Part shown: positions 1 through 37,454 of the stretch, in pieces
How positions within the stretch are numbered: position 1 is the first letter of the stretch
Layout: every line of letters starts with the position of its first letter
Source of the DNA: Bacteriovoracaceae bacterium
GTDB taxonomy: Bacteria > Bdellovibrionota > Bacteriovoracia > Bacteriovoracales > Bacteriovoracaceae
Direction: 5' to 3'
Assembly (NCBI GenBank): GCA_029865945.1
Contig: JARXAH010000055.1
Span: forward strand, 1 to 37,454
Length of the DNA: 37,454 nucleotides
Made by a program: the position numbers and the translations under genes
The notes under the pieces: generated by a model
Told to the model about the DNA's origin: nothing
What the model saw: the letters and a program-made list of their open reading frames with translations, nothing else
Database searches by the model: none

Positions 1-117
1 TTCGAAAGAAGAAATGTTGAAAATAAAATTAATTAAACATAAATTTCATGGTGAATGGAATTATACAATTGGCCCTGAATAGTGCTTCAAGAATGAGCAC
101 TTATTGTTTGACGGCCC
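1..117 (+). mobile_element. 3' end of an insertion sequence (possibly ISAzo13-like)
   Basis: A reading frame open at the window edge (bases 2-82) encodes the tail of a protein ending in HKFHGEWNYTIGPE and a TAG stop. From memory this resembles the end of ISAzo13 (Rhodopirellula-type DDE) transposases, which finish with a similar FHxEWNYTI motif. About 35 bases after the stop, the sequence TGTTTGACGGCCCC is followed at once by coding sequence of the neighbouring methylase in a frame that has no start. This is what the right end of an IS inserted into a gene looks like, the terminal sequence read inwards being GGGGCCGTCAAACA. The left end lies outside the window, so the inverted repeat and the target duplication cannot be checked here. 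The family assignment is a recollection, not a search result. Confidence 0.45.
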
Positions 118-216
118 CTAAGTGAAGATATTTCAGAAACAGCTAGAAAAATTTTAGATAAATGCCTGTATGGTGTTGATATAAATCCAAGAGTTGTAAA
201 ACTAGCAAAGTTAAGT

Positions 217-1701
217 ATGTGGCTAGCGACTGCATATCCTGGAAAAAAACTAGAAAAATTAAATAATCAGTTCATAGTTGGTGATTCCTTGGATTCCTTT
301 GATTGGGTTATGGAATTTAAAGAGATATTTAAGATTAATGACGGATTTGATCTTGTAATAGGAAACCCTCCTTATATAAGGACGCAAAATCTCAATAGAG
401 ATACCGCCGAGCGGTATAAAAAAAATTATGAAGTGGCCTCAAAAGGTAATTTTGATATTTATAATTTATTTATTGAGCTAGGTTCAAAAATTATAAACCC
501 ATCTGGGGAAGTTAGTTTTATTTTGCCTCACAAGTTTTTTGTAGTTGACTCGGGTGAACCTCTCAGAAATTTTTTATTAAAAAATAAATTAATTGATAAA
601 ATATTTAATCTTAACCAAATTCAAGTATTTGAAAATGCAACTACGTACACTTGTATGATTTTCTTATCAAAGAAAAATAAAAATAGTTTTGATTACTTTA
701 GCGTTGAATCTCTTGAAAATATGGATACTCCTAAAAAAGAAAAAATATTATTTGAATCACTCACCACATCAAAATGGGAGTTTGGTTCACTTCGTACAAA
801 AAATATTTTAGATAAAGTTCGTATAAATAAACTTCAGCTAAAAGACATTTCACCTAAAATTTTTCAAGGCATTGCAACTTCTGCTGATTCTATTTTTATA
901 CTGGAAATTCAAAACGAAGACACTAAATACGTGTGGGCTAAATCTAAGGAACATAATAAAATAATTAAAATTGAAAAATCAATTACACTTCCCGTTTTAA
1001 AGGGTTCGGAAATCACCTCATTTATACTTGCAAATGCTAGATACTGTGTAATTTTTCCTTATATTGTAGATGGAGATAAATATAAACCAATACCAATAGA
1101 AGTCATGAAAAGTTCATTTCCAGAAACTTATAAGTATCTCAAGAGTAATTATCAAAAATTACTTATTCGATCAAAAACAGATGAATCAAATTGGTGGCTA
1201 TATCCTTATCCAAAAAATATTACTTATTACAAAAAACCAAAAATTATTTTACAAGTACTAAGCAACCAAGCGCAATTTGGACTTGATTCAAAGGGACACT
1301 TTTGTTTCGTTGGCGGAGGCACTGCTGGTGGCAATGCTATTTTAATAGATGACCTAAGCCATTCAGAGACTTTATTAATGGTTGGAATTTTAAATTCATC
1401 ACTAACCACATTCTACATCAAGCACACTTCATCATCATTTAAAGGTGGATATTTTAGTTTTGGAAAAAGCTCAATTTCATCTTTACCGATTCCTGAATTT
1501 AGTAAAATAAACACTGAATTAAAAGATGAGCTACTTGTAATTGTAAAGTCATTAATGAAAAAAAATTGCAAGGAAGCATTTCAAAAACTAAACAATATAG
1601 TTTTTAAAATATATGGGTTATCAAAAACAGAATCAAACGATATCCTAAAAGATATTGAGGTCACAGCACCAGTAGGCAAGAACAAGAAAAAAGCAGCCTA
1701 A
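217..1701 (+). CDS. N-terminally truncated Eco57I/type IIG-like adenine-specific DNA methylase
   Basis: This is the catalytic and target-recognition part of an N6-adenine DNA methyltransferase of the Eco57I/type IIG kind. The motif IV NPPY lies at residues 50-53 in the context DLVIGNPPYIRTQ, followed by the usual phenylalanine/lysine-rich specificity region. The open frame continues upstream to about base 118 without a start codon and there encodes GVDINPRVVKLAKLSMW, matching the conserved segment after the SAM-binding motif I. Motif I itself and everything before it are absent, replaced by the end of an insertion sequence. The ATG at 217 is therefore an internal methionine, and the protein should lack SAM binding and be inactive. 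It overlaps by four bases, tail to tail, the ASCH gene on the other strand. Whether a restriction domain was once present cannot be told. Confidence 0.8.
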   Translation: MWLATAYPGKKLEKLNNQFIVGDSLDSFDWVMEFKEIFKINDGFDLVIGNPPYIRTQNLNRDTAERYKKNYEVASKGNFDIYNLFIELGSKIINPSGEVSFILPHKFFVVDSGEPLRNFLLKNKLIDKIFNLNQIQVFENATTYTCMIFLSKKNKNSFDYFSVESLENMDTPKKEKILFESLTTSKWEFGSLRTKNILDKVRINKLQLKDISPKIFQGIATSADSIFILEIQNEDTKYVWAKSKEHNKIIKIEKSITLPVLKGSEITSFILANARYCVIFPYIVDGDKYKPIPIEVMKSSFPETYKYLKSNYQKLLIRSKTDESNWWLYPYPKNITYYKKPKIILQVLSNQAQFGLDSKGHFCFVGGGTAGGNAILIDDLSHSETLLMVGILNSSLTTFYIKHTSSSFKGGYFSFGKSSISSLPIPEFSKINTELKDELLVIVKSLMKKNCKEAFQKLNNIVFKIYGLSKTESNDILKDIEVTAPVGKNKKKAA

Positions 1702-2096
1702 CGGTACAAATCAATTTCTTTTGTGAAAACAATACCTTTTTCCTTTTTTAGTTCAATTGGTCTATCTAATAAATCTATATGGGTAATAATCCACCCCCAT
1801 TTAGATTTATCTTTCCATGCCCATGGTGAATCTGGATTAACTCTATGTTTTTTTGAATCAGCATAAAACTCTGACTTTGATTTATACTTATAACATTTAG
1901 AAAATTTGATAATAGCAACTGCTCTTGCTTTAAATGATCCAGCCTTTCCAGGTGTTTCAATCATTAACAATTCTTGTCCAAGATATTTTTTTGGGATAGG
2001 ATATGTTCGAGTTTCAATTGTTTTTTTTCCTTCGAGAATTAATTGTGAGATGGGAAATTGTATATTAATTCCAGGGTACGTTTTTTTTAGCTTCAC
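1698..2096 (-). CDS. ASCH-domain protein (putative RNA-binding)
   Basis: A 132-residue protein matching the ASCH/PUA-like fold: an early segment with the motif QLILEGKKTIETRTYP, which is the substrate-facing helix-strand typical of ASCH domains, then GQELLMIET, and a later strand WGWIITHIDLLDRPIEL that closes the barrel. ASCH domains bind RNA or modified nucleosides, and some are hydrolases of acetylated cytidine; nothing here identifies the substrate. It is the last gene of a three-gene minus-strand operon, starting 12 bases after the radical SAM gene stops. No signal peptide or membrane segment is visible, so it should be cytoplasmic. Family placement is by pattern only. Confidence 0.65.
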   Translation of the reverse strand: MKLKKTYPGINIQFPISQLILEGKKTIETRTYPIPKKYLGQELLMIETPGKAGSFKARAVAIIKFSKCYKYKSKSEFYADSKKHRVNPDSPWAWKDKSKWGWIITHIDLLDRPIELKKEKGIVFTKEIDLYR

Positions 2097-2108
2097 CTAT
2101 TATTACCT

Positions 2109-3452
2109 TTATTCAATTCTTTGTTGGTCTAGCTTTTTATATATCGAATCCGGTATTGTGTGATTTAAATTTTTTTGATTCAGATATTTCATTCTAGTTT
2201 CCCAGGAAACATCTCTTGACGTTTTTACACCATCAAAGCCCTTAACCCTATTAATGGCATTACAGCAGTCTTTTTTATTGGCCCAAAGATCTTGATCTTT
2301 CCAAAAATGGCCATCTCCATTCCCAATATAACAAGTTGTGAATTGAACATTATTTTGAATGCACTTGGCCTGAATCCTTTCATAGTACGCTCTTATCTCT
2401 TCATCGCTATAATGAAAATCACGAGAACTTTTTTTTGTATCATTGCGGTAAAATTCTCTTAGATTTCTTCCGCAAACATTTTCCATCTGATTAATTGAAA
2501 AACTTGAAAGACGAACCATACCTGCAAGGATTGATGGAACTCCGTAGGATGCTATTTCATCTACCATTTCAAAGCTTGAAAAGTGGAAAGGTTCAGGCAT
2601 ATTGTTTTTATCAAAATTGGGATTAGTGAAATAACCATCAGCATATATAGGAAAAAAAGGATTCATTCTAACTGTTGTCCAGAATCCATTCCTCGAAAGT
2701 TTTTGCAAAGCCAATAGTCTTCTTTTTGCACTTGGTGTACCTGGCTCAATGAGTTTAATCAAATCATCATTTGTTGATGACATACTCATTTGCACCGAAC
2801 AAAGATCTGGATTCAAAAGACTAATATACTCATCGTGTGCAATTAAATCTGATCTCGTAAAAATAATATATGGATAGTTATAAAAATCTAAAAGTCTTAG
2901 TAACTCTTGAGTAACTTTATACTTCTTATCCATGAACATAAAAGAATCAGACATAGATCCAATTCTTATGGGAACTCTCATTTCAAGAATTTCACGCCAT
3001 TTATTTTTCTTATCCGTTTCAAAAACTGTATAAAATGTTTTCCATATTTCAGTAATATCAACTGGCATGGGAAAGGGTTTATTCCAGTAGCCATGAACTG
3101 TTAACTCGGCCTTAGCATAGCAATAAACGCAATCGTGAACGCAACCTCTACCGTAGGTGTCAATTTCAAATGCATATAAGCATTGCTGACAAGTAGGATG
3201 ACTATTTACTAGCTTAAATGGGCTTCTGAAAACGATTCCGCCGCGAGGCTGCTCATGGCCAAATCGCTTTTCTAGATTTCTATATACTTGGTAATCAAAA
3301 GAAGTTTGAAATTTGGACTTTAATTTTAATTCATTGGCCTTGATTTCAATCTCATCTGAGATGGGCGTTGGTATTAAGTCTTCATTTTTTGAGAGGTCAG
3401 CACCAGGAAAAGCAACGACATTCTCAGGAAGGCTGTTTGTGATTAAGTCCAT
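2109..3452 (-). CDS. Radical SAM protein of the spore-photoproduct-lyase-like family
   Basis: A 447-residue cytoplasmic protein with the radical SAM cluster motif C-x3-C-x2-C at Cys104, Cys108 and Cys111 (GCVHDCVYCYA), preceded by a further CQQC pair at about residues 88-91. The spacing and the downstream text (RIGSMSDSFMFMDKKYKVT, then a TRSDLI strand) are those of the SplB/Rv2578c-like branch, often annotated as DNA repair photolyase-like. The substrate is unknown. I chose the ATG at 3452 because it follows the RHH gene's stop by one base and has an AGAAG-type ribosome site; the frame stays open upstream to 3578 but that part only shadows the RHH gene. The extra CxxC could hold a second cluster or zinc. 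It is cotranscribed with the regulator ahead and the ASCH gene behind. Confidence 0.75.
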   Translation of the reverse strand: MDLITNSLPENVVAFPGADLSKNEDLIPTPISDEIEIKANELKLKSKFQTSFDYQVYRNLEKRFGHEQPRGGIVFRSPFKLVNSHPTCQQCLYAFEIDTYGRGCVHDCVYCYAKAELTVHGYWNKPFPMPVDITEIWKTFYTVFETDKKNKWREILEMRVPIRIGSMSDSFMFMDKKYKVTQELLRLLDFYNYPYIIFTRSDLIAHDEYISLLNPDLCSVQMSMSSTNDDLIKLIEPGTPSAKRRLLALQKLSRNGFWTTVRMNPFFPIYADGYFTNPNFDKNNMPEPFHFSSFEMVDEIASYGVPSILAGMVRLSSFSINQMENVCGRNLREFYRNDTKKSSRDFHYSDEEIRAYYERIQAKCIQNNVQFTTCYIGNGDGHFWKDQDLWANKKDCCNAINRVKGFDGVKTSRDVSWETRMKYLNQKNLNHTIPDSIYKKLDQQRIE

Positions 3453-3453
3453 A

Positions 3454-3654
3454 TTAATTACTTCTTTTTGTAATACTTGAGCTACTTCGTACTTTGACCG
3501 AGGAAGCTGGCTTAATGTTAAGTTTAGGATTTTTAATAAACTGCATGATGGCAATTCTGGAAAGACTGGAAAAATCAAAAAAAGGATTCTTCTTTAGAAA
3601 ATCATTTATGGCCGCTTCCTCCTCTTTGGGGAATCTGACCGCCTTTGTGCCCAT
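3454..3654 (-). CDS. Small ribbon-helix-helix-like regulator
   Basis: A 66-residue protein starting MGTKAVRFPKEEEAAINDFL, followed by FDFSSLSRIAIMQFIKNP. The pattern of a short basic strand, a first helix and a second helix with a Ser-Leu-Ser turn is that of ribbon-helix-helix DNA-binding proteins (Arc/MetJ/CopG type). The tail is rich in serine and basic residues. A GAGG ribosome site precedes the ATG. It heads the operon with the radical SAM and ASCH genes, its stop lying one base before the next start. A perfect inverted repeat overlaps its start and ribosome site, which is the usual arrangement for self-repression by this fold. It could also be an antitoxin-like protein, but no toxin is adjacent. 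Confidence 0.6.
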   Translation of the reverse strand: MGTKAVRFPKEEEAAINDFLKKNPFFDFSSLSRIAIMQFIKNPKLNIKPASSVKVRSSSSITKRSN

Positions 3655-3683
3655 GTATTACCTCAACGCGAGTTGTAATACAT
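3653..3683. promoter_or_regulatory. Palindromic operator over the RHH gene start
   Basis: ATGTATTAC (3653-3661) and GTAATACAT (3675-3683) form a perfect 9-bp inverted repeat with a 13-base gap that itself contains AAC/GTT. The left arm overlaps the start codon and the right arm lies just upstream of the ribosome site of the minus-strand RHH gene. The position suits an operator by which the RHH protein represses its own operon. Binding is inferred. Confidence 0.5.
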
Positions 3684-3725
3684 CTTAAAACACTGTGTAA
3701 ACATGCTTTTCGGGAAATTGAAGAA

Positions 3726-4271
3726 TCATCTAAGGATTTTGTTTTCTGTTTTGGATCTAAGCCAATACATAATCACTGAAATTACAAATAACCCTATATT
3801 TATGGGAGAGAGCAGGATAAATCCAGATTCAGCAATTACGTAGCCCAGGTACATGGGATGCCTAAAATATCGATATAATCCCCCATTCCTGATAGATCTT
3901 TTTGTTGGTGATATCCCAAATGATGTCCCCAGCTCAAAGAGCGCCAATGTAGAAATCATAAAGCCAATAATGGCCAATATGGAACAAAGCTTTATAGCAA
4001 ATAATGATGCATCAGTTTGCTGAATATAGAATAAGGGTAGTGCACTAGAAGTGTATGCCAATAATTCATAAATTTTATTAGCTGCCTTTAGTTGAGAAAT
4101 TTCTCTAGTAATCAAAAACCAAGCCGCAAAAATATCTCTTAAAAATAGCATCAAAAAAAATATTAAGCCGGATTGATTAAATTTATAGATAGCAATCACA
4201 GCAAAAGCCAACATGCATAAAGCGCCAATCCATCCTGTTAGATCGGCTTTAAAATGATTTACGGATCTCAT
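3726..4271 (-). CDS. Membrane methyltransferase-like protein (ICMT/PEMT superfamily), short at its C-terminus
   Basis: About 181 residues with four to five hydrophobic segments and, near the end, GGLYRYFRHPMYLGYVIAESG, the HPMYLGY signature of small integral-membrane SAM-dependent methyltransferases related to isoprenylcysteine carboxyl methyltransferase and NnrU. Family members continue with a glutamate pair and a conserved tail; here the protein stops just after RSKTENKILR, so it is slightly shorter than usual and may have lost part of the SAM site. It is the last gene of the peptide operon: its ATG shares a base with the stop of the secreted-peptide gene (TGATG), so translation is coupled. 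A role in modifying or exporting the peptide is conceivable but not shown. A TTG one codon upstream is a less likely start. Confidence 0.65.
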   Translation of the reverse strand: MRSVNHFKADLTGWIGALCMLAFAVIAIYKFNQSGLIFFLMLFLRDIFAAWFLITREISQLKAANKIYELLAYTSSALPLFYIQQTDASLFAIKLCSILAIIGFMISTLALFELGTSFGISPTKRSIRNGGLYRYFRHPMYLGYVIAESGFILLSPINIGLFVISVIMYWLRSKTENKILR

Positions 4272-4384
4272 CAAATTCCTGGCTCATGAAAAGGATCTGC
4301 GTGAGCCTGCTCCTGAGAGGTTACAACTTGAACGACAGCCATTACAGCGAGAACAATAGTGAGAACTTGAAAAAACTTTTTCAT
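4271..4384 (-). CDS. 37-residue secreted peptide precursor (candidate pheromone)
   Basis: This short gene begins MKKFFQVLTIVLAVMAV, a basic start plus a hydrophobic core, then VVTSQEQAHA and the last eight residues DPFHEPGI. The AHA before DPF is a good signal-peptidase I site, so the predicted released product is the octapeptide DPFHEPGI. The reality of the gene is supported by junctions: its ATG overlaps the stop of the hydrolase gene (ATGA) and its TGA overlaps the ATG of the methyltransferase gene (TGATG), exactly like the other joints of this operon. Upstream in the same operon lie an oligopeptide-binding protein, a membrane kinase and a sigma-54 regulator, the parts needed to sense a peptide. 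No Cys is present. The mature length and any trimming are inferred. Confidence 0.7.
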   Translation of the reverse strand: MKKFFQVLTIVLAVMAVVQVVTSQEQAHADPFHEPGI

Positions 4385-5178
4385 AGAATTCCTTTTTTTG
4401 TTGCAATAAATTCTTCAATCAAACTGGCAACAGATTCAGGTTGATCAAAAGTTAAAAAGTGACTAGCGTTATCAACAGGTACAAATTTAAAATTAGCGTC
4501 TATTGCATCTTTTCGTAATAAATCCATTGAGAGTAGTTCATCATTCTTCCCAGCAAGAAATAATTTTTTTAATCCTGCATATTTTAACTCCGGTAGCATG
4601 CGATGCATTGTGGACGCATCAGTTCGATTATCAGAATAAAATTTTGCAGATACTTTATCTTTCAATAACAATTCTCTCCCTGATTCAAAAGAGTGTTTTG
4701 CAAAATATAGAGGGCCATATTCTGAAAGCCATTTTGCAAAGCTATGATCGCTTGGGTTTTTGGCCCAATCAACTTCAGCTTGTTCAAGTGATTTAGATTT
4801 AAATTTTTGATAATTTTCTGTCGCTTGATTTAAAACATTTAAGCTAAAGGGAGTTGCCAAACAAATAATTCCAGTGATTTTATTTTTTACTGCTAAACTA
4901 GCTGCAAAAAATCCACCGTAAGAATGCCCTGCAAGATAAACATCTCCGCTAATATCATTAACGAATTCAAGCAGCATCGTTGCAAGTTCAGCAAAGTTTC
5001 GAGTTTCTCCATACGGATTGCCATTTGTTCCTGGAAAATCAACATAAAACAGATTGGTTGATCTCGATAGAATATCCATCGAGCGAAGAGTGAGAGAACT
5101 TAGTCCTGGCCCACCAGGAATAAAAACAATCGTTGGATCATTAGTATTTTGTGATTTGACCTTTGTGATTTTTATCAT
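4381..5178 (-). CDS. Alpha/beta hydrolase, prolyl-iminopeptidase-like (S33)
   Basis: A 265-residue alpha/beta hydrolase without signal peptide. The oxyanion-hole segment reads IPGGPGLSS (GGPG at 22-25), a hallmark of prolyl iminopeptidases and relatives. The nucleophile is Ser86 in AGHSYGG, the acid is probably Asp213 (AGKNDELL) and the base His240 (NASHFLTF). The family cleaves N-terminal proline or small esters and amides. It overlaps the sigma-54 regulator gene ahead and the secreted-peptide gene behind by four bases each. The candidate peptide carries prolines at positions 2 and 6 of its predicted mature form, so peptide processing, or breakdown of imported peptide, is an attractive role, but it is inferred from position only. 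Other hydrolase activities are possible. Confidence 0.75.
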   Translation of the reverse strand: MIKITKVKSQNTNDPTIVFIPGGPGLSSLTLRSMDILSRSTNLFYVDFPGTNGNPYGETRNFAELATMLLEFVNDISGDVYLAGHSYGGFFAASLAVKNKITGIICLATPFSLNVLNQATENYQKFKSKSLEQAEVDWAKNPSDHSFAKWLSEYGPLYFAKHSFESGRELLLKDKVSAKFYSDNRTDASTMHRMLPELKYAGLKKLFLAGKNDELLSMDLLRKDAIDANFKFVPVDNASHFLTFDQPESVASLIEEFIATKKGIL

Positions 5179-6557
5179 TGTATCGCCTCTTCATGATTTT
5201 TAAATTTGCTCGCACTTAAAATTGTGCAGAGATTCAGTTCTTTTACCCAACGATAAAGTGTTGCTTCACTTACACCAAGACTTTTGGCCGCAAGCCTTTT
5301 AATTCCATTATGCAAAGTTATCGCTTTGATTACTTCATCTCGGCGTGCATTATTTTCGACAATTTCAGCCCTTGAAATCTGTGATTGGATTTTTGGAACA
5401 CCAAGGCCAATGGCATCTCTTACAGTGTGAGCATCAACGTTTAAATTTAATGATAAAACTATAATTCTAGTCATTACATTTTGTAGTTCACGAATATTTC
5501 CAGGCCAGTGATAGGCCAAAAGTTCTTTCTCCCCATCAGGAGTTAACCTAAATTGCATTCCAGGTTCTTCATGCTCATCAAGAAAAAGATTGGCATAAAA
5601 AATAATGTCTTCAGGTCTTTCTCTTAAGGATGGTAGTTTAAAAATAAAAGTATTTAGTCTTTGTAATAAATCCAGCCGAAATTCTCCAGTACTTACCAAT
5701 GACTCAAGATCCCTATGTGTTGCGGCAATAAATCGGACTTTAATTTTTTTAGTTCTATTTGAACCCACAGGTTGAATTTCCTTTTCCTGTAATACTCTTA
5801 GTAGTTTTGTTTGAATGGCCGTAGTACTCTCGCCTATTTCATCGAGAAAAAAAATTCCGTTATTGGCGGCTTCTATTAATCCCATTTTACTACCAATTGC
5901 CCCTGTAAATGCACCTCGTTCATGGCCAAATAGTATAGATTCGGCCATATCTTTAGGAATGGCGGCCATATTAGTTGAAGTAATTGGCATTCCAGAATTC
6001 ATCGCAATATGCTGGGCCAAAAATTCTTTACCAGAACCAGTCTCCCCTAAAATGAGTATCGGAGCATCCGATTGACTTCGTATTATTGTATCAATCTTTT
6101 GCAACATATTTTTAATGACTGGTGATTGAGTCAAATATCTTTTTCTTAATCGTTCATGCCTCGCAATTTTTAATTGGGTTGATGCGTGCAGTGAAGAAAG
6201 AAGTTGATCAAAATATTCACCTTCTTTTACAATGAATTCAAAAAGTTTTCTTCTTGTGGCTTCAACAACTCTTTGTACTTCAGTATCCCCGCTGAGAACA
6301 ATAAGATAAGTTTCTGGAAATTCTTTTGTCATAATATCGAGAAGGTGGATACCGTCTAATTCCTGTCCTTCAAAATTAAGGTCAATGATAGCGGCATCAA
6401 AGGTATTTTCCTTCACTAATTTTTTTGCCTTCAAAACTGAGTTGGCAGTAATAACTTCAAAGCTTGCTTTGAGACTGAAATTTAAACTTTGTAATATTTC
6501 TAAGTCATCATCACAAATAAGAACAAGAGGCTTTTTGCTTGCAGGTAAATTAATCAT
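5175..6557 (-). CDS. NtrC-family sigma-54 response regulator (module 1)
   Basis: A 460-residue enhancer-binding protein of complete NtrC build. Residues 1 to about 125 are a receiver with acidic pocket Asp16-18 and phosphoacceptor Asp59 (AIIDLNF). The AAA+ domain has Walker A GETGSGKE at 171-178, the sigma-54-contacting GAFTGA at 215-220, and Walker B FFLDEIGES. The C-terminus carries a Fis-type helix-turn-helix (RLAAKSLGVSEATLYRWVKEL). It should therefore activate transcription by sigma-54 RNA polymerase upon phosphorylation, presumably by the kinase encoded just ahead, whose stop codon overlaps its ATG. Its own operon has a sigma-54 promoter with upstream palindromic half sites, so positive autoregulation is likely. 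All key residues are intact. Confidence 0.93.
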   Translation of the reverse strand: MINLPASKKPLVLICDDDLEILQSLNFSLKASFEVITANSVLKAKKLVKENTFDAAIIDLNFEGQELDGIHLLDIMTKEFPETYLIVLSGDTEVQRVVEATRRKLFEFIVKEGEYFDQLLSSLHASTQLKIARHERLRKRYLTQSPVIKNMLQKIDTIIRSQSDAPILILGETGSGKEFLAQHIAMNSGMPITSTNMAAIPKDMAESILFGHERGAFTGAIGSKMGLIEAANNGIFFLDEIGESTTAIQTKLLRVLQEKEIQPVGSNRTKKIKVRFIAATHRDLESLVSTGEFRLDLLQRLNTFIFKLPSLRERPEDIIFYANLFLDEHEEPGMQFRLTPDGEKELLAYHWPGNIRELQNVMTRIIVLSLNLNVDAHTVRDAIGLGVPKIQSQISRAEIVENNARRDEVIKAITLHNGIKRLAAKSLGVSEATLYRWVKELNLCTILSASKFKNHEEAIQ

Positions 6558-7948
6558 AAAATAATTGCTCCTAAACGAATTTCAAAGTTGGCCCCACCAA
6601 ATTCACTTGTCCGGTAAATTAATTTACCTCCATGAGTTCTCACAATATGGTTGGTACTTGATAGTCCATATGCCTGTCTTTTTGCTTTATTTGAGTTGCC
6701 TCGCCCCTGAAAAAATAATGTTATGTTTTCTTCTTTCATCCCTGGGCCATCATCACTGACTTGGATGGAAATATATTCACCTAATTTAGTGACTGAAATT
6801 TTAACAAGAGAAATAGAATATTCAACGGCATTTTCAATTAGATTAGTCAGTGCTCTTTTGAGAAGAGCTGGATCATGTGCGGCCATGACTTTTCCATTAG
6901 GGAGATCACATAATATTTTTTTGGATTTTGTCATAACCAAATTATTTTGATGTACACATTCACTAATACAATCTCTTAAATCTAATTCTCTTAAGATGAG
7001 AGGTTCGTCATCAAGATTTTTTCTGGCCGCAGTTACTTGGTTTAATATTTGTTCAGCTGTTCTCGATACTGTGTTGCTAACTTCATTTTTCTCTTCTTCA
7101 TTTAAATTGGGATCATTTATGAATTTTGTCATCTGCCTAAGTGCTGCGACAGGATTATGCAAATCATGAATTAATCTTTTGTATGATTCTGCGTTTAATT
7201 TTTTGGCCTTAATTTCGGCCAGGCGATCATTGGCATTTTCTAAATCAATTTTTGTCTCAAAAACTGTCTTTCGAATTTCTTCTAACTCACGAATACGAAT
7301 TGGTTTAGATTCTTGTTCCATATTTAGAGAAATCAATCCCCGGATTTCACCATGAAGCTGTTCTAGCGGTCTCAGCGTTTTTTTTATGGCTTTTCTCATT
7401 TGTCTTGCTGAAAAGAGAGCAATCACCATGCTAGCGACAAAAGTTAGAAGGAAAATATGCATCGTATTTTTTATTGCCGGTAAAAGTGGACTGATGATGT
7501 GAAGATCAGCGTTATGGATTGCATGGCCCGGTAGAGTTATTGCTTGAGTTGAAACCACTTGAGCGCTTGGAAATAAGAAATCGCTATTAAAAAATTTGTA
7601 AGTTGATATTGGTTTTTCATAAGGCAAATCAAGCTCACTAATTCCTCTTGAGGTAGCAAGTACCCTCCCTTCTTGAACTAAAATCACTTCTGATTTTTTG
7701 ACTTCAGAAACTGAATTAATAACCCTTAGCATTTCAGGTCTATCAAATGATTCCACAAGTGTAGCAAGATAAGGAGACAAACCAGCAAGCAATTCACGAT
7801 CAGATTCCATTTGTGAATTTAAAGCAATTAATGAAAAAAGCATGGCAACAACTGTTGCAACAACTAATGACATTAACCAACGATAAGGATTAATTGAATC
7901 ATTAACATGCCTAAAAAATGAAATTGATGTTTGGTTACCTTGTTTCAT
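6554..7948 (-). CDS. Membrane sensor histidine kinase (module 1)
   Basis: A 464-residue kinase. A transmembrane helix at about residues 23-45 and another at about 163-181 enclose a periplasmic domain of some 115 residues of no recognised family. After a coiled linker comes the dimerisation helix with His261 in RLIHDLHNPVAAL, then an ATP-binding domain with N box NLIENAVEY, G1 box SDDGPGM and a late glycine-rich YGLSSTNHIV. I placed the start at 7948 because this ATG overlaps the stop of the binding-protein gene (ATGA) and the frame upstream is only shadow. The periplasmic domain is the natural contact site for the peptide-binding protein encoded ahead. The partner regulator follows with another ATGA overlap. 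Confidence 0.9.
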   Translation of the reverse strand: MKQGNQTSISFFRHVNDSINPYRWLMSLVVATVVAMLFSLIALNSQMESDRELLAGLSPYLATLVESFDRPEMLRVINSVSEVKKSEVILVQEGRVLATSRGISELDLPYEKPISTYKFFNSDFLFPSAQVVSTQAITLPGHAIHNADLHIISPLLPAIKNTMHIFLLTFVASMVIALFSARQMRKAIKKTLRPLEQLHGEIRGLISLNMEQESKPIRIRELEEIRKTVFETKIDLENANDRLAEIKAKKLNAESYKRLIHDLHNPVAALRQMTKFINDPNLNEEEKNEVSNTVSRTAEQILNQVTAARKNLDDEPLILRELDLRDCISECVHQNNLVMTKSKKILCDLPNGKVMAAHDPALLKRALTNLIENAVEYSISLVKISVTKLGEYISIQVSDDGPGMKEENITLFFQGRGNSNKAKRQAYGLSSTNHIVRTHGGKLIYRTSEFGGANFEIRLGAIIL

Positions 7949-9447
7949 TTGGTCACCACTGTGCGACTGGAGCAATTCACTTTAAAGCTCACTTTGCTAT
8001 AGTCTATATAAACATCAGAAAGAATGTTGGGAGTAAAACCCTCTACACAGTTATCTACCCAGTAGTTAGCGCGCGGATGAAATAAATTAACGGTCAGGGC
8101 CAAATCTTCCACTAATTTAATGGTTTCAATATGCAGTGTTTCTCTAATCTTTCGATCTTGCTGTGTGCGAGAATGCTGGAGAAGGTTATCAAGTTTTTTA
8201 TTTTTTATGCCACTAAAGTTATCAGGGTTAGAGGATTCAAAGTTTTTAAGTAAAAATTCAGGATCTGGATAATCCATATTCATGGCAACTAAAAAGGATT
8301 GATGCGATTTCTTGCTGTAACCTACCATCAGTTTATCCCATGGAAGTAATTCTACTTCAAAATTCCAACCATCTTTACGCATGACCGTTTCAAAAAAAAT
8401 TTTAATTTCACTTGCTGCTGATAATTCAATAGGAATGACTAATTTTATTTTTTTCTTTGGAATTAAGAATTTTTTACTAATGGTACGAGCAAAGTGAATA
8501 TTAGAACCCACAAGCCCATAGGGAATATATCCTCTTGCGGGAATAGCATCAGGATAGAACTTTAATCGAAAGGATTCTACATCAATAGCATTTTTGAATG
8601 CTTGCCTCACCTCTAATTTATCAAAGGGTGGTATTGTTGAATTAATTCCAATAATCCAAGTTGAAGCAACAGGACTAGAAATATTTTTTCCAATTTTAAA
8701 AATGGGATCATTTGTTGTTAATGGCCAATTCGCGAGATCATGCATTTCACCAAGTGCGGCTTGTTTTATGGCCACGTCTTGATTTGTTTCCCGAAGAATA
8801 ATGGAAGCAAGTTTTGGAATAGTTCCATAATAATTTTTGAAGGCCTTAACGGTAATTTCTCTTTTATCAGTATTGAGATCATCAAAGTAGAATGCTCCAG
8901 ATCCGACAGGCTTGTTAAAAAAATTTGCATCATTAATATTTTTAGAAGGAAGAATTTTTGCAGTTGCTCCAGCAAGTATGGAAAGAAAGGGAGGAAAAGC
9001 ATGTCTCAATTTTATTTGAATAGTTTGATCATTAATAGCGCGAAGTCCATTGGTTCCATCAATACAATCATAAAGCTTCTGTACTTTGCTCTCTAGTGAT
9101 AATGCGCGGGCGAGTGACGTCACAACATCTATTGCTGTAATGGATAATCCATTGTGAAATTTTGCATTACTTTTTATTTTAAAGGTTAAAACTTTGCCAT
9201 CAGGACTAGTCGTCCAAGATTCAGCAATAGCAGGTTCAATTTTGAGTGTTGGAGAAAACTTTAAGAGCCCGTCGTATATAAGATTTCCCGCAACCAGTGA
9301 AGCAGTGTCATTCATTTTAATGGGATCAAGGGTGAGCGGAAGTGAGTAAAGGCCTTTGATATATGGCCTTTCTTGGCAATGCGATGGAGAAGATTTTAAA
9401 AACCCAAAAATGAAACAAAAAATTAAAACTCTCAAAGATCCAAACAT
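7945..9447 (-). CDS. Oligopeptide-binding protein (SBP family 5), probable periplasmic peptide sensor
   Basis: A 500-residue protein with an N-terminal signal sequence (MFGSLRVLIFCFIFGFL) and the features of family 5 extracellular solute-binding proteins: YIKGLYSLPLTLDPIKMNDTAS at the mature start, YDGLLKFSP, and WTTSPDGKVLTFKIKSNAKFHNG with ITAIDVVTSLARAL. These proteins bind oligopeptides for ABC importers. No permease or ATPase gene is nearby; instead the gene heads an operon with a kinase and a sigma-54 regulator, so a sensory rather than transport role is likely. A sigma-54 promoter lies about 40 bases upstream. The ligand is unknown, with the small peptide from the same operon as the obvious candidate. 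Its stop overlaps the kinase start. Confidence 0.88.
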   Translation of the reverse strand: MFGSLRVLIFCFIFGFLKSSPSHCQERPYIKGLYSLPLTLDPIKMNDTASLVAGNLIYDGLLKFSPTLKIEPAIAESWTTSPDGKVLTFKIKSNAKFHNGLSITAIDVVTSLARALSLESKVQKLYDCIDGTNGLRAINDQTIQIKLRHAFPPFLSILAGATAKILPSKNINDANFFNKPVGSGAFYFDDLNTDKREITVKAFKNYYGTIPKLASIILRETNQDVAIKQAALGEMHDLANWPLTTNDPIFKIGKNISSPVASTWIIGINSTIPPFDKLEVRQAFKNAIDVESFRLKFYPDAIPARGYIPYGLVGSNIHFARTISKKFLIPKKKIKLVIPIELSAASEIKIFFETVMRKDGWNFEVELLPWDKLMVGYSKKSHQSFLVAMNMDYPDPEFLLKNFESSNPDNFSGIKNKKLDNLLQHSRTQQDRKIRETLHIETIKLVEDLALTVNLFHPRANYWVDNCVEGFTPNILSDVYIDYSKVSFKVNCSSRTVVTK

Positions 9448-9484
9448 GCACTACCTCATTGACGCCAGTTTAGGTTTTTCCTAA

Positions 9485-9502
9485 TTGCGAAATGTAGGCC
9501 AA
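9485..9502 (-). promoter_or_regulatory. Sigma-54 promoter of the module 1 operon
   Basis: On the minus strand the sequence TTGGCCTACATTTCGCAA has GG and GC with the exact 10-base separation of -24/-12 promoters (consensus TTGGCAC-N5-TTGCA). Transcription would start near 9475, giving a leader of about 30 bases before the binding-protein ATG at 9447. The activator encoded in the same operon has the sigma-54 contact loop, so self-activation fits. Confidence 0.65.
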
Positions 9503-9650
9503 GGATTGGAGGTTATTTAGAACGGATTCGAATTAAATGCAAGCGATGCAGATGGCGGCAATACTTTCAACTAGTTAAATGACCTAAACATGCTCCTACA
9601 TTGCGTTTCACCACTTTTTCAATGTTTCATCAGTGACACTTTGGCCCTCC

Positions 9651-9684
9651 ATTCTTGAGAATCGAGTCTCTCAATAATGAGAAT
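9651..9684. promoter_or_regulatory. Candidate enhancer with TGAGA half sites
   Basis: The half sites TTGAGA (9655-9660) and TCTCAA (9669-9674) form an inverted repeat, and a further ATGAGAAT follows at 9677-9684. The group lies about 150-185 bases upstream of the sigma-54 promoter of the minus-strand operon, a normal distance for an NtrC-type binding site. The same half site recurs upstream of the sigma-54 promoter at 21349. The rest of the 9448-9763 intergenic region holds no other gene that I can support; a short CCGAC/GTCGG hairpin with a T-rich loop is at about 9698-9714. Confidence 0.4.
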
Positions 9685-9763
9685 TACCCTTAGTGTCCCG
9701 ACCTTTTTTGTCGGATTCATAACAAAATATTCATTATTGAAGCCAAAATTTCGATAAGACCTC

Positions 9764-11740
9764 ATGAGATATTTGACCAAGTCACGATTTAAATTGGGCC
9801 TAGAGTGTCCTACAAAACTTTATTATTTTGGTAAGGCAGATCAGTATACAGATTCGAGTTTAGATAATGAGTTTTTACAGTATTTAGCAAGAGGCGGGTT
9901 TCAAGTTGGAGCATTAGCAAAAGCATACTACACAGGTGGAATTGAAATAGAAGGACTAAACCATGAGGAGGCACTGGCCAAGACTAAAAACGAATTACAA
10001 AAAGAAAATGTGATTCTTTATGAGCCGGCCATTCGTTTTGAGAATTTATTTATCAGAGTAGATATTTTAGTTAAAAAGGGAAATGTAATTGACCTAATTG
10101 AAGTCAAGGCAAAATCCTTTGATCCATCTACGTTCGAAGAAGAAATTTGGAATAAAAGGGAATTAAAAAAAGAACGCTATCAATTAAAATCTGATTGGTG
10201 CGACTATATTTACGATTTAGCATTCCAAAGTTATGTCATCAAAAAATCTTATCCGGAATTCGTGGTTAATCCAAAACTCATGCTTGCAGATAAAAGTAAA
10301 GTAGCGACAGTTGATTCACTTAATCAAAGATTCTTTCTAAAGAGAAATGGCAGAAAAACTTCCATTGAAATTGATGGTGATATTTCCTTAAGATCCCTTG
10401 GTCAAAAAATATTATCAGAAGTAGATCTTCAAAGCGTTGTAGATAAAATCCATAATCATGAGGAACAAACAGAATTTCCGCTAAATGGAAAATTCACTGA
10501 ACTTGTTAAAAAACTATCTGACCTTTATGCAAAGGATGTAAAGCAAGAACCCATATTGGGATCGCATTGCAAATCCTGTCAATATCAGTCGAAGGAGGAA
10601 ATATCAAAAAGTGGAATTCATCAATGTTGGAAAGAACATTTTAAATTATCAGATCAAAAATTAGTAAAACCACTTGTGACTGAACTTTGGAATAATCGAA
10701 ATTTGCCCAAGCAAATTGGTCGAGGTATTGCATTGCTTGAGGATTTAGAAAAAATTGATCTTACGGAAAATGAATCGAGTGAAATGGGATTAACAACAAG
10801 CGAAAGGCAGTGGTTACAGATTGAAAAACAAAAAATGAACGAATGTGATCCCTTTATTGATTTAGAAAATTTATCTTTTGAGATGAATCAATGGAATTTA
10901 CCCTGGCACTTTATTGACTTTGAAACTTCAACGACTGCACTTCCCTTCCACTCTGGACGAAGACCCTATGAAACAATTGCATTTCAGTTTTCCCACCACA
11001 TAATGGATAAGAATGGAAATGTTCATCATGTTGACCAGTTCTTAGAAGTTAGGCCAAACGTATTTCCAAACTTTGAATTTGTGCGCTCTTTAAGAAAATC
11101 CCTTGGTAAAACACCTGGAACAATATTTCGTTATGCCTCTCATGAAAAAACGGTTCTCAATCACATTAAAGAGCAACTAAGAAATTCAGATGAAATTGAT
11201 CGGATGGAATTGATGAACTGGATTGATACTTTTCTTGATGAAACAAAAACAAAATTCGTTGATCTTTTGAAGTTAGTGAAGAAGTTTTTTTATCACCCAA
11301 GTATGAAAGGATCAAATTCATTGAAATATGTTTTGCCTGCTATTATTGGCTCTTCAGAATTTCTTCAAAAAAAATATTCACAAAATATTTACGGCACAAA
11401 TTTCATGAAATCACTCAACTTTAGTGATAAGAAGTGGCTTATTAAAAACAGTACTGGAAAATTCAATGACCCTTATAAAGAGCTACCTTTAATTTATGAA
11501 GGAATCGATTTAAATCAAATAGAAACGCTAATGGATGAAGATGAAATTCGTAATGGCGGAATTGCCATGATGGCCTACTCCATCTTGCAATTTACAAAAG
11601 TAAGTGACCTTGAAAGACAAAAAATCAGTGAGGCCCTACTTCGCTACTGTGAGCTTGATACCTTGGCCATGGTAATGCTTGTTGAATACTGGAAAGAGCA
11701 AATCAAAATTTGTAAAAAATCAATTTCCTCTGCAAGCTAA
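9764..11740 (+). CDS. DUF2779 protein: Cas4/RecB-like nuclease fused to a DnaQ-like exonuclease domain
   Basis: A 658-residue protein of the DUF2779 type. The N-terminal half looks like a Cas4/RecB nuclease: Cys15 in KLGLECPTKLYY, the motif DLIEVKA around residue 112, and Cys269, Cys272 and Cys288, which together give the four-cysteine iron-sulphur arrangement seen in Cas4 and AddB. The C-terminal half carries FIDFETS at about 381 and a late YCELDTLAMVM segment, matching the acidic motifs of DnaQ-type 3'-5' exonucleases. It should be a DNA- or RNA-degrading enzyme; the biological role of the family is not established. A second nuclease gene follows after 13 bases. The ribosome site before the ATG is weak. 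No Cas genes or repeats are nearby. Confidence 0.7.
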   Translation: MRYLTKSRFKLGLECPTKLYYFGKADQYTDSSLDNEFLQYLARGGFQVGALAKAYYTGGIEIEGLNHEEALAKTKNELQKENVILYEPAIRFENLFIRVDILVKKGNVIDLIEVKAKSFDPSTFEEEIWNKRELKKERYQLKSDWCDYIYDLAFQSYVIKKSYPEFVVNPKLMLADKSKVATVDSLNQRFFLKRNGRKTSIEIDGDISLRSLGQKILSEVDLQSVVDKIHNHEEQTEFPLNGKFTELVKKLSDLYAKDVKQEPILGSHCKSCQYQSKEEISKSGIHQCWKEHFKLSDQKLVKPLVTELWNNRNLPKQIGRGIALLEDLEKIDLTENESSEMGLTTSERQWLQIEKQKMNECDPFIDLENLSFEMNQWNLPWHFIDFETSTTALPFHSGRRPYETIAFQFSHHIMDKNGNVHHVDQFLEVRPNVFPNFEFVRSLRKSLGKTPGTIFRYASHEKTVLNHIKEQLRNSDEIDRMELMNWIDTFLDETKTKFVDLLKLVKKFFYHPSMKGSNSLKYVLPAIIGSSEFLQKKYSQNIYGTNFMKSLNFSDKKWLIKNSTGKFNDPYKELPLIYEGIDLNQIETLMDEDEIRNGGIAMMAYSILQFTKVSDLERQKISEALLRYCELDTLAMVMLVEYWKEQIKICKKSISSAS

Positions 11741-11753
11741 AGGTTGAAAAAAA

Positions 11754-12683
11754 ATGAGCAAGAAATATGTTAGAATTATGCTTGGCAAAGGAAGCACCTT
11801 TTCAGAAATGTGCCGCAAGGAAAATTTTATTGGTGCAGATTTCGGACTAAAGGAAGATCTAAAATCCAATTTGTCAGAAGATTGGAAAGAATTTAATAAA
11901 AAATTTATTCCCATTTACCTAAAAGAATATCCCGAAAAAACAAAAGTAGCCGGAGGTCTTGCCTGTGGAGCACTTTGGACTATTAGTAAAGGTCTTAATA
12001 TTGGCGATGTTGTATTATCTCCGAAGGGAGACGGTAATTATCTAGTCGGCGAAGTCAGTGGTGATTATTATTACGTTCCCAATCAAGCCTTGCCACATAG
12101 ACGTAATATAAAATGGTACTCAGAAGAATTACCTCGAACCAATATGAGTCAACCTTTAAAAAACTCGACGGGCTCAATCGGAACTACTTGCGATGTTTCA
12201 AAACATTCAGAAGAAATAGAATCATTGATAAAGGGCAAAGCACCTTTTTCAATTGTGGCCGTAGATTCATCCATCGAAAACGTAACTGAATTTGCGATGG
12301 AAAAGCACCTTGAAGATTTTTTAGTTAAAAACTGGTCCCAGACAGAGCTTGGAAAAAAATATGACCTATTTTTTGAAGATGGAGAAGTTATCGGCCAACA
12401 GTACCCTGCAGATAAAGACCGTATAGACATCTTAGCAGTCAGTAAGGATGGTAAAGAACTTCTCGTAATTGAGTTAAAAAAGGGAAGGGCCAGCGATTAC
12501 GTTGTAGGGCAAATCCTACGTTATATGGGTTTTATTAAAGAGGAAATCGCAGAAAAACACCAGATTGTAAAAGGGGTAATCATTGCACTTGAGGATGATA
12601 TTAAAATCAGACGGGCGCTCTCTGTAACCCAAAATATCGATTTCTATAGGTACCAGATCAATTTTAGCCTAAAAAAAACCTAA
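11754..12683 (+). CDS. NucS-like PD-(D/E)XK nuclease domain protein
   Basis: A 309-residue protein. The N-terminal part (YVRIMLGKGSTF, GADFGLKEDL, then GLACGALWTISKGLNIGDVVLSPKGDGNYLVGEVSGDYYY) resembles the EVE/PUA-like front domain found ahead of restriction-type nucleases. The C-terminal part has the catalytic pattern D-R-I-D-I-L ... L-L-V-I-E-L-K-K-G at roughly residues 222-245 (Asp then Glu-x-Lys), as in the NucS/DUF91 branch. Proteins of this layout are often called endonuclease NucS domain proteins. It sits directly behind the DUF2779 nuclease gene and is probably cotranscribed. A role in defence or repair is plausible but not shown by the sequence. Confidence 0.7.
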   Translation: MSKKYVRIMLGKGSTFSEMCRKENFIGADFGLKEDLKSNLSEDWKEFNKKFIPIYLKEYPEKTKVAGGLACGALWTISKGLNIGDVVLSPKGDGNYLVGEVSGDYYYVPNQALPHRRNIKWYSEELPRTNMSQPLKNSTGSIGTTCDVSKHSEEIESLIKGKAPFSIVAVDSSIENVTEFAMEKHLEDFLVKNWSQTELGKKYDLFFEDGEVIGQQYPADKDRIDILAVSKDGKELLVIELKKGRASDYVVGQILRYMGFIKEEIAEKHQIVKGVIIALEDDIKIRRALSVTQNIDFYRYQINFSLKKT

Positions 12684-12769
12684 CGCATCGCACCATGATG
12701 TGACTGCTTTCGGTTTGATTTACAGAGCAAAAAAGTTGCTACCAGCAGTAATTCAGGATATTTTCTTGC

Positions 12770-14125
12770 ATGATTTCAAGAGACATTTTGTTGAAAAAAC
12801 CATCCATTCTTTTCGTAGAAGATGACTCGCAGTATGCGACGTCAGTAATGTCATATTTTTCTGACTATAGTTGCTATCTTTCAACAAGTATTTCTTCGGC
12901 CCTAACTTTACTCAAAAATCACTCAATTGATCTTGCTCTTGTTGATATTCAACTTGGTAGTGGTAGTCCAACCGGAAAAGACTTAATTCCATTTCTCCAA
13001 AAATCCGGAATTCCAACTGTAATTTTATCTGGTAGCGATGACAATTTAACCATTAACGAATGTTACGATCTTGGATGTTTTGAATTTATAAAGAAAGGTG
13101 AAGAAGGGTTTGCCATCCCCTACCTGATTACAAAATATTTGCGTTCAGTTTCTCCAACAAAGCAGGAAGATTTTTTTAACTTTCAGTATGCAACCATCAA
13201 TCAGCAGCAAAAATCAAATATAATTAAATCCTTTTCGGCCATATTAACTGGAATTCCAATTAGCATTTTTGGTGAAACTGGCACGGGAAAATCTCATTTA
13301 GCGAGAGCACTTCATTTACTCTCGGGCAGAAGCGGCGAGTTTCATGAAATTAACTGTGCAAACTTAAGTCCCCTACTTGCTGAAAGTGAATTATTTGGGC
13401 ATGAAAAAGGCTCATTTACAGGTGCACATTCCCGAAAGACGGGATTATTTTTAAAGGCAAACAAAGGGACAATTTTTTTAGACGAGATTGCATCTCTAGA
13501 TATTGAAACTCAGGCAAAGCTACTTAAGGCAATCGAAGAAAAAGAATTTTATCCTGTCGGTGCTACTAAACCTGAAAAATCTGATTTCCAAATAATAAGC
13601 GCTAGTAATATTTCGATTGAAGCTCTTGTTGAAGATGGAAAGTTTCGCAGTGATCTCTATTTTCGTATCAACGGTGTGAAGATCGATTTGCTTCCGTTAA
13701 GAGAAAGAAAGGAGGACATCCTTCCTCTTGTATCTAAATTGCTAAAACCAAGAATTCTTGCATTTTCTGACAAGGCAAAGGACGCAATAATAAATCATAA
13801 TTGGTTAGGAAATATTCGTGAGCTTCAGTTTTTTTTACAAAACCTAACGGCCATTAGTGTTGGAAGAGTTGAAGAAATAACAGTTTTAAAATTATTACAA
13901 GAAAGTACAAAGCTAAAAGTCAGTGATCATCAACAAAAAGATATTTACGATATAGCTGTTCAAGAAGGACTCGATCATGCAACAGCAAAAGTTGAAGGCC
14001 AGGTTTTCAAAAGAGCAATCGATGATTTTAACGGTTCGATGCCAAAAATAATTGATTCACTGAAAATTTCAAAGCGAAAATACTATGCACTCTTAAACGA
14101 CCACCCTGTTGGTGGAAGTAATTAA
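12770..14125 (+). CDS. NtrC-family sigma-54 response regulator (module 2)
   Basis: A 451-residue regulator. The receiver has acidic Glu17-Asp18-Asp19 and phosphoacceptor Asp59 (ALVDIQLG). The AAA+ domain has Walker A GETGTGKS at 168-175 and the sigma-54 loop as GSFTGA at 214-219, a recognised variant of GAFTGA, with Walker B IFLDEIAS. The C-terminal helix-turn-helix is more divergent (MPKIIDSLKISKRKYYALL). It is the first gene of module 2 and ends 17 bases before the small-peptide gene. No sigma-54 promoter is visible in the 86 bases ahead, so the regulator may be made constitutively or by read-through from the nuclease genes. Its partner is likely the kinase at the end of the same gene run. 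Confidence 0.92.
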   Translation: MISRDILLKKPSILFVEDDSQYATSVMSYFSDYSCYLSTSISSALTLLKNHSIDLALVDIQLGSGSPTGKDLIPFLQKSGIPTVILSGSDDNLTINECYDLGCFEFIKKGEEGFAIPYLITKYLRSVSPTKQEDFFNFQYATINQQQKSNIIKSFSAILTGIPISIFGETGTGKSHLARALHLLSGRSGEFHEINCANLSPLLAESELFGHEKGSFTGAHSRKTGLFLKANKGTIFLDEIASLDIETQAKLLKAIEEKEFYPVGATKPEKSDFQIISASNISIEALVEDGKFRSDLYFRINGVKIDLLPLRERKEDILPLVSKLLKPRILAFSDKAKDAIINHNWLGNIRELQFFLQNLTAISVGRVEEITVLKLLQESTKLKVSDHQQKDIYDIAVQEGLDHATAKVEGQVFKRAIDDFNGSMPKIIDSLKISKRKYYALLNDHPVGGSN

Positions 14126-14142
14126 TAGCAAAAGGATGTTCT

Positions 14143-14325
14143 ATGAAGAAATTTGGTTCATTGGTTCAGGTAAAAATTTTGTGTGTTCTAACAATACTTG
14201 TAACAGGTGCACTAAACCTTTACGCCAAGACTGCAATGAATGGAAAAATCACTGAATCAAGCATCCAAAAAGATGGCATTGACAACTGTACTGGCGGCGG
14301 ATCTTCATGTGTAAGTAAGCCTTAA
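14143..14325 (+). CDS. 60-residue peptide precursor with Cys/Ser/Thr tail (candidate azoline-modified signal)
   Basis: The precursor begins MKKFGSLVQVKILCVLTILV, a basic start plus hydrophobic stretch, with a possible signal-peptidase site after LYA (residue 28). It ends DNCTGGGSSCVSKP, with Cys49, Thr50, Ser54, Ser55, Cys56 and Ser58 separated by glycines. Glycine-flanked Cys, Ser and Thr are the typical substrates of YcaO cyclodehydratases, which turn them into thiazolines and oxazolines, and such a YcaO gene lies two genes downstream. An AGGA ribosome site precedes the ATG. The neighbours encode a peptide-binding protein, kinase and sigma-54 regulator, so the product is a good candidate signal. 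A Sec-type leader on such a substrate is unusual. The alternative is a disulphide-linked peptide. Confidence 0.65.
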   Translation: MKKFGSLVQVKILCVLTILVTGALNLYAKTAMNGKITESSIQKDGIDNCTGGGSSCVSKP

Positions 14326-14352
14326 TAGAAGCGACTAAACAAATAGGAAAAT

Positions 14353-15843
14353 ATGCAAAAAATATCTTATCTGATTGTTTTTTGCTTACTTGTATACATT
14401 TTTATGAATAGTGATCTTGGTAAAAATACTTTCAAGTTTAAAGATGGGGATGCAATTAATGTTGCATTCCCATTTCGTTTACTCAAGAGTGATTCGTTAA
14501 TGCTAGATCCATTTAATACTGAGTATGCATTACAATATTATTTACTAGAAAATATTTCTTCAGGATTAATCAGAGATAATGTTCATTTTCCTGGAGGTTA
14601 CGAACCCGTTGTTGCAAAAAAATGGGAAAAATTAAACTCTCAAAAATGGCTTTTTATCATTGATGAAAATTCAAAATGGAGCGATGGAAATCCTATTACC
14701 TGCGAAGACGTAAGATGGAATTTGCAAAAAATTAAAGATTCACCAACGAGACATGCTTCAATATTAAAGAATCTAGAAACTATTGAATGTGATCAATCCA
14801 ACAGCAAGGTAGTTTTAAACTTTAGCGTGCCAGCCAACGAGTCATTACTTCATGAACTAAGTCTTGCTGACTCTGGAATTAAACACAAATCAAATCTTAT
14901 GGAAGGATGGAAAGTAACATCTGGCCCATATTTTGTAACAGAATATAGTTCTGAAAAAAGAATATTAAAACTGCAAGCAAACAAATTTTCGAGTTTAATA
15001 ACCGACAAATCACCAAAATCTGTGGTGTTTCATCACATTGGCAAAGAAGTTGATTTCGGAGAAATATTTACTAAAAGCAAGTTAGACCTCTTTCTTATAA
15101 ACGGTGAACTATTTATAAACAAAGTAAAGCCGTTAGAGCAAGCTGCTCCGATGATGCTTTCGAGTGCTCCTAACTGCATTCATTATTTATATTTTAATTC
15201 CAAAAATAAAGACTCAAATAATTTCAAAATAAGAGAATATTTTGCTCATTCGTTTAATGAAGTACTATCACAATTATCTTCACCGAAGTATTTAACGAGA
15301 ATTAAATCGCTGATCCCTCCAGGTTACGTCGGAGCGATTAAAAGTGATATTAATTTTGCAAATAATGAAGCTCCTAAGGAATTATTAAAGAGTAAATTCA
15401 AAATTCTTGTTGGAAAAGAATATACAGACATCAGTGATTACTTAAATCAAATCAAAGACAAACTAGATTCCCAGTTCAACTTAAAAATTGAATATATTTT
15501 TGCTAATGAATCTGATGATGATGATTGCTTTGGCAGAATACAATCTTTTGTCGGAAATCAAAGAGATCCACTTGGTTCATGGAATTTTTTGTATGGCTCT
15601 GAAAATGGCAAGCTTGCGATGTTTAAAGATAATGTTTCCTCTTTGCTTGAAAAAGTTGGCTCAATTGATAATGAAGAGCAAAAAAGGCAAATTCTCGAAG
15701 AAATTCATTTCAAGACTTTAAAAAATGTTTATGCCATTCCATTATGGATCACACAATCGGCCACTTTCTACAGTAAGCGTGTAAATTTAACTAAGTGGAA
15801 TACTTTTGACATGAGACTCAGAATTTATGATGTCATCCTCTAA
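14353..15843 (+). CDS. Oligopeptide-binding protein (SBP family 5), module 2
   Basis: A 496-residue protein with a short N-terminal hydrophobic segment (ISYLIVFCLLVYIFMNS) that would export or anchor it, followed by the family 5 binding-protein pattern: LDPFNTEYALQYYLLENISSGL, WEKLNSQKWLFIIDENSKWSDGNPITCEDVRWNL. It belongs to the same family as the binding protein of module 1 but is clearly diverged. No ABC permease or ATPase gene accompanies it, so it probably presents a peptide to the kinase two genes downstream. The YcaO start lies inside its last codons (17-base overlap), so translation of the two is coupled. The hydrophobic start lacks an obvious cleavage site; it may be a membrane-tethered form. 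Confidence 0.85.
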   Translation: MQKISYLIVFCLLVYIFMNSDLGKNTFKFKDGDAINVAFPFRLLKSDSLMLDPFNTEYALQYYLLENISSGLIRDNVHFPGGYEPVVAKKWEKLNSQKWLFIIDENSKWSDGNPITCEDVRWNLQKIKDSPTRHASILKNLETIECDQSNSKVVLNFSVPANESLLHELSLADSGIKHKSNLMEGWKVTSGPYFVTEYSSEKRILKLQANKFSSLITDKSPKSVVFHHIGKEVDFGEIFTKSKLDLFLINGELFINKVKPLEQAAPMMLSSAPNCIHYLYFNSKNKDSNNFKIREYFAHSFNEVLSQLSSPKYLTRIKSLIPPGYVGAIKSDINFANNEAPKELLKSKFKILVGKEYTDISDYLNQIKDKLDSQFNLKIEYIFANESDDDDCFGRIQSFVGNQRDPLGSWNFLYGSENGKLAMFKDNVSSLLEKVGSIDNEEQKRQILEEIHFKTLKNVYAIPLWITQSATFYSKRVNLTKWNTFDMRLRIYDVIL

Positions 15844-16765
15844 TGGCCAACCAAATACTTGGTCTCCAAACCTTAATTTTTTAAAGTCTGGTCAATTCAC
15901 AATAGACAACGGTTCTTTAAAAGAAAATATCACCTGGAACTTTAATAACTTAAAGTCTTTCCTTCCAGGCATAACAAACATCGAATGCGAAATTAATGCT
16001 TTTGGAGTTATGGCCAAAGGATATGGAGATGGCTTCTCACTTCACATTTCACTTATTAAAGCATTTGCAGAAGCATTCGAACGAGCGGTTATGCTTTCAA
16101 AGTGTCCTGAGGCTTCCTCGTCAAATGGGTTTTCGGCCGAGAGAAATCAGCTGTTAGCGATTTACTCATCACGCAATGAACTACTAGAACGCTCTATACT
16201 TTTAGAAGCTTGGAAAAATAAGTATGCTTTCTCATTTCACCATCATAAATCCATCACGGTAAAATTTTATGAATTTTTCCTAAAGCAGCGGAAGATAAAA
16301 TTAGAGTATTTCAAAATTAATTCTAATGCTGGTGAGGTCTTGGCAGTTCTTGTTCAACATTCAAATGGCCAATGCCTATTTGATAGTACCTATCTTGCTC
16401 CTGTGAAAAAACAGACTCAAGAAGCTGAGAGAAGACTTCTCTTATCTGTTAATCGAAATCTAGGTGTTTTTGATAAATGCAAGCTAGAAGCAGAATGGAA
16501 TTTACCCGAGAAGGGATTACCAGAGGATCATCGTAAATTCTATTTAAATCCGGCCAATAAAATTGCATTTGATTTTTTGAAAAAAATAAACAGCAATGAA
16601 AATAAATTAATCTTATCAGAAGTAGAAAAAATCAAATCGGAAGTAATTTTTGAACATCCTGGTCTTCCAGTTGTCGCCAATTCACATCACACCAAATGGA
16701 AAAAACTAGAATGGGGCAAGTGCTCAATTGATGGAATTAATCCTTGGCCTCATCCACTAGCATGA
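15827..16765 (+). CDS. YcaO-family cyclodehydratase-like protein with C-terminal PxPxP
   Basis: A 312-residue compact YcaO protein. The ATP-binding motifs of the family are visible in order: GDGFSLHISLIKAFAEAFER (conserved Glu-x-x-Glu-Arg at about 82-86), SSNGFSA at 98-104, and NELLERSILLEAW at 117-129, with a later QEAERRLLLSV. The last residues are NPWPHPLA, a clean PxPxP, which is diagnostic of azoline-forming YcaO enzymes that modify Cys, Ser and Thr in peptides. It is shorter than most. No separate ThiF/E1-like partner is encoded in the window, so it would act alone or with a distant partner. The substrate is probably the Cys/Ser/Thr-rich peptide encoded two genes upstream. Its stop overlaps the kinase start (ATGA). 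Confidence 0.8.
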   Translation: MMSSSNGQPNTWSPNLNFLKSGQFTIDNGSLKENITWNFNNLKSFLPGITNIECEINAFGVMAKGYGDGFSLHISLIKAFAEAFERAVMLSKCPEASSSNGFSAERNQLLAIYSSRNELLERSILLEAWKNKYAFSFHHHKSITVKFYEFFLKQRKIKLEYFKINSNAGEVLAVLVQHSNGQCLFDSTYLAPVKKQTQEAERRLLLSVNRNLGVFDKCKLEAEWNLPEKGLPEDHRKFYLNPANKIAFDFLKKINSNENKLILSEVEKIKSEVIFEHPGLPVVANSHHTKWKKLEWGKCSIDGINPWPHPLA

Positions 16766-18333
16766 GAATACGATCGCCATTTAAAACATGGGTCATTTTA
16801 AATTTCCTAGCATCAATTATCATCGGTGTCGGTCTATTTAATATTTATAACCAATCTCAAGAATACAATCAATCGATTGTTCGGACCTATTGGGACATAT
16901 TAACAAGATCAAGAATAAGTGATTTGAACCAAGGAAACTTTAGAAATTTTGTTGAAGGACTTGGCCCAATTTACAGAGATATGTTTATTGAAATTAGGCA
17001 AGAGAAACAGATTTTTAACTCTGGAAATTCTGATGGTAAAAATGTTTGCGAAAAAAGAAAACTCTTAACTTATTCTGAAGGAAGTGATGTAGAAATCACC
17101 ATGTGCATAAAAGATCTGATTCCCTATGGAAAGATGTTAGCATTTGCATCAATTTATCTTCTTTTCTCAATCATTACATTAATTAGTTTGCGAAGATTAC
17201 AACTTGATTTCTTAAATGGCCTATTTTCTTTTTTAGAGCAAACGGAAGTGAAATTAATTAAATTTAAAAATCTCAGTGGTCCGATAAAAAAATTAGAAGA
17301 AATCAAGAACTCGATCCTTGAATCTAAAAATTCTGCCATTATAAAAACTAAGCATGAAACTATTTTGCAGGTTTCAAAGCAAGTCGTTCACGATATTGGA
17401 TCTCCTCTTTCTGCGTTAGAAATCAATTTGAAAAGATTGCGAAACAGCTCAGGTGCACATGACCAAAAAAGCATTAATTTAATCGATCGAATTAAAGATA
17501 TTTTAGCTGATTTAAATAATGAGGAATTGGCCGTTAAAACCCACAACACTAAAGAGATCGCTAAACCAATTTCATGCATGATTTTTGATATTGTTAATGA
17601 ATTTAAGGTGAGATCAATTCCTGTTAAGTTTGATGTAAAGTATAAAGATTTATTTCTAACTTCTAATATCACTGAAAGTGATTTTAAACGAATCATTTCA
17701 AATTTAATTAATAATTCCTGGGATGCTTGTGACAAAGTCACTGGAAAAATTAATGTGAATATTTCCGAAGGCATAAACGTATCAATCATTGATAATGGCC
17801 AAGGAATTAGTGCTGAAGTATTACCCATGCTAGGGAAGCAAGTATTTACCGAAAAAGAAAATGGCAATGGGCTTGGAGTGATAGATGCATTTAGAAAAAT
17901 TGAAAGTTATGGTGGTAGAATTTCCTATGAATCTCAGATAGGTATAGGAACAAACGTTACTCTTTCAATTCCCAATAAAGAATTAAAAGTTATCTCACAT
18001 TCACAACTATTTTTAATCCATGATGATAATAATTTTGTTGAAGATTTTAAAAAGAAAACAAGTTATTTGCCAAATAAACTATCAGTTTTTAGCAATCCAC
18101 ATGATTTTATTTTTTGGTTTAAAAATAATACATTTTTGGTTCCATCATTTTATCTCATAGGACAATCTTTTATTAATGGCCAAGAGTCAGGGGCCAATCT
18201 CATCAAATTTTTAAAAATCTCACAAAATTCATGCCTTATCGTTGACGATCAAAATGAATTAGAAGAACGCAAGTTGTCGAGTCGAAATGGTTTAAAATGG
18301 CTTCCTAAAGATTTATTTATACATCTCATATGA
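16762..18333 (+). CDS. Histidine kinase with C-terminal degenerate receiver (module 2)
   Basis: A 523-residue kinase. A first membrane helix (about residues 9-28) and a second (about 124-145) flank a roughly 95-residue periplasmic region. The phosphoacceptor is His210 in QVVHDIGSPLSALEI, followed by N box NLINNSWDACD, G1 box IDNGQGIS and G2 box GNGLGVIDAF. After the ATPase domain, about 110 more residues resemble a receiver: LFLIHDDNNF keeps the acidic pair, but the place of the phosphoacceptor reads FYLIGQSF with no Asp. This pseudo-receiver may regulate the kinase. I chose the ATG at 16762 since it overlaps the YcaO stop; a TTG at 16744 is an inferior alternative. A strong hairpin follows the gene. 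Confidence 0.88.
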   Translation: MRIRSPFKTWVILNFLASIIIGVGLFNIYNQSQEYNQSIVRTYWDILTRSRISDLNQGNFRNFVEGLGPIYRDMFIEIRQEKQIFNSGNSDGKNVCEKRKLLTYSEGSDVEITMCIKDLIPYGKMLAFASIYLLFSIITLISLRRLQLDFLNGLFSFLEQTEVKLIKFKNLSGPIKKLEEIKNSILESKNSAIIKTKHETILQVSKQVVHDIGSPLSALEINLKRLRNSSGAHDQKSINLIDRIKDILADLNNEELAVKTHNTKEIAKPISCMIFDIVNEFKVRSIPVKFDVKYKDLFLTSNITESDFKRIISNLINNSWDACDKVTGKINVNISEGINVSIIDNGQGISAEVLPMLGKQVFTEKENGNGLGVIDAFRKIESYGGRISYESQIGIGTNVTLSIPNKELKVISHSQLFLIHDDNNFVEDFKKKTSYLPNKLSVFSNPHDFIFWFKNNTFLVPSFYLIGQSFINGQESGANLIKFLKISQNSCLIVDDQNELEERKLSSRNGLKWLPKDLFIHLI

Positions 18334-18343
18334 AATAAGAATA

Positions 18344-18372
18344 AATCGACCAATTGATATAATTGGTCGATT
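18344..18372. terminator. Bidirectional terminator hairpin between convergent genes
   Basis: AATCGACCAATT and AATTGGTCGATT form a perfect 12-bp stem with a 5-base loop, lying between the kinase (plus) and the last exported-protein gene (minus), which converge. A clear T-run is lacking on the plus strand; an ATTTATTCTTATTTC stretch follows on the minus strand. The position makes termination the likely role. Confidence 0.65.
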
Positions 18373-18378
18373 CATTCA

Positions 18379-19068
18379 TTAATCGACAGAAGCATCACTA
18401 TAGAGATCATCAAATATTCTAGGCTTAAGCATTTCGTTATCTTTGGTGGTCATGCCTCCAAAACGAACAACGATTTTATAGTCAACATTGATTAGTGGCC
18501 CAATAGCTCCTACTCCATCTTTGTTGACTGCTGTAAAGCTGTAGTAATATTGAAATGGAACCACGCCTCCATCAAACCAAAGTGGCCGGTAGGTTTTATC
18601 ACCACGTTTGTTTAGGATAAAGTTACAGGGAATCTCATCGCCAGCTTGTGAAGAATCGTGGGAACATCCATTCACCATGACAAAAAGATTCTGTGTTTCA
18701 TCTAATACAATTTTTGATGACGAAAAAGGAATCGGAGCAAACTTCGCCTTAGAGTTGATATCTCGAAGAATTATATCTTTTGATTCTTCAAAAGCTGCCA
18801 AATTGTGGACTGGTTTCACGATACTATTAATCAAATAGCCTCTATCGCCATTAACTTTTGTTTTGGTGTAATTGAAGCACCGATTACTCTTGCATGCAAT
18901 TTGAAGCGAACTTGGTGCGTACCAAAAGATGGTCGGATCTTGTGAATCCTTCCAAAAAGTAAACATGCGCTCTCCAAAAGCAAAATTTTCATTGAGAACA
19001 GGAACAGCTTGAGCAGCTCCGGAAATCAACATCAAAGTGATAAGTACATTTTTTATTGATCTATTCAT
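18379..19068 (-). CDS. Exported protein of unknown function, related to the 20271-21284 product
   Basis: About 229 residues starting MNRSIKNVLITLMLISGAAQA, a standard signal peptide with cleavage after AQA. The mature protein begins VPVLNENFAFGERMFTFWKDSQDPTIFWYAPSS. The opening and the phrase DSQDPTIFWYAP parallel VLYPDSQNPKLFYYFP-like text in the first gene of the same operon, so the two look like diverged paralogues. Cysteines in the mature part come in pairs and may form disulphides. I chose the ATG at 19068, eight bases inside the lipoprotein gene's end, rather than the frame's first ATG at 19104, because the signal peptide starts there. It is the last gene of a four-gene operon behind a sigma-54 promoter. 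No known domain is recognised. Confidence 0.75.
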   Translation of the reverse strand: MNRSIKNVLITLMLISGAAQAVPVLNENFAFGERMFTFWKDSQDPTIFWYAPSSLQIACKSNRCFNYTKTKVNGDRGYLINSIVKPVHNLAAFEESKDIILRDINSKAKFAPIPFSSSKIVLDETQNLFVMVNGCSHDSSQAGDEIPCNFILNKRGDKTYRPLWFDGGVVPFQYYYSFTAVNKDGVGAIGPLINVDYKIVVRFGGMTTKDNEMLKPRIFDDLYSDASVD

Positions 19069-19402
19069 TTTCTTGCTTCTTTTTAATGACACAACTGTCT
19101 TCACAGTCGATGTCTAGTTTTTGATCCAGCAACTGATAAGTTGCTTTCTTTTGGGAAGGCAAATTTTTATGAATAGAAAATAAAAGATCCTCTTTGGTCA
19201 TTCGCTTTTCCAAATTAAATTGATCTGCAAATTTTCTTATGCTTGCAACTTCTGTTTGGGTAAGGGAAGTGGTGTTGCCACTTGGTTCATTATTGCTTGT
19301 TTCAGGTTGAGTCGTACTAGTGCTCCCCCCACCTCCTCCACTACATGACACCATTGATAAAACCGCGATTAGAGATAAAACATTTATTTTTAATTTTTTC
19401 AT
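19061..19402 (-). CDS. Small lipoprotein with polyglycine/serine linker
   Basis: About 113 residues starting MKKLKINVLSLIAVLSMVSC; the Cys after SMVS fits a lipobox, so the protein should be lipidated and anchored in a membrane. Then follow a run of five glycines and a Ser/Thr/Asn-rich linker, and a C-terminal part with predicted helices and two cysteines (DIDCEDSCVIKKK) that could form a loop. The start at 19402 is supported by a GGAAGG ribosome site; the upstream MEGNF is not needed. Third gene of the exported-protein operon. No function is recognised. Confidence 0.7.
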   Translation of the reverse strand: MKKLKINVLSLIAVLSMVSCSGGGGGSTSTTQPETSNNEPSGNTTSLTQTEVASIRKFADQFNLEKRMTKEDLLFSIHKNLPSQKKATYQLLDQKLDIDCEDSCVIKKKQENE

Positions 19403-19429
19403 AAAATTGCCTTCCATTTAAGTAAATGA

Positions 19430-20239
19430 TTAATTGAATTTAATTTTGAAGTTGGGAGTAAAAAACTCATCGGTGGAGTTTAGCCTATCCTCACTGATTC
19501 CGAAGGAAAGCTTTGCCAACTGAAATGAATTTTTTGAATCATCAATTAAATCAGTAAAGCTTCTCACTGGAACTTTTTCTTCATAATTCACACAAACCTG
19601 AAAAAATTTTGCAAATAAATATTTCTGCTCAGATTCAGTAATGGAATTCTGCTCCGACATTTGCTGAAATTTTTCAAATACCGAAAATATTCCCTTATTT
19701 TTCCTGTCATCGGCAAAGTTGCATGGACTAGTTGCCAATTGAATACTTGTCTCTTGAAGGCGTGTTCTTGAAAACGGTGCATTCATAACTGAAACGTAGG
19801 CTTTACGGTTAGCCATAGACGATTTAATTTGTTTTAAAAGTCCTGCTGAAATTTGAAAGGTCTGTGCATCTTCCCAAGATGTTTCAGCAGTGCGAAACGG
19901 CATTTTAAATGTGCTTCCATCAACAAATTGAAGTTCAATGTAGTAACCGTTGTCATCAATAAGATTTGGAGTAATTGGTGCGTACAAAATATTATATCCA
20001 GGATACTTTCGTTTTAACGAATCAAAAAGTGGACGGGCAGCATCGGTATCTTGCTTCACGTTGATAGTAATGGCCGCATAATTTTCGGATGGCACCTCAA
20101 GTAAACTAAAATCCAAAGCAAAATCTGTTCTTACATATATTTTTTTGGATTTTTGAAGAACATCATAATCTTGAGTCGTTTGCGACCAAGACTGAACGGA
20201 AAAAAACAAAAATACTAAACTCATCAATTTTATAAACAT
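19430..20239 (-). CDS. Secreted protein of unknown function
   Basis: A 269-residue protein with a clear signal peptide (MFIKLMSLVFLFFSVQSWSQ, probable cleavage after SWS). No domain is recognised. The mature part is mixed alpha/beta in appearance, with a YVRTDFALDFSLLEVPSENYAAITINVKQDTDA strand-rich start and two cysteines (SPCNFADD and FFQVCVNYEE) far apart. An AGGAGA ribosome site precedes the ATG. It lies 31 bases behind the first gene of the sigma-54-driven operon and 27 bases ahead of the lipoprotein gene. Its partners are all exported, which suggests a shared periplasmic or surface assembly. Confidence 0.7.
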   Translation of the reverse strand: MFIKLMSLVFLFFSVQSWSQTTQDYDVLQKSKKIYVRTDFALDFSLLEVPSENYAAITINVKQDTDAARPLFDSLKRKYPGYNILYAPITPNLIDDNGYYIELQFVDGSTFKMPFRTAETSWEDAQTFQISAGLLKQIKSSMANRKAYVSVMNAPFSRTRLQETSIQLATSPCNFADDRKNKGIFSVFEKFQQMSEQNSITESEQKYLFAKFFQVCVNYEEKVPVRSFTDLIDDSKNSFQLAKLSFGISEDRLNSTDEFFTPNFKIKFN

Positions 20240-20270
20240 GTTGCTCTCCTTAAATAATGATTAAAAATTA

Positions 20271-21284
20271 TTAGGCATCAATTTCGCTATAGAGTTCTGG
20301 GTAGTCCTTTAAAATAGTTCCAAGGCTCATTGTAGTACAGTAGTTAAGATCCAAGGGCTCACTACTATCAAGAATGATATGGCGATCTCGATCTTCCTCA
20401 ATTCTTGTATAACTCAGTCCCCAGTTGGCCGACACTTCACTTCTGCGATTAGGAAGTTGTGGTTCAAAAAATCTGGCCATCATTTTTTCAGTCAAACTTT
20501 CAAGGTAAGCGCGCTCAGTTTCTGTTCCGCCTTCCATTTTGATTACAATGCTGCCACTTTCTTTTAATTTTTCAAGTTCCGCTCGAACTTCAAAACGTTG
20601 AAACCATTTTCTTCCAGATGCTCTGGCCATGAAATGCTCGTACACTTTGTGATAATTCAGTGTCACTTCGCCATGAAATTTAGGAGTGGTTCCACTCACG
20701 GTATAGCAATATTGAAACGTAGTACCATTGGATTGATTTGTCACTAATGCGGCCTTTAAAATGGCAGCACCGACAGGAGTAAGAGTTGCAGAGAATCCAA
20801 ATGGATCTTCTGGGCGTCCAGCTCGGTCAGGAAGAGCTACTTCTTTAAAAATCCCAGATAAAAATTCACGTTCACCAGCTTTTTTGGACGTTAAAGTGAA
20901 ATAGCTGCTTCTTACGGGAAGAGGGGCCAACTGAAATCCTGCATCACGTTTCAATTTTAAAGCATCGGCTTGCGCTTTAGTATTTTCAAGTCCAAGAACA
21001 CCTGAAATATAACCACCCACTCCATCTACGGGTTGGTTGAGTTTTACCATCGTAAAATCTGGAATTCCTTTTTCATCTTTTAAAACTTTTCCCGTGTTTG
21101 GAAAGTAATAAAATAGTTTTGGATTTTGGCTGTCAGGATAAAGGGTCACCGATTTGAGATCTTCAGAAACAATAGAATCGCCAGAGAGCCCTAGTACCGG
21201 GATAGCGTGTACTACTTGATTGAGGAACAGAAATATTCCAATCATTACAGATTTGGAATTAGAGCAATTAATTTGGGGTAACAT
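20271..21284 (-). CDS. Exported protein of unknown function, first gene of the sigma-54 operon
   Basis: A 337-residue protein with a signal sequence ending near VVHA, so the mature start is IPVLGLSGDSIVSEDLKSVTLYPDSQNPKLFYYFPNTG. The start resembles the product of the last gene of the operon (VPVLNEN ... DSQDPTIFWYAP), pointing to duplication. A mid part (GEVTLNYHKVYEHFMARASG, then ELEKLKESGSIVIKM) has amphipathic helices and beta segments, but I do not recognise the family. A GGAG ribosome site precedes the ATG, and a near-perfect sigma-54 promoter lies 65 bases upstream. The product is probably periplasmic or outer surface. The function is unknown. Confidence 0.75.
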   Translation of the reverse strand: MLPQINCSNSKSVMIGIFLFLNQVVHAIPVLGLSGDSIVSEDLKSVTLYPDSQNPKLFYYFPNTGKVLKDEKGIPDFTMVKLNQPVDGVGGYISGVLGLENTKAQADALKLKRDAGFQLAPLPVRSSYFTLTSKKAGEREFLSGIFKEVALPDRAGRPEDPFGFSATLTPVGAAILKAALVTNQSNGTTFQYCYTVSGTTPKFHGEVTLNYHKVYEHFMARASGRKWFQRFEVRAELEKLKESGSIVIKMEGGTETERAYLESLTEKMMARFFEPQLPNRRSEVSANWGLSYTRIEEDRDRHIILDSSEPLDLNYCTTMSLGTILKDYPELYSEIDA

Positions 21285-21348
21285 AGATCCGTCTCCTTTT
21301 AAAGATGAATAAAGATTTGTTCAATATGTCGCGACGGATTTAATAGAC

Positions 21349-21365
21349 TGCAACCATGGTGCCAA
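21349..21365 (-). promoter_or_regulatory. Near-perfect sigma-54 promoter of the exported-protein operon
   Basis: Read on the minus strand, TTGGCACCATGGTTGCA matches the -24/-12 consensus TTGGCAC-N5-TTGCA at every conserved base and has the exact spacing. Transcription should start near 21338, about 54 bases before the ATG at 21284. The activator is presumably one of the two NtrC-type regulators of the window. Confidence 0.85.
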
Positions 21366-21439
21366 CGAAAGGAATCTGAATTTCAAGGTCTTATGGCGTT
21401 AAAAAATTTTCATTTTCCCATTTTGAAAAAATGAATCCC

Positions 21440-21500
21440 AATTTGAGAAAACTATCATTTATCATTTTCTCAAATTTTCGTTTTAATTATCATGAGAATC
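21440..21500. promoter_or_regulatory. Palindromic enhancer candidate between divergent operons
   Basis: AATTTGAGAAAA (21440-21451) and TTTTCTCAAATT (21465-21476) form a perfect 12-bp inverted repeat with a 13-base gap; a third half site ATGAGAATC is at 21492-21500. The group lies 75-150 bases upstream of the sigma-54 promoter at 21349, where NtrC-type activators normally bind, and shares the TGAGAA core with the candidate enhancer at 9651. A smaller inverted repeat (TTCATTTT/AAAATGAA) sits at about 21407-21434. The remaining bases of this 390-base intergenic region show no gene. Confidence 0.5.
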
Positions 21501-21613
21501 AATCAAAAATGAGTGATTCGCCACCCCATGATTTTTAATTCAAAACTCCGAATTTCATATTTATTCTAAGCAGTTATCAAAATCCAAACGATATTTTTAT
21601 TTCATAATAACCT

Positions 21614-21629
21614 TTGGCATCTGCTTGCA
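21614..21629 (+). promoter_or_regulatory. Sigma-54-like site facing the conjugation operon (one base short)
   Basis: TTGGCATCTGCTTGCA has both conserved halves, TTGGCA and TTGCA, but GG and GC are nine rather than ten bases apart. It would start transcription near 21641, just ahead of the GTG at 21674. Sigma-54 promoters rarely tolerate this spacing, so it may be inactive, weak, or coincidental. Confidence 0.25.
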
Positions 21630-21673
21630 TTGAGCATCTCCAGGAATGAACAACAATACCTAAGGAGATTAAG

Positions 21674-21949
21674 GTGGATGGATATTTAAAAGTTAAATCA
21701 AAATGGCGTTCGGGAGAATTAAGATTAGTTGAACTCGATGATGTCGAACATGTTTCCGAAGATGGAGAAAATCTTGAAAACATGAAAATAAATATTTTCG
21801 AATCAATGGAATTTGAAGCGGCAAAACTTCATCAATGCCCTCGGTGTAAAGCAAAAATAAAATTATTAACCAATGATCCGTATTGCCCAGAATGTAACTG
21901 GGACTCACTAACATTTTATGGTCAAAAACTTGTACGAAAAACTGCTTAG
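21674..21949 (+). CDS. Small zinc-ribbon protein at the head of the conjugation operon
   Basis: A 91-residue protein starting at a GTG with AAGGAG seven bases ahead. The C-terminal half has CPRC (Cys55, Cys58) and CPEC (Cys71, Cys74), a compact zinc ribbon; the N-terminal half is acidic (VELDDVEHVSEDGENLENM) and starts with a basic strand. No signal peptide, so it should be cytoplasmic. It is the first gene of a run of closely spaced plus-strand genes leading into the type IV secretion genes, and may be a regulator or accessory factor. No family is recognised. Confidence 0.6.
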   Translation: MDGYLKVKSKWRSGELRLVELDDVEHVSEDGENLENMKINIFESMEFEAAKLHQCPRCKAKIKLLTNDPYCPECNWDSLTFYGQKLVRKTA

Positions 21950-21976
21950 CATTTTTAATTTTAAAAGGAGACTTAC

Positions 21977-22417
21977 ATGAATCAAACAGAAAAATTTCAC
22001 ACTGTGAAACCTAGCGTGCCAAAACTCTATCGCTTCCAGCTTTACTTGGGAGAAAAAAATGAAAATGGAAAAATTCAAAAATCTAAAATTGTGGGAATGA
22101 GCTATCTAGCAGAAGGACATGGGACGTACACACTAAGACTTTGGACTTTTCTGAATACAAACTTCTACATGGTCATGAGCAAAACGAATGCTTCGGATTG
22201 TCTGCTTATGAGTAAAGAAGCAAACAAGAATGAATATTCAAAAACTAAGCATCACTGGAACGTCATCGGCAATGGAAAAGTTAATGCCACCCAAAACTGC
22301 ATTGAATTGAATTTTGATTTATTTGAAAAACCAATTTACATGAGCATATTTCCTGAAAGTAATACCACGCCGTCAGGAACTAGAAGCAATGAACATGATT
22401 TATCTTTGGTTTCATAA
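21977..22417 (+). CDS. Conserved-looking protein of unknown function in the conjugation operon
   Basis: A 146-residue cytoplasmic protein with an AAAAGGAG ribosome site before the ATG. It looks beta-rich: LYRFQLYLGEKNENGKIQKSKIVGMSYLAEGHGTYTLRLWTFL, then NFYMVMSKTNASDCLLMSKEA, which could be a small barrel or a single-strand-binding-like fold; this is a guess from pattern only. The gene lies 27 bases after the zinc-ribbon gene and 25 bases before the pilin-like gene, so it belongs to the transfer operon. No function is recognised. Confidence 0.6.
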   Translation: MNQTEKFHTVKPSVPKLYRFQLYLGEKNENGKIQKSKIVGMSYLAEGHGTYTLRLWTFLNTNFYMVMSKTNASDCLLMSKEANKNEYSKTKHHWNVIGNGKVNATQNCIELNFDLFEKPIYMSIFPESNTTPSGTRSNEHDLSLVS

Positions 22418-22442
22418 AAATAATTTCAAAAAGGAAATACTA

Positions 22443-22730
22443 ATGAAAAACAAAAATCTTATAGAACTATTTATCTTATGTCTCTTGGCCATTTTGATTA
22501 CTCCTTGCCTGGCCCATGCAGGACTTGAAACTAGCTTAGTCGCCATAAAATCAAAACTAACAATTGTCATATTACCGCTTCTATCAGTGATAGGAATTGC
22601 CCTAGCAGGGACTTCGTTTTTCACCGGCAATCCCAATGCAAAGCAACACATTGCCTACGCAGTCATTGGTTCGATTATTGGATTTGGTGCGCAGGGAATC
22701 GTTGACTTTATTTCACAAACAGTTCGATAG
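22443..22730 (+). CDS. VirB2/TrbC-like pilin precursor
   Basis: A 95-residue protein: signal peptide LIELFILCLLAILITPCLAHA, then two hydrophobic helices (LTIVILPLLSVIGIALAGTSFF and HIAYAVIGSIIGFGAQGIVDFI) separated by a short polar loop. Size, signal peptide, two helices and position just before a VirB3-like gene fit VirB2/TrbC major pilins, which build the conjugative pilus. The chosen ATG has AAAGGAAA ahead; an in-frame ATG 18 codons upstream lies in the previous gene and is unlikely. The sequence itself is weakly conserved, so the call rests on architecture and context. Confidence 0.7.
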   Translation: MKNKNLIELFILCLLAILITPCLAHAGLETSLVAIKSKLTIVILPLLSVIGIALAGTSFFTGNPNAKQHIAYAVIGSIIGFGAQGIVDFISQTVR

Positions 22731-22738
22731 GAGGATGC

Positions 22739-23074
22739 ATGGATGAGCAAGGGTTACTAACAAGTAAAGTACCTCGTGCGCTAGAGATAAGAAGCACATT
22801 ATTTGGATTTGATTTACCAGATCTATTGATTATTTTTTTTAATCTAGCGATTACTAATTTAGTTTTTGGTGGAACGAACTTTCGCTATTCACTAGTTTGG
22901 GGAACAACAATTACTCTGGCCCTTTTTTTGTATTTTTCTAAAAAGGGAAAACCAGAAAACTACTTGCACCACTACTGCGAATACCTAATTAGTCCAACAT
23001 ACTTTTCAGCAGGTGAACATGATCTCTCCTATAAACCATTCAAAAGGAATAATAATGGTAAACACGAAAATTAA
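22739..23074 (+). CDS. VirB3/TraL-like type IV secretion protein
   Basis: A 111-residue protein beginning with KVPRALEIRSTLFGFDLPDLL, the short proline-arginine start and membrane-proximal pattern of VirB3/TraL, followed by two adjacent membrane helices (LLIIFFNLAITNLVFG and YSLVWGTTITLALFLYF). VirB3 is an inner-membrane component linked to the VirB4 ATPase. A strong AGGAGG site precedes the ATG, and the gene overlaps the VirB4 gene by 20 bases, the usual neighbour. Confidence 0.75.
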   Translation: MDEQGLLTSKVPRALEIRSTLFGFDLPDLLIIFFNLAITNLVFGGTNFRYSLVWGTTITLALFLYFSKKGKPENYLHHYCEYLISPTYFSAGEHDLSYKPFKRNNNGKHEN

Positions 23075-25571
23075 TAATGAATCAAGTATGGCAATGCAAA
23101 TTCCTTATTGGGAATTCTTTGATGATCCTATTGGACACGTAGTCATTAATGACGGTTCTATTGTGGCCGGAATTAAAGTTGGCCTCATTGATATTGAATG
23201 CTTTGATGAAAGAAAAATAAATCAACTAACTTCGGGACTTAGGTCCTTACTCGATTCAATCTCGGAGGGAGTTACCGTTCAGTTTTTAATGAGTATTAAG
23301 TCTGATTATGCAGATTTTCTTAACAATAGTTTGCATCAAGGGCAAGAGGACATTCATCCTCTTATCCAAAAAATTGCAATGGGTAGGAAGATAAATTTTA
23401 CTGAAGAAGTTGATAACGGTGAACTTTATAGGCCTGAGCTTTATGTTTTTTTTAAAACGAGTCCCATTGATAAGAAGACGATGAACTTTTTTAAAAAGAA
23501 GGATGAGTTTTCTAAAGAATCATTTCAATCTTATGAAGAAGTTTTGGAGTTGTTAATTCAAAATCTAGAAAATTTAAAATCAAATTTTGATTCCCTTGGA
23601 ATTCATTCTGAAGTTTTGAGTCAAAAGGAAATTACAGCAAAGATTTATCATTTTCTAAATCCAAAAAGATCACTTAGTGAACCACTGCCAGAAATAAAAA
23701 CTTTAAATGAAAATTTCTTTGATCAAGATGAAGTATCACAAGAAGCTTGGCTTGCAGACACTTCGCCAAGAGAACAACTTTGTTTCGGTGATCTCGTTTT
23801 AGGATTGGAACATTACAGTCTTGATTCCAACTACCATAAAGTAATTACGCTAAAGACTTTGCCTGAGATGACATTTGCGGGACAAATTTCCAATTTCTTA
23901 AGAATGCCATTTCATTATGATTTATTTTTAACTTTTGAAGTCCCCATGCAGTCAGCAGAGTTTAGTAAGCTTCAGCAAAAAAGAAAAATGGCCCACTCAC
24001 TAACTATCACTCAAGGCAATCAGGCATCTGATTTAGAAAGTGAATCCAAACTCAGTTCTACCGAGGAACTTATTAGGGAATTGCTCAATACTGGTCAAAG
24101 AATTTATGCCGTTCAAATGTCCATCATCTTAAGAGCAAGTGCAAATGCTGGAGGAGAAAAAATTCTTAACCGTCAGGTAAGAGATGTCCTTTCACGCTTT
24201 AGATCCCTGCAAGGAGCTGAGGGATTAGAGGAAACTGTTGGAGCCTGGAAAATTGCGAGGGGAAATCTACCAGCTGCACCACTAGAGCTAGTAAGGGCAA
24301 AGAAGATGAAAACCCATAATCTAGCGGATTTCCTACCTATCTATGGGCCACGTGTTGGAGATGATGACCCTGTTGTTATCTTTAAAAATAGGCTTAATGG
24401 ACTTGTTGGATTTAATTCCTTTGATCCTGCTCTTCCCAATTATAATTCTCTTGTCACTGGTTCGTCAGGAGCAGGGAAAAGCTTTTTAAATAACTGCATT
24501 TTGCTTCAAGAATTAAACCGAGGCCTAAAAGTTTTTATTATTGATATCGGTGGGTCATATAAAAAAATCACTGAAGCCTTAGAAGGTCAATATATTGAAA
24601 TGAATTTAAGCGATGAATATAAAATTAATCCATTTCATATTCATAATATTTCAGAAGGTCCAAGCAATCAAAAATTAAAATCTCTCCTAGCAATTATTGA
24701 AAGTATGGTGGGAGAAAATGAAAAAACAAAACTTTTAAAACTTGATCGCGCCATTTTGGAAAAATCTATCATTGAACTTTATAAATTTCATGCAAAGAAG
24801 GGAGAGATTCCAACACTGACTGATCTAGCATTGTTGTTAAGCTCATCTGATGAAGAGTCTATGAGGACAATCTCTAAAATGCTCTACCTTTGGACTGGTG
24901 ATCGTCCCTATGGAAAGTTACTTGATGGGCAGGGATCACTAAATTCAGAGGCAAGAATATGCACTTTTGATCTCAAGGGTCTTTCTTCTTACCCAGATTT
25001 ACAAAGTGTCATGATTCTCCTTTTGACTGATTTTATTTTAACTCAAATTGAAATGGATAAAAGTCAGCGTAAAAGAATCATTCTTGATGAAGCGTGGGAA
25101 CTTTTAAAATCTGATGCGGCAGCAAATTTCATGGAGTACTGCGCACGTACTTTAAGAAAAACGGGATCAGGTATTACGTTTATTACTCAAGGAATTGAAG
25201 AGATTGCGGCCAGTCCCATTGGTTCGGCCATTCTAAATAATACAGCGACAAAATTTATTATGCTTCAGCGGGGTGATTCTGAAATATTAAAAAATACCCT
25301 AAAGCTTAATTCTCAGGAATTAAATCTCATTCATTCACTTGAACAAAGAAAAGGAAAATATTCTGAAGGCTTCATGATTGAAGGAGATCATAGGCAGGTC
25401 GTAAGAATATTTCCCAACCCCATTGAATACTGGCTAGCAACTAGTGATGCCACTGATAACAATTATCTTAATCAACTTCAATTAAGTGGAATGTCACTCG
25501 TTGAGGCCATTGAATTAGCGGCCCATGATTATCCCCAAGGTTTCTCTCAAAAAAAGGGAGATAAATCATGA
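23055..25571 (+). CDS. virB4: VirB4/TrbE-type conjugation ATPase
   Basis: An 838-residue ATPase of the VirB4/CagE/TraC family that energises pilus assembly and substrate transfer at the inner membrane. The Walker A is GSSGAGKS at about 469-476, Walker B is IILDEAWELL, and the late ITQGIEEIAAS and KFIMLQRGD segments are typical of the family. The N-terminal half (IPYWEFFDDPIGHVVINDGSIVAGIKV onward) matches the CagE-type region. I chose the ATG at 23055; the earlier in-frame ATG lies deep in the VirB3 gene. No other secretion ATPase of the VirB11 kind is present in the window, so VirB4 and the coupling protein would be the only motors. It overlaps the next gene by four bases. Confidence 0.93.
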   Translation: MVNTKINNESSMAMQIPYWEFFDDPIGHVVINDGSIVAGIKVGLIDIECFDERKINQLTSGLRSLLDSISEGVTVQFLMSIKSDYADFLNNSLHQGQEDIHPLIQKIAMGRKINFTEEVDNGELYRPELYVFFKTSPIDKKTMNFFKKKDEFSKESFQSYEEVLELLIQNLENLKSNFDSLGIHSEVLSQKEITAKIYHFLNPKRSLSEPLPEIKTLNENFFDQDEVSQEAWLADTSPREQLCFGDLVLGLEHYSLDSNYHKVITLKTLPEMTFAGQISNFLRMPFHYDLFLTFEVPMQSAEFSKLQQKRKMAHSLTITQGNQASDLESESKLSSTEELIRELLNTGQRIYAVQMSIILRASANAGGEKILNRQVRDVLSRFRSLQGAEGLEETVGAWKIARGNLPAAPLELVRAKKMKTHNLADFLPIYGPRVGDDDPVVIFKNRLNGLVGFNSFDPALPNYNSLVTGSSGAGKSFLNNCILLQELNRGLKVFIIDIGGSYKKITEALEGQYIEMNLSDEYKINPFHIHNISEGPSNQKLKSLLAIIESMVGENEKTKLLKLDRAILEKSIIELYKFHAKKGEIPTLTDLALLLSSSDEESMRTISKMLYLWTGDRPYGKLLDGQGSLNSEARICTFDLKGLSSYPDLQSVMILLLTDFILTQIEMDKSQRKRIILDEAWELLKSDAAANFMEYCARTLRKTGSGITFITQGIEEIAASPIGSAILNNTATKFIMLQRGDSEILKNTLKLNSQELNLIHSLEQRKGKYSEGFMIEGDHRQVVRIFPNPIEYWLATSDATDNNYLNQLQLSGMSLVEAIELAAHDYPQGFSQKKGDKS

Positions 25572-26263
25572 GGAAAAAATTCTTAACTTTAATTTTGGGC
25601 TCATTACTTTTAACTGCAACTCCAGTTCGTGCAGATATCTGGGGTGGTGACGTCATAGTATTAACTAAAATTTTAATTCAGAGCATTCAGCAACTTTATC
25701 AACTGAAATTAATTTTTCAAAATGGTTCGGATACCTTGGGATTACTTAGAGATATTAATAAAGGCATTCGTGATGGCCTAAATATCATTCAAATTATTAA
25801 TCCTAAATTTAATCCTGGAATCTTTGGAAAATTAGAAAATGTAGAATCTGTTCTTAATGCCATTGAAGAACTCTACGGAATTATTCCCATGACTGGTGAA
25901 TATCGCCTTCAAGCTGCACAGGATAGATCTGTTTCTGAGAGCATTGCCATGAACGGAAAGATCTTCCGCTTTGCTGATGATGTTGATGAGGAAAGTAGAA
26001 GAATTATAAATCATGCACGTCTTGTAAATCCCCAGGGAGCAGCAAAACTCACAGCGCAATCAGTAGCGGTCTTAATTGGGGTTACAACCCAAATGCTTAG
26101 AACAAATTCCATGATGCTCAAAATGATGGCCGAAAGTATGGCGCTAGAAAATCGAAAAGAAAAACTGCAATCAGCGCAATTTAAAACTCAGTACGAAGGC
26201 CTAACCAATGCACTCGGACGTCTACCGAAAGAAACTAACCTTGTACCTCTTGAAGGCCAATAA
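25568..26263 (+). CDS. VirB5/TrbJ-like periplasmic secretion protein
   Basis: A 231-residue protein with signal peptide MRKKFLTLILGSLLLTATPVRA and a mature start DIWGGDVIVLTKILIQSIQQLYQLKLIFQNG. The long helical N-terminus with repeated leucine and glutamine and the helical C-terminus (QMLRTNSMMLKMMAESMALENRKEKLQ) are like VirB5/TrbJ, minor pilus-tip proteins. The ATG overlaps the VirB4 stop (ATGA). Placement between VirB4 and a VirB6-like gene is the standard order. The sequence match is pattern-based. Confidence 0.7.
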   Translation: MRKKFLTLILGSLLLTATPVRADIWGGDVIVLTKILIQSIQQLYQLKLIFQNGSDTLGLLRDINKGIRDGLNIIQIINPKFNPGIFGKLENVESVLNAIEELYGIIPMTGEYRLQAAQDRSVSESIAMNGKIFRFADDVDEESRRIINHARLVNPQGAAKLTAQSVAVLIGVTTQMLRTNSMMLKMMAESMALENRKEKLQSAQFKTQYEGLTNALGRLPKETNLVPLEGQ

Positions 26264-26280
26264 ATTCCAAGGAGGCAAAC

Positions 26281-27162
26281 GTGCCACAATTTGAACTGTT
26301 AGGAACTCTGAGCAAGGATTTGCATCAAGAGTTTGTACGAATTTATTATTTGATGCTGCCTGTATTTTTCGCACTATCAATTGCCATGACATGGTTTAAA
26401 CACCCACAAGGAAGTCCAGAATTTATTGATGTTCTAAAGAGAGCCATTATCTCTACAGTGCTACTAGTTGCTTTTCCTGAAATTAGTAAGGCCATAATTT
26501 TTGTGGCTGACGGGATTACATTACGAATCGATAATATTAATAGCTTAGATAATATCATCCGAATGGCCGAGGCAAAATCGCAAAGCTATTCCTTTTCGGC
26601 CAAAAGCATTTTGCTGCAATTTAATGATTTAATCATCGCAACCCTTTCATTTCTAAGTTACCTCGTCTTATACGTTGCAAGGTATCTCACTATTGCCATG
26701 TATCATTTCTTCTGGATTTTTTTCATGATTTCAGCTCCGTTATTATTACTTTTTAATATGTTAGCGAGCACTTCCGAAATCACGAAAAATCTTTTCAAAG
26801 GAATGATCGAGGTCGCTAGTTGGAAAATCGTGTGGGCCATTCTTGGTGCCATGCTGACTGCTCTCTCCTTTGGTGATGCCTATAAGACGGAGGGAAATTA
26901 TCTCACCTTAATGGTTATGAATTTTGTAATTGCAACTGCGATGCTCATGACTCCGATGATCGTAAAATCTATTGTAGGAAGTGGACTACAAGCTATGTCG
27001 ACAACTCTGGGAGCTTCAAGTATTGCGGCCATGGCAGCGGTACCAGCGAAAGCATTGCAAATCCAACAAGCAAGTCGTGGCGCTCTCAATTCTGGTAAGT
27101 CCTACTTGAATAACCGCTTTGAAAACAAGAAACCCATTCAAAATTTTAAAGGGAGCAAATAA
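26281..27162 (+). CDS. VirB6/TrbL-like polytopic membrane protein
   Basis: A 293-residue protein starting at GTG with GGAGG before it. It has about five or six membrane helices, including YYLMLPVFFALSIAMTW, LIIATLSFLSYLVLYVA, a hydrophobic FFWIFFMISAPLLLLFNMLA and ILGAMLTALSF, then a C-terminal region VVGSGLQAM-like rich in small residues. VirB6 forms part of the inner-membrane channel. The position after VirB5-like and before VirB8-like genes supports the call. Its stop overlaps the next start by one base (TAATG). Confidence 0.75.
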   Translation: MPQFELLGTLSKDLHQEFVRIYYLMLPVFFALSIAMTWFKHPQGSPEFIDVLKRAIISTVLLVAFPEISKAIIFVADGITLRIDNINSLDNIIRMAEAKSQSYSFSAKSILLQFNDLIIATLSFLSYLVLYVARYLTIAMYHFFWIFFMISAPLLLLFNMLASTSEITKNLFKGMIEVASWKIVWAILGAMLTALSFGDAYKTEGNYLTLMVMNFVIATAMLMTPMIVKSIVGSGLQAMSTTLGASSIAAMAAVPAKALQIQQASRGALNSGKSYLNNRFENKKPIQNFKGSK

Positions 27163-27746
27163 TGTCACTACTAAACTTAAAAGATCATAAGTTTCCAAAA
27201 ATGATGAGCAGCCTTATGCACTCAAATCAGATTCTAAAAATGTTTTCTTTTTTCACTTTTCTTGTTTGCATAATTTCACTTGGTCTTGTAAGTAGTTTTT
27301 CAAATCAAGATCCCATCATTTTATCCTTTGATCTCGATGGAAAAGAAATAAAATCCGCTAAACTACCTCCTCCTGAAAAACTTATCGCAGAAGGTGTGAA
27401 TCATTATCTTCAATTTCGGTATAACTGGAATCCAAACGATGTAAAAAATCAATTGCAAAAATCTGCAAAATTTATTAGCCCACAAAGTTTCAATGCATTT
27501 ACAGAAGCAATGAACACCGTTGAGAAATTCTCTCTTGAAAAACAAGTGTCGCAAAAAATTTTTGTATCGAGTCTCAAAGTCAATTTAGAAAGTAGTACCG
27601 TCGCCATCACTGGTGACCGAATAACATCCATTCAAGGCATGAAGGCGGCCGGTGATTTAAAGTTGCTACTTAATTTTGAAAGTGGTCCAAGGACTAAAGA
27701 CAATCCATGGGGAATTTATATCACGAAAGAAAGAGAGGAATTGTAA
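27162..27746 (+). CDS. VirB8/TraE-like inner-membrane secretion protein
   Basis: A 194-residue bitopic protein: a cytoplasmic N-terminus of about 35 residues, one membrane helix (MFSFFTFLVCIISLGLVSSF) and a periplasmic domain of about 130 residues with YLQFRYNWNPNDVKNQLQKSAKFISP, the pattern of the VirB8/TraE NTF2-like fold. VirB8 is a nucleation factor for the secretion core complex. Overlaps of one base at each end (TAATG) show tight coupling with the VirB6-like and VirB9-like genes. The assignment rests on topology and context more than on strong sequence signature. Confidence 0.65.
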   Translation: MSLLNLKDHKFPKMMSSLMHSNQILKMFSFFTFLVCIISLGLVSSFSNQDPIILSFDLDGKEIKSAKLPPPEKLIAEGVNHYLQFRYNWNPNDVKNQLQKSAKFISPQSFNAFTEAMNTVEKFSLEKQVSQKIFVSSLKVNLESSTVAITGDRITSIQGMKAAGDLKLLLNFESGPRTKDNPWGIYITKEREEL

Positions 27747-28474
27747 TGAAAAATTTTATTATAATCTTTTTATCAATCTTAAGTATTAAGAATGGAAATA
27801 CTTCTACAAAAGTTCGTCACGTTGTTGTTAGAGGTGACCAAATTATAACAGTTAGAACAGCCGTGGGGATTGCAACGATTATCCAAGTTCCCGATCGTCC
27901 TAATAGTGTTGTGGTTGGTGATCAGGAATCCTTCAAAGTTGAATACCTTGATCAAGCAATTACCATTAAGCCTCTTGCGAATACTGCTAAGACAAATTTA
28001 TACATCTACACCGATTGGAAAAGATTTAATGTTGAATTAGTTTCTGGGAAAAATGTGATCTCTGATTATGTTGTTTATCTTGAAAACCCAAAGGAACTTC
28101 CAGATAAGAATCCTGCGAAGAAAGAACAAATTTCTTGGATGTATTACAAAAATGAAATGTCTAACGATGAATTAACTTTTGAAACCAAAAAAGTGGCAAA
28201 AGTAAAAGGCGGCTTAGTACTTATTGAATTTCACTTGAGATCTACGAAGAAAATGAATTTTGATCCAGGTTGGATCTGGGTAACACAATCTAGACGCACT
28301 CGCCCCATTCATAATTTGGTTTTAGGGTCGCTTGTTCTTTCTAAAAAATATCCTTCTCAAGGAATATTACAAATTTTGGCAAGTGATCTAAATGCAAGTG
28401 AACCATTTAATATTGAACTCAGACGTAAGCATCGTTCCTCCATCACCATCAAGAGGATGACTTTATGGAAATAA
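27746..28474 (+). CDS. VirB9/TraK-like core complex protein
   Basis: About 242 residues with an N-terminal signal-like segment (MKNFIIIFLSILSIKNG) and a beta-rich body: KVRHVVVRGDQIITVRTAVGIATIIQVPDRPNSVVVGDQESFKVEYL, then ITIKPLANTAKTNLYIYTDWKRFNVEL, typical of the VirB9/TraK N-terminal domain. This protein forms the outer-membrane ring with VirB10 and a lipoprotein. The ATG at 27746 shares a base with the VirB8-like stop. It overlaps the VirB10 gene by ten bases. The C-terminal domain is somewhat short. Confidence 0.75.
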   Translation: MKNFIIIFLSILSIKNGNTSTKVRHVVVRGDQIITVRTAVGIATIIQVPDRPNSVVVGDQESFKVEYLDQAITIKPLANTAKTNLYIYTDWKRFNVELVSGKNVISDYVVYLENPKELPDKNPAKKEQISWMYYKNEMSNDELTFETKKVAKVKGGLVLIEFHLRSTKKMNFDPGWIWVTQSRRTRPIHNLVLGSLVLSKKYPSQGILQILASDLNASEPFNIELRRKHRSSITIKRMTLWK

Positions 28475-29427
28475 AAAATTTATTCTACTTGCCACTAAGA
28501 CCTTTCAGTAAAAAACGAGAACTCAATTGGTTGAGAATTAAAATTGTATGCATTTCTGCCCCCTGTATTGTCGTTGCAATAATTCTTTTTATGCCAACAA
28601 AGAAAGCTGTGAATACCAGCTTTCATGAGAAGAGTAATTCGGTTGATAATAGGATTGTTGATGAAACAAATGACCCGACTCAGGAAACTGCAAAGCAACT
28701 CCAGAACGCTCAGTCTAATTCGGCCATCGTGCATACTTCACTAGATTTTCTCTACCAAGATCCAATGGCGAAAAGAGGTGGCAACGTGGGTGGGACTGCA
28801 AATGCAAATAATCGAAATAGTTCCATGATTATTCCAAGGACTGGCAATAACTCCAAGACTCAACTTTCTCCTGGCACAAAATTTTTAGTTCGTTTAACTG
28901 AAAAAATAATTGTGGCAAATCAGGGCATGCCGGTCATTGGATTCATTCCTAAAGACGTTGCTCCTGATGGTGACCTAGCAATTCCTCAAGGATCAAAACT
29001 CATTGGTGATATTACTTTCGATGATAGTAGTGAAAGGGCGCAAGTAAATTGGAGATCAATTATCTTTCCTGATGGAAGAGAACGGCCACTCTCAGGTCTT
29101 GGTGTTGGAAGAGATGGGCAATTAGGTGTGGAAGGAAACGTGAAATCAACCAGTGTGAAAAATGCAGTGGGGAAAACACTAACTCGCTTTATTGGGGCCT
29201 ACGCTGAGGGATCGATGAACCGAGGGCAGTTTGGTGCAAACCCAGGTGGAAGTGATAACGGTATGAAAAATGCCATAGCAGAAACCGCAAGAGATCAGGC
29301 CAATTCCTACGCTGAATATATGTCTGCTGAGAAAAAATGGATTGAGCTAGAAATGGGAGCAGAATTTTACACCATTCTAAATCAGCCATTTTTATTTCGT
29401 GATCCAGGATCAACTTATGGAAAATAA
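28465..29427 (+). CDS. virB10: VirB10/TrbI-like core complex protein
   Basis: A 320-residue protein: cytoplasmic start, one membrane helix (IVCISAPCIVVAIILFMP at about 29-46), a low-complexity Asn-rich linker (NVGGTANANNRNSS), and the TrbI domain with LSPGTKFLVRLTEKIIVANQGMPVIGFI and AIPQGSKLIGDITFDDSSERAQVNWRSIIFPDG. These are conserved VirB10 strands spanning the periplasm to the outer membrane. It is shorter than many VirB10 proteins, mainly in the linker. The end overlaps the coupling protein gene by 11 bases. Confidence 0.88.
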   Translation: MEIKNLFYLPLRPFSKKRELNWLRIKIVCISAPCIVVAIILFMPTKKAVNTSFHEKSNSVDNRIVDETNDPTQETAKQLQNAQSNSAIVHTSLDFLYQDPMAKRGGNVGGTANANNRNSSMIIPRTGNNSKTQLSPGTKFLVRLTEKIIVANQGMPVIGFIPKDVAPDGDLAIPQGSKLIGDITFDDSSERAQVNWRSIIFPDGRERPLSGLGVGRDGQLGVEGNVKSTSVKNAVGKTLTRFIGAYAEGSMNRGQFGANPGGSDNGMKNAIAETARDQANSYAEYMSAEKKWIELEMGAEFYTILNQPFLFRDPGSTYGK

Positions 29428-31054
29428 GCAACCTCTTGGACAAATTGAATTATTAATCCTCATGTTTTTTGGATTTTTTTTAATTGATAAAATTATTCAG
29501 AAGATAATTATTTGGCTAAGGAATCCTTATCACTATTGGATGTTAATGGGTGGTATTGCATTGGTAGTAATTCTCCTTCTTATTTTTCTTTGGCCCAAAA
29601 TAATTGCCATTAGGAGCAAAAATATCGTTGAGAGGAAAATATTAGAAAAAACAGATGACTCAGTTTTTTGTGGTGTGACCAGTGACAAAAAAGATGTTTG
29701 GATTAAACCCAATCAGAGATCTATGCACACCCAAATTGTGGGAACGACTAATGCCGGAAAAACTGAATCTGTTATCCTTCCCTGGGCCATCCAAGATATT
29801 CATGCAGGAAAAGGGCTACTGCTTATTGATGGGAAGGCCGACAACACCCTACTTGATAAATTGTGGAGTTATACTGTTTTAGCAAAAAGAGAAAGTGATT
29901 TTAGGCTCGTTAGCTTTTCCCATATTGAAAAGTCACATTCCTTTAATCCACTGGTTGGTGGCAGTGCTGAAGAAATTACGGAAAGAATTTTTAATTCTTT
30001 TGAATTTGAAAACCCCTATTACAGGAGTTTGCAATATGAAGTAATGGGACAAGTTATGCGAATTTTTGAATTATCAAAAATTACGCCTACCTTTCAAAAA
30101 CTTCATACAGCAATATCAAGACCTCTCGAATTAGAAAAAATGGTGAGTACTACTGAGGATTTAGAATTAAAAACCTGGGTGGAAGTTTACAAAAATTTAT
30201 CTAATAGTGAGCGTGATACAAGAACCAGTGGCCTACTTGCTGCCATCTCTCATTTCTCCTATGGTAAAACGGCTACGATATTCAATGCAGATGAACACTC
30301 ATTTACAATTGATGAAGCACTTAATAAAAACCTGATCGTATACTTTCAGTTACCGGTTTTACTATCCCCATTTCTCGGAAAAGCGACGGGAAAATTAGTA
30401 TTGCAATCTTTGCAAGCTGCTGTCGCCAATAGACACAGGTCATTTTGCGATGAAAAAAAGTTCTTTAGTGTTTTCTTAGATGATTTTTCTGAATACCTGT
30501 ATCAAGGTTTTACATCCATTCTCAATAAATCAAGGAGTGCCAATGTGGGAATTGTTTTTGCTCATCAAGCTCTTGGTGACATCACCGCGCTAGGAGATTC
30601 GGTTGCTAATACCATCATGACTAATTCTAATTTAAAAATTTTCATGCGAGGTAATGATCCCTCATCAGCAGAATACTTCTCTAAATTGATTGGAACAAAG
30701 GCAGCAACTAAATATACCGAGCGAGGGAAACGCAGCATGCTGAGTAATCAAAGAACTGGTGATGTATCAGTTAGAGAGGTGGAGGAATTTGTTGTTCACC
30801 CCAATGATTTCAAAAGTGGTCTTGGAGTTGGTGAAGCAATGATGGTGGTACCTCATCCTCAGGGAACTAAGACGATAAAAATAAAGTTTAACATGCTCGA
30901 TGATCTTCCCAGAGTAGCTTTGCCAAATATTGAGAAAAAACAAATCGCAAATTTAAGCAACTCAGAGGGGCAAGAAAATCTTGAAACAATCAATGCGGGA
31001 AGCTTTGGTTCTCTAGCATTTAAGTCTCAAAAGGAGTCACATGAAAAAATTTAA
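29417..31054 (+). CDS. virD4: VirD4/TraG-type coupling protein
   Basis: A 545-residue coupling ATPase. Two N-terminal membrane helices (LLILMFFGFFLIDKIIQKIIIWL and MGGIALVVILLLIFLWPKIIAI) precede the ATPase. Walker A is GTTNAGKT at about 109-116 and Walker B is FFSVFLDDFSEY; the VGIVFAHQALGDI and LKIFMRGND segments are typical of TraG/TraD. It links the substrate-relaxase complex to the secretion channel. The ATG at 29417 lies 11 bases within the VirB10 gene, with GGA ahead. The stop lies inside the next gene, a lipoprotein. Confidence 0.9.
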   Translation: MENKQPLGQIELLILMFFGFFLIDKIIQKIIIWLRNPYHYWMLMGGIALVVILLLIFLWPKIIAIRSKNIVERKILEKTDDSVFCGVTSDKKDVWIKPNQRSMHTQIVGTTNAGKTESVILPWAIQDIHAGKGLLLIDGKADNTLLDKLWSYTVLAKRESDFRLVSFSHIEKSHSFNPLVGGSAEEITERIFNSFEFENPYYRSLQYEVMGQVMRIFELSKITPTFQKLHTAISRPLELEKMVSTTEDLELKTWVEVYKNLSNSERDTRTSGLLAAISHFSYGKTATIFNADEHSFTIDEALNKNLIVYFQLPVLLSPFLGKATGKLVLQSLQAAVANRHRSFCDEKKFFSVFLDDFSEYLYQGFTSILNKSRSANVGIVFAHQALGDITALGDSVANTIMTNSNLKIFMRGNDPSSAEYFSKLIGTKAATKYTERGKRSMLSNQRTGDVSVREVEEFVVHPNDFKSGLGVGEAMMVVPHPQGTKTIKIKFNMLDDLPRVALPNIEKKQIANLSNSEGQENLETINAGSFGSLAFKSQKESHEKI

Positions 31055-31496
31055 TGGCAATTATAAACAGATGACGAATTTATTATTAATCACTCTTGTG
31101 TTTATTGTTTCAGGGTGCGCAACAGAATCTAGGAGTGTGGGATTAGGAGGATTAATTGGTGCGGGATCTGGTGCTGCTATTGGCGGCATTATTGATCCAG
31201 GTAAAAAAGGAGAATACCGAACACGCAATGTTGTTATCGGTGCCACCTTTGGAGGGATTGCGGGATCACTTGCCGGATCATCAATGTTTAATTCAAGCGA
31301 AAAGAGAAAACAAGATTCTTATGAGAAAGGAAAACTCAATGCTAAGGAAGCATTTTCAAAACAAGGAAGCATGCCTGAATTAAAAGATCCCAAAGTTGAA
31401 TCCAGATGGGTTGAAGGAAGAGTTCAAGGTAATCGCTATATCGATGGGCATTTTGAATACATCATCACTGAACCTGCAAGATGGGACGTGGAATAA
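31041..31496 (+). CDS. Glycine-zipper lipoprotein of the transfer operon
   Basis: A 151-residue lipoprotein: signal sequence ending VFIVSGC with a good lipobox Cys, then two Gly-rich helices (GLGGLIGAGSGAAIGGIIDPG and VVIGATFGGIAGSLAGSSMF) in glycine-zipper style, and a charged C-terminal part with VEGRVQGNRYIDGHFEYII. The position after VirB10 and the coupling protein suggests the role of a VirB7/TraV-type outer-membrane lipoprotein, although VirB7 is normally shorter. An overlap of 14 bases with the coupling protein and of one base with the next gene shows it belongs to the operon. Confidence 0.7.
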   Translation: MKKFNGNYKQMTNLLLITLVFIVSGCATESRSVGLGGLIGAGSGAAIGGIIDPGKKGEYRTRNVVIGATFGGIAGSLAGSSMFNSSEKRKQDSYEKGKLNAKEAFSKQGSMPELKDPKVESRWVEGRVQGNRYIDGHFEYIITEPARWDVE

Positions 31497-32272
31497 TGAT
31501 CGCCAAATATCAAACAGGATACAGCATTCCTAAGAATGTTTTGCAAGCCTTAAGGTATGTTGGAAAAATTGGCGTGCTCAGTACCCAGGATTGGCATCAA
31601 TTTTTTGGCAATGATAAAAAAATAAGGTGGCAGCAAAAACAGCTTAAATATTTAATCGACCATGATTATCTTCGCAAACATTCGGCCACTAGCTTTAGGG
31701 GTAAGTGGATACTTGGTGAAAATGGAAAAAAACTTCTAGAAGAATTAAATTGCATGGCCGTCCATCCAACCTGGGCCCATCAAGTGGATCATGATGAGTA
31801 TGTTGGAAGATCGATGCTGATGCTAGAAAATGCAAAACTTATTACATCTTGGATGAGTGCTAGTGAGCTAGCAAAAAGCAATCAAGACAAATATCAATTA
31901 ACTAGGAAGGATGGAGATCAAAAATTTCCAGACGCTTTATTTGATGTGTTCTTGCATAATCAGAAAAAAACTGTGGCGATCGAATATGAAAGAAATGGAA
32001 AGTCACAAACTCGTTATCGGTCAATTCTTTGGAACTATGCAGGACTTGGACAAATATCTTTAATTCTTTTTATTTGTGAAAATAAAACCATTCAAAGACG
32101 AATTGAAGAAACTTTTTTATATTTAAAAATGCCAGAACTCTTAGACCGCTTGGCAACGACTAGTGCAGTTGAATGGAAAAAATCTCCGATGGAAGCTCCA
32201 CTAAAAATGAACAGAGGAATTATTAGACTTAAAGATGTTTGCAATGAAATTGAGCAAAAAATTGCCTCTTAA
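31496..32272 (+). CDS. Replic_Relax-like winged-helix protein
   Basis: About 258 residues with an N-terminal winged-helix region (NVLQALRYVGKIGVLSTQDWHQFFG, then RWQQKQLKYLIDHDYLRKHS), a segment NCMAVHPTWAHQVDHDEYVGRSML and a later nuclease-like strand FPDALFDVFLHNQKKTVAIEYERNGKSQTRYRSIL. This build is that of replication-relaxation (Replic_Relax) proteins found on plasmids and integrative elements. A D-x-E-x-E pattern in the later part resembles a PD-(D/E)XK fold. In the absence of a conventional relaxase it is a candidate for processing the transfer origin. I chose the ATG at 31496, which shares a base with the lipoprotein stop (TAATG). The family call is moderately firm. Confidence 0.6.
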   Translation: MIAKYQTGYSIPKNVLQALRYVGKIGVLSTQDWHQFFGNDKKIRWQQKQLKYLIDHDYLRKHSATSFRGKWILGENGKKLLEELNCMAVHPTWAHQVDHDEYVGRSMLMLENAKLITSWMSASELAKSNQDKYQLTRKDGDQKFPDALFDVFLHNQKKTVAIEYERNGKSQTRYRSILWNYAGLGQISLILFICENKTIQRRIEETFLYLKMPELLDRLATTSAVEWKKSPMEAPLKMNRGIIRLKDVCNEIEQKIAS

Positions 32273-32309
32273 TGTTGTACGTGAACATAGACGTACATAC
32301 GTCCAACAT
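32272..32309. repeat. Inverted repeat just after the Replic_Relax gene
   Basis: ATGTTGTACGT (32272-32282) and ACGTCCAACAT (32299-32309) pair over 11 bases with one mismatch; inside lies GACGTA-CA-TACGTC (32290-32303). The repeated ACGT core suggests a multi-site operator, possibly for the DNA-binding proteins encoded downstream, or part of an origin of transfer. No T-run follows, so it is not an obvious terminator. Confidence 0.5.
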
Positions 32310-32370
32310 CGAAATACAATAATGAAATAAACAAAGAGCAAAAACATTATAAAAAACTAATGCTTCAGGA

Positions 32371-32473
32371 CCGCCGCCGCTTCGAGTTTTTTCCTTAATC
32401 GTCCTTGACCCCTCCCCCTCAACGATGTTTCGAGGAAGGGGTCAAGGACTGGGAATAAACTCTCGGGCGGCGG
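32371..32473. repeat. GC-rich nested inverted repeat, candidate oriT
   Basis: The inner stem pairs GTCCTTGACCCCT (32401-32413) with AGGGGTCAAGGAC (32437-32449), a perfect 13-bp arm around a 23-base loop. An outer stem pairs CCGCCGCC (32371-32378) and GAGTTT (32384-32389) with AAACTC (32457-32462) and GGCGGCGG (32466-32473). In an AT-rich neighbourhood this GC-rich cruciform stands out. It lies next to transfer genes and ahead of a small DNA-binding-like gene, like known origins of transfer. A leader-RNA structure for the next gene is the alternative. The bases 32310-32370 show nothing else. Confidence 0.55.
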
Positions 32474-32493
32474 GGAATAATAAAGGGATAAAT

Positions 32494-32943
32494 ATGAGTA
32501 AGAATATAATTAATAAGAGAGAGGAAGGAAGAGAAGATAAATTAGGAGAAGATAGGATTGAGGTGGCTGATGAAATTCAAAGGATTACAGTATCAAAGGA
32601 AGCTCAAAAAATATTAGGAATAATAGTAGATAAGGTAAATAAGGGTTTTGCAGGTGGAAGAGTAAATAGGACTCAAATGGCCAACTGGATTCTGCTTAAA
32701 TTCAGTACGGATCTTGATGAGGCCATCATTAAATCCATACGCTCTGAGCACTTTGACGAAGTTACCATGCTAGAAAATATCTTGAGACAGGCCAAGGAAT
32801 ATGGAAGTCTTCCCACTGAATTCAAGCTGTTACTACAGAAGCAGCTTGGAGGCGATGAATTAGTTAAAAAGAAACCTCAAAAGGCCTTGACAACACCAGG
32901 CATCAATGATGTCATAAAGGAAATAAATACTGCTTCGGAATAA
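32494..32943 (+). CDS. Small protein with ribbon-helix-like start, possible relaxosome accessory factor
   Basis: About 149 residues, starting MSKNIINKREEG, charged, then ITVSKEAQKILGIIVDKVNKGFAGGRVNRTQMANWILLKF, a strand-helix-helix pattern that recalls ribbon-helix-helix accessory proteins such as MobC/TraY, followed by a helical C-terminus (SEHFDEVTMLENILRQAKEYGSLPTEFKLLLQKQL). The ATG has a GGGA ribosome site; an in-frame start at 32425 falls within the GC-rich hairpin and is unlikely. It lies directly after the candidate oriT, which fits an accessory DNA-binding protein. The family was not firmly recognised. Confidence 0.55.
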   Translation: MSKNIINKREEGREDKLGEDRIEVADEIQRITVSKEAQKILGIIVDKVNKGFAGGRVNRTQMANWILLKFSTDLDEAIIKSIRSEHFDEVTMLENILRQAKEYGSLPTEFKLLLQKQLGGDELVKKKPQKALTTPGINDVIKEINTASE

Positions 32944-32945
32944 TA

Positions 32946-33170
32946 ATGAATATTGGCGAGCTAAAAAGAATTAGGGAAAAGCTTGGTTATGAAAGAGAGG
33001 AATTTGCAAAAATTCTTTGTCTCTCTAGTTACCGAGCTTATTCCAATATTGAAAATGGATTTCGCAAGCCTAGTAAATTAACAATACGTTTGCTTCGCTA
33101 TCTTGATTCCATTTCAACGAAACGAGCATTGGATTTTCTTAAAGATTTTTCGTCCCATGATATTAAATAA
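32946..33170 (+). CDS. Cro/C1-type helix-turn-helix regulator
   Basis: A 74-residue protein: ELKRIREKLGYEREEFAKILCLSSYRAYSNIENGFRKPSKLTIRLLRYL, a standard XRE-type helix-turn-helix with the recognition helix in SSYRAYSNIENG. It starts three bases after the previous stop. Position among mobility genes suggests a regulator of transfer or integration in the element. Nothing identifies its operator; the inverted repeats at 32272 and 32371 are candidates. Confidence 0.8.
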   Translation: MNIGELKRIREKLGYEREEFAKILCLSSYRAYSNIENGFRKPSKLTIRLLRYLDSISTKRALDFLKDFSSHDIK

Positions 33171-33194
33171 TTTTTACCACTTATGGAGTATCAA

Positions 33195-33398
33195 ATGACA
33201 AAAGTAAAAAATTCTGTGACAAAATTGAAAAGAAAAAATGACATAAAGATAAACTTCCTACCTGTCTATGAATCAAAAATATTATTCCAAGAAAGAAAAG
33301 AAATTGTGCAACAATTTATTGTAAAAATGATTCTCCTTGGAAGTAAACGTGGAAGGCCATCACACAAGGAAATGGAAGAGGTTTCGAATGCAGCATAA
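33195..33398 (+). CDS. Small basic protein coupled to the recombinase
   Basis: About 67 residues, very basic (MTKVKNSVTKLKRKNDIKI) with a helical part (ESKILFQERKEIVQQFIVKMILLG) and an end KRGRPSHKEMEEVSNAA, which carries a RGRP AT-hook-like segment. I prefer the ATG at 33195 because GGAG lies ahead of it; an ATG four codons upstream lacks such a site. It overlaps the recombinase start by 11 bases, so the two are translationally coupled. A role as a recombination directionality factor is a guess from position and size. Confidence 0.55.
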   Translation: MTKVKNSVTKLKRKNDIKINFLPVYESKILFQERKEIVQQFIVKMILLGSKRGRPSHKEMEEVSNAA

Positions 33399-35106
33399 AA
33401 TTGGAATATATGTTCGTGTCAGTACCGAAGAGCAAGCTCAGGTGGCCGATGGATCGATAGAAAGCCAGCAGCACCGAGTTAAAAGTTTTATTGAAATAAA
33501 AAAATTGCAAGAAAGTAACTGGGGAAAACTCATTGATACTTATATCGATGACGGCTACTCTGCAAAAAATACCAATCGACCTGCTTATCAAAGGATGATG
33601 AAAGACGTCGTCAGTGGAAAAATCAATTTGATTTTAGTGACAGATATCTCACGGCTTTCAAGAAACATTTCTGATTTCTGTTTGTTACTCAAACAACTTG
33701 AATCCACAAAGGCAAAATTTTTATCAATCAAAGAGCAGTTTGATACAAGCACACCGGCCGGTGAAATGATGATCTTTAATATGATCAACCTTGCCCAGTT
33801 TGAACGAAAGCAAACTTCCGAAAGAATTGCGATGAATTTCCACTCTAGAGCGATGAGAGGGCTATCAAATGGAGGAAACCCCATCCTTGGTTATGATAAA
33901 GATCCCACCAATCCTGGAAAATTAATTGTAAATGAAGATGAAGCAAATTTAGTAAGAAAAGTTTTTGATTTATACAACGAGGGAAATAGTCTTTCCGTTA
34001 CCACTGATATCTTGAACAAAGAAAATGAAAAAAGAAAGCAATGGCGACTATCAAAATTTCGCCATATCAAAGACGGACGTTGGACCATTAGGGCCGTTCA
34101 AACAATACTAAATAATTATGCCTACATTGGCGTAAGAGAAGTAAATAAACAATTTAAAAATGAAGATCAAACACAAATCAAGGCGTGGCAACAATACCAA
34201 CTTGTGCCAGCTTCCTGGCAACCAATAGTTGGGAAAGCCTTGTTTGAACGTACTCAAGAAACCCTAAAAAAATCAAACCTCTTGCAACGTCACCGATTTG
34301 ATAAGTCCGAGAGAAGAATTTTTTTGGTTTCAGGAATTGCTCGTTGTGGAGAATGTGGTCGCGCTTTAATTGGACAATCGGCTCATGGTAAATCCAAGCT
34401 CCACCGTTACTATGGGCACAAGTATTTGATTGGCGAAACCATTCCCTGTGCGATTAAAAGGTTTGCGGCTGAAGAAATTGAGTCTGCTATCGTTAATCAT
34501 TTACAAAAAGTTATTAGTGAAGCTGGGTATATGGATAATGTTGAAGATGAGATTTTAAAATCCATTGGCTCCAATAAATCTACAGTTGAATGCAAAAAAA
34601 TTGCTCTTACAAAATCACTGGAAAAAATTAACCATGAAATTGAATCTATATTCTCTGTCATGACGTCTTTCACAAAAGGCTCGGCCGGATCAAATTTAAT
34701 CCAAGATAAGTTGCAAACCTTAGCAGAACAGAAAGAAACCATGGAAAAAGATATTGAAGCCTTGATGGCCCAAGAAGTGAGTATTGCGGAAACCGCAGGA
34801 GCTAAAAAGGCCATTACCGCCAATATTCAATTGTTTTGCAAAGGCTTTCGTAAGGCCGGTGAATCCCTAAAGAAAAGGATGTTAAGCAATATTTTTAGTC
34901 AATTGATCTTTACTGAGGACGGAATTAACGTTTTTTACAATTTGGCCGAAACTCCTGCTTCTAATGGAAACCTAACTAATAAAGACAACAAAAAAGGGCC
35001 GCTGGAAAAGTCCAGTGGCCCTGCATTTTCTTTCAAATTACCTTTCGGTTTTTTCTCGTCCCAGAATTTGTCCAACGTTCAAGTTGGTGGAGGTGGCGGG
35101 AATTGA
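33388..35106 (+). CDS. Large serine recombinase (integrase) running into ssrA
   Basis: About 572 residues of the large serine recombinase family. The resolvase domain begins MQHKIGIYVRVSTEEQAQ with the catalytic Ser12, and has DGYSAKNTNRPAYQRMM and ITDISRLSRN. The recombinase domain follows (GYDKDPTNPGKLIVNEDEANLVRKVF), then a zinc ribbon with CGECGRAL and a third Cys in IPCAIKRF, then a coiled coil. The last 40 or so residues (after about base 34985) look unlike the family and are encoded by the ssrA terminator and the antisense of the tmRNA 3' end, stopping in VGGGGGN. The usual end is probably near NVFYNLAE. It may have integrated its element at this site. The ATG chosen overlaps the preceding gene. 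Confidence 0.88.
   Translation: MQHKIGIYVRVSTEEQAQVADGSIESQQHRVKSFIEIKKLQESNWGKLIDTYIDDGYSAKNTNRPAYQRMMKDVVSGKINLILVTDISRLSRNISDFCLLLKQLESTKAKFLSIKEQFDTSTPAGEMMIFNMINLAQFERKQTSERIAMNFHSRAMRGLSNGGNPILGYDKDPTNPGKLIVNEDEANLVRKVFDLYNEGNSLSVTTDILNKENEKRKQWRLSKFRHIKDGRWTIRAVQTILNNYAYIGVREVNKQFKNEDQTQIKAWQQYQLVPASWQPIVGKALFERTQETLKKSNLLQRHRFDKSERRIFLVSGIARCGECGRALIGQSAHGKSKLHRYYGHKYLIGETIPCAIKRFAAEEIESAIVNHLQKVISEAGYMDNVEDEILKSIGSNKSTVECKKIALTKSLEKINHEIESIFSVMTSFTKGSAGSNLIQDKLQTLAEQKETMEKDIEALMAQEVSIAETAGAKKAITANIQLFCKGFRKAGESLKKRMLSNIFSQLIFTEDGINVFYNLAETPASNGNLTNKDNKKGPLEKSSGPAFSFKLPFGFFSSQNLSNVQVGGGGGN
34989..35022 (-). terminator. Rho-independent terminator of ssrA
   Basis: On the minus strand a 12-bp stem AGGGCCACTGGA / TCCAGCGGCCCT with one G-T pair and a 4-base loop is followed by TTTTTT. 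It lies about 62 bases after the mature tmRNA 3' end, in the antisense of the recombinase reading frame. This is the natural terminator of the ssrA transcript. Confidence 0.8.
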
Positions 35107-35453
35107 ACCCGCGTCCGGAGAAACTTCCATGGAAAGTACTACGTGTGTAGCTTGAGGAGAGCTCAAGCGCCCATCAGGCGTTTTGTAAATGCCTGCAAAC
35201 CTCAGGTCTTTTTTACGATGTACCCCGACTGATCACCGCACCGTTTTGATTATCGTGAGACTGAGAACTCACTTCGCCTACTTGATGTTATCGGATGTAG
35301 GCCCCTCATTCACTGGGCTAATCGTAGATTAGGCAGCAAAAGCGAGATTTGACTCTTCGCCGTTACGTTTTGATCCCCTTTTAACGAGGCCTGGTGATCA
35401 ACCTCGACACGCACTCAACATTTCTGTCTCCCCGTCGAAACCGGGGCACCCCC
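35085..35453 (-). ncRNA. ssrA: tmRNA (ssrA)
   Basis: A transfer-messenger RNA of about 369 bases. The 5' end begins GGGGGTGCCCCGGTTTCGAC, and the 3' end is the TpsiC-arm sequence GGGTTCAATTCCCGCC followed by the acceptor strand CACCTCC, then ACCA. The acceptor stem pairs GGGGGTG with CACCTCC (one G-T). The tag reading frame near 35329-35364 gives NGEESNLAFAA and a TAA stop, in front of which CGT is the in-frame codon. The hydrophobic AA end is normal for proteolysis tags. It rescues stalled ribosomes. The serine recombinase reading frame runs in antisense through its 3' end, making this a candidate integration site. No promoter was confidently placed in 35454-35605. Confidence 0.95.
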
Positions 35454-35605
35454 AAAAATAAAGAAACAGAATTAATCTTAAAGCTAGTAATCAGCTCTAA
35501 AATATAAATTCTAGCTTATCACATCCCAACCGTCTCGACGAGCAGCACTTTCTCCGTAGGATAAATTTATCTACGCGCTGACTTAAATGAGAAGTCAAAT
35601 GCTAC

Positions 35606-36118
35606 TTATTTAACTTCCAACTCTATATTAAAGCTCCCACGACTCCCCCAGCAAAAATCACTCATTTGAATGATAGTATAAGGATTACTTTCTGCAGGAA
35701 TGCTTCTAAGCAACTGGCGAAAAAAATTAATAGTTACGTCACAACCAACACCTTCTCCGCCCCAAGTATCATTAAAACTATATTCGTTAAATCGAATCAA
35801 TCGTCCATGCGGCAACTCTGAAGCAAGCGGCAAAAAAAATCGATAAGTAACATTAATAAACGGAGATCTCATCTCTAAACCGCCACTACAGTTAGAAGAA
35901 TAATTTTCCACTCCTAAATCATTCAGTATCGTTTGAACTCTCCAATCCACAAAATCACACGAGTATAACGTCCGATTTGATGAATAGTGAAAACTTCCAG
36001 AAATAGGTGCATCGGCAACTGCTAAACTACTAGCGCGATTAAGAGGTTGGGTTCTTGCAGAGGCATAAAATGAAACAACAGACAAAATACCTAAGGCAAA
36101 TTTAAAAATAGCTTTCAT
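35606..36118 (-). CDS. Secreted protein of unknown function
   Basis: A 170-residue protein with a signal peptide (MKAIFKFALGILSVVSFYASA). The mature part is beta-rich with four cysteines (LYSCDFVD, YSSNCSGG, GVGCDVTI and SDFCWGS) that could form two disulphides. AAGGAGGG precedes the ATG, a strong ribosome site. No family is recognised. It stands alone downstream of the ssrA locus, with its own upstream region of about 110 bases, and is probably a resident chromosomal gene rather than part of the mobile element. Confidence 0.7.
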   Translation of the reverse strand: MKAIFKFALGILSVVSFYASARTQPLNRASSLAVADAPISGSFHYSSNRTLYSCDFVDWRVQTILNDLGVENYSSNCSGGLEMRSPFINVTYRFFLPLASELPHGRLIRFNEYSFNDTWGGEGVGCDVTINFFRQLLRSIPAESNPYTIIQMSDFCWGSRGSFNIELEVK

Positions 36119-36229
36119 GATTCCCTCCTTGAAAGTTTTAAAAATAATAATTTAAAATCTATCTTAAAGGGAAAAGAAGGAGATGTCTAAAATGAGAGTC
36201 AACCCAATCGCCTTAAACTTTTAGTATCT

Positions 36230-36454
36230 CTAGTCCGAATCTTTGGGTGCATTTTTTAAGCGAAATTCTTGGCAGCTTTGCTTGGATTCTTTTTTCACTA
36301 CCAAACTTGGCATTGATTGCGATTCAAATCCAAACAACTTACAACCGTAAGGCCTGGCCTGTTTCCAAGTTACGTAAAAATGGATGCACTTTCGACAATC
36401 CACTCCTTCCCTGGATGTAAAATTTTTACCGACGCCATTTTCATTTATATCCAT
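36230..36454 (-). CDS. Small four-cysteine protein, possible zinc-binding
   Basis: A 74-residue protein with Cys20 and Cys23 (DCRKCIHFYVTWKQARPYGC), Cys38 and Cys61. The text CRKCxHfyVTWxxxRPYGCxxFGFxS is one I recall from small bacterial proteins of unknown function; the cysteine spacing would fit a zinc site. No signal peptide. The gene stands alone. Its function is not known to me. Confidence 0.65.
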   Translation of the reverse strand: MDINENGVGKNFTSREGVDCRKCIHFYVTWKQARPYGCKLFGFESQSMPSLVVKKESKQSCQEFRLKNAPKDSD

Positions 36455-36830
36455 ATATTTATTTTAGGAAAATTTACCTTTAATTTCATCTTTTCCACAA
36501 AATAAGCAAAATTTTCCTCGCTTTTGCCCCCACGCTTCAAGGTAAATCTAGTGCTACACCGTGCTACCTAAAATTTCTTCTACCTCACGCTCATCAAGTG
36601 CGCTCCTAATGATCAGCTTGACTTAAGTTGAGAGTAAAATTGAGAAAAATTCGATAACGAAATTATTCCCTATAGGAAGAAAAAAATTATCTACTTTTTT
36701 TTTTCTCTAGGGATTAAAAATATACGTGCTAGATTTATCTTCACCAGAAGTTCAAGTGGCCCAGAGGATAAAGGGCAAACGAAATGGCTTGTAGACTTAA
36801 TGTTGTTATCGTTGAAAAGGTGCTTACAAA
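36455..36830. other. Intergenic region with one A/T-rich inverted repeat
   Basis: This 376-base gap contains no supportable gene. The most visible structure is an imperfect inverted repeat at 36667-36713, TCCCTATAGGAAGAAAAAAA against a T-run ending CTCTAGGGA, a hairpin with a long A/T stem. It could be a terminator-like or regulatory hairpin. The rest (for example GTGCTACACCGTGCTACC around 36550) shows only a short direct repeat GTGCTAC. Confidence 0.4.
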
Positions 36831-37316
36831 ATGACAAATGATGAAAATGTCCCTATGAACCCCGTGTCTTCGTCAACCAGAGTGATTCCTTTGGATCATT
36901 ACCGCGAGTTCCAAGAAATTAGGGATGTTAGTGAGTTTATTCAACACCCAGCTGACGAGGTTTTAGGCACTGAAACTAACAATCATGAAAGTATTGACCT
37001 ATTAAGAATTCCTTCCCGCTCGAAGACCAAAGATAATGCTACACTACCTTGGGAAAGTGATTTATCAGACTATGGAATTGAGTACGATAAACCTGCTTCC
37101 TTTCAAGATCCTTTGTACGAGTTTTGGACAGAACATTTTGCGAAAGATCATAAGTTGCGTGAGCTCTACCTACGCCCCAAACTTTCGCCAATATTCTTTG
37201 ATGAGGAACTCAATTCGCTCAATGATCAATTAGAGTCAAAATTAAATATGTGGGATTATTTGCAACGCAAGATCCAATACTATTCCAAAGTATTTAACTC
37301 TTCCTTGCGTGATTAG
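36831..37316 (+). CDS. Protein of unknown function
   Basis: A 161-residue protein without signal peptide or membrane helix. It is acidic and seems partly disordered at the front (NPVSSSTRVIPLDHYREFQEIRDVSEFIQHPADEV), then helical towards the end (FDEELNSLNDQLESKLNMWDYLQRKIQYYSKVF). I do not recognise a family. AAAAGGTG lies ahead of the ATG as a modest ribosome site. The final 138 bases of the window after this gene contain nothing I can support. Confidence 0.6.
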   Translation: MTNDENVPMNPVSSSTRVIPLDHYREFQEIRDVSEFIQHPADEVLGTETNNHESIDLLRIPSRSKTKDNATLPWESDLSDYGIEYDKPASFQDPLYEFWTEHFAKDHKLRELYLRPKLSPIFFDEELNSLNDQLESKLNMWDYLQRKIQYYSKVFNSSLRD

Positions 37317-37454
37317 ATTTAATAGGGCCCAAATTAGTGACAGATGCGAGGCAGTTGAGTGACAGGCCAGAGACATACTAGACACAGGAGAAGAATTCCC
37401 GTAAATCTAGTAGTCTTTTATCATTTCAAACAGACAAAAAAATTTTATGAATAA

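Follow-up and report, generated by a model that had tools for sequence, protein, structure and literature searches.

What does a YcaO-like enzyme do in an operon whose other genes encode a small peptide, an oligopeptide-type binding protein, a histidine kinase and a sigma-54 regulator? The operon lies in a 37,454-nt stretch of DNA from a Bacteriovoracaceae bacterium (GCA_029865945.1, contig JARXAH010000055.1, positions 1–37,454, forward strand), the whole of which is called the window here. A sequence-only reading had proposed that the YcaO modifies the peptide, which then serves as a sensed signal. The gene content, homology, operon order, tail conservation, promoter sites and T4SS linkage of the module were established by computation, and from these we infer its substrate, chemistry, ligand and wiring. 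No matching system, be it a YcaO of Bdellovibrio or one tied to an SBP, a kinase or conjugation, was found in the open literature, to which our statement of novelty is limited.

Organization of the operon

Pfam matches and ORF coordinates delineated a five-gene operon with overlapping ORFs, and all five genes that had been claimed at 12770–18333 are present there. The sigma-54 response regulator (12770..14125, +) combines a receiver (Response_reg, 1.9e-8) with an AAA+ activator carrying a GSFTGA loop (Sigma54_activat, 1.8e-53); translation may really begin further in, at a TTG near 12791. It is followed by a 60-aa Sec-like precursor peptide (14143..14325, +), with a putative YcaO core in its tail (IDNCTGGGSSCVSKP), and by an SBP_bac_5 oligopeptide-type binding protein (SBP) with an N-terminal membrane/signal segment (14353..15843, +; Pfam 5.4e-17). 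The ORF of a compact stand-alone YcaO (15827..16765, +) overlaps that of the SBP (14353–15843/15827–16765), and an ATGA is common to the YcaO end and the start of the membrane histidine kinase (HK; 16762..18333, +), which likely begins at ATG 16762 and ends at 18333. The kinase contains an H-D-I-x-S-P motif, conserved in the alignment of relatives, a HATPase domain (HATPase_c, 2.5e-15) and a C-terminal receiver-like region. As previously remarked for transporter and immunity genes, neither a peptidase gene nor one for a dedicated ABC exporter stands beside the window module, and no immunity gene could be recognised there.

Identity of the YcaO enzyme

As a single sequence, the window YcaO scored below the cut-off of Pfam PF02624 (13.4 versus 25.7 bits, E = 0.048). 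The Pfam YcaO family was matched at E ≤ 0.01 by 34 of 35 aligned family members, and the family profile detected the solved structures of MJ1094 (1.7e-18) and McbD (5e-9). The top Foldseek matches of an AlphaFold2 model of the window protein (pLDDT 72) were YcaOs, including 6ci7 (1.2e-6, TM 0.55) and McbD 6gos (2.7e-4). Across 65 homologs, the residues of the ATP/Mg site (ExxER ... SNG ... ExxER) E82, R86, G101, E118, E121 and R122 are invariant, and E85 is 98% conserved. Homologs, fold comparison and the invariant ATP site confirm that the protein is a YcaO family member.

The sequence-only reading had taken a PxPxP end as the mark of azoline-forming YcaOs. The window YcaO does terminate in PWPHPLA, but the PxPxP end is restricted to this protein and its three nearest relatives (L088–L090), most of the family ending in (P)HPhG/A. 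The motif therefore does not demonstrate azoline chemistry, and we rejected it as proof of azolines because it is not conserved in the family. Azoline formation is one option among others, and an amidine or thioamide made by a stand-alone YcaO is also possible. No E1-like or RRE partner was found among the Pfam-scanned window proteins, a scan that covered all but a few small ORFs.

The putative precursor peptide

The 60-aa ORF ends in DNCTGGGSSCVSKP, and its tail (CTGGGSSCVSKP) contains a Cys/Ser/Thr-containing core. Both position and tail are kept in relatives, and the tail pattern is common to the closest ones (L089, ...LNCTGGGGTSCYAR; L088, on a broken contig, ...HNCIDGGHCLSK). A Sec-like small ORF directly precedes 47 of 55 YcaO-linked SBPs versus 2 of 20 other SBPs (Fisher 2e-9), with Sec signals assigned by a crude rule instead of a trained predictor. 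Given this recurrence at the same place and the tail pattern in relatives, a chance ORF was rejected.

The tails of these small proteins are rich in Cys (3.8% versus 1.0%) and Gly (12.5% versus 4.1%). It had been expected that a Cys/Ser/Thr tail would be conserved with the YcaO across genomes, and that precursors devoid of it would speak against the proposal. Cys occurs in the last 25 residues of 36 of the 47 small proteins, so that most homologs bear such a tail and the proposal is not refuted on this ground; the other 11 have no Cys there, and some of them have Ser/Thr. In some small proteins the core is hard to recognise, and many carry a long non-core region of 90–170 aa.

Recurrence across the phylum

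An SBP_bac_5 gene lies next to 60 of the 65 top-scoring YcaO homologs of the phylum, in almost every case with a kinase as well; these loci were picked with a profile seeded from SBP-linked YcaOs and are thus biased towards this arrangement. The SBP–YcaO ORF overlap recurs in 47 of 49 cases. The distances for YcaO, for SBP and for HK correlate with one another (Mantel r 0.75, 0.70 and 0.60, with shared ancestry not removed), and none of 2000 permutations reached such values. Neighbourhood conservation is in itself no proof that the SBP binds the peptide.

OppB/OppC permease homologs were absent from the 65 YcaO loci, and an ordinary Opp uptake operon was rejected because no permease gene adjoins the modules. 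Five YcaO loci without an SBP (L069, L078, L081–L083) were set apart. PqqD-like proteins are encoded near L069 and L081, and L082 and L083 come after proteins with Cys-containing ends; these four therefore resemble conventional RiPP clusters. A scan of genome contigs with a narrow alignment returned 13 matches, in Bdellovibrionota-type MAGs or unplaced proteobacteria, and hence gives little information on other phyla.

Binding protein and sigma-54 sites

The SBP profile of the module matches structures of the oligopeptide-binding proteins AapF, OppA and PrgZ (4faj, 6.6e-19), the last of which binds a pheromone. The window SBP is of the SBP_bac_5 type, not of the LuxP family, and the genome encodes RpoN (sigma-54). 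Near-perfect sigma-54 promoters head 13 of 56 YcaO modules versus 0.43 expected; the window regulator gene has a weak sigma-54-like site only (10.5/13.7). Four genes for secreted proteins of 337, 269, 118 and about 229 aa form an operon (18379..21284, −) preceded by a perfect sigma-54 site (TGGCACCATGGTTGCA; 21349..21364, −), which lies 80 nt upstream of 21284 and fully matches the consensus used. None of the proteins of this operon matched a Pfam family above cut-off. In L223 a homologous operon adjoins an SBP-HK-RR module, in L224 an RR, and the window operon is likely the output of the sigma-54 regulator.

A second module with a different enzyme

The window contains a further SBP-kinase-regulator module, of an ICMT-like type with a hydrolase. 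It encodes, on the − strand, an SBP_bac_5 protein (7945..9447; 2.3e-51), a histidine kinase (6554..7975; HATPase_c 9e-17), a sigma-54 response regulator with a GAFTGA loop (5175..6557; Pfam 1.2e-53), an alpha/beta hydrolase (4381..5178; Abhydrolase_6 1.3e-13), a 37-aa Sec-like peptide (MKKFFQVLTIVLAVMAVVQVVTSQEQAHADPFHEPGI; 4271..4384) and an ICMT-like membrane methyltransferase in a conserved neighbourhood (3726..4274; Pfam ICMT 9.9e-8). Most homologs of the 37-aa peptide end in PGI or PGV. In related modules the YcaO is replaced by an aKG-HExxH hydroxylase (at or over the cut-off), a radical SAM/SPASM enzyme, or the ICMT-like methyltransferase with the hydrolase. These modules keep a small Sec-like peptide, and the conserved tails differ (PGI/PGV; SIGGTF or SIGTTF). 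Several modules, with different enzymes, occur per genome. The family with exchangeable enzymes, the second module and the conjugative T4SS beside both modules extend what had been noted before.

Linkage to a conjugative element

A conjugative T4SS (VirB2–VirB10 plus VirD4-like; 22389..31054, +) was recognised by its VirB4 (TraG P-loop, 3.9e-38) and VirD4 (T4SS-DNA_transf, 2.3e-10); its other genes were named from order and size, and this order is kept in relatives. The element also encodes a large serine recombinase (33337..35106, +; Resolvase 2.1e-31, Recombinase 2.9e-15). VirB4 lies within 15 kb of 15 of 56 YcaO modules and 9 of 18 ICMT modules, with about 1 expected in all, and the best reading is that conjugative elements often carry the signalling module. 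Three related ICMT elements (L200, L202, L205) share a sigma-54 site ~975 nt before virB2, a suggestive observation. The module may control conjugation.

Proposed mechanism and alternatives

Because the YcaO is joined to a secreted peptide, SBP, kinase and sigma-54 regulator, with the Opp permease absent (65 loci), the module is best read as sensing a modified peptide, as first proposed. We consider it probable that the peptide is a self-sensed signal with a sensor relay, autoregulation and frequent carriage on conjugative elements. The peptide would be synthesized with a Sec signal, and the stand-alone YcaO would act on its C-terminal Cys/Gly/Ser/Thr tail in the cytoplasm, using ATP-dependent backbone chemistry to form most likely a thiazoline, possibly an amidine or thioamide. 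After export through Sec, the product would be bound in the periplasm by the oligopeptide-type SBP, which would set the activity of the membrane kinase and thereby control the sigma-54 regulator. The regulator would turn on the adjoining operon of secreted proteins; in many relatives it would also activate the operon to which it belongs, creating an autoinducing loop. YcaO modification ahead of Sec export is unusual and counts against this explanation.

The small secreted protein might instead be an accessory subunit of an SBP-kinase sensor for an outside ligand, with some other target for the YcaO, be it the SBP, the kinase or another protein of the cell. The long non-core regions and Cys-less tails of some small proteins would suit such a role, and YcaO activity is not tied to a small precursor, as E. 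coli YcaO illustrates. We judge it unlikely, as the tails beside YcaO are rich in Cys and Gly and related modules pair small Sec-like peptides with other enzymes and other tails. It is distinctly unlikely, in our view, that the product serves as a modified antibiotic peptide or toxin and that its sensing, much as with autoinducing lantibiotics, switches on both the operon itself and self-protection. Antibiotics are frequent among YcaO peptides, and sigma-54 sites heading modules make autoregulation visible at the promoter level; however, the window module lacks an adjoining exporter, peptidase and recognisable immunity gene (although such genes can go unrecognised), the 65 loci lack an Opp permease, and the occurrence in one genome of several modules that differ in their enzymes is more in keeping with signalling. 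That the SBP detects peptides of prey or surroundings, with the secreted peptide as a decoy or competitor tuning the sensor, seems very improbable: the SBP family binds oligopeptides and the relatives are, by genus names, predators, yet this leaves unexplained why each module's SBP has its own peptide and its own peptide-modifying enzyme.

Relation to known systems

In the LuxP-LuxQ-LuxO system of Vibrio, a periplasmic binding protein acts through a membrane histidine kinase on a sigma-54 response regulator. The module has the same set of parts, presumably wired alike; its SBP differs in being of the family 5 oligopeptide type and probably binds a modified ribosomal peptide from its own operon. 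Stand-alone YcaO RiPP pathways include those of bottromycin and of the amidine-forming ItfB. The ItfB amidine is described at the C terminus of the precursor (PMC10352776). In the module, too, the YcaO has no evident E1/RRE partner and presumably modifies a small precursor, but here the precursor is Sec-like, and an SBP-HK-sigma54 receiver takes the place of biosynthetic partners.

pCF10 (cCF10/PrgZ) and ICEBs1 (PhrI/RapI) link a secreted small peptide, with the oligopeptide-binding protein PrgZ, to conjugation (PMC6540685). Both are Gram-positive systems in which unmodified peptides are imported to cytoplasmic RRNPP receptors (PMC6540685). The module shares the small peptide, the PrgZ-matching SBP profile and the T4SS linkage, whereas it carries a modifying enzyme and, instead of uptake, a kinase-regulator pair; transfer may be under its control. 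ComX, AIP and lantibiotics are ribosomal peptides with dedicated modifying enzymes and two-component sensing. The module appears to follow the same logic, but in a Gram-negative envelope, with a binding-protein receptor, sigma-54 output and exchangeable enzymes.

The proposed mechanism, if true, would define a new class of ribosomal, post-translationally modified signals for Gram-negative bacteria and a candidate peptide communication system for predatory bacteria and their relatives, and the decision of conjugative elements to move would become directly testable. More tentatively, and with considerable doubt, one may imagine phylum-wide modified-peptide pheromones of Gram-negative predators, exported by Sec, matured by exchangeable enzymes (YcaO, aKG-HExxH hydroxylase, radical SAM, ICMT-like) and read by dedicated SBP-kinase-sigma-54 relays that time conjugative transfer. 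Since enzyme and receptor genes lie side by side, candidate ligand-receptor pairs could then be read directly from genomes, and the YcaO and ICMT modules of this one window provide an internal comparison.

Architecture of the YcaO module and identity of its enzyme

The window spans the entire contig G000:C3 of its own 3.08-Mb genome (G000). At 12770-18333 on the forward strand, it carries the five genes described by the sequence-only reading, namely a sigma-54 response regulator (RR), a small Sec-like peptide, an SBP_bac_5 protein (SBP), a YcaO enzyme, and a histidine kinase (HK), and their presence and coordinates were borne out. Pfam supported the regulator, SBP, and kinase, while the window YcaO by itself scored under the cut-off (13.4 versus 25.7 bits). 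The Pfam YcaO model was matched by 34 of 35 aligned family members, and the family profile matched the solved YcaOs MJ1094, McbD, MusD, TruD, LynD, and M. kandleri YcaO. The structures nearest to an AlphaFold2 model of the window enzyme (pLDDT 72, pTM 0.74) were M. kandleri YcaO and McbD. Among the 65 best loci fetched from genomes of the phylum (L-numbers), the ATP-site residues E82, R86, G101, E118, E121, and R122 were invariant, and E85 was 98% conserved. Most of these homologs end in (P)HPhG/A; the PWPHPLA end of the window YcaO is common only to L088-L090. Four sampled homologs resembled the SagD-type TOMM family weakly, with scores far under its cut-off.

The SBP adjoins YcaO in 60 of the 65 loci, a biased fraction rather than a census, as the loci were selected by similarity to SBP-linked seeds. 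A kinase is nearly always present too, and a sigma-54 regulator in many. The order [RR]-peptide-SBP-YcaO-HK occurs in 49 loci, including the window, and YcaO-peptide-SBP-HK-RR in 11. In 47 of the 49, the SBP ORF runs into the YcaO ORF, as it does in the window, where the YcaO stop and the likely kinase start share an ATGA. A search for OppB/OppC homologs across the 65 loci found none. Pairwise distances of YcaO, SBP, and HK were strongly correlated, with a contribution from shared ancestry.

Searching with the window YcaO identified homologs in 4 of 59 relatives (own genome's match not counted), each with an SBP_bac_5-like gene directly upstream. A five-sequence profile matched 108 of 369 phylum genomes and 68 of 182 genera, weak and partial matches counted, with more than one copy in some genomes. 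Homologous loci occur in MAGs of Bdellovibrionaceae, Bacteriovoracaceae, Oligoflexia, and similar groups. The window's own genome holds a second, divergent YcaO-SBP-small peptide set on contig 19 (L228, G000:C19, 2616-7243), with a divergently placed kinase gene and a peptide tail without Cys (HSPKEGGNSGN), and a further SBP-HK pair on contig 29.

Five YcaO homologs lack an SBP (L069, L078, L081, L082, and L083), and their loci look like conventional RiPP clusters. The L082 and L083 YcaOs follow proteins ending TATNSSSYCDST and TATNCSSYCDCS, respectively, the L078 YcaO lies near a protein with a Cys-rich end, and those of L069 and L081 lie near PqqD-like proteins.

The small peptide and its putative modification

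A Sec-like small ORF, its end no more than 75 nt from the SBP start, directly precedes 47 of 55 YcaO-linked SBPs, versus 2 of 20 comparison SBPs without an adjoining YcaO or kinase (Fisher 2e-9). Compared with the middle of the protein, the tails of these peptides contain more Cys (3.8% against 1.0%, p = 6e-8) and more Gly (12.5% against 4.1%). In 36 of the 47, a Cys falls within the final 25 residues, usually a few residues before the C-terminus, in contexts including SSIC, GTIC, GTVC, and TSC; some small proteins have no tail Cys. The window tail IDNCTGGGSSCVSKP resembles those of L089 (LNCTGGGGTSCYAR) and L088 (HNCIDGGHCLSK; broken contig), despite just 32-33% identity between the L088/L089 and window YcaOs. 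Locus L055 carries, on the reverse strand, two tandem precursor-like ORFs upstream of a single SBP (4831-5588, YcaO orientation), both with Cys-containing ends (TTGRCETI and SSGKCEGI).

The best-supported reading of these gene arrangements is a self-sensed peptide, which would be modified by YcaO and then sensed by the producing cell through an SBP-kinase-sigma-54 relay. Bottromycin biosynthesis offers a precedent for stand-alone YcaOs acting on one Cys alone. Because of this precedent, and because the near-end Cys is the commonest tail feature, we put thiazoline first among the candidate modifications, then amidine, for which ItfB is the comparison case (PMC10352776), and then thioamide.

Sensor modules with other enzymes

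Among the remaining SBP_bac_5 genes of eight relatives and the window's own genome, the SBP-kinase(-regulator) unit recurs with a different enzyme in place of YcaO, often with a small Sec-like protein. L155 and L164 encode an aKG-HExxH peptide beta-hydroxylase (NCBIfam TIGR04267, at or above the cut-off), and L157 and L169 a HExxH protein similar to it by eye. L165 encodes a radical SAM/SPASM protein (Pfam 3e-20), and L166 a gene of this type assigned from its position and matching end; the small Sec-like proteins of these two loci end in SIGGTF or SIGTTF (AISIGGTF, ALSIGTTF).

The window itself contains such a unit, read from 9447 to 3726 on the minus strand, in which SBP-HK-RR accompany an alpha/beta hydrolase, a peptide, and an ICMT-like methyltransferase. 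The peptide is a previously unlisted 37-residue Sec-like ORF (4384-4271, minus) ending HEPGI. About 20 loci of the family conserve this ICMT module; among the related loci retrieved, the peptide almost always ends in PGI or PGV, and its gene immediately precedes the ICMT-like gene. These findings provide independent support for reading the modules, with their interchangeable enzymes, as peptide, modifying enzyme, and sensor. L223 (G123:C6, 2322-10106) has an SBP-HK-RR module with GNAT-like and metallo-beta-lactamase-fold-like genes (by eye) and a 392-residue protein, and lies next to an operon homologous to that at 18379-21284 in the window.

The module resembles LuxPQ-LuxO in relay layout and differs in that its binding protein is not LuxP-like; it resembles peptide pheromone systems in its likely ligand. 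We have not filed it under either. Known examples exist of modified-peptide signals, of kinases coupled to binding proteins, and of conjugation linked to pheromones, each on its own. Our search of open-access papers found no description of an SBP-kinase-sigma-54 system with a YcaO peptide, and the combination of the three with interchangeable enzymes appears new to the open literature, as far as we could check.

Sigma-54 sites and proposed regulation

Of 56 modules, 13 are headed by a near-perfect sigma-54 promoter (TGGCAC-N5-TTGCW, scoring 12.6 or more out of 13.7); random placement within these loci would give 0.43. This excess suggests that the modules are autoregulated, each by its own regulator. 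Sigma-54 is encoded in the window's genome, and the window regulator gene is preceded by a weak site only. The full consensus is matched by TGGCACCATGGTTGCA (21364, minus), upstream of an operon whose four genes encode secreted proteins (21284 to 18379, minus) and which abuts the kinase gene. In L223, a homologous operon lies next to an SBP-kinase-regulator module; in L224, another adjoins a response-regulator gene at the point where the contig runs out. Given these neighbours and the window's own site, the operon is a likely output of the module's regulator. Most operon homologs lacked a strong sigma-54 site immediately upstream, so the putative link is drawn mainly from neighbourhood and the window site.

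The conjugative element

A conjugative element is recognisable in the window from its VirB2-VirD4 genes (22389-31054), together with a gene for a serine recombinase (33337-35106). Of 56 YcaO modules, 15 have a VirB4 gene no more than 15 kb away (0.8 expected), as do 9 of 18 ICMT modules (0.17 expected), the expectations being derived from VirB4 counts assuming random positions in a 3.6-Mb genome; many modules have no nearby VirB4 in the sequence examined. In one relative (L225-L227), the same element backbone bears both modules together, as in the window. Conjugation of pCF10 and ICEBs1 can be controlled by secreted peptides, through uptake and cytoplasmic receptors (PMC6540685). A PD-(D/E)XK/NucS-like nuclease gene (11754-12683, forward strand) directly precedes the YcaO module, and an Eco57I-type methylase lies at 217-1701; both may serve the element in defence or restriction. 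In the ICMT-type elements L200, L202, and L205, a common sigma-54-like site (TGGCAC...AGCA) is located about 975 nt before virB2.

Follow-up and report, generated by a model that had tools for sequence, protein, structure and literature searches.

The stretch of DNA analysed here (the window) comprises 37,454 nt from a Bacteriovoracaceae bacterium (assembly GCA_029865945.1, contig JARXAH010000055.1), whose genome measures 3.08 Mb. It contains an operon of four genes on the minus strand, bounded by a terminator at one end and by a promoter and an inverted repeat at the other:

18339 to 18377, minus strand: intrinsic terminator with a 17-pair stem and a T-rich tail, between the operon and a converging kinase gene
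18379 to 19068, minus strand: gene 4 (P4), 229 aa, exported, paralogous to gene 1 in its N-terminal half
19061 to 19402, minus strand: gene 3 (P3), a lipoprotein of 113 aa with the lipobox MVSC and two conserved C-terminal cysteines
19430 to 20239, minus strand: gene 2 (P2), 269 aa, exported, fast evolving, with two conserved cysteines
20271 to 21284, minus strand: gene 1 (P1), 337 aa, exported, with an N-terminal domain in common with gene 4 and two conserved cysteines
21349 to 21364, minus strand: sigma-54 promoter, TGGCAC-N5-TTGCA (−24/−12), ending 64 bp before the start of gene 1
21440 to 21476, no strand assigned: perfect 12-bp inverted repeat AATTTGAGAAAA-N13-TTTTCTCAAATT, a candidate upstream activator site

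The genes are tightly spaced, with gaps of 31 and 27 nt followed by an overlap of 8 nt. The first-pass annotation of this DNA had proposed that all four products carry a signal peptide or a lipobox, that two of them are paralogous, and that none has a recognised function, and all three points are borne out. By inspection, the products of genes 1, 2 and 4 have a hydrophobic N-terminus with a plausible cleavage site, and that of gene 3 has the MVSC lipobox; genes 1 and 4 align with each other at an hhalign probability of 99.8% (E = 1e-27); Pfam, NCBIfam and PADLOC give no family for the four proteins, and none of them matches a transfer-protein family in Pfam or NCBIfam. The export features are repeated in the 12 homologous operons that were aligned, with the gene-3 lipobox present in 13 of 13 cases (the window's included). 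Two cysteines are found in all aligned members of genes 2, 3 and 4 (in gene 3 besides the lipobox cysteine), and in nearly all members of gene 1 in the 13 aligned operons. The four products are probably a set of exported, disulphide-bonded envelope proteins; the gene-3 lipoprotein could tether the other three to a membrane, and the four may act together in one complex. Their product may be a surface structure.

Remote homology and structure prediction, which had been suggested as a check on the four proteins, yielded the paralogy of genes 1 and 4, but no reliable fold match for genes 1 and 2, which were modelled (mean pLDDT of 67 and 70, respectively); no solved structure is credibly related by sequence to the proteins of the operon. 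The best VIA Z was 4.8 for gene 1 and 6.5 for gene 2, the latter to IrmA, a fold that we set aside; secretin and arrestin folds for gene 1, whose top Foldseek rows had E of about 2e-3 or worse and TM-scores below 0.2, were not used. Gene 2 could conceivably be a distant relative of gene 1, at an hhalign probability of just 21%. Among the PHROGs, genes 2 and 3 match weakly (E = 1e-4 at best) families of unknown function.

A consensus-perfect sigma-54 promoter had been claimed upstream of gene 1. The sequence TTGGCACCATGGTTGCA is indeed found on the minus strand, and the 16-mer TGGCACCATGGTTGCA at 21349-21364 is the only zero-mismatch sigma-54 match in the window, with GG at −24 and GC at −12, separated by 10 bp, within TGGCAC-N5-TTGCA. 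By simple arithmetic (11 specified bases, two strands, 37 kb) approximately 0.02 such matches are expected by chance, and the score of this promoter was equalled in 0 of 500 dinucleotide shuffles of the upstream region. Throughout the 3.08 Mb of the genome the exact TGGCACN5TTGC occurs 6 times, which is about the chance level, and thus it is the placement of the site, not the count, that carries the evidence for a promoter. The source genome has rpoN, which is present as one copy in each of the 8 genomes checked. The inverted repeat is centred 94 bp upstream of the −24 box, within the range of 80-150 bp given for the activator sites of sigma-54 promoters (PMC7910581); shuffling the 316-bp region 2000 times gave an equally good repeat in 22 cases. 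Perfect inverted repeats of 10-15 bp are also present upstream of the promoters of the homologous operons in genomes G223 and G201 and of a type IV secretion system (T4SS) operon in G201. Elsewhere in the window the half-site TTTGAGAAAA occurs only at chance level.

The four genes are a conserved unit. The operon recurs, with the order and kinds of genes maintained, in about 15 other genomes of the Bdellovibrionota: the four-gene order was found in 12 further genomes, plus G301, G317 and G280, while in G342 three of the four genes are present before the contig ends. The gene-1 family is represented in 22 of the 368 genomes of the phylum, scattered across several families. The source genome also encodes, on C1, a version of gene 1 that is a lipoprotein and stands alone, and, on C86, a second relative of gene 4. 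Clusters in Hydrogenophaga and Anaerolineae, and plasmids of Pararhizobium and Ruegeria, have the gene-1 domain in common with the window (profile E down to about 1e-35), but mostly in larger proteins; in Hydrogenophaga and Anaerolineae these lack an obvious signal peptide at the start and in one case lie beside a subtilase. On a plasmid of Ruegeria sp. YS9 an operon of relatives adjoins a MobA/MobL relaxase and a coupling protein, and one homologue of the gene-1 domain is fused there to a peptidoglycan-binding domain (PF01471, E = 5e-12), a fusion that supports an envelope location. No relatives of the operon's proteins were present in the viral contigs scanned, or among phages searched with the G148 homologue, and literature searches on this four-gene system returned no papers.

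Two sensor/regulator modules are found on the same contig, as well as a conjugation operon divergent from the four genes:

5175 to 6557: module-1 sigma-54 response regulator
12770 to 14125, plus strand: module-2 response regulator with a sigma-54 interaction domain (Pfam), the proposed activator
14143 to 14325, plus strand: small ORF of 60 aa with a signal-peptide-like N-terminus and a cysteine-containing tail, judging from its sequence a candidate signal precursor
14353 to 15843, plus strand: family-5 extracellular solute-binding protein (PF00496, E = 5e-17), the proposed signal receptor
15827 to 16765, plus strand: weakly YcaO-like protein of 312 aa (PF02624, E = 0.048, 13.4 bits versus a cutoff of 25.7)
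16744 to 18333, plus strand: module-2 histidine kinase (PF02518, E = 2.5e-15)
21977 to 31054, plus strand: type IV secretion (conjugation) operon with TrbC, TraC, TraE, CagX, TrbI and a coupling protein

The module-2 regulator has the receiver (PF00072, E = 2e-8) and AAA+ domain (PF00158, E = 2e-53) of the NtrC type. It contains a GAFTGA-like loop, which reads GSFTGA here and in the regulator next to the operon in G280, and GAFTGA in that of G223; its C-terminus has no Pfam HTH match and, by eye, a helix-turn-helix-like tail. The small ORF has no NCBIfam match. The kinase, also by eye, has two putative membrane segments with a periplasmic stretch between them, and its gene converges on the operon; the regulator gene is not adjacent to the operon in the window, its start lying about 8.5 kb from that of the operon. 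It had been stated that the operon adjoins module 2 and that no other sigma-54 regulator is close: the adjacency holds, while the second part must be qualified, as the module-1 regulator is about 15 kb away from the promoter on this contig.

The first-pass annotation regarded the operon as the output of such a module, controlled by peptides and encoding a secreted or surface structure. Comparison with other genomes supports the assignment to a module; the peptide signal and the surface structure are putative. In three related genomes (G223, G280 and G201) a sigma-54 response regulator is divergently adjacent to the operon, and in a tree whose backbone is unresolved all three group in a single clade that includes the module-2 regulator; the latter is also the reciprocal best hit of the G280 regulator. 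Genomes of 2.4-5.4 Mb encode 12-29 sigma-54 activators each, with 18 in the source genome and 12-17 in each of the three genomes with the adjacent regulator; with such numbers the adjacency is unlikely to be due to chance in any one of them, although these genomes are related and do not count as independent. A sigma-54 site is present in nearly every unit of the module-2 regulator clade. For 14 intergenic units (13 of the clade and one next to it) the summed best −24/−12 score was 182, versus a mean of 135 and a maximum of 146 in 500 shuffles. The individual sites of the window, of C36 and C19 in the source genome, and of the G201 T4SS scored above all 500 shuffles; the sigma-54-like sites of the operons in G223 (p = 0.10), G280 (p = 0.03) and G201 (p = 0.10) are individually weak, and the G223_C1 site, like the G223 and G201 operon sites, does not stand out from the shuffles.

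The surroundings of the operon vary from genome to genome. The G223 regulator is accompanied, a few genes on, by a kinase and a family-5-like solute-binding protein (21% identical to that of module 1), in a module that also includes a GNAT-like protein (recognised by eye, with no Pfam match), a putative transporter, an ATP-grasp ligase (PF13535, E = 2e-23) and a metallo-beta-lactamase-fold enzyme (E = 4e-15). In the distant genome G146 the operon is present in a divergent version, behind which lie genes for an alpha/beta hydrolase, an ICMT, a module-1-like solute-binding protein and a kinase, and in G112 a radical-SAM protein, a kinase and a sigma-54 regulator from outside the module-2 group are divergent from the operon. 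Among the relatives of the operon in other families, many lack a neighbouring regulator of this kind and most have no good sigma-54 site; the exceptions outside this genome group are the operon of G342 and, in G163, a divergent relative. Control of this type would thus belong to certain copies and not to the operon itself.

Close relatives of the module-2 regulator also head other operons in the source genome: two conjugation operons (C83 and C75) and two operons of exported proteins of another make (C36 and C19), each with a protein of 542 or 539 aa and a lipoprotein. A relationship of these large proteins to gene 1 was rejected (probability of about 20%), and the likeness is one of operon type only. 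When C36, C19, C75 and C83 were compared by 9-mers, sharing of enhancer motifs was at chance level. Four genomes retain a core set that has a sigma-54 site of its own, and the regulator of the G280 operon has as its sister (100/99) a regulator that adjoins a conjugation-like operon of G201. Taken together, the four operons of the source genome indicate that the regulator group serves both conjugation and envelope operons. A sigma-54 site was also sought for the conjugation operon of the window; none was found (best score 10/15), which speaks against sigma-54 control of that operon and leaves co-regulation at this locus conjectural.

Sequence comparison documents the promoter, the conservation of the operon, the recurrent association with a regulator and the sigma-54-type promoters of the clade, and the comparative evidence supports well the view that the operon is probably the output of the neighbouring module. 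The signal path and the identity of the binding site we infer as follows. An extracellular signal would be bound by the solute-binding protein, which would then act on the module-2 kinase; the kinase would phosphorylate the module-2 regulator, which would bind the inverted repeat about 94 bp upstream, as its candidate site, and drive sigma-54 RNA polymerase at the operon promoter, with production of a lipoprotein-tethered set of exported proteins as the result. We consider this whole chain, an operon of envelope proteins switched on through sigma-54 by an NtrC-type two-component regulator, to be somewhat more probable than not.

Control might instead be exerted by module 1, or by both modules rather than by module 2 alone. 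In favour of this is the operon of G146, which is directly followed by a module-1-like set whose solute-binding protein is 29% identical to that of module 1 (E = 1e-65). However, the operon-adjacent regulators of G223, G280 and G201 match module 2 better (241, 258 and 171 bits, respectively) than module 1 (170, 172 and 126 bits), and the module-1 regulator, though on a long branch, falls outside the module-2 clade, so that we judge a role of module 1 unlikely. Somewhat less likely still is that an unrelated activator among the 18 of the source genome drives the operon, the sensor modules being mere neighbours on a mobile element: the number of candidates, the distance of 7-8 kb to the module-2 regulator gene, and the fact that the inverted repeat is absent at the module promoters, which have no half-site in common with the operon, would all fit, but the same regulator clade adjoins the operon in three other genomes and nearly all of its units have a sigma-54 site. 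Control by module 2 is the reading retained here.

With respect to the signal, the receptor family and the 60-aa ORF suggest that it may be a peptide. That it is a small molecule or an environmental ligand, which would be compatible with control by module 2, has a chance somewhat short of even. The ligase and the metallo-beta-lactamase-fold enzyme of the G223 module fit a small molecule as well, and sister units have solute-binding proteins of other families, PF13458 (below its cutoff) in C75 and PF04392 in G201. On the other side, the solute-binding proteins of the window belong to family 5, of which many members bind peptides, and the small ORF, whose start resembles a signal peptide, is located between the genes for the regulator and the receptor.

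Parallels to this arrangement exist. In the Vibrio LuxP-LuxQ-LuxU-LuxO pathway a periplasmic binding protein acts through a kinase on a sigma-54 regulator, and genes for a binding protein, a kinase and a sigma-54 regulator are similarly combined at 12770-18333 of the window, and in a similar set in G223; the likeness is in the gene arrangement, and the order of action may be comparable. The window differs in that its binding protein is of family 5, no LuxU was noticed, and the output would be structural genes instead of the small RNAs of Vibrio. Nla28 of Myxococcus xanthus is an example of a pair of NtrC-type response regulator and sigma-54 promoter (PMC7910581). Pairs of the Nla28 type resemble the present one in the receiver and sigma-54 interaction domain, the −24/−12 promoter, a repeat 80-150 bp upstream and a cognate kinase; unlike them, the target in the window is an operon of uncharacterised exported proteins, and the kinase gene is linked to a gene for a solute-binding protein.

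A further possibility is that the four proteins are accessories of conjugation, regulated together with the type IV secretion system and serving in mating contact, in surface exclusion or as a part of the transfer apparatus in the envelope. The four-gene operon is divergent from a conjugation operon, similar regulators head the two conjugation and two exported-protein operons of the source genome, the G280 regulator has its sister beside the conjugation-like operon of G201, and homologues adjoin a relaxase and a coupling protein on the Ruegeria plasmid. In the stretches read around the other copies of the operon, which come from several families, nothing matches the window's conjugation genes in most cases, and the conjugation operon of the window has no sigma-54 site; we rate this role as improbable, but somewhat less so than control by module 1. 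It concerns the job of the products and would not conflict with control by module 2.

What is new here is the conserved four-gene unit, the regulator clade that recurs with it, the sigma-54-type promoters of that clade, and the upstream inverted repeat. More speculatively, and with a likelihood that we put at the low end, the unit could be a new kind of envelope apparatus, gated by signals and carried by Bdellovibrionota and mobile elements, in which a cassette of solute-binding protein, kinase and sigma-54 regulator is swapped between conjugation and exported-protein operons, such that extracellular signals would time both DNA transfer and the making of a contact structure anchored in the membrane and perhaps in peptidoglycan. 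An uncharacterised four-gene envelope system, patchily distributed across the Bdellovibrionota, now has a testable regulator, and the fact that regulators of this clade also stand at the head of conjugation operons in these genomes bears on a joint control of gene transfer and envelope remodelling by signals.

A further operon for exported proteins (542, 332, 162 and 174 aa, plus one lipoprotein) is found in the window's own genome on contig C36 (L124:7049-13003), with a perfect sigma-54 site ahead of it and a divergent regulator. A closely related unit on contig C19 (L123:2875-8910) has a divergent regulator of its own and a sigma-54 site scoring 14/15. The regulators of both units are closely resembled by those adjoining conjugation operons on contigs C83 (L121) and C75 (L122) of this genome; each of these operons encloses a small serine recombinase gene, and C75 additionally carries a kinase and a PF13458-like binding protein. 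In the related genome G201 (L128:1861-17949) a conjugation-like operon is preceded by a kinase, a PF04392 binding protein and a regulator, and upstream of it lie a perfect inverted repeat of 15 bp and a 14/15 sigma-54 site. At four loci (L120, L125, L127, L129) a sigma-54 site lies immediately downstream of a regulator of the same group, and the small genes that follow look similar across the four genomes.

The four-gene operon of G112 is divergent from a radical-SAM gene (L051:10971-12293), whose product has a cluster of Cys residues at its C-terminus; a kinase and a sigma-54 regulator follow this gene. Beside that of G223 lies a putative cassette for making and sensing a signal:

L047:1-7605, ATP-grasp ligase, MBL-fold enzyme, GNAT-like protein, putative transporter, binding protein, kinase and regulator

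Elsewhere the domain of gene 1 occurs in large multi-domain proteins, several of them in tandem in an Anaerolineae member (L072), and one adjoined by a subtilase in Hydrogenophaga (L070).

The window also holds the following features:

2109-9447, module 1: binding protein, kinase, sigma-54 regulator, hydrolase, ICMT and radical-SAM protein
9764-12683, between modules 1 and 2: DUF2779 protein, then a NucS-like nuclease-domain protein
33337-35106, past the conjugation genes: large serine recombinase

The window contig could belong to an integrated conjugative element, but no relaxase was seen on it.
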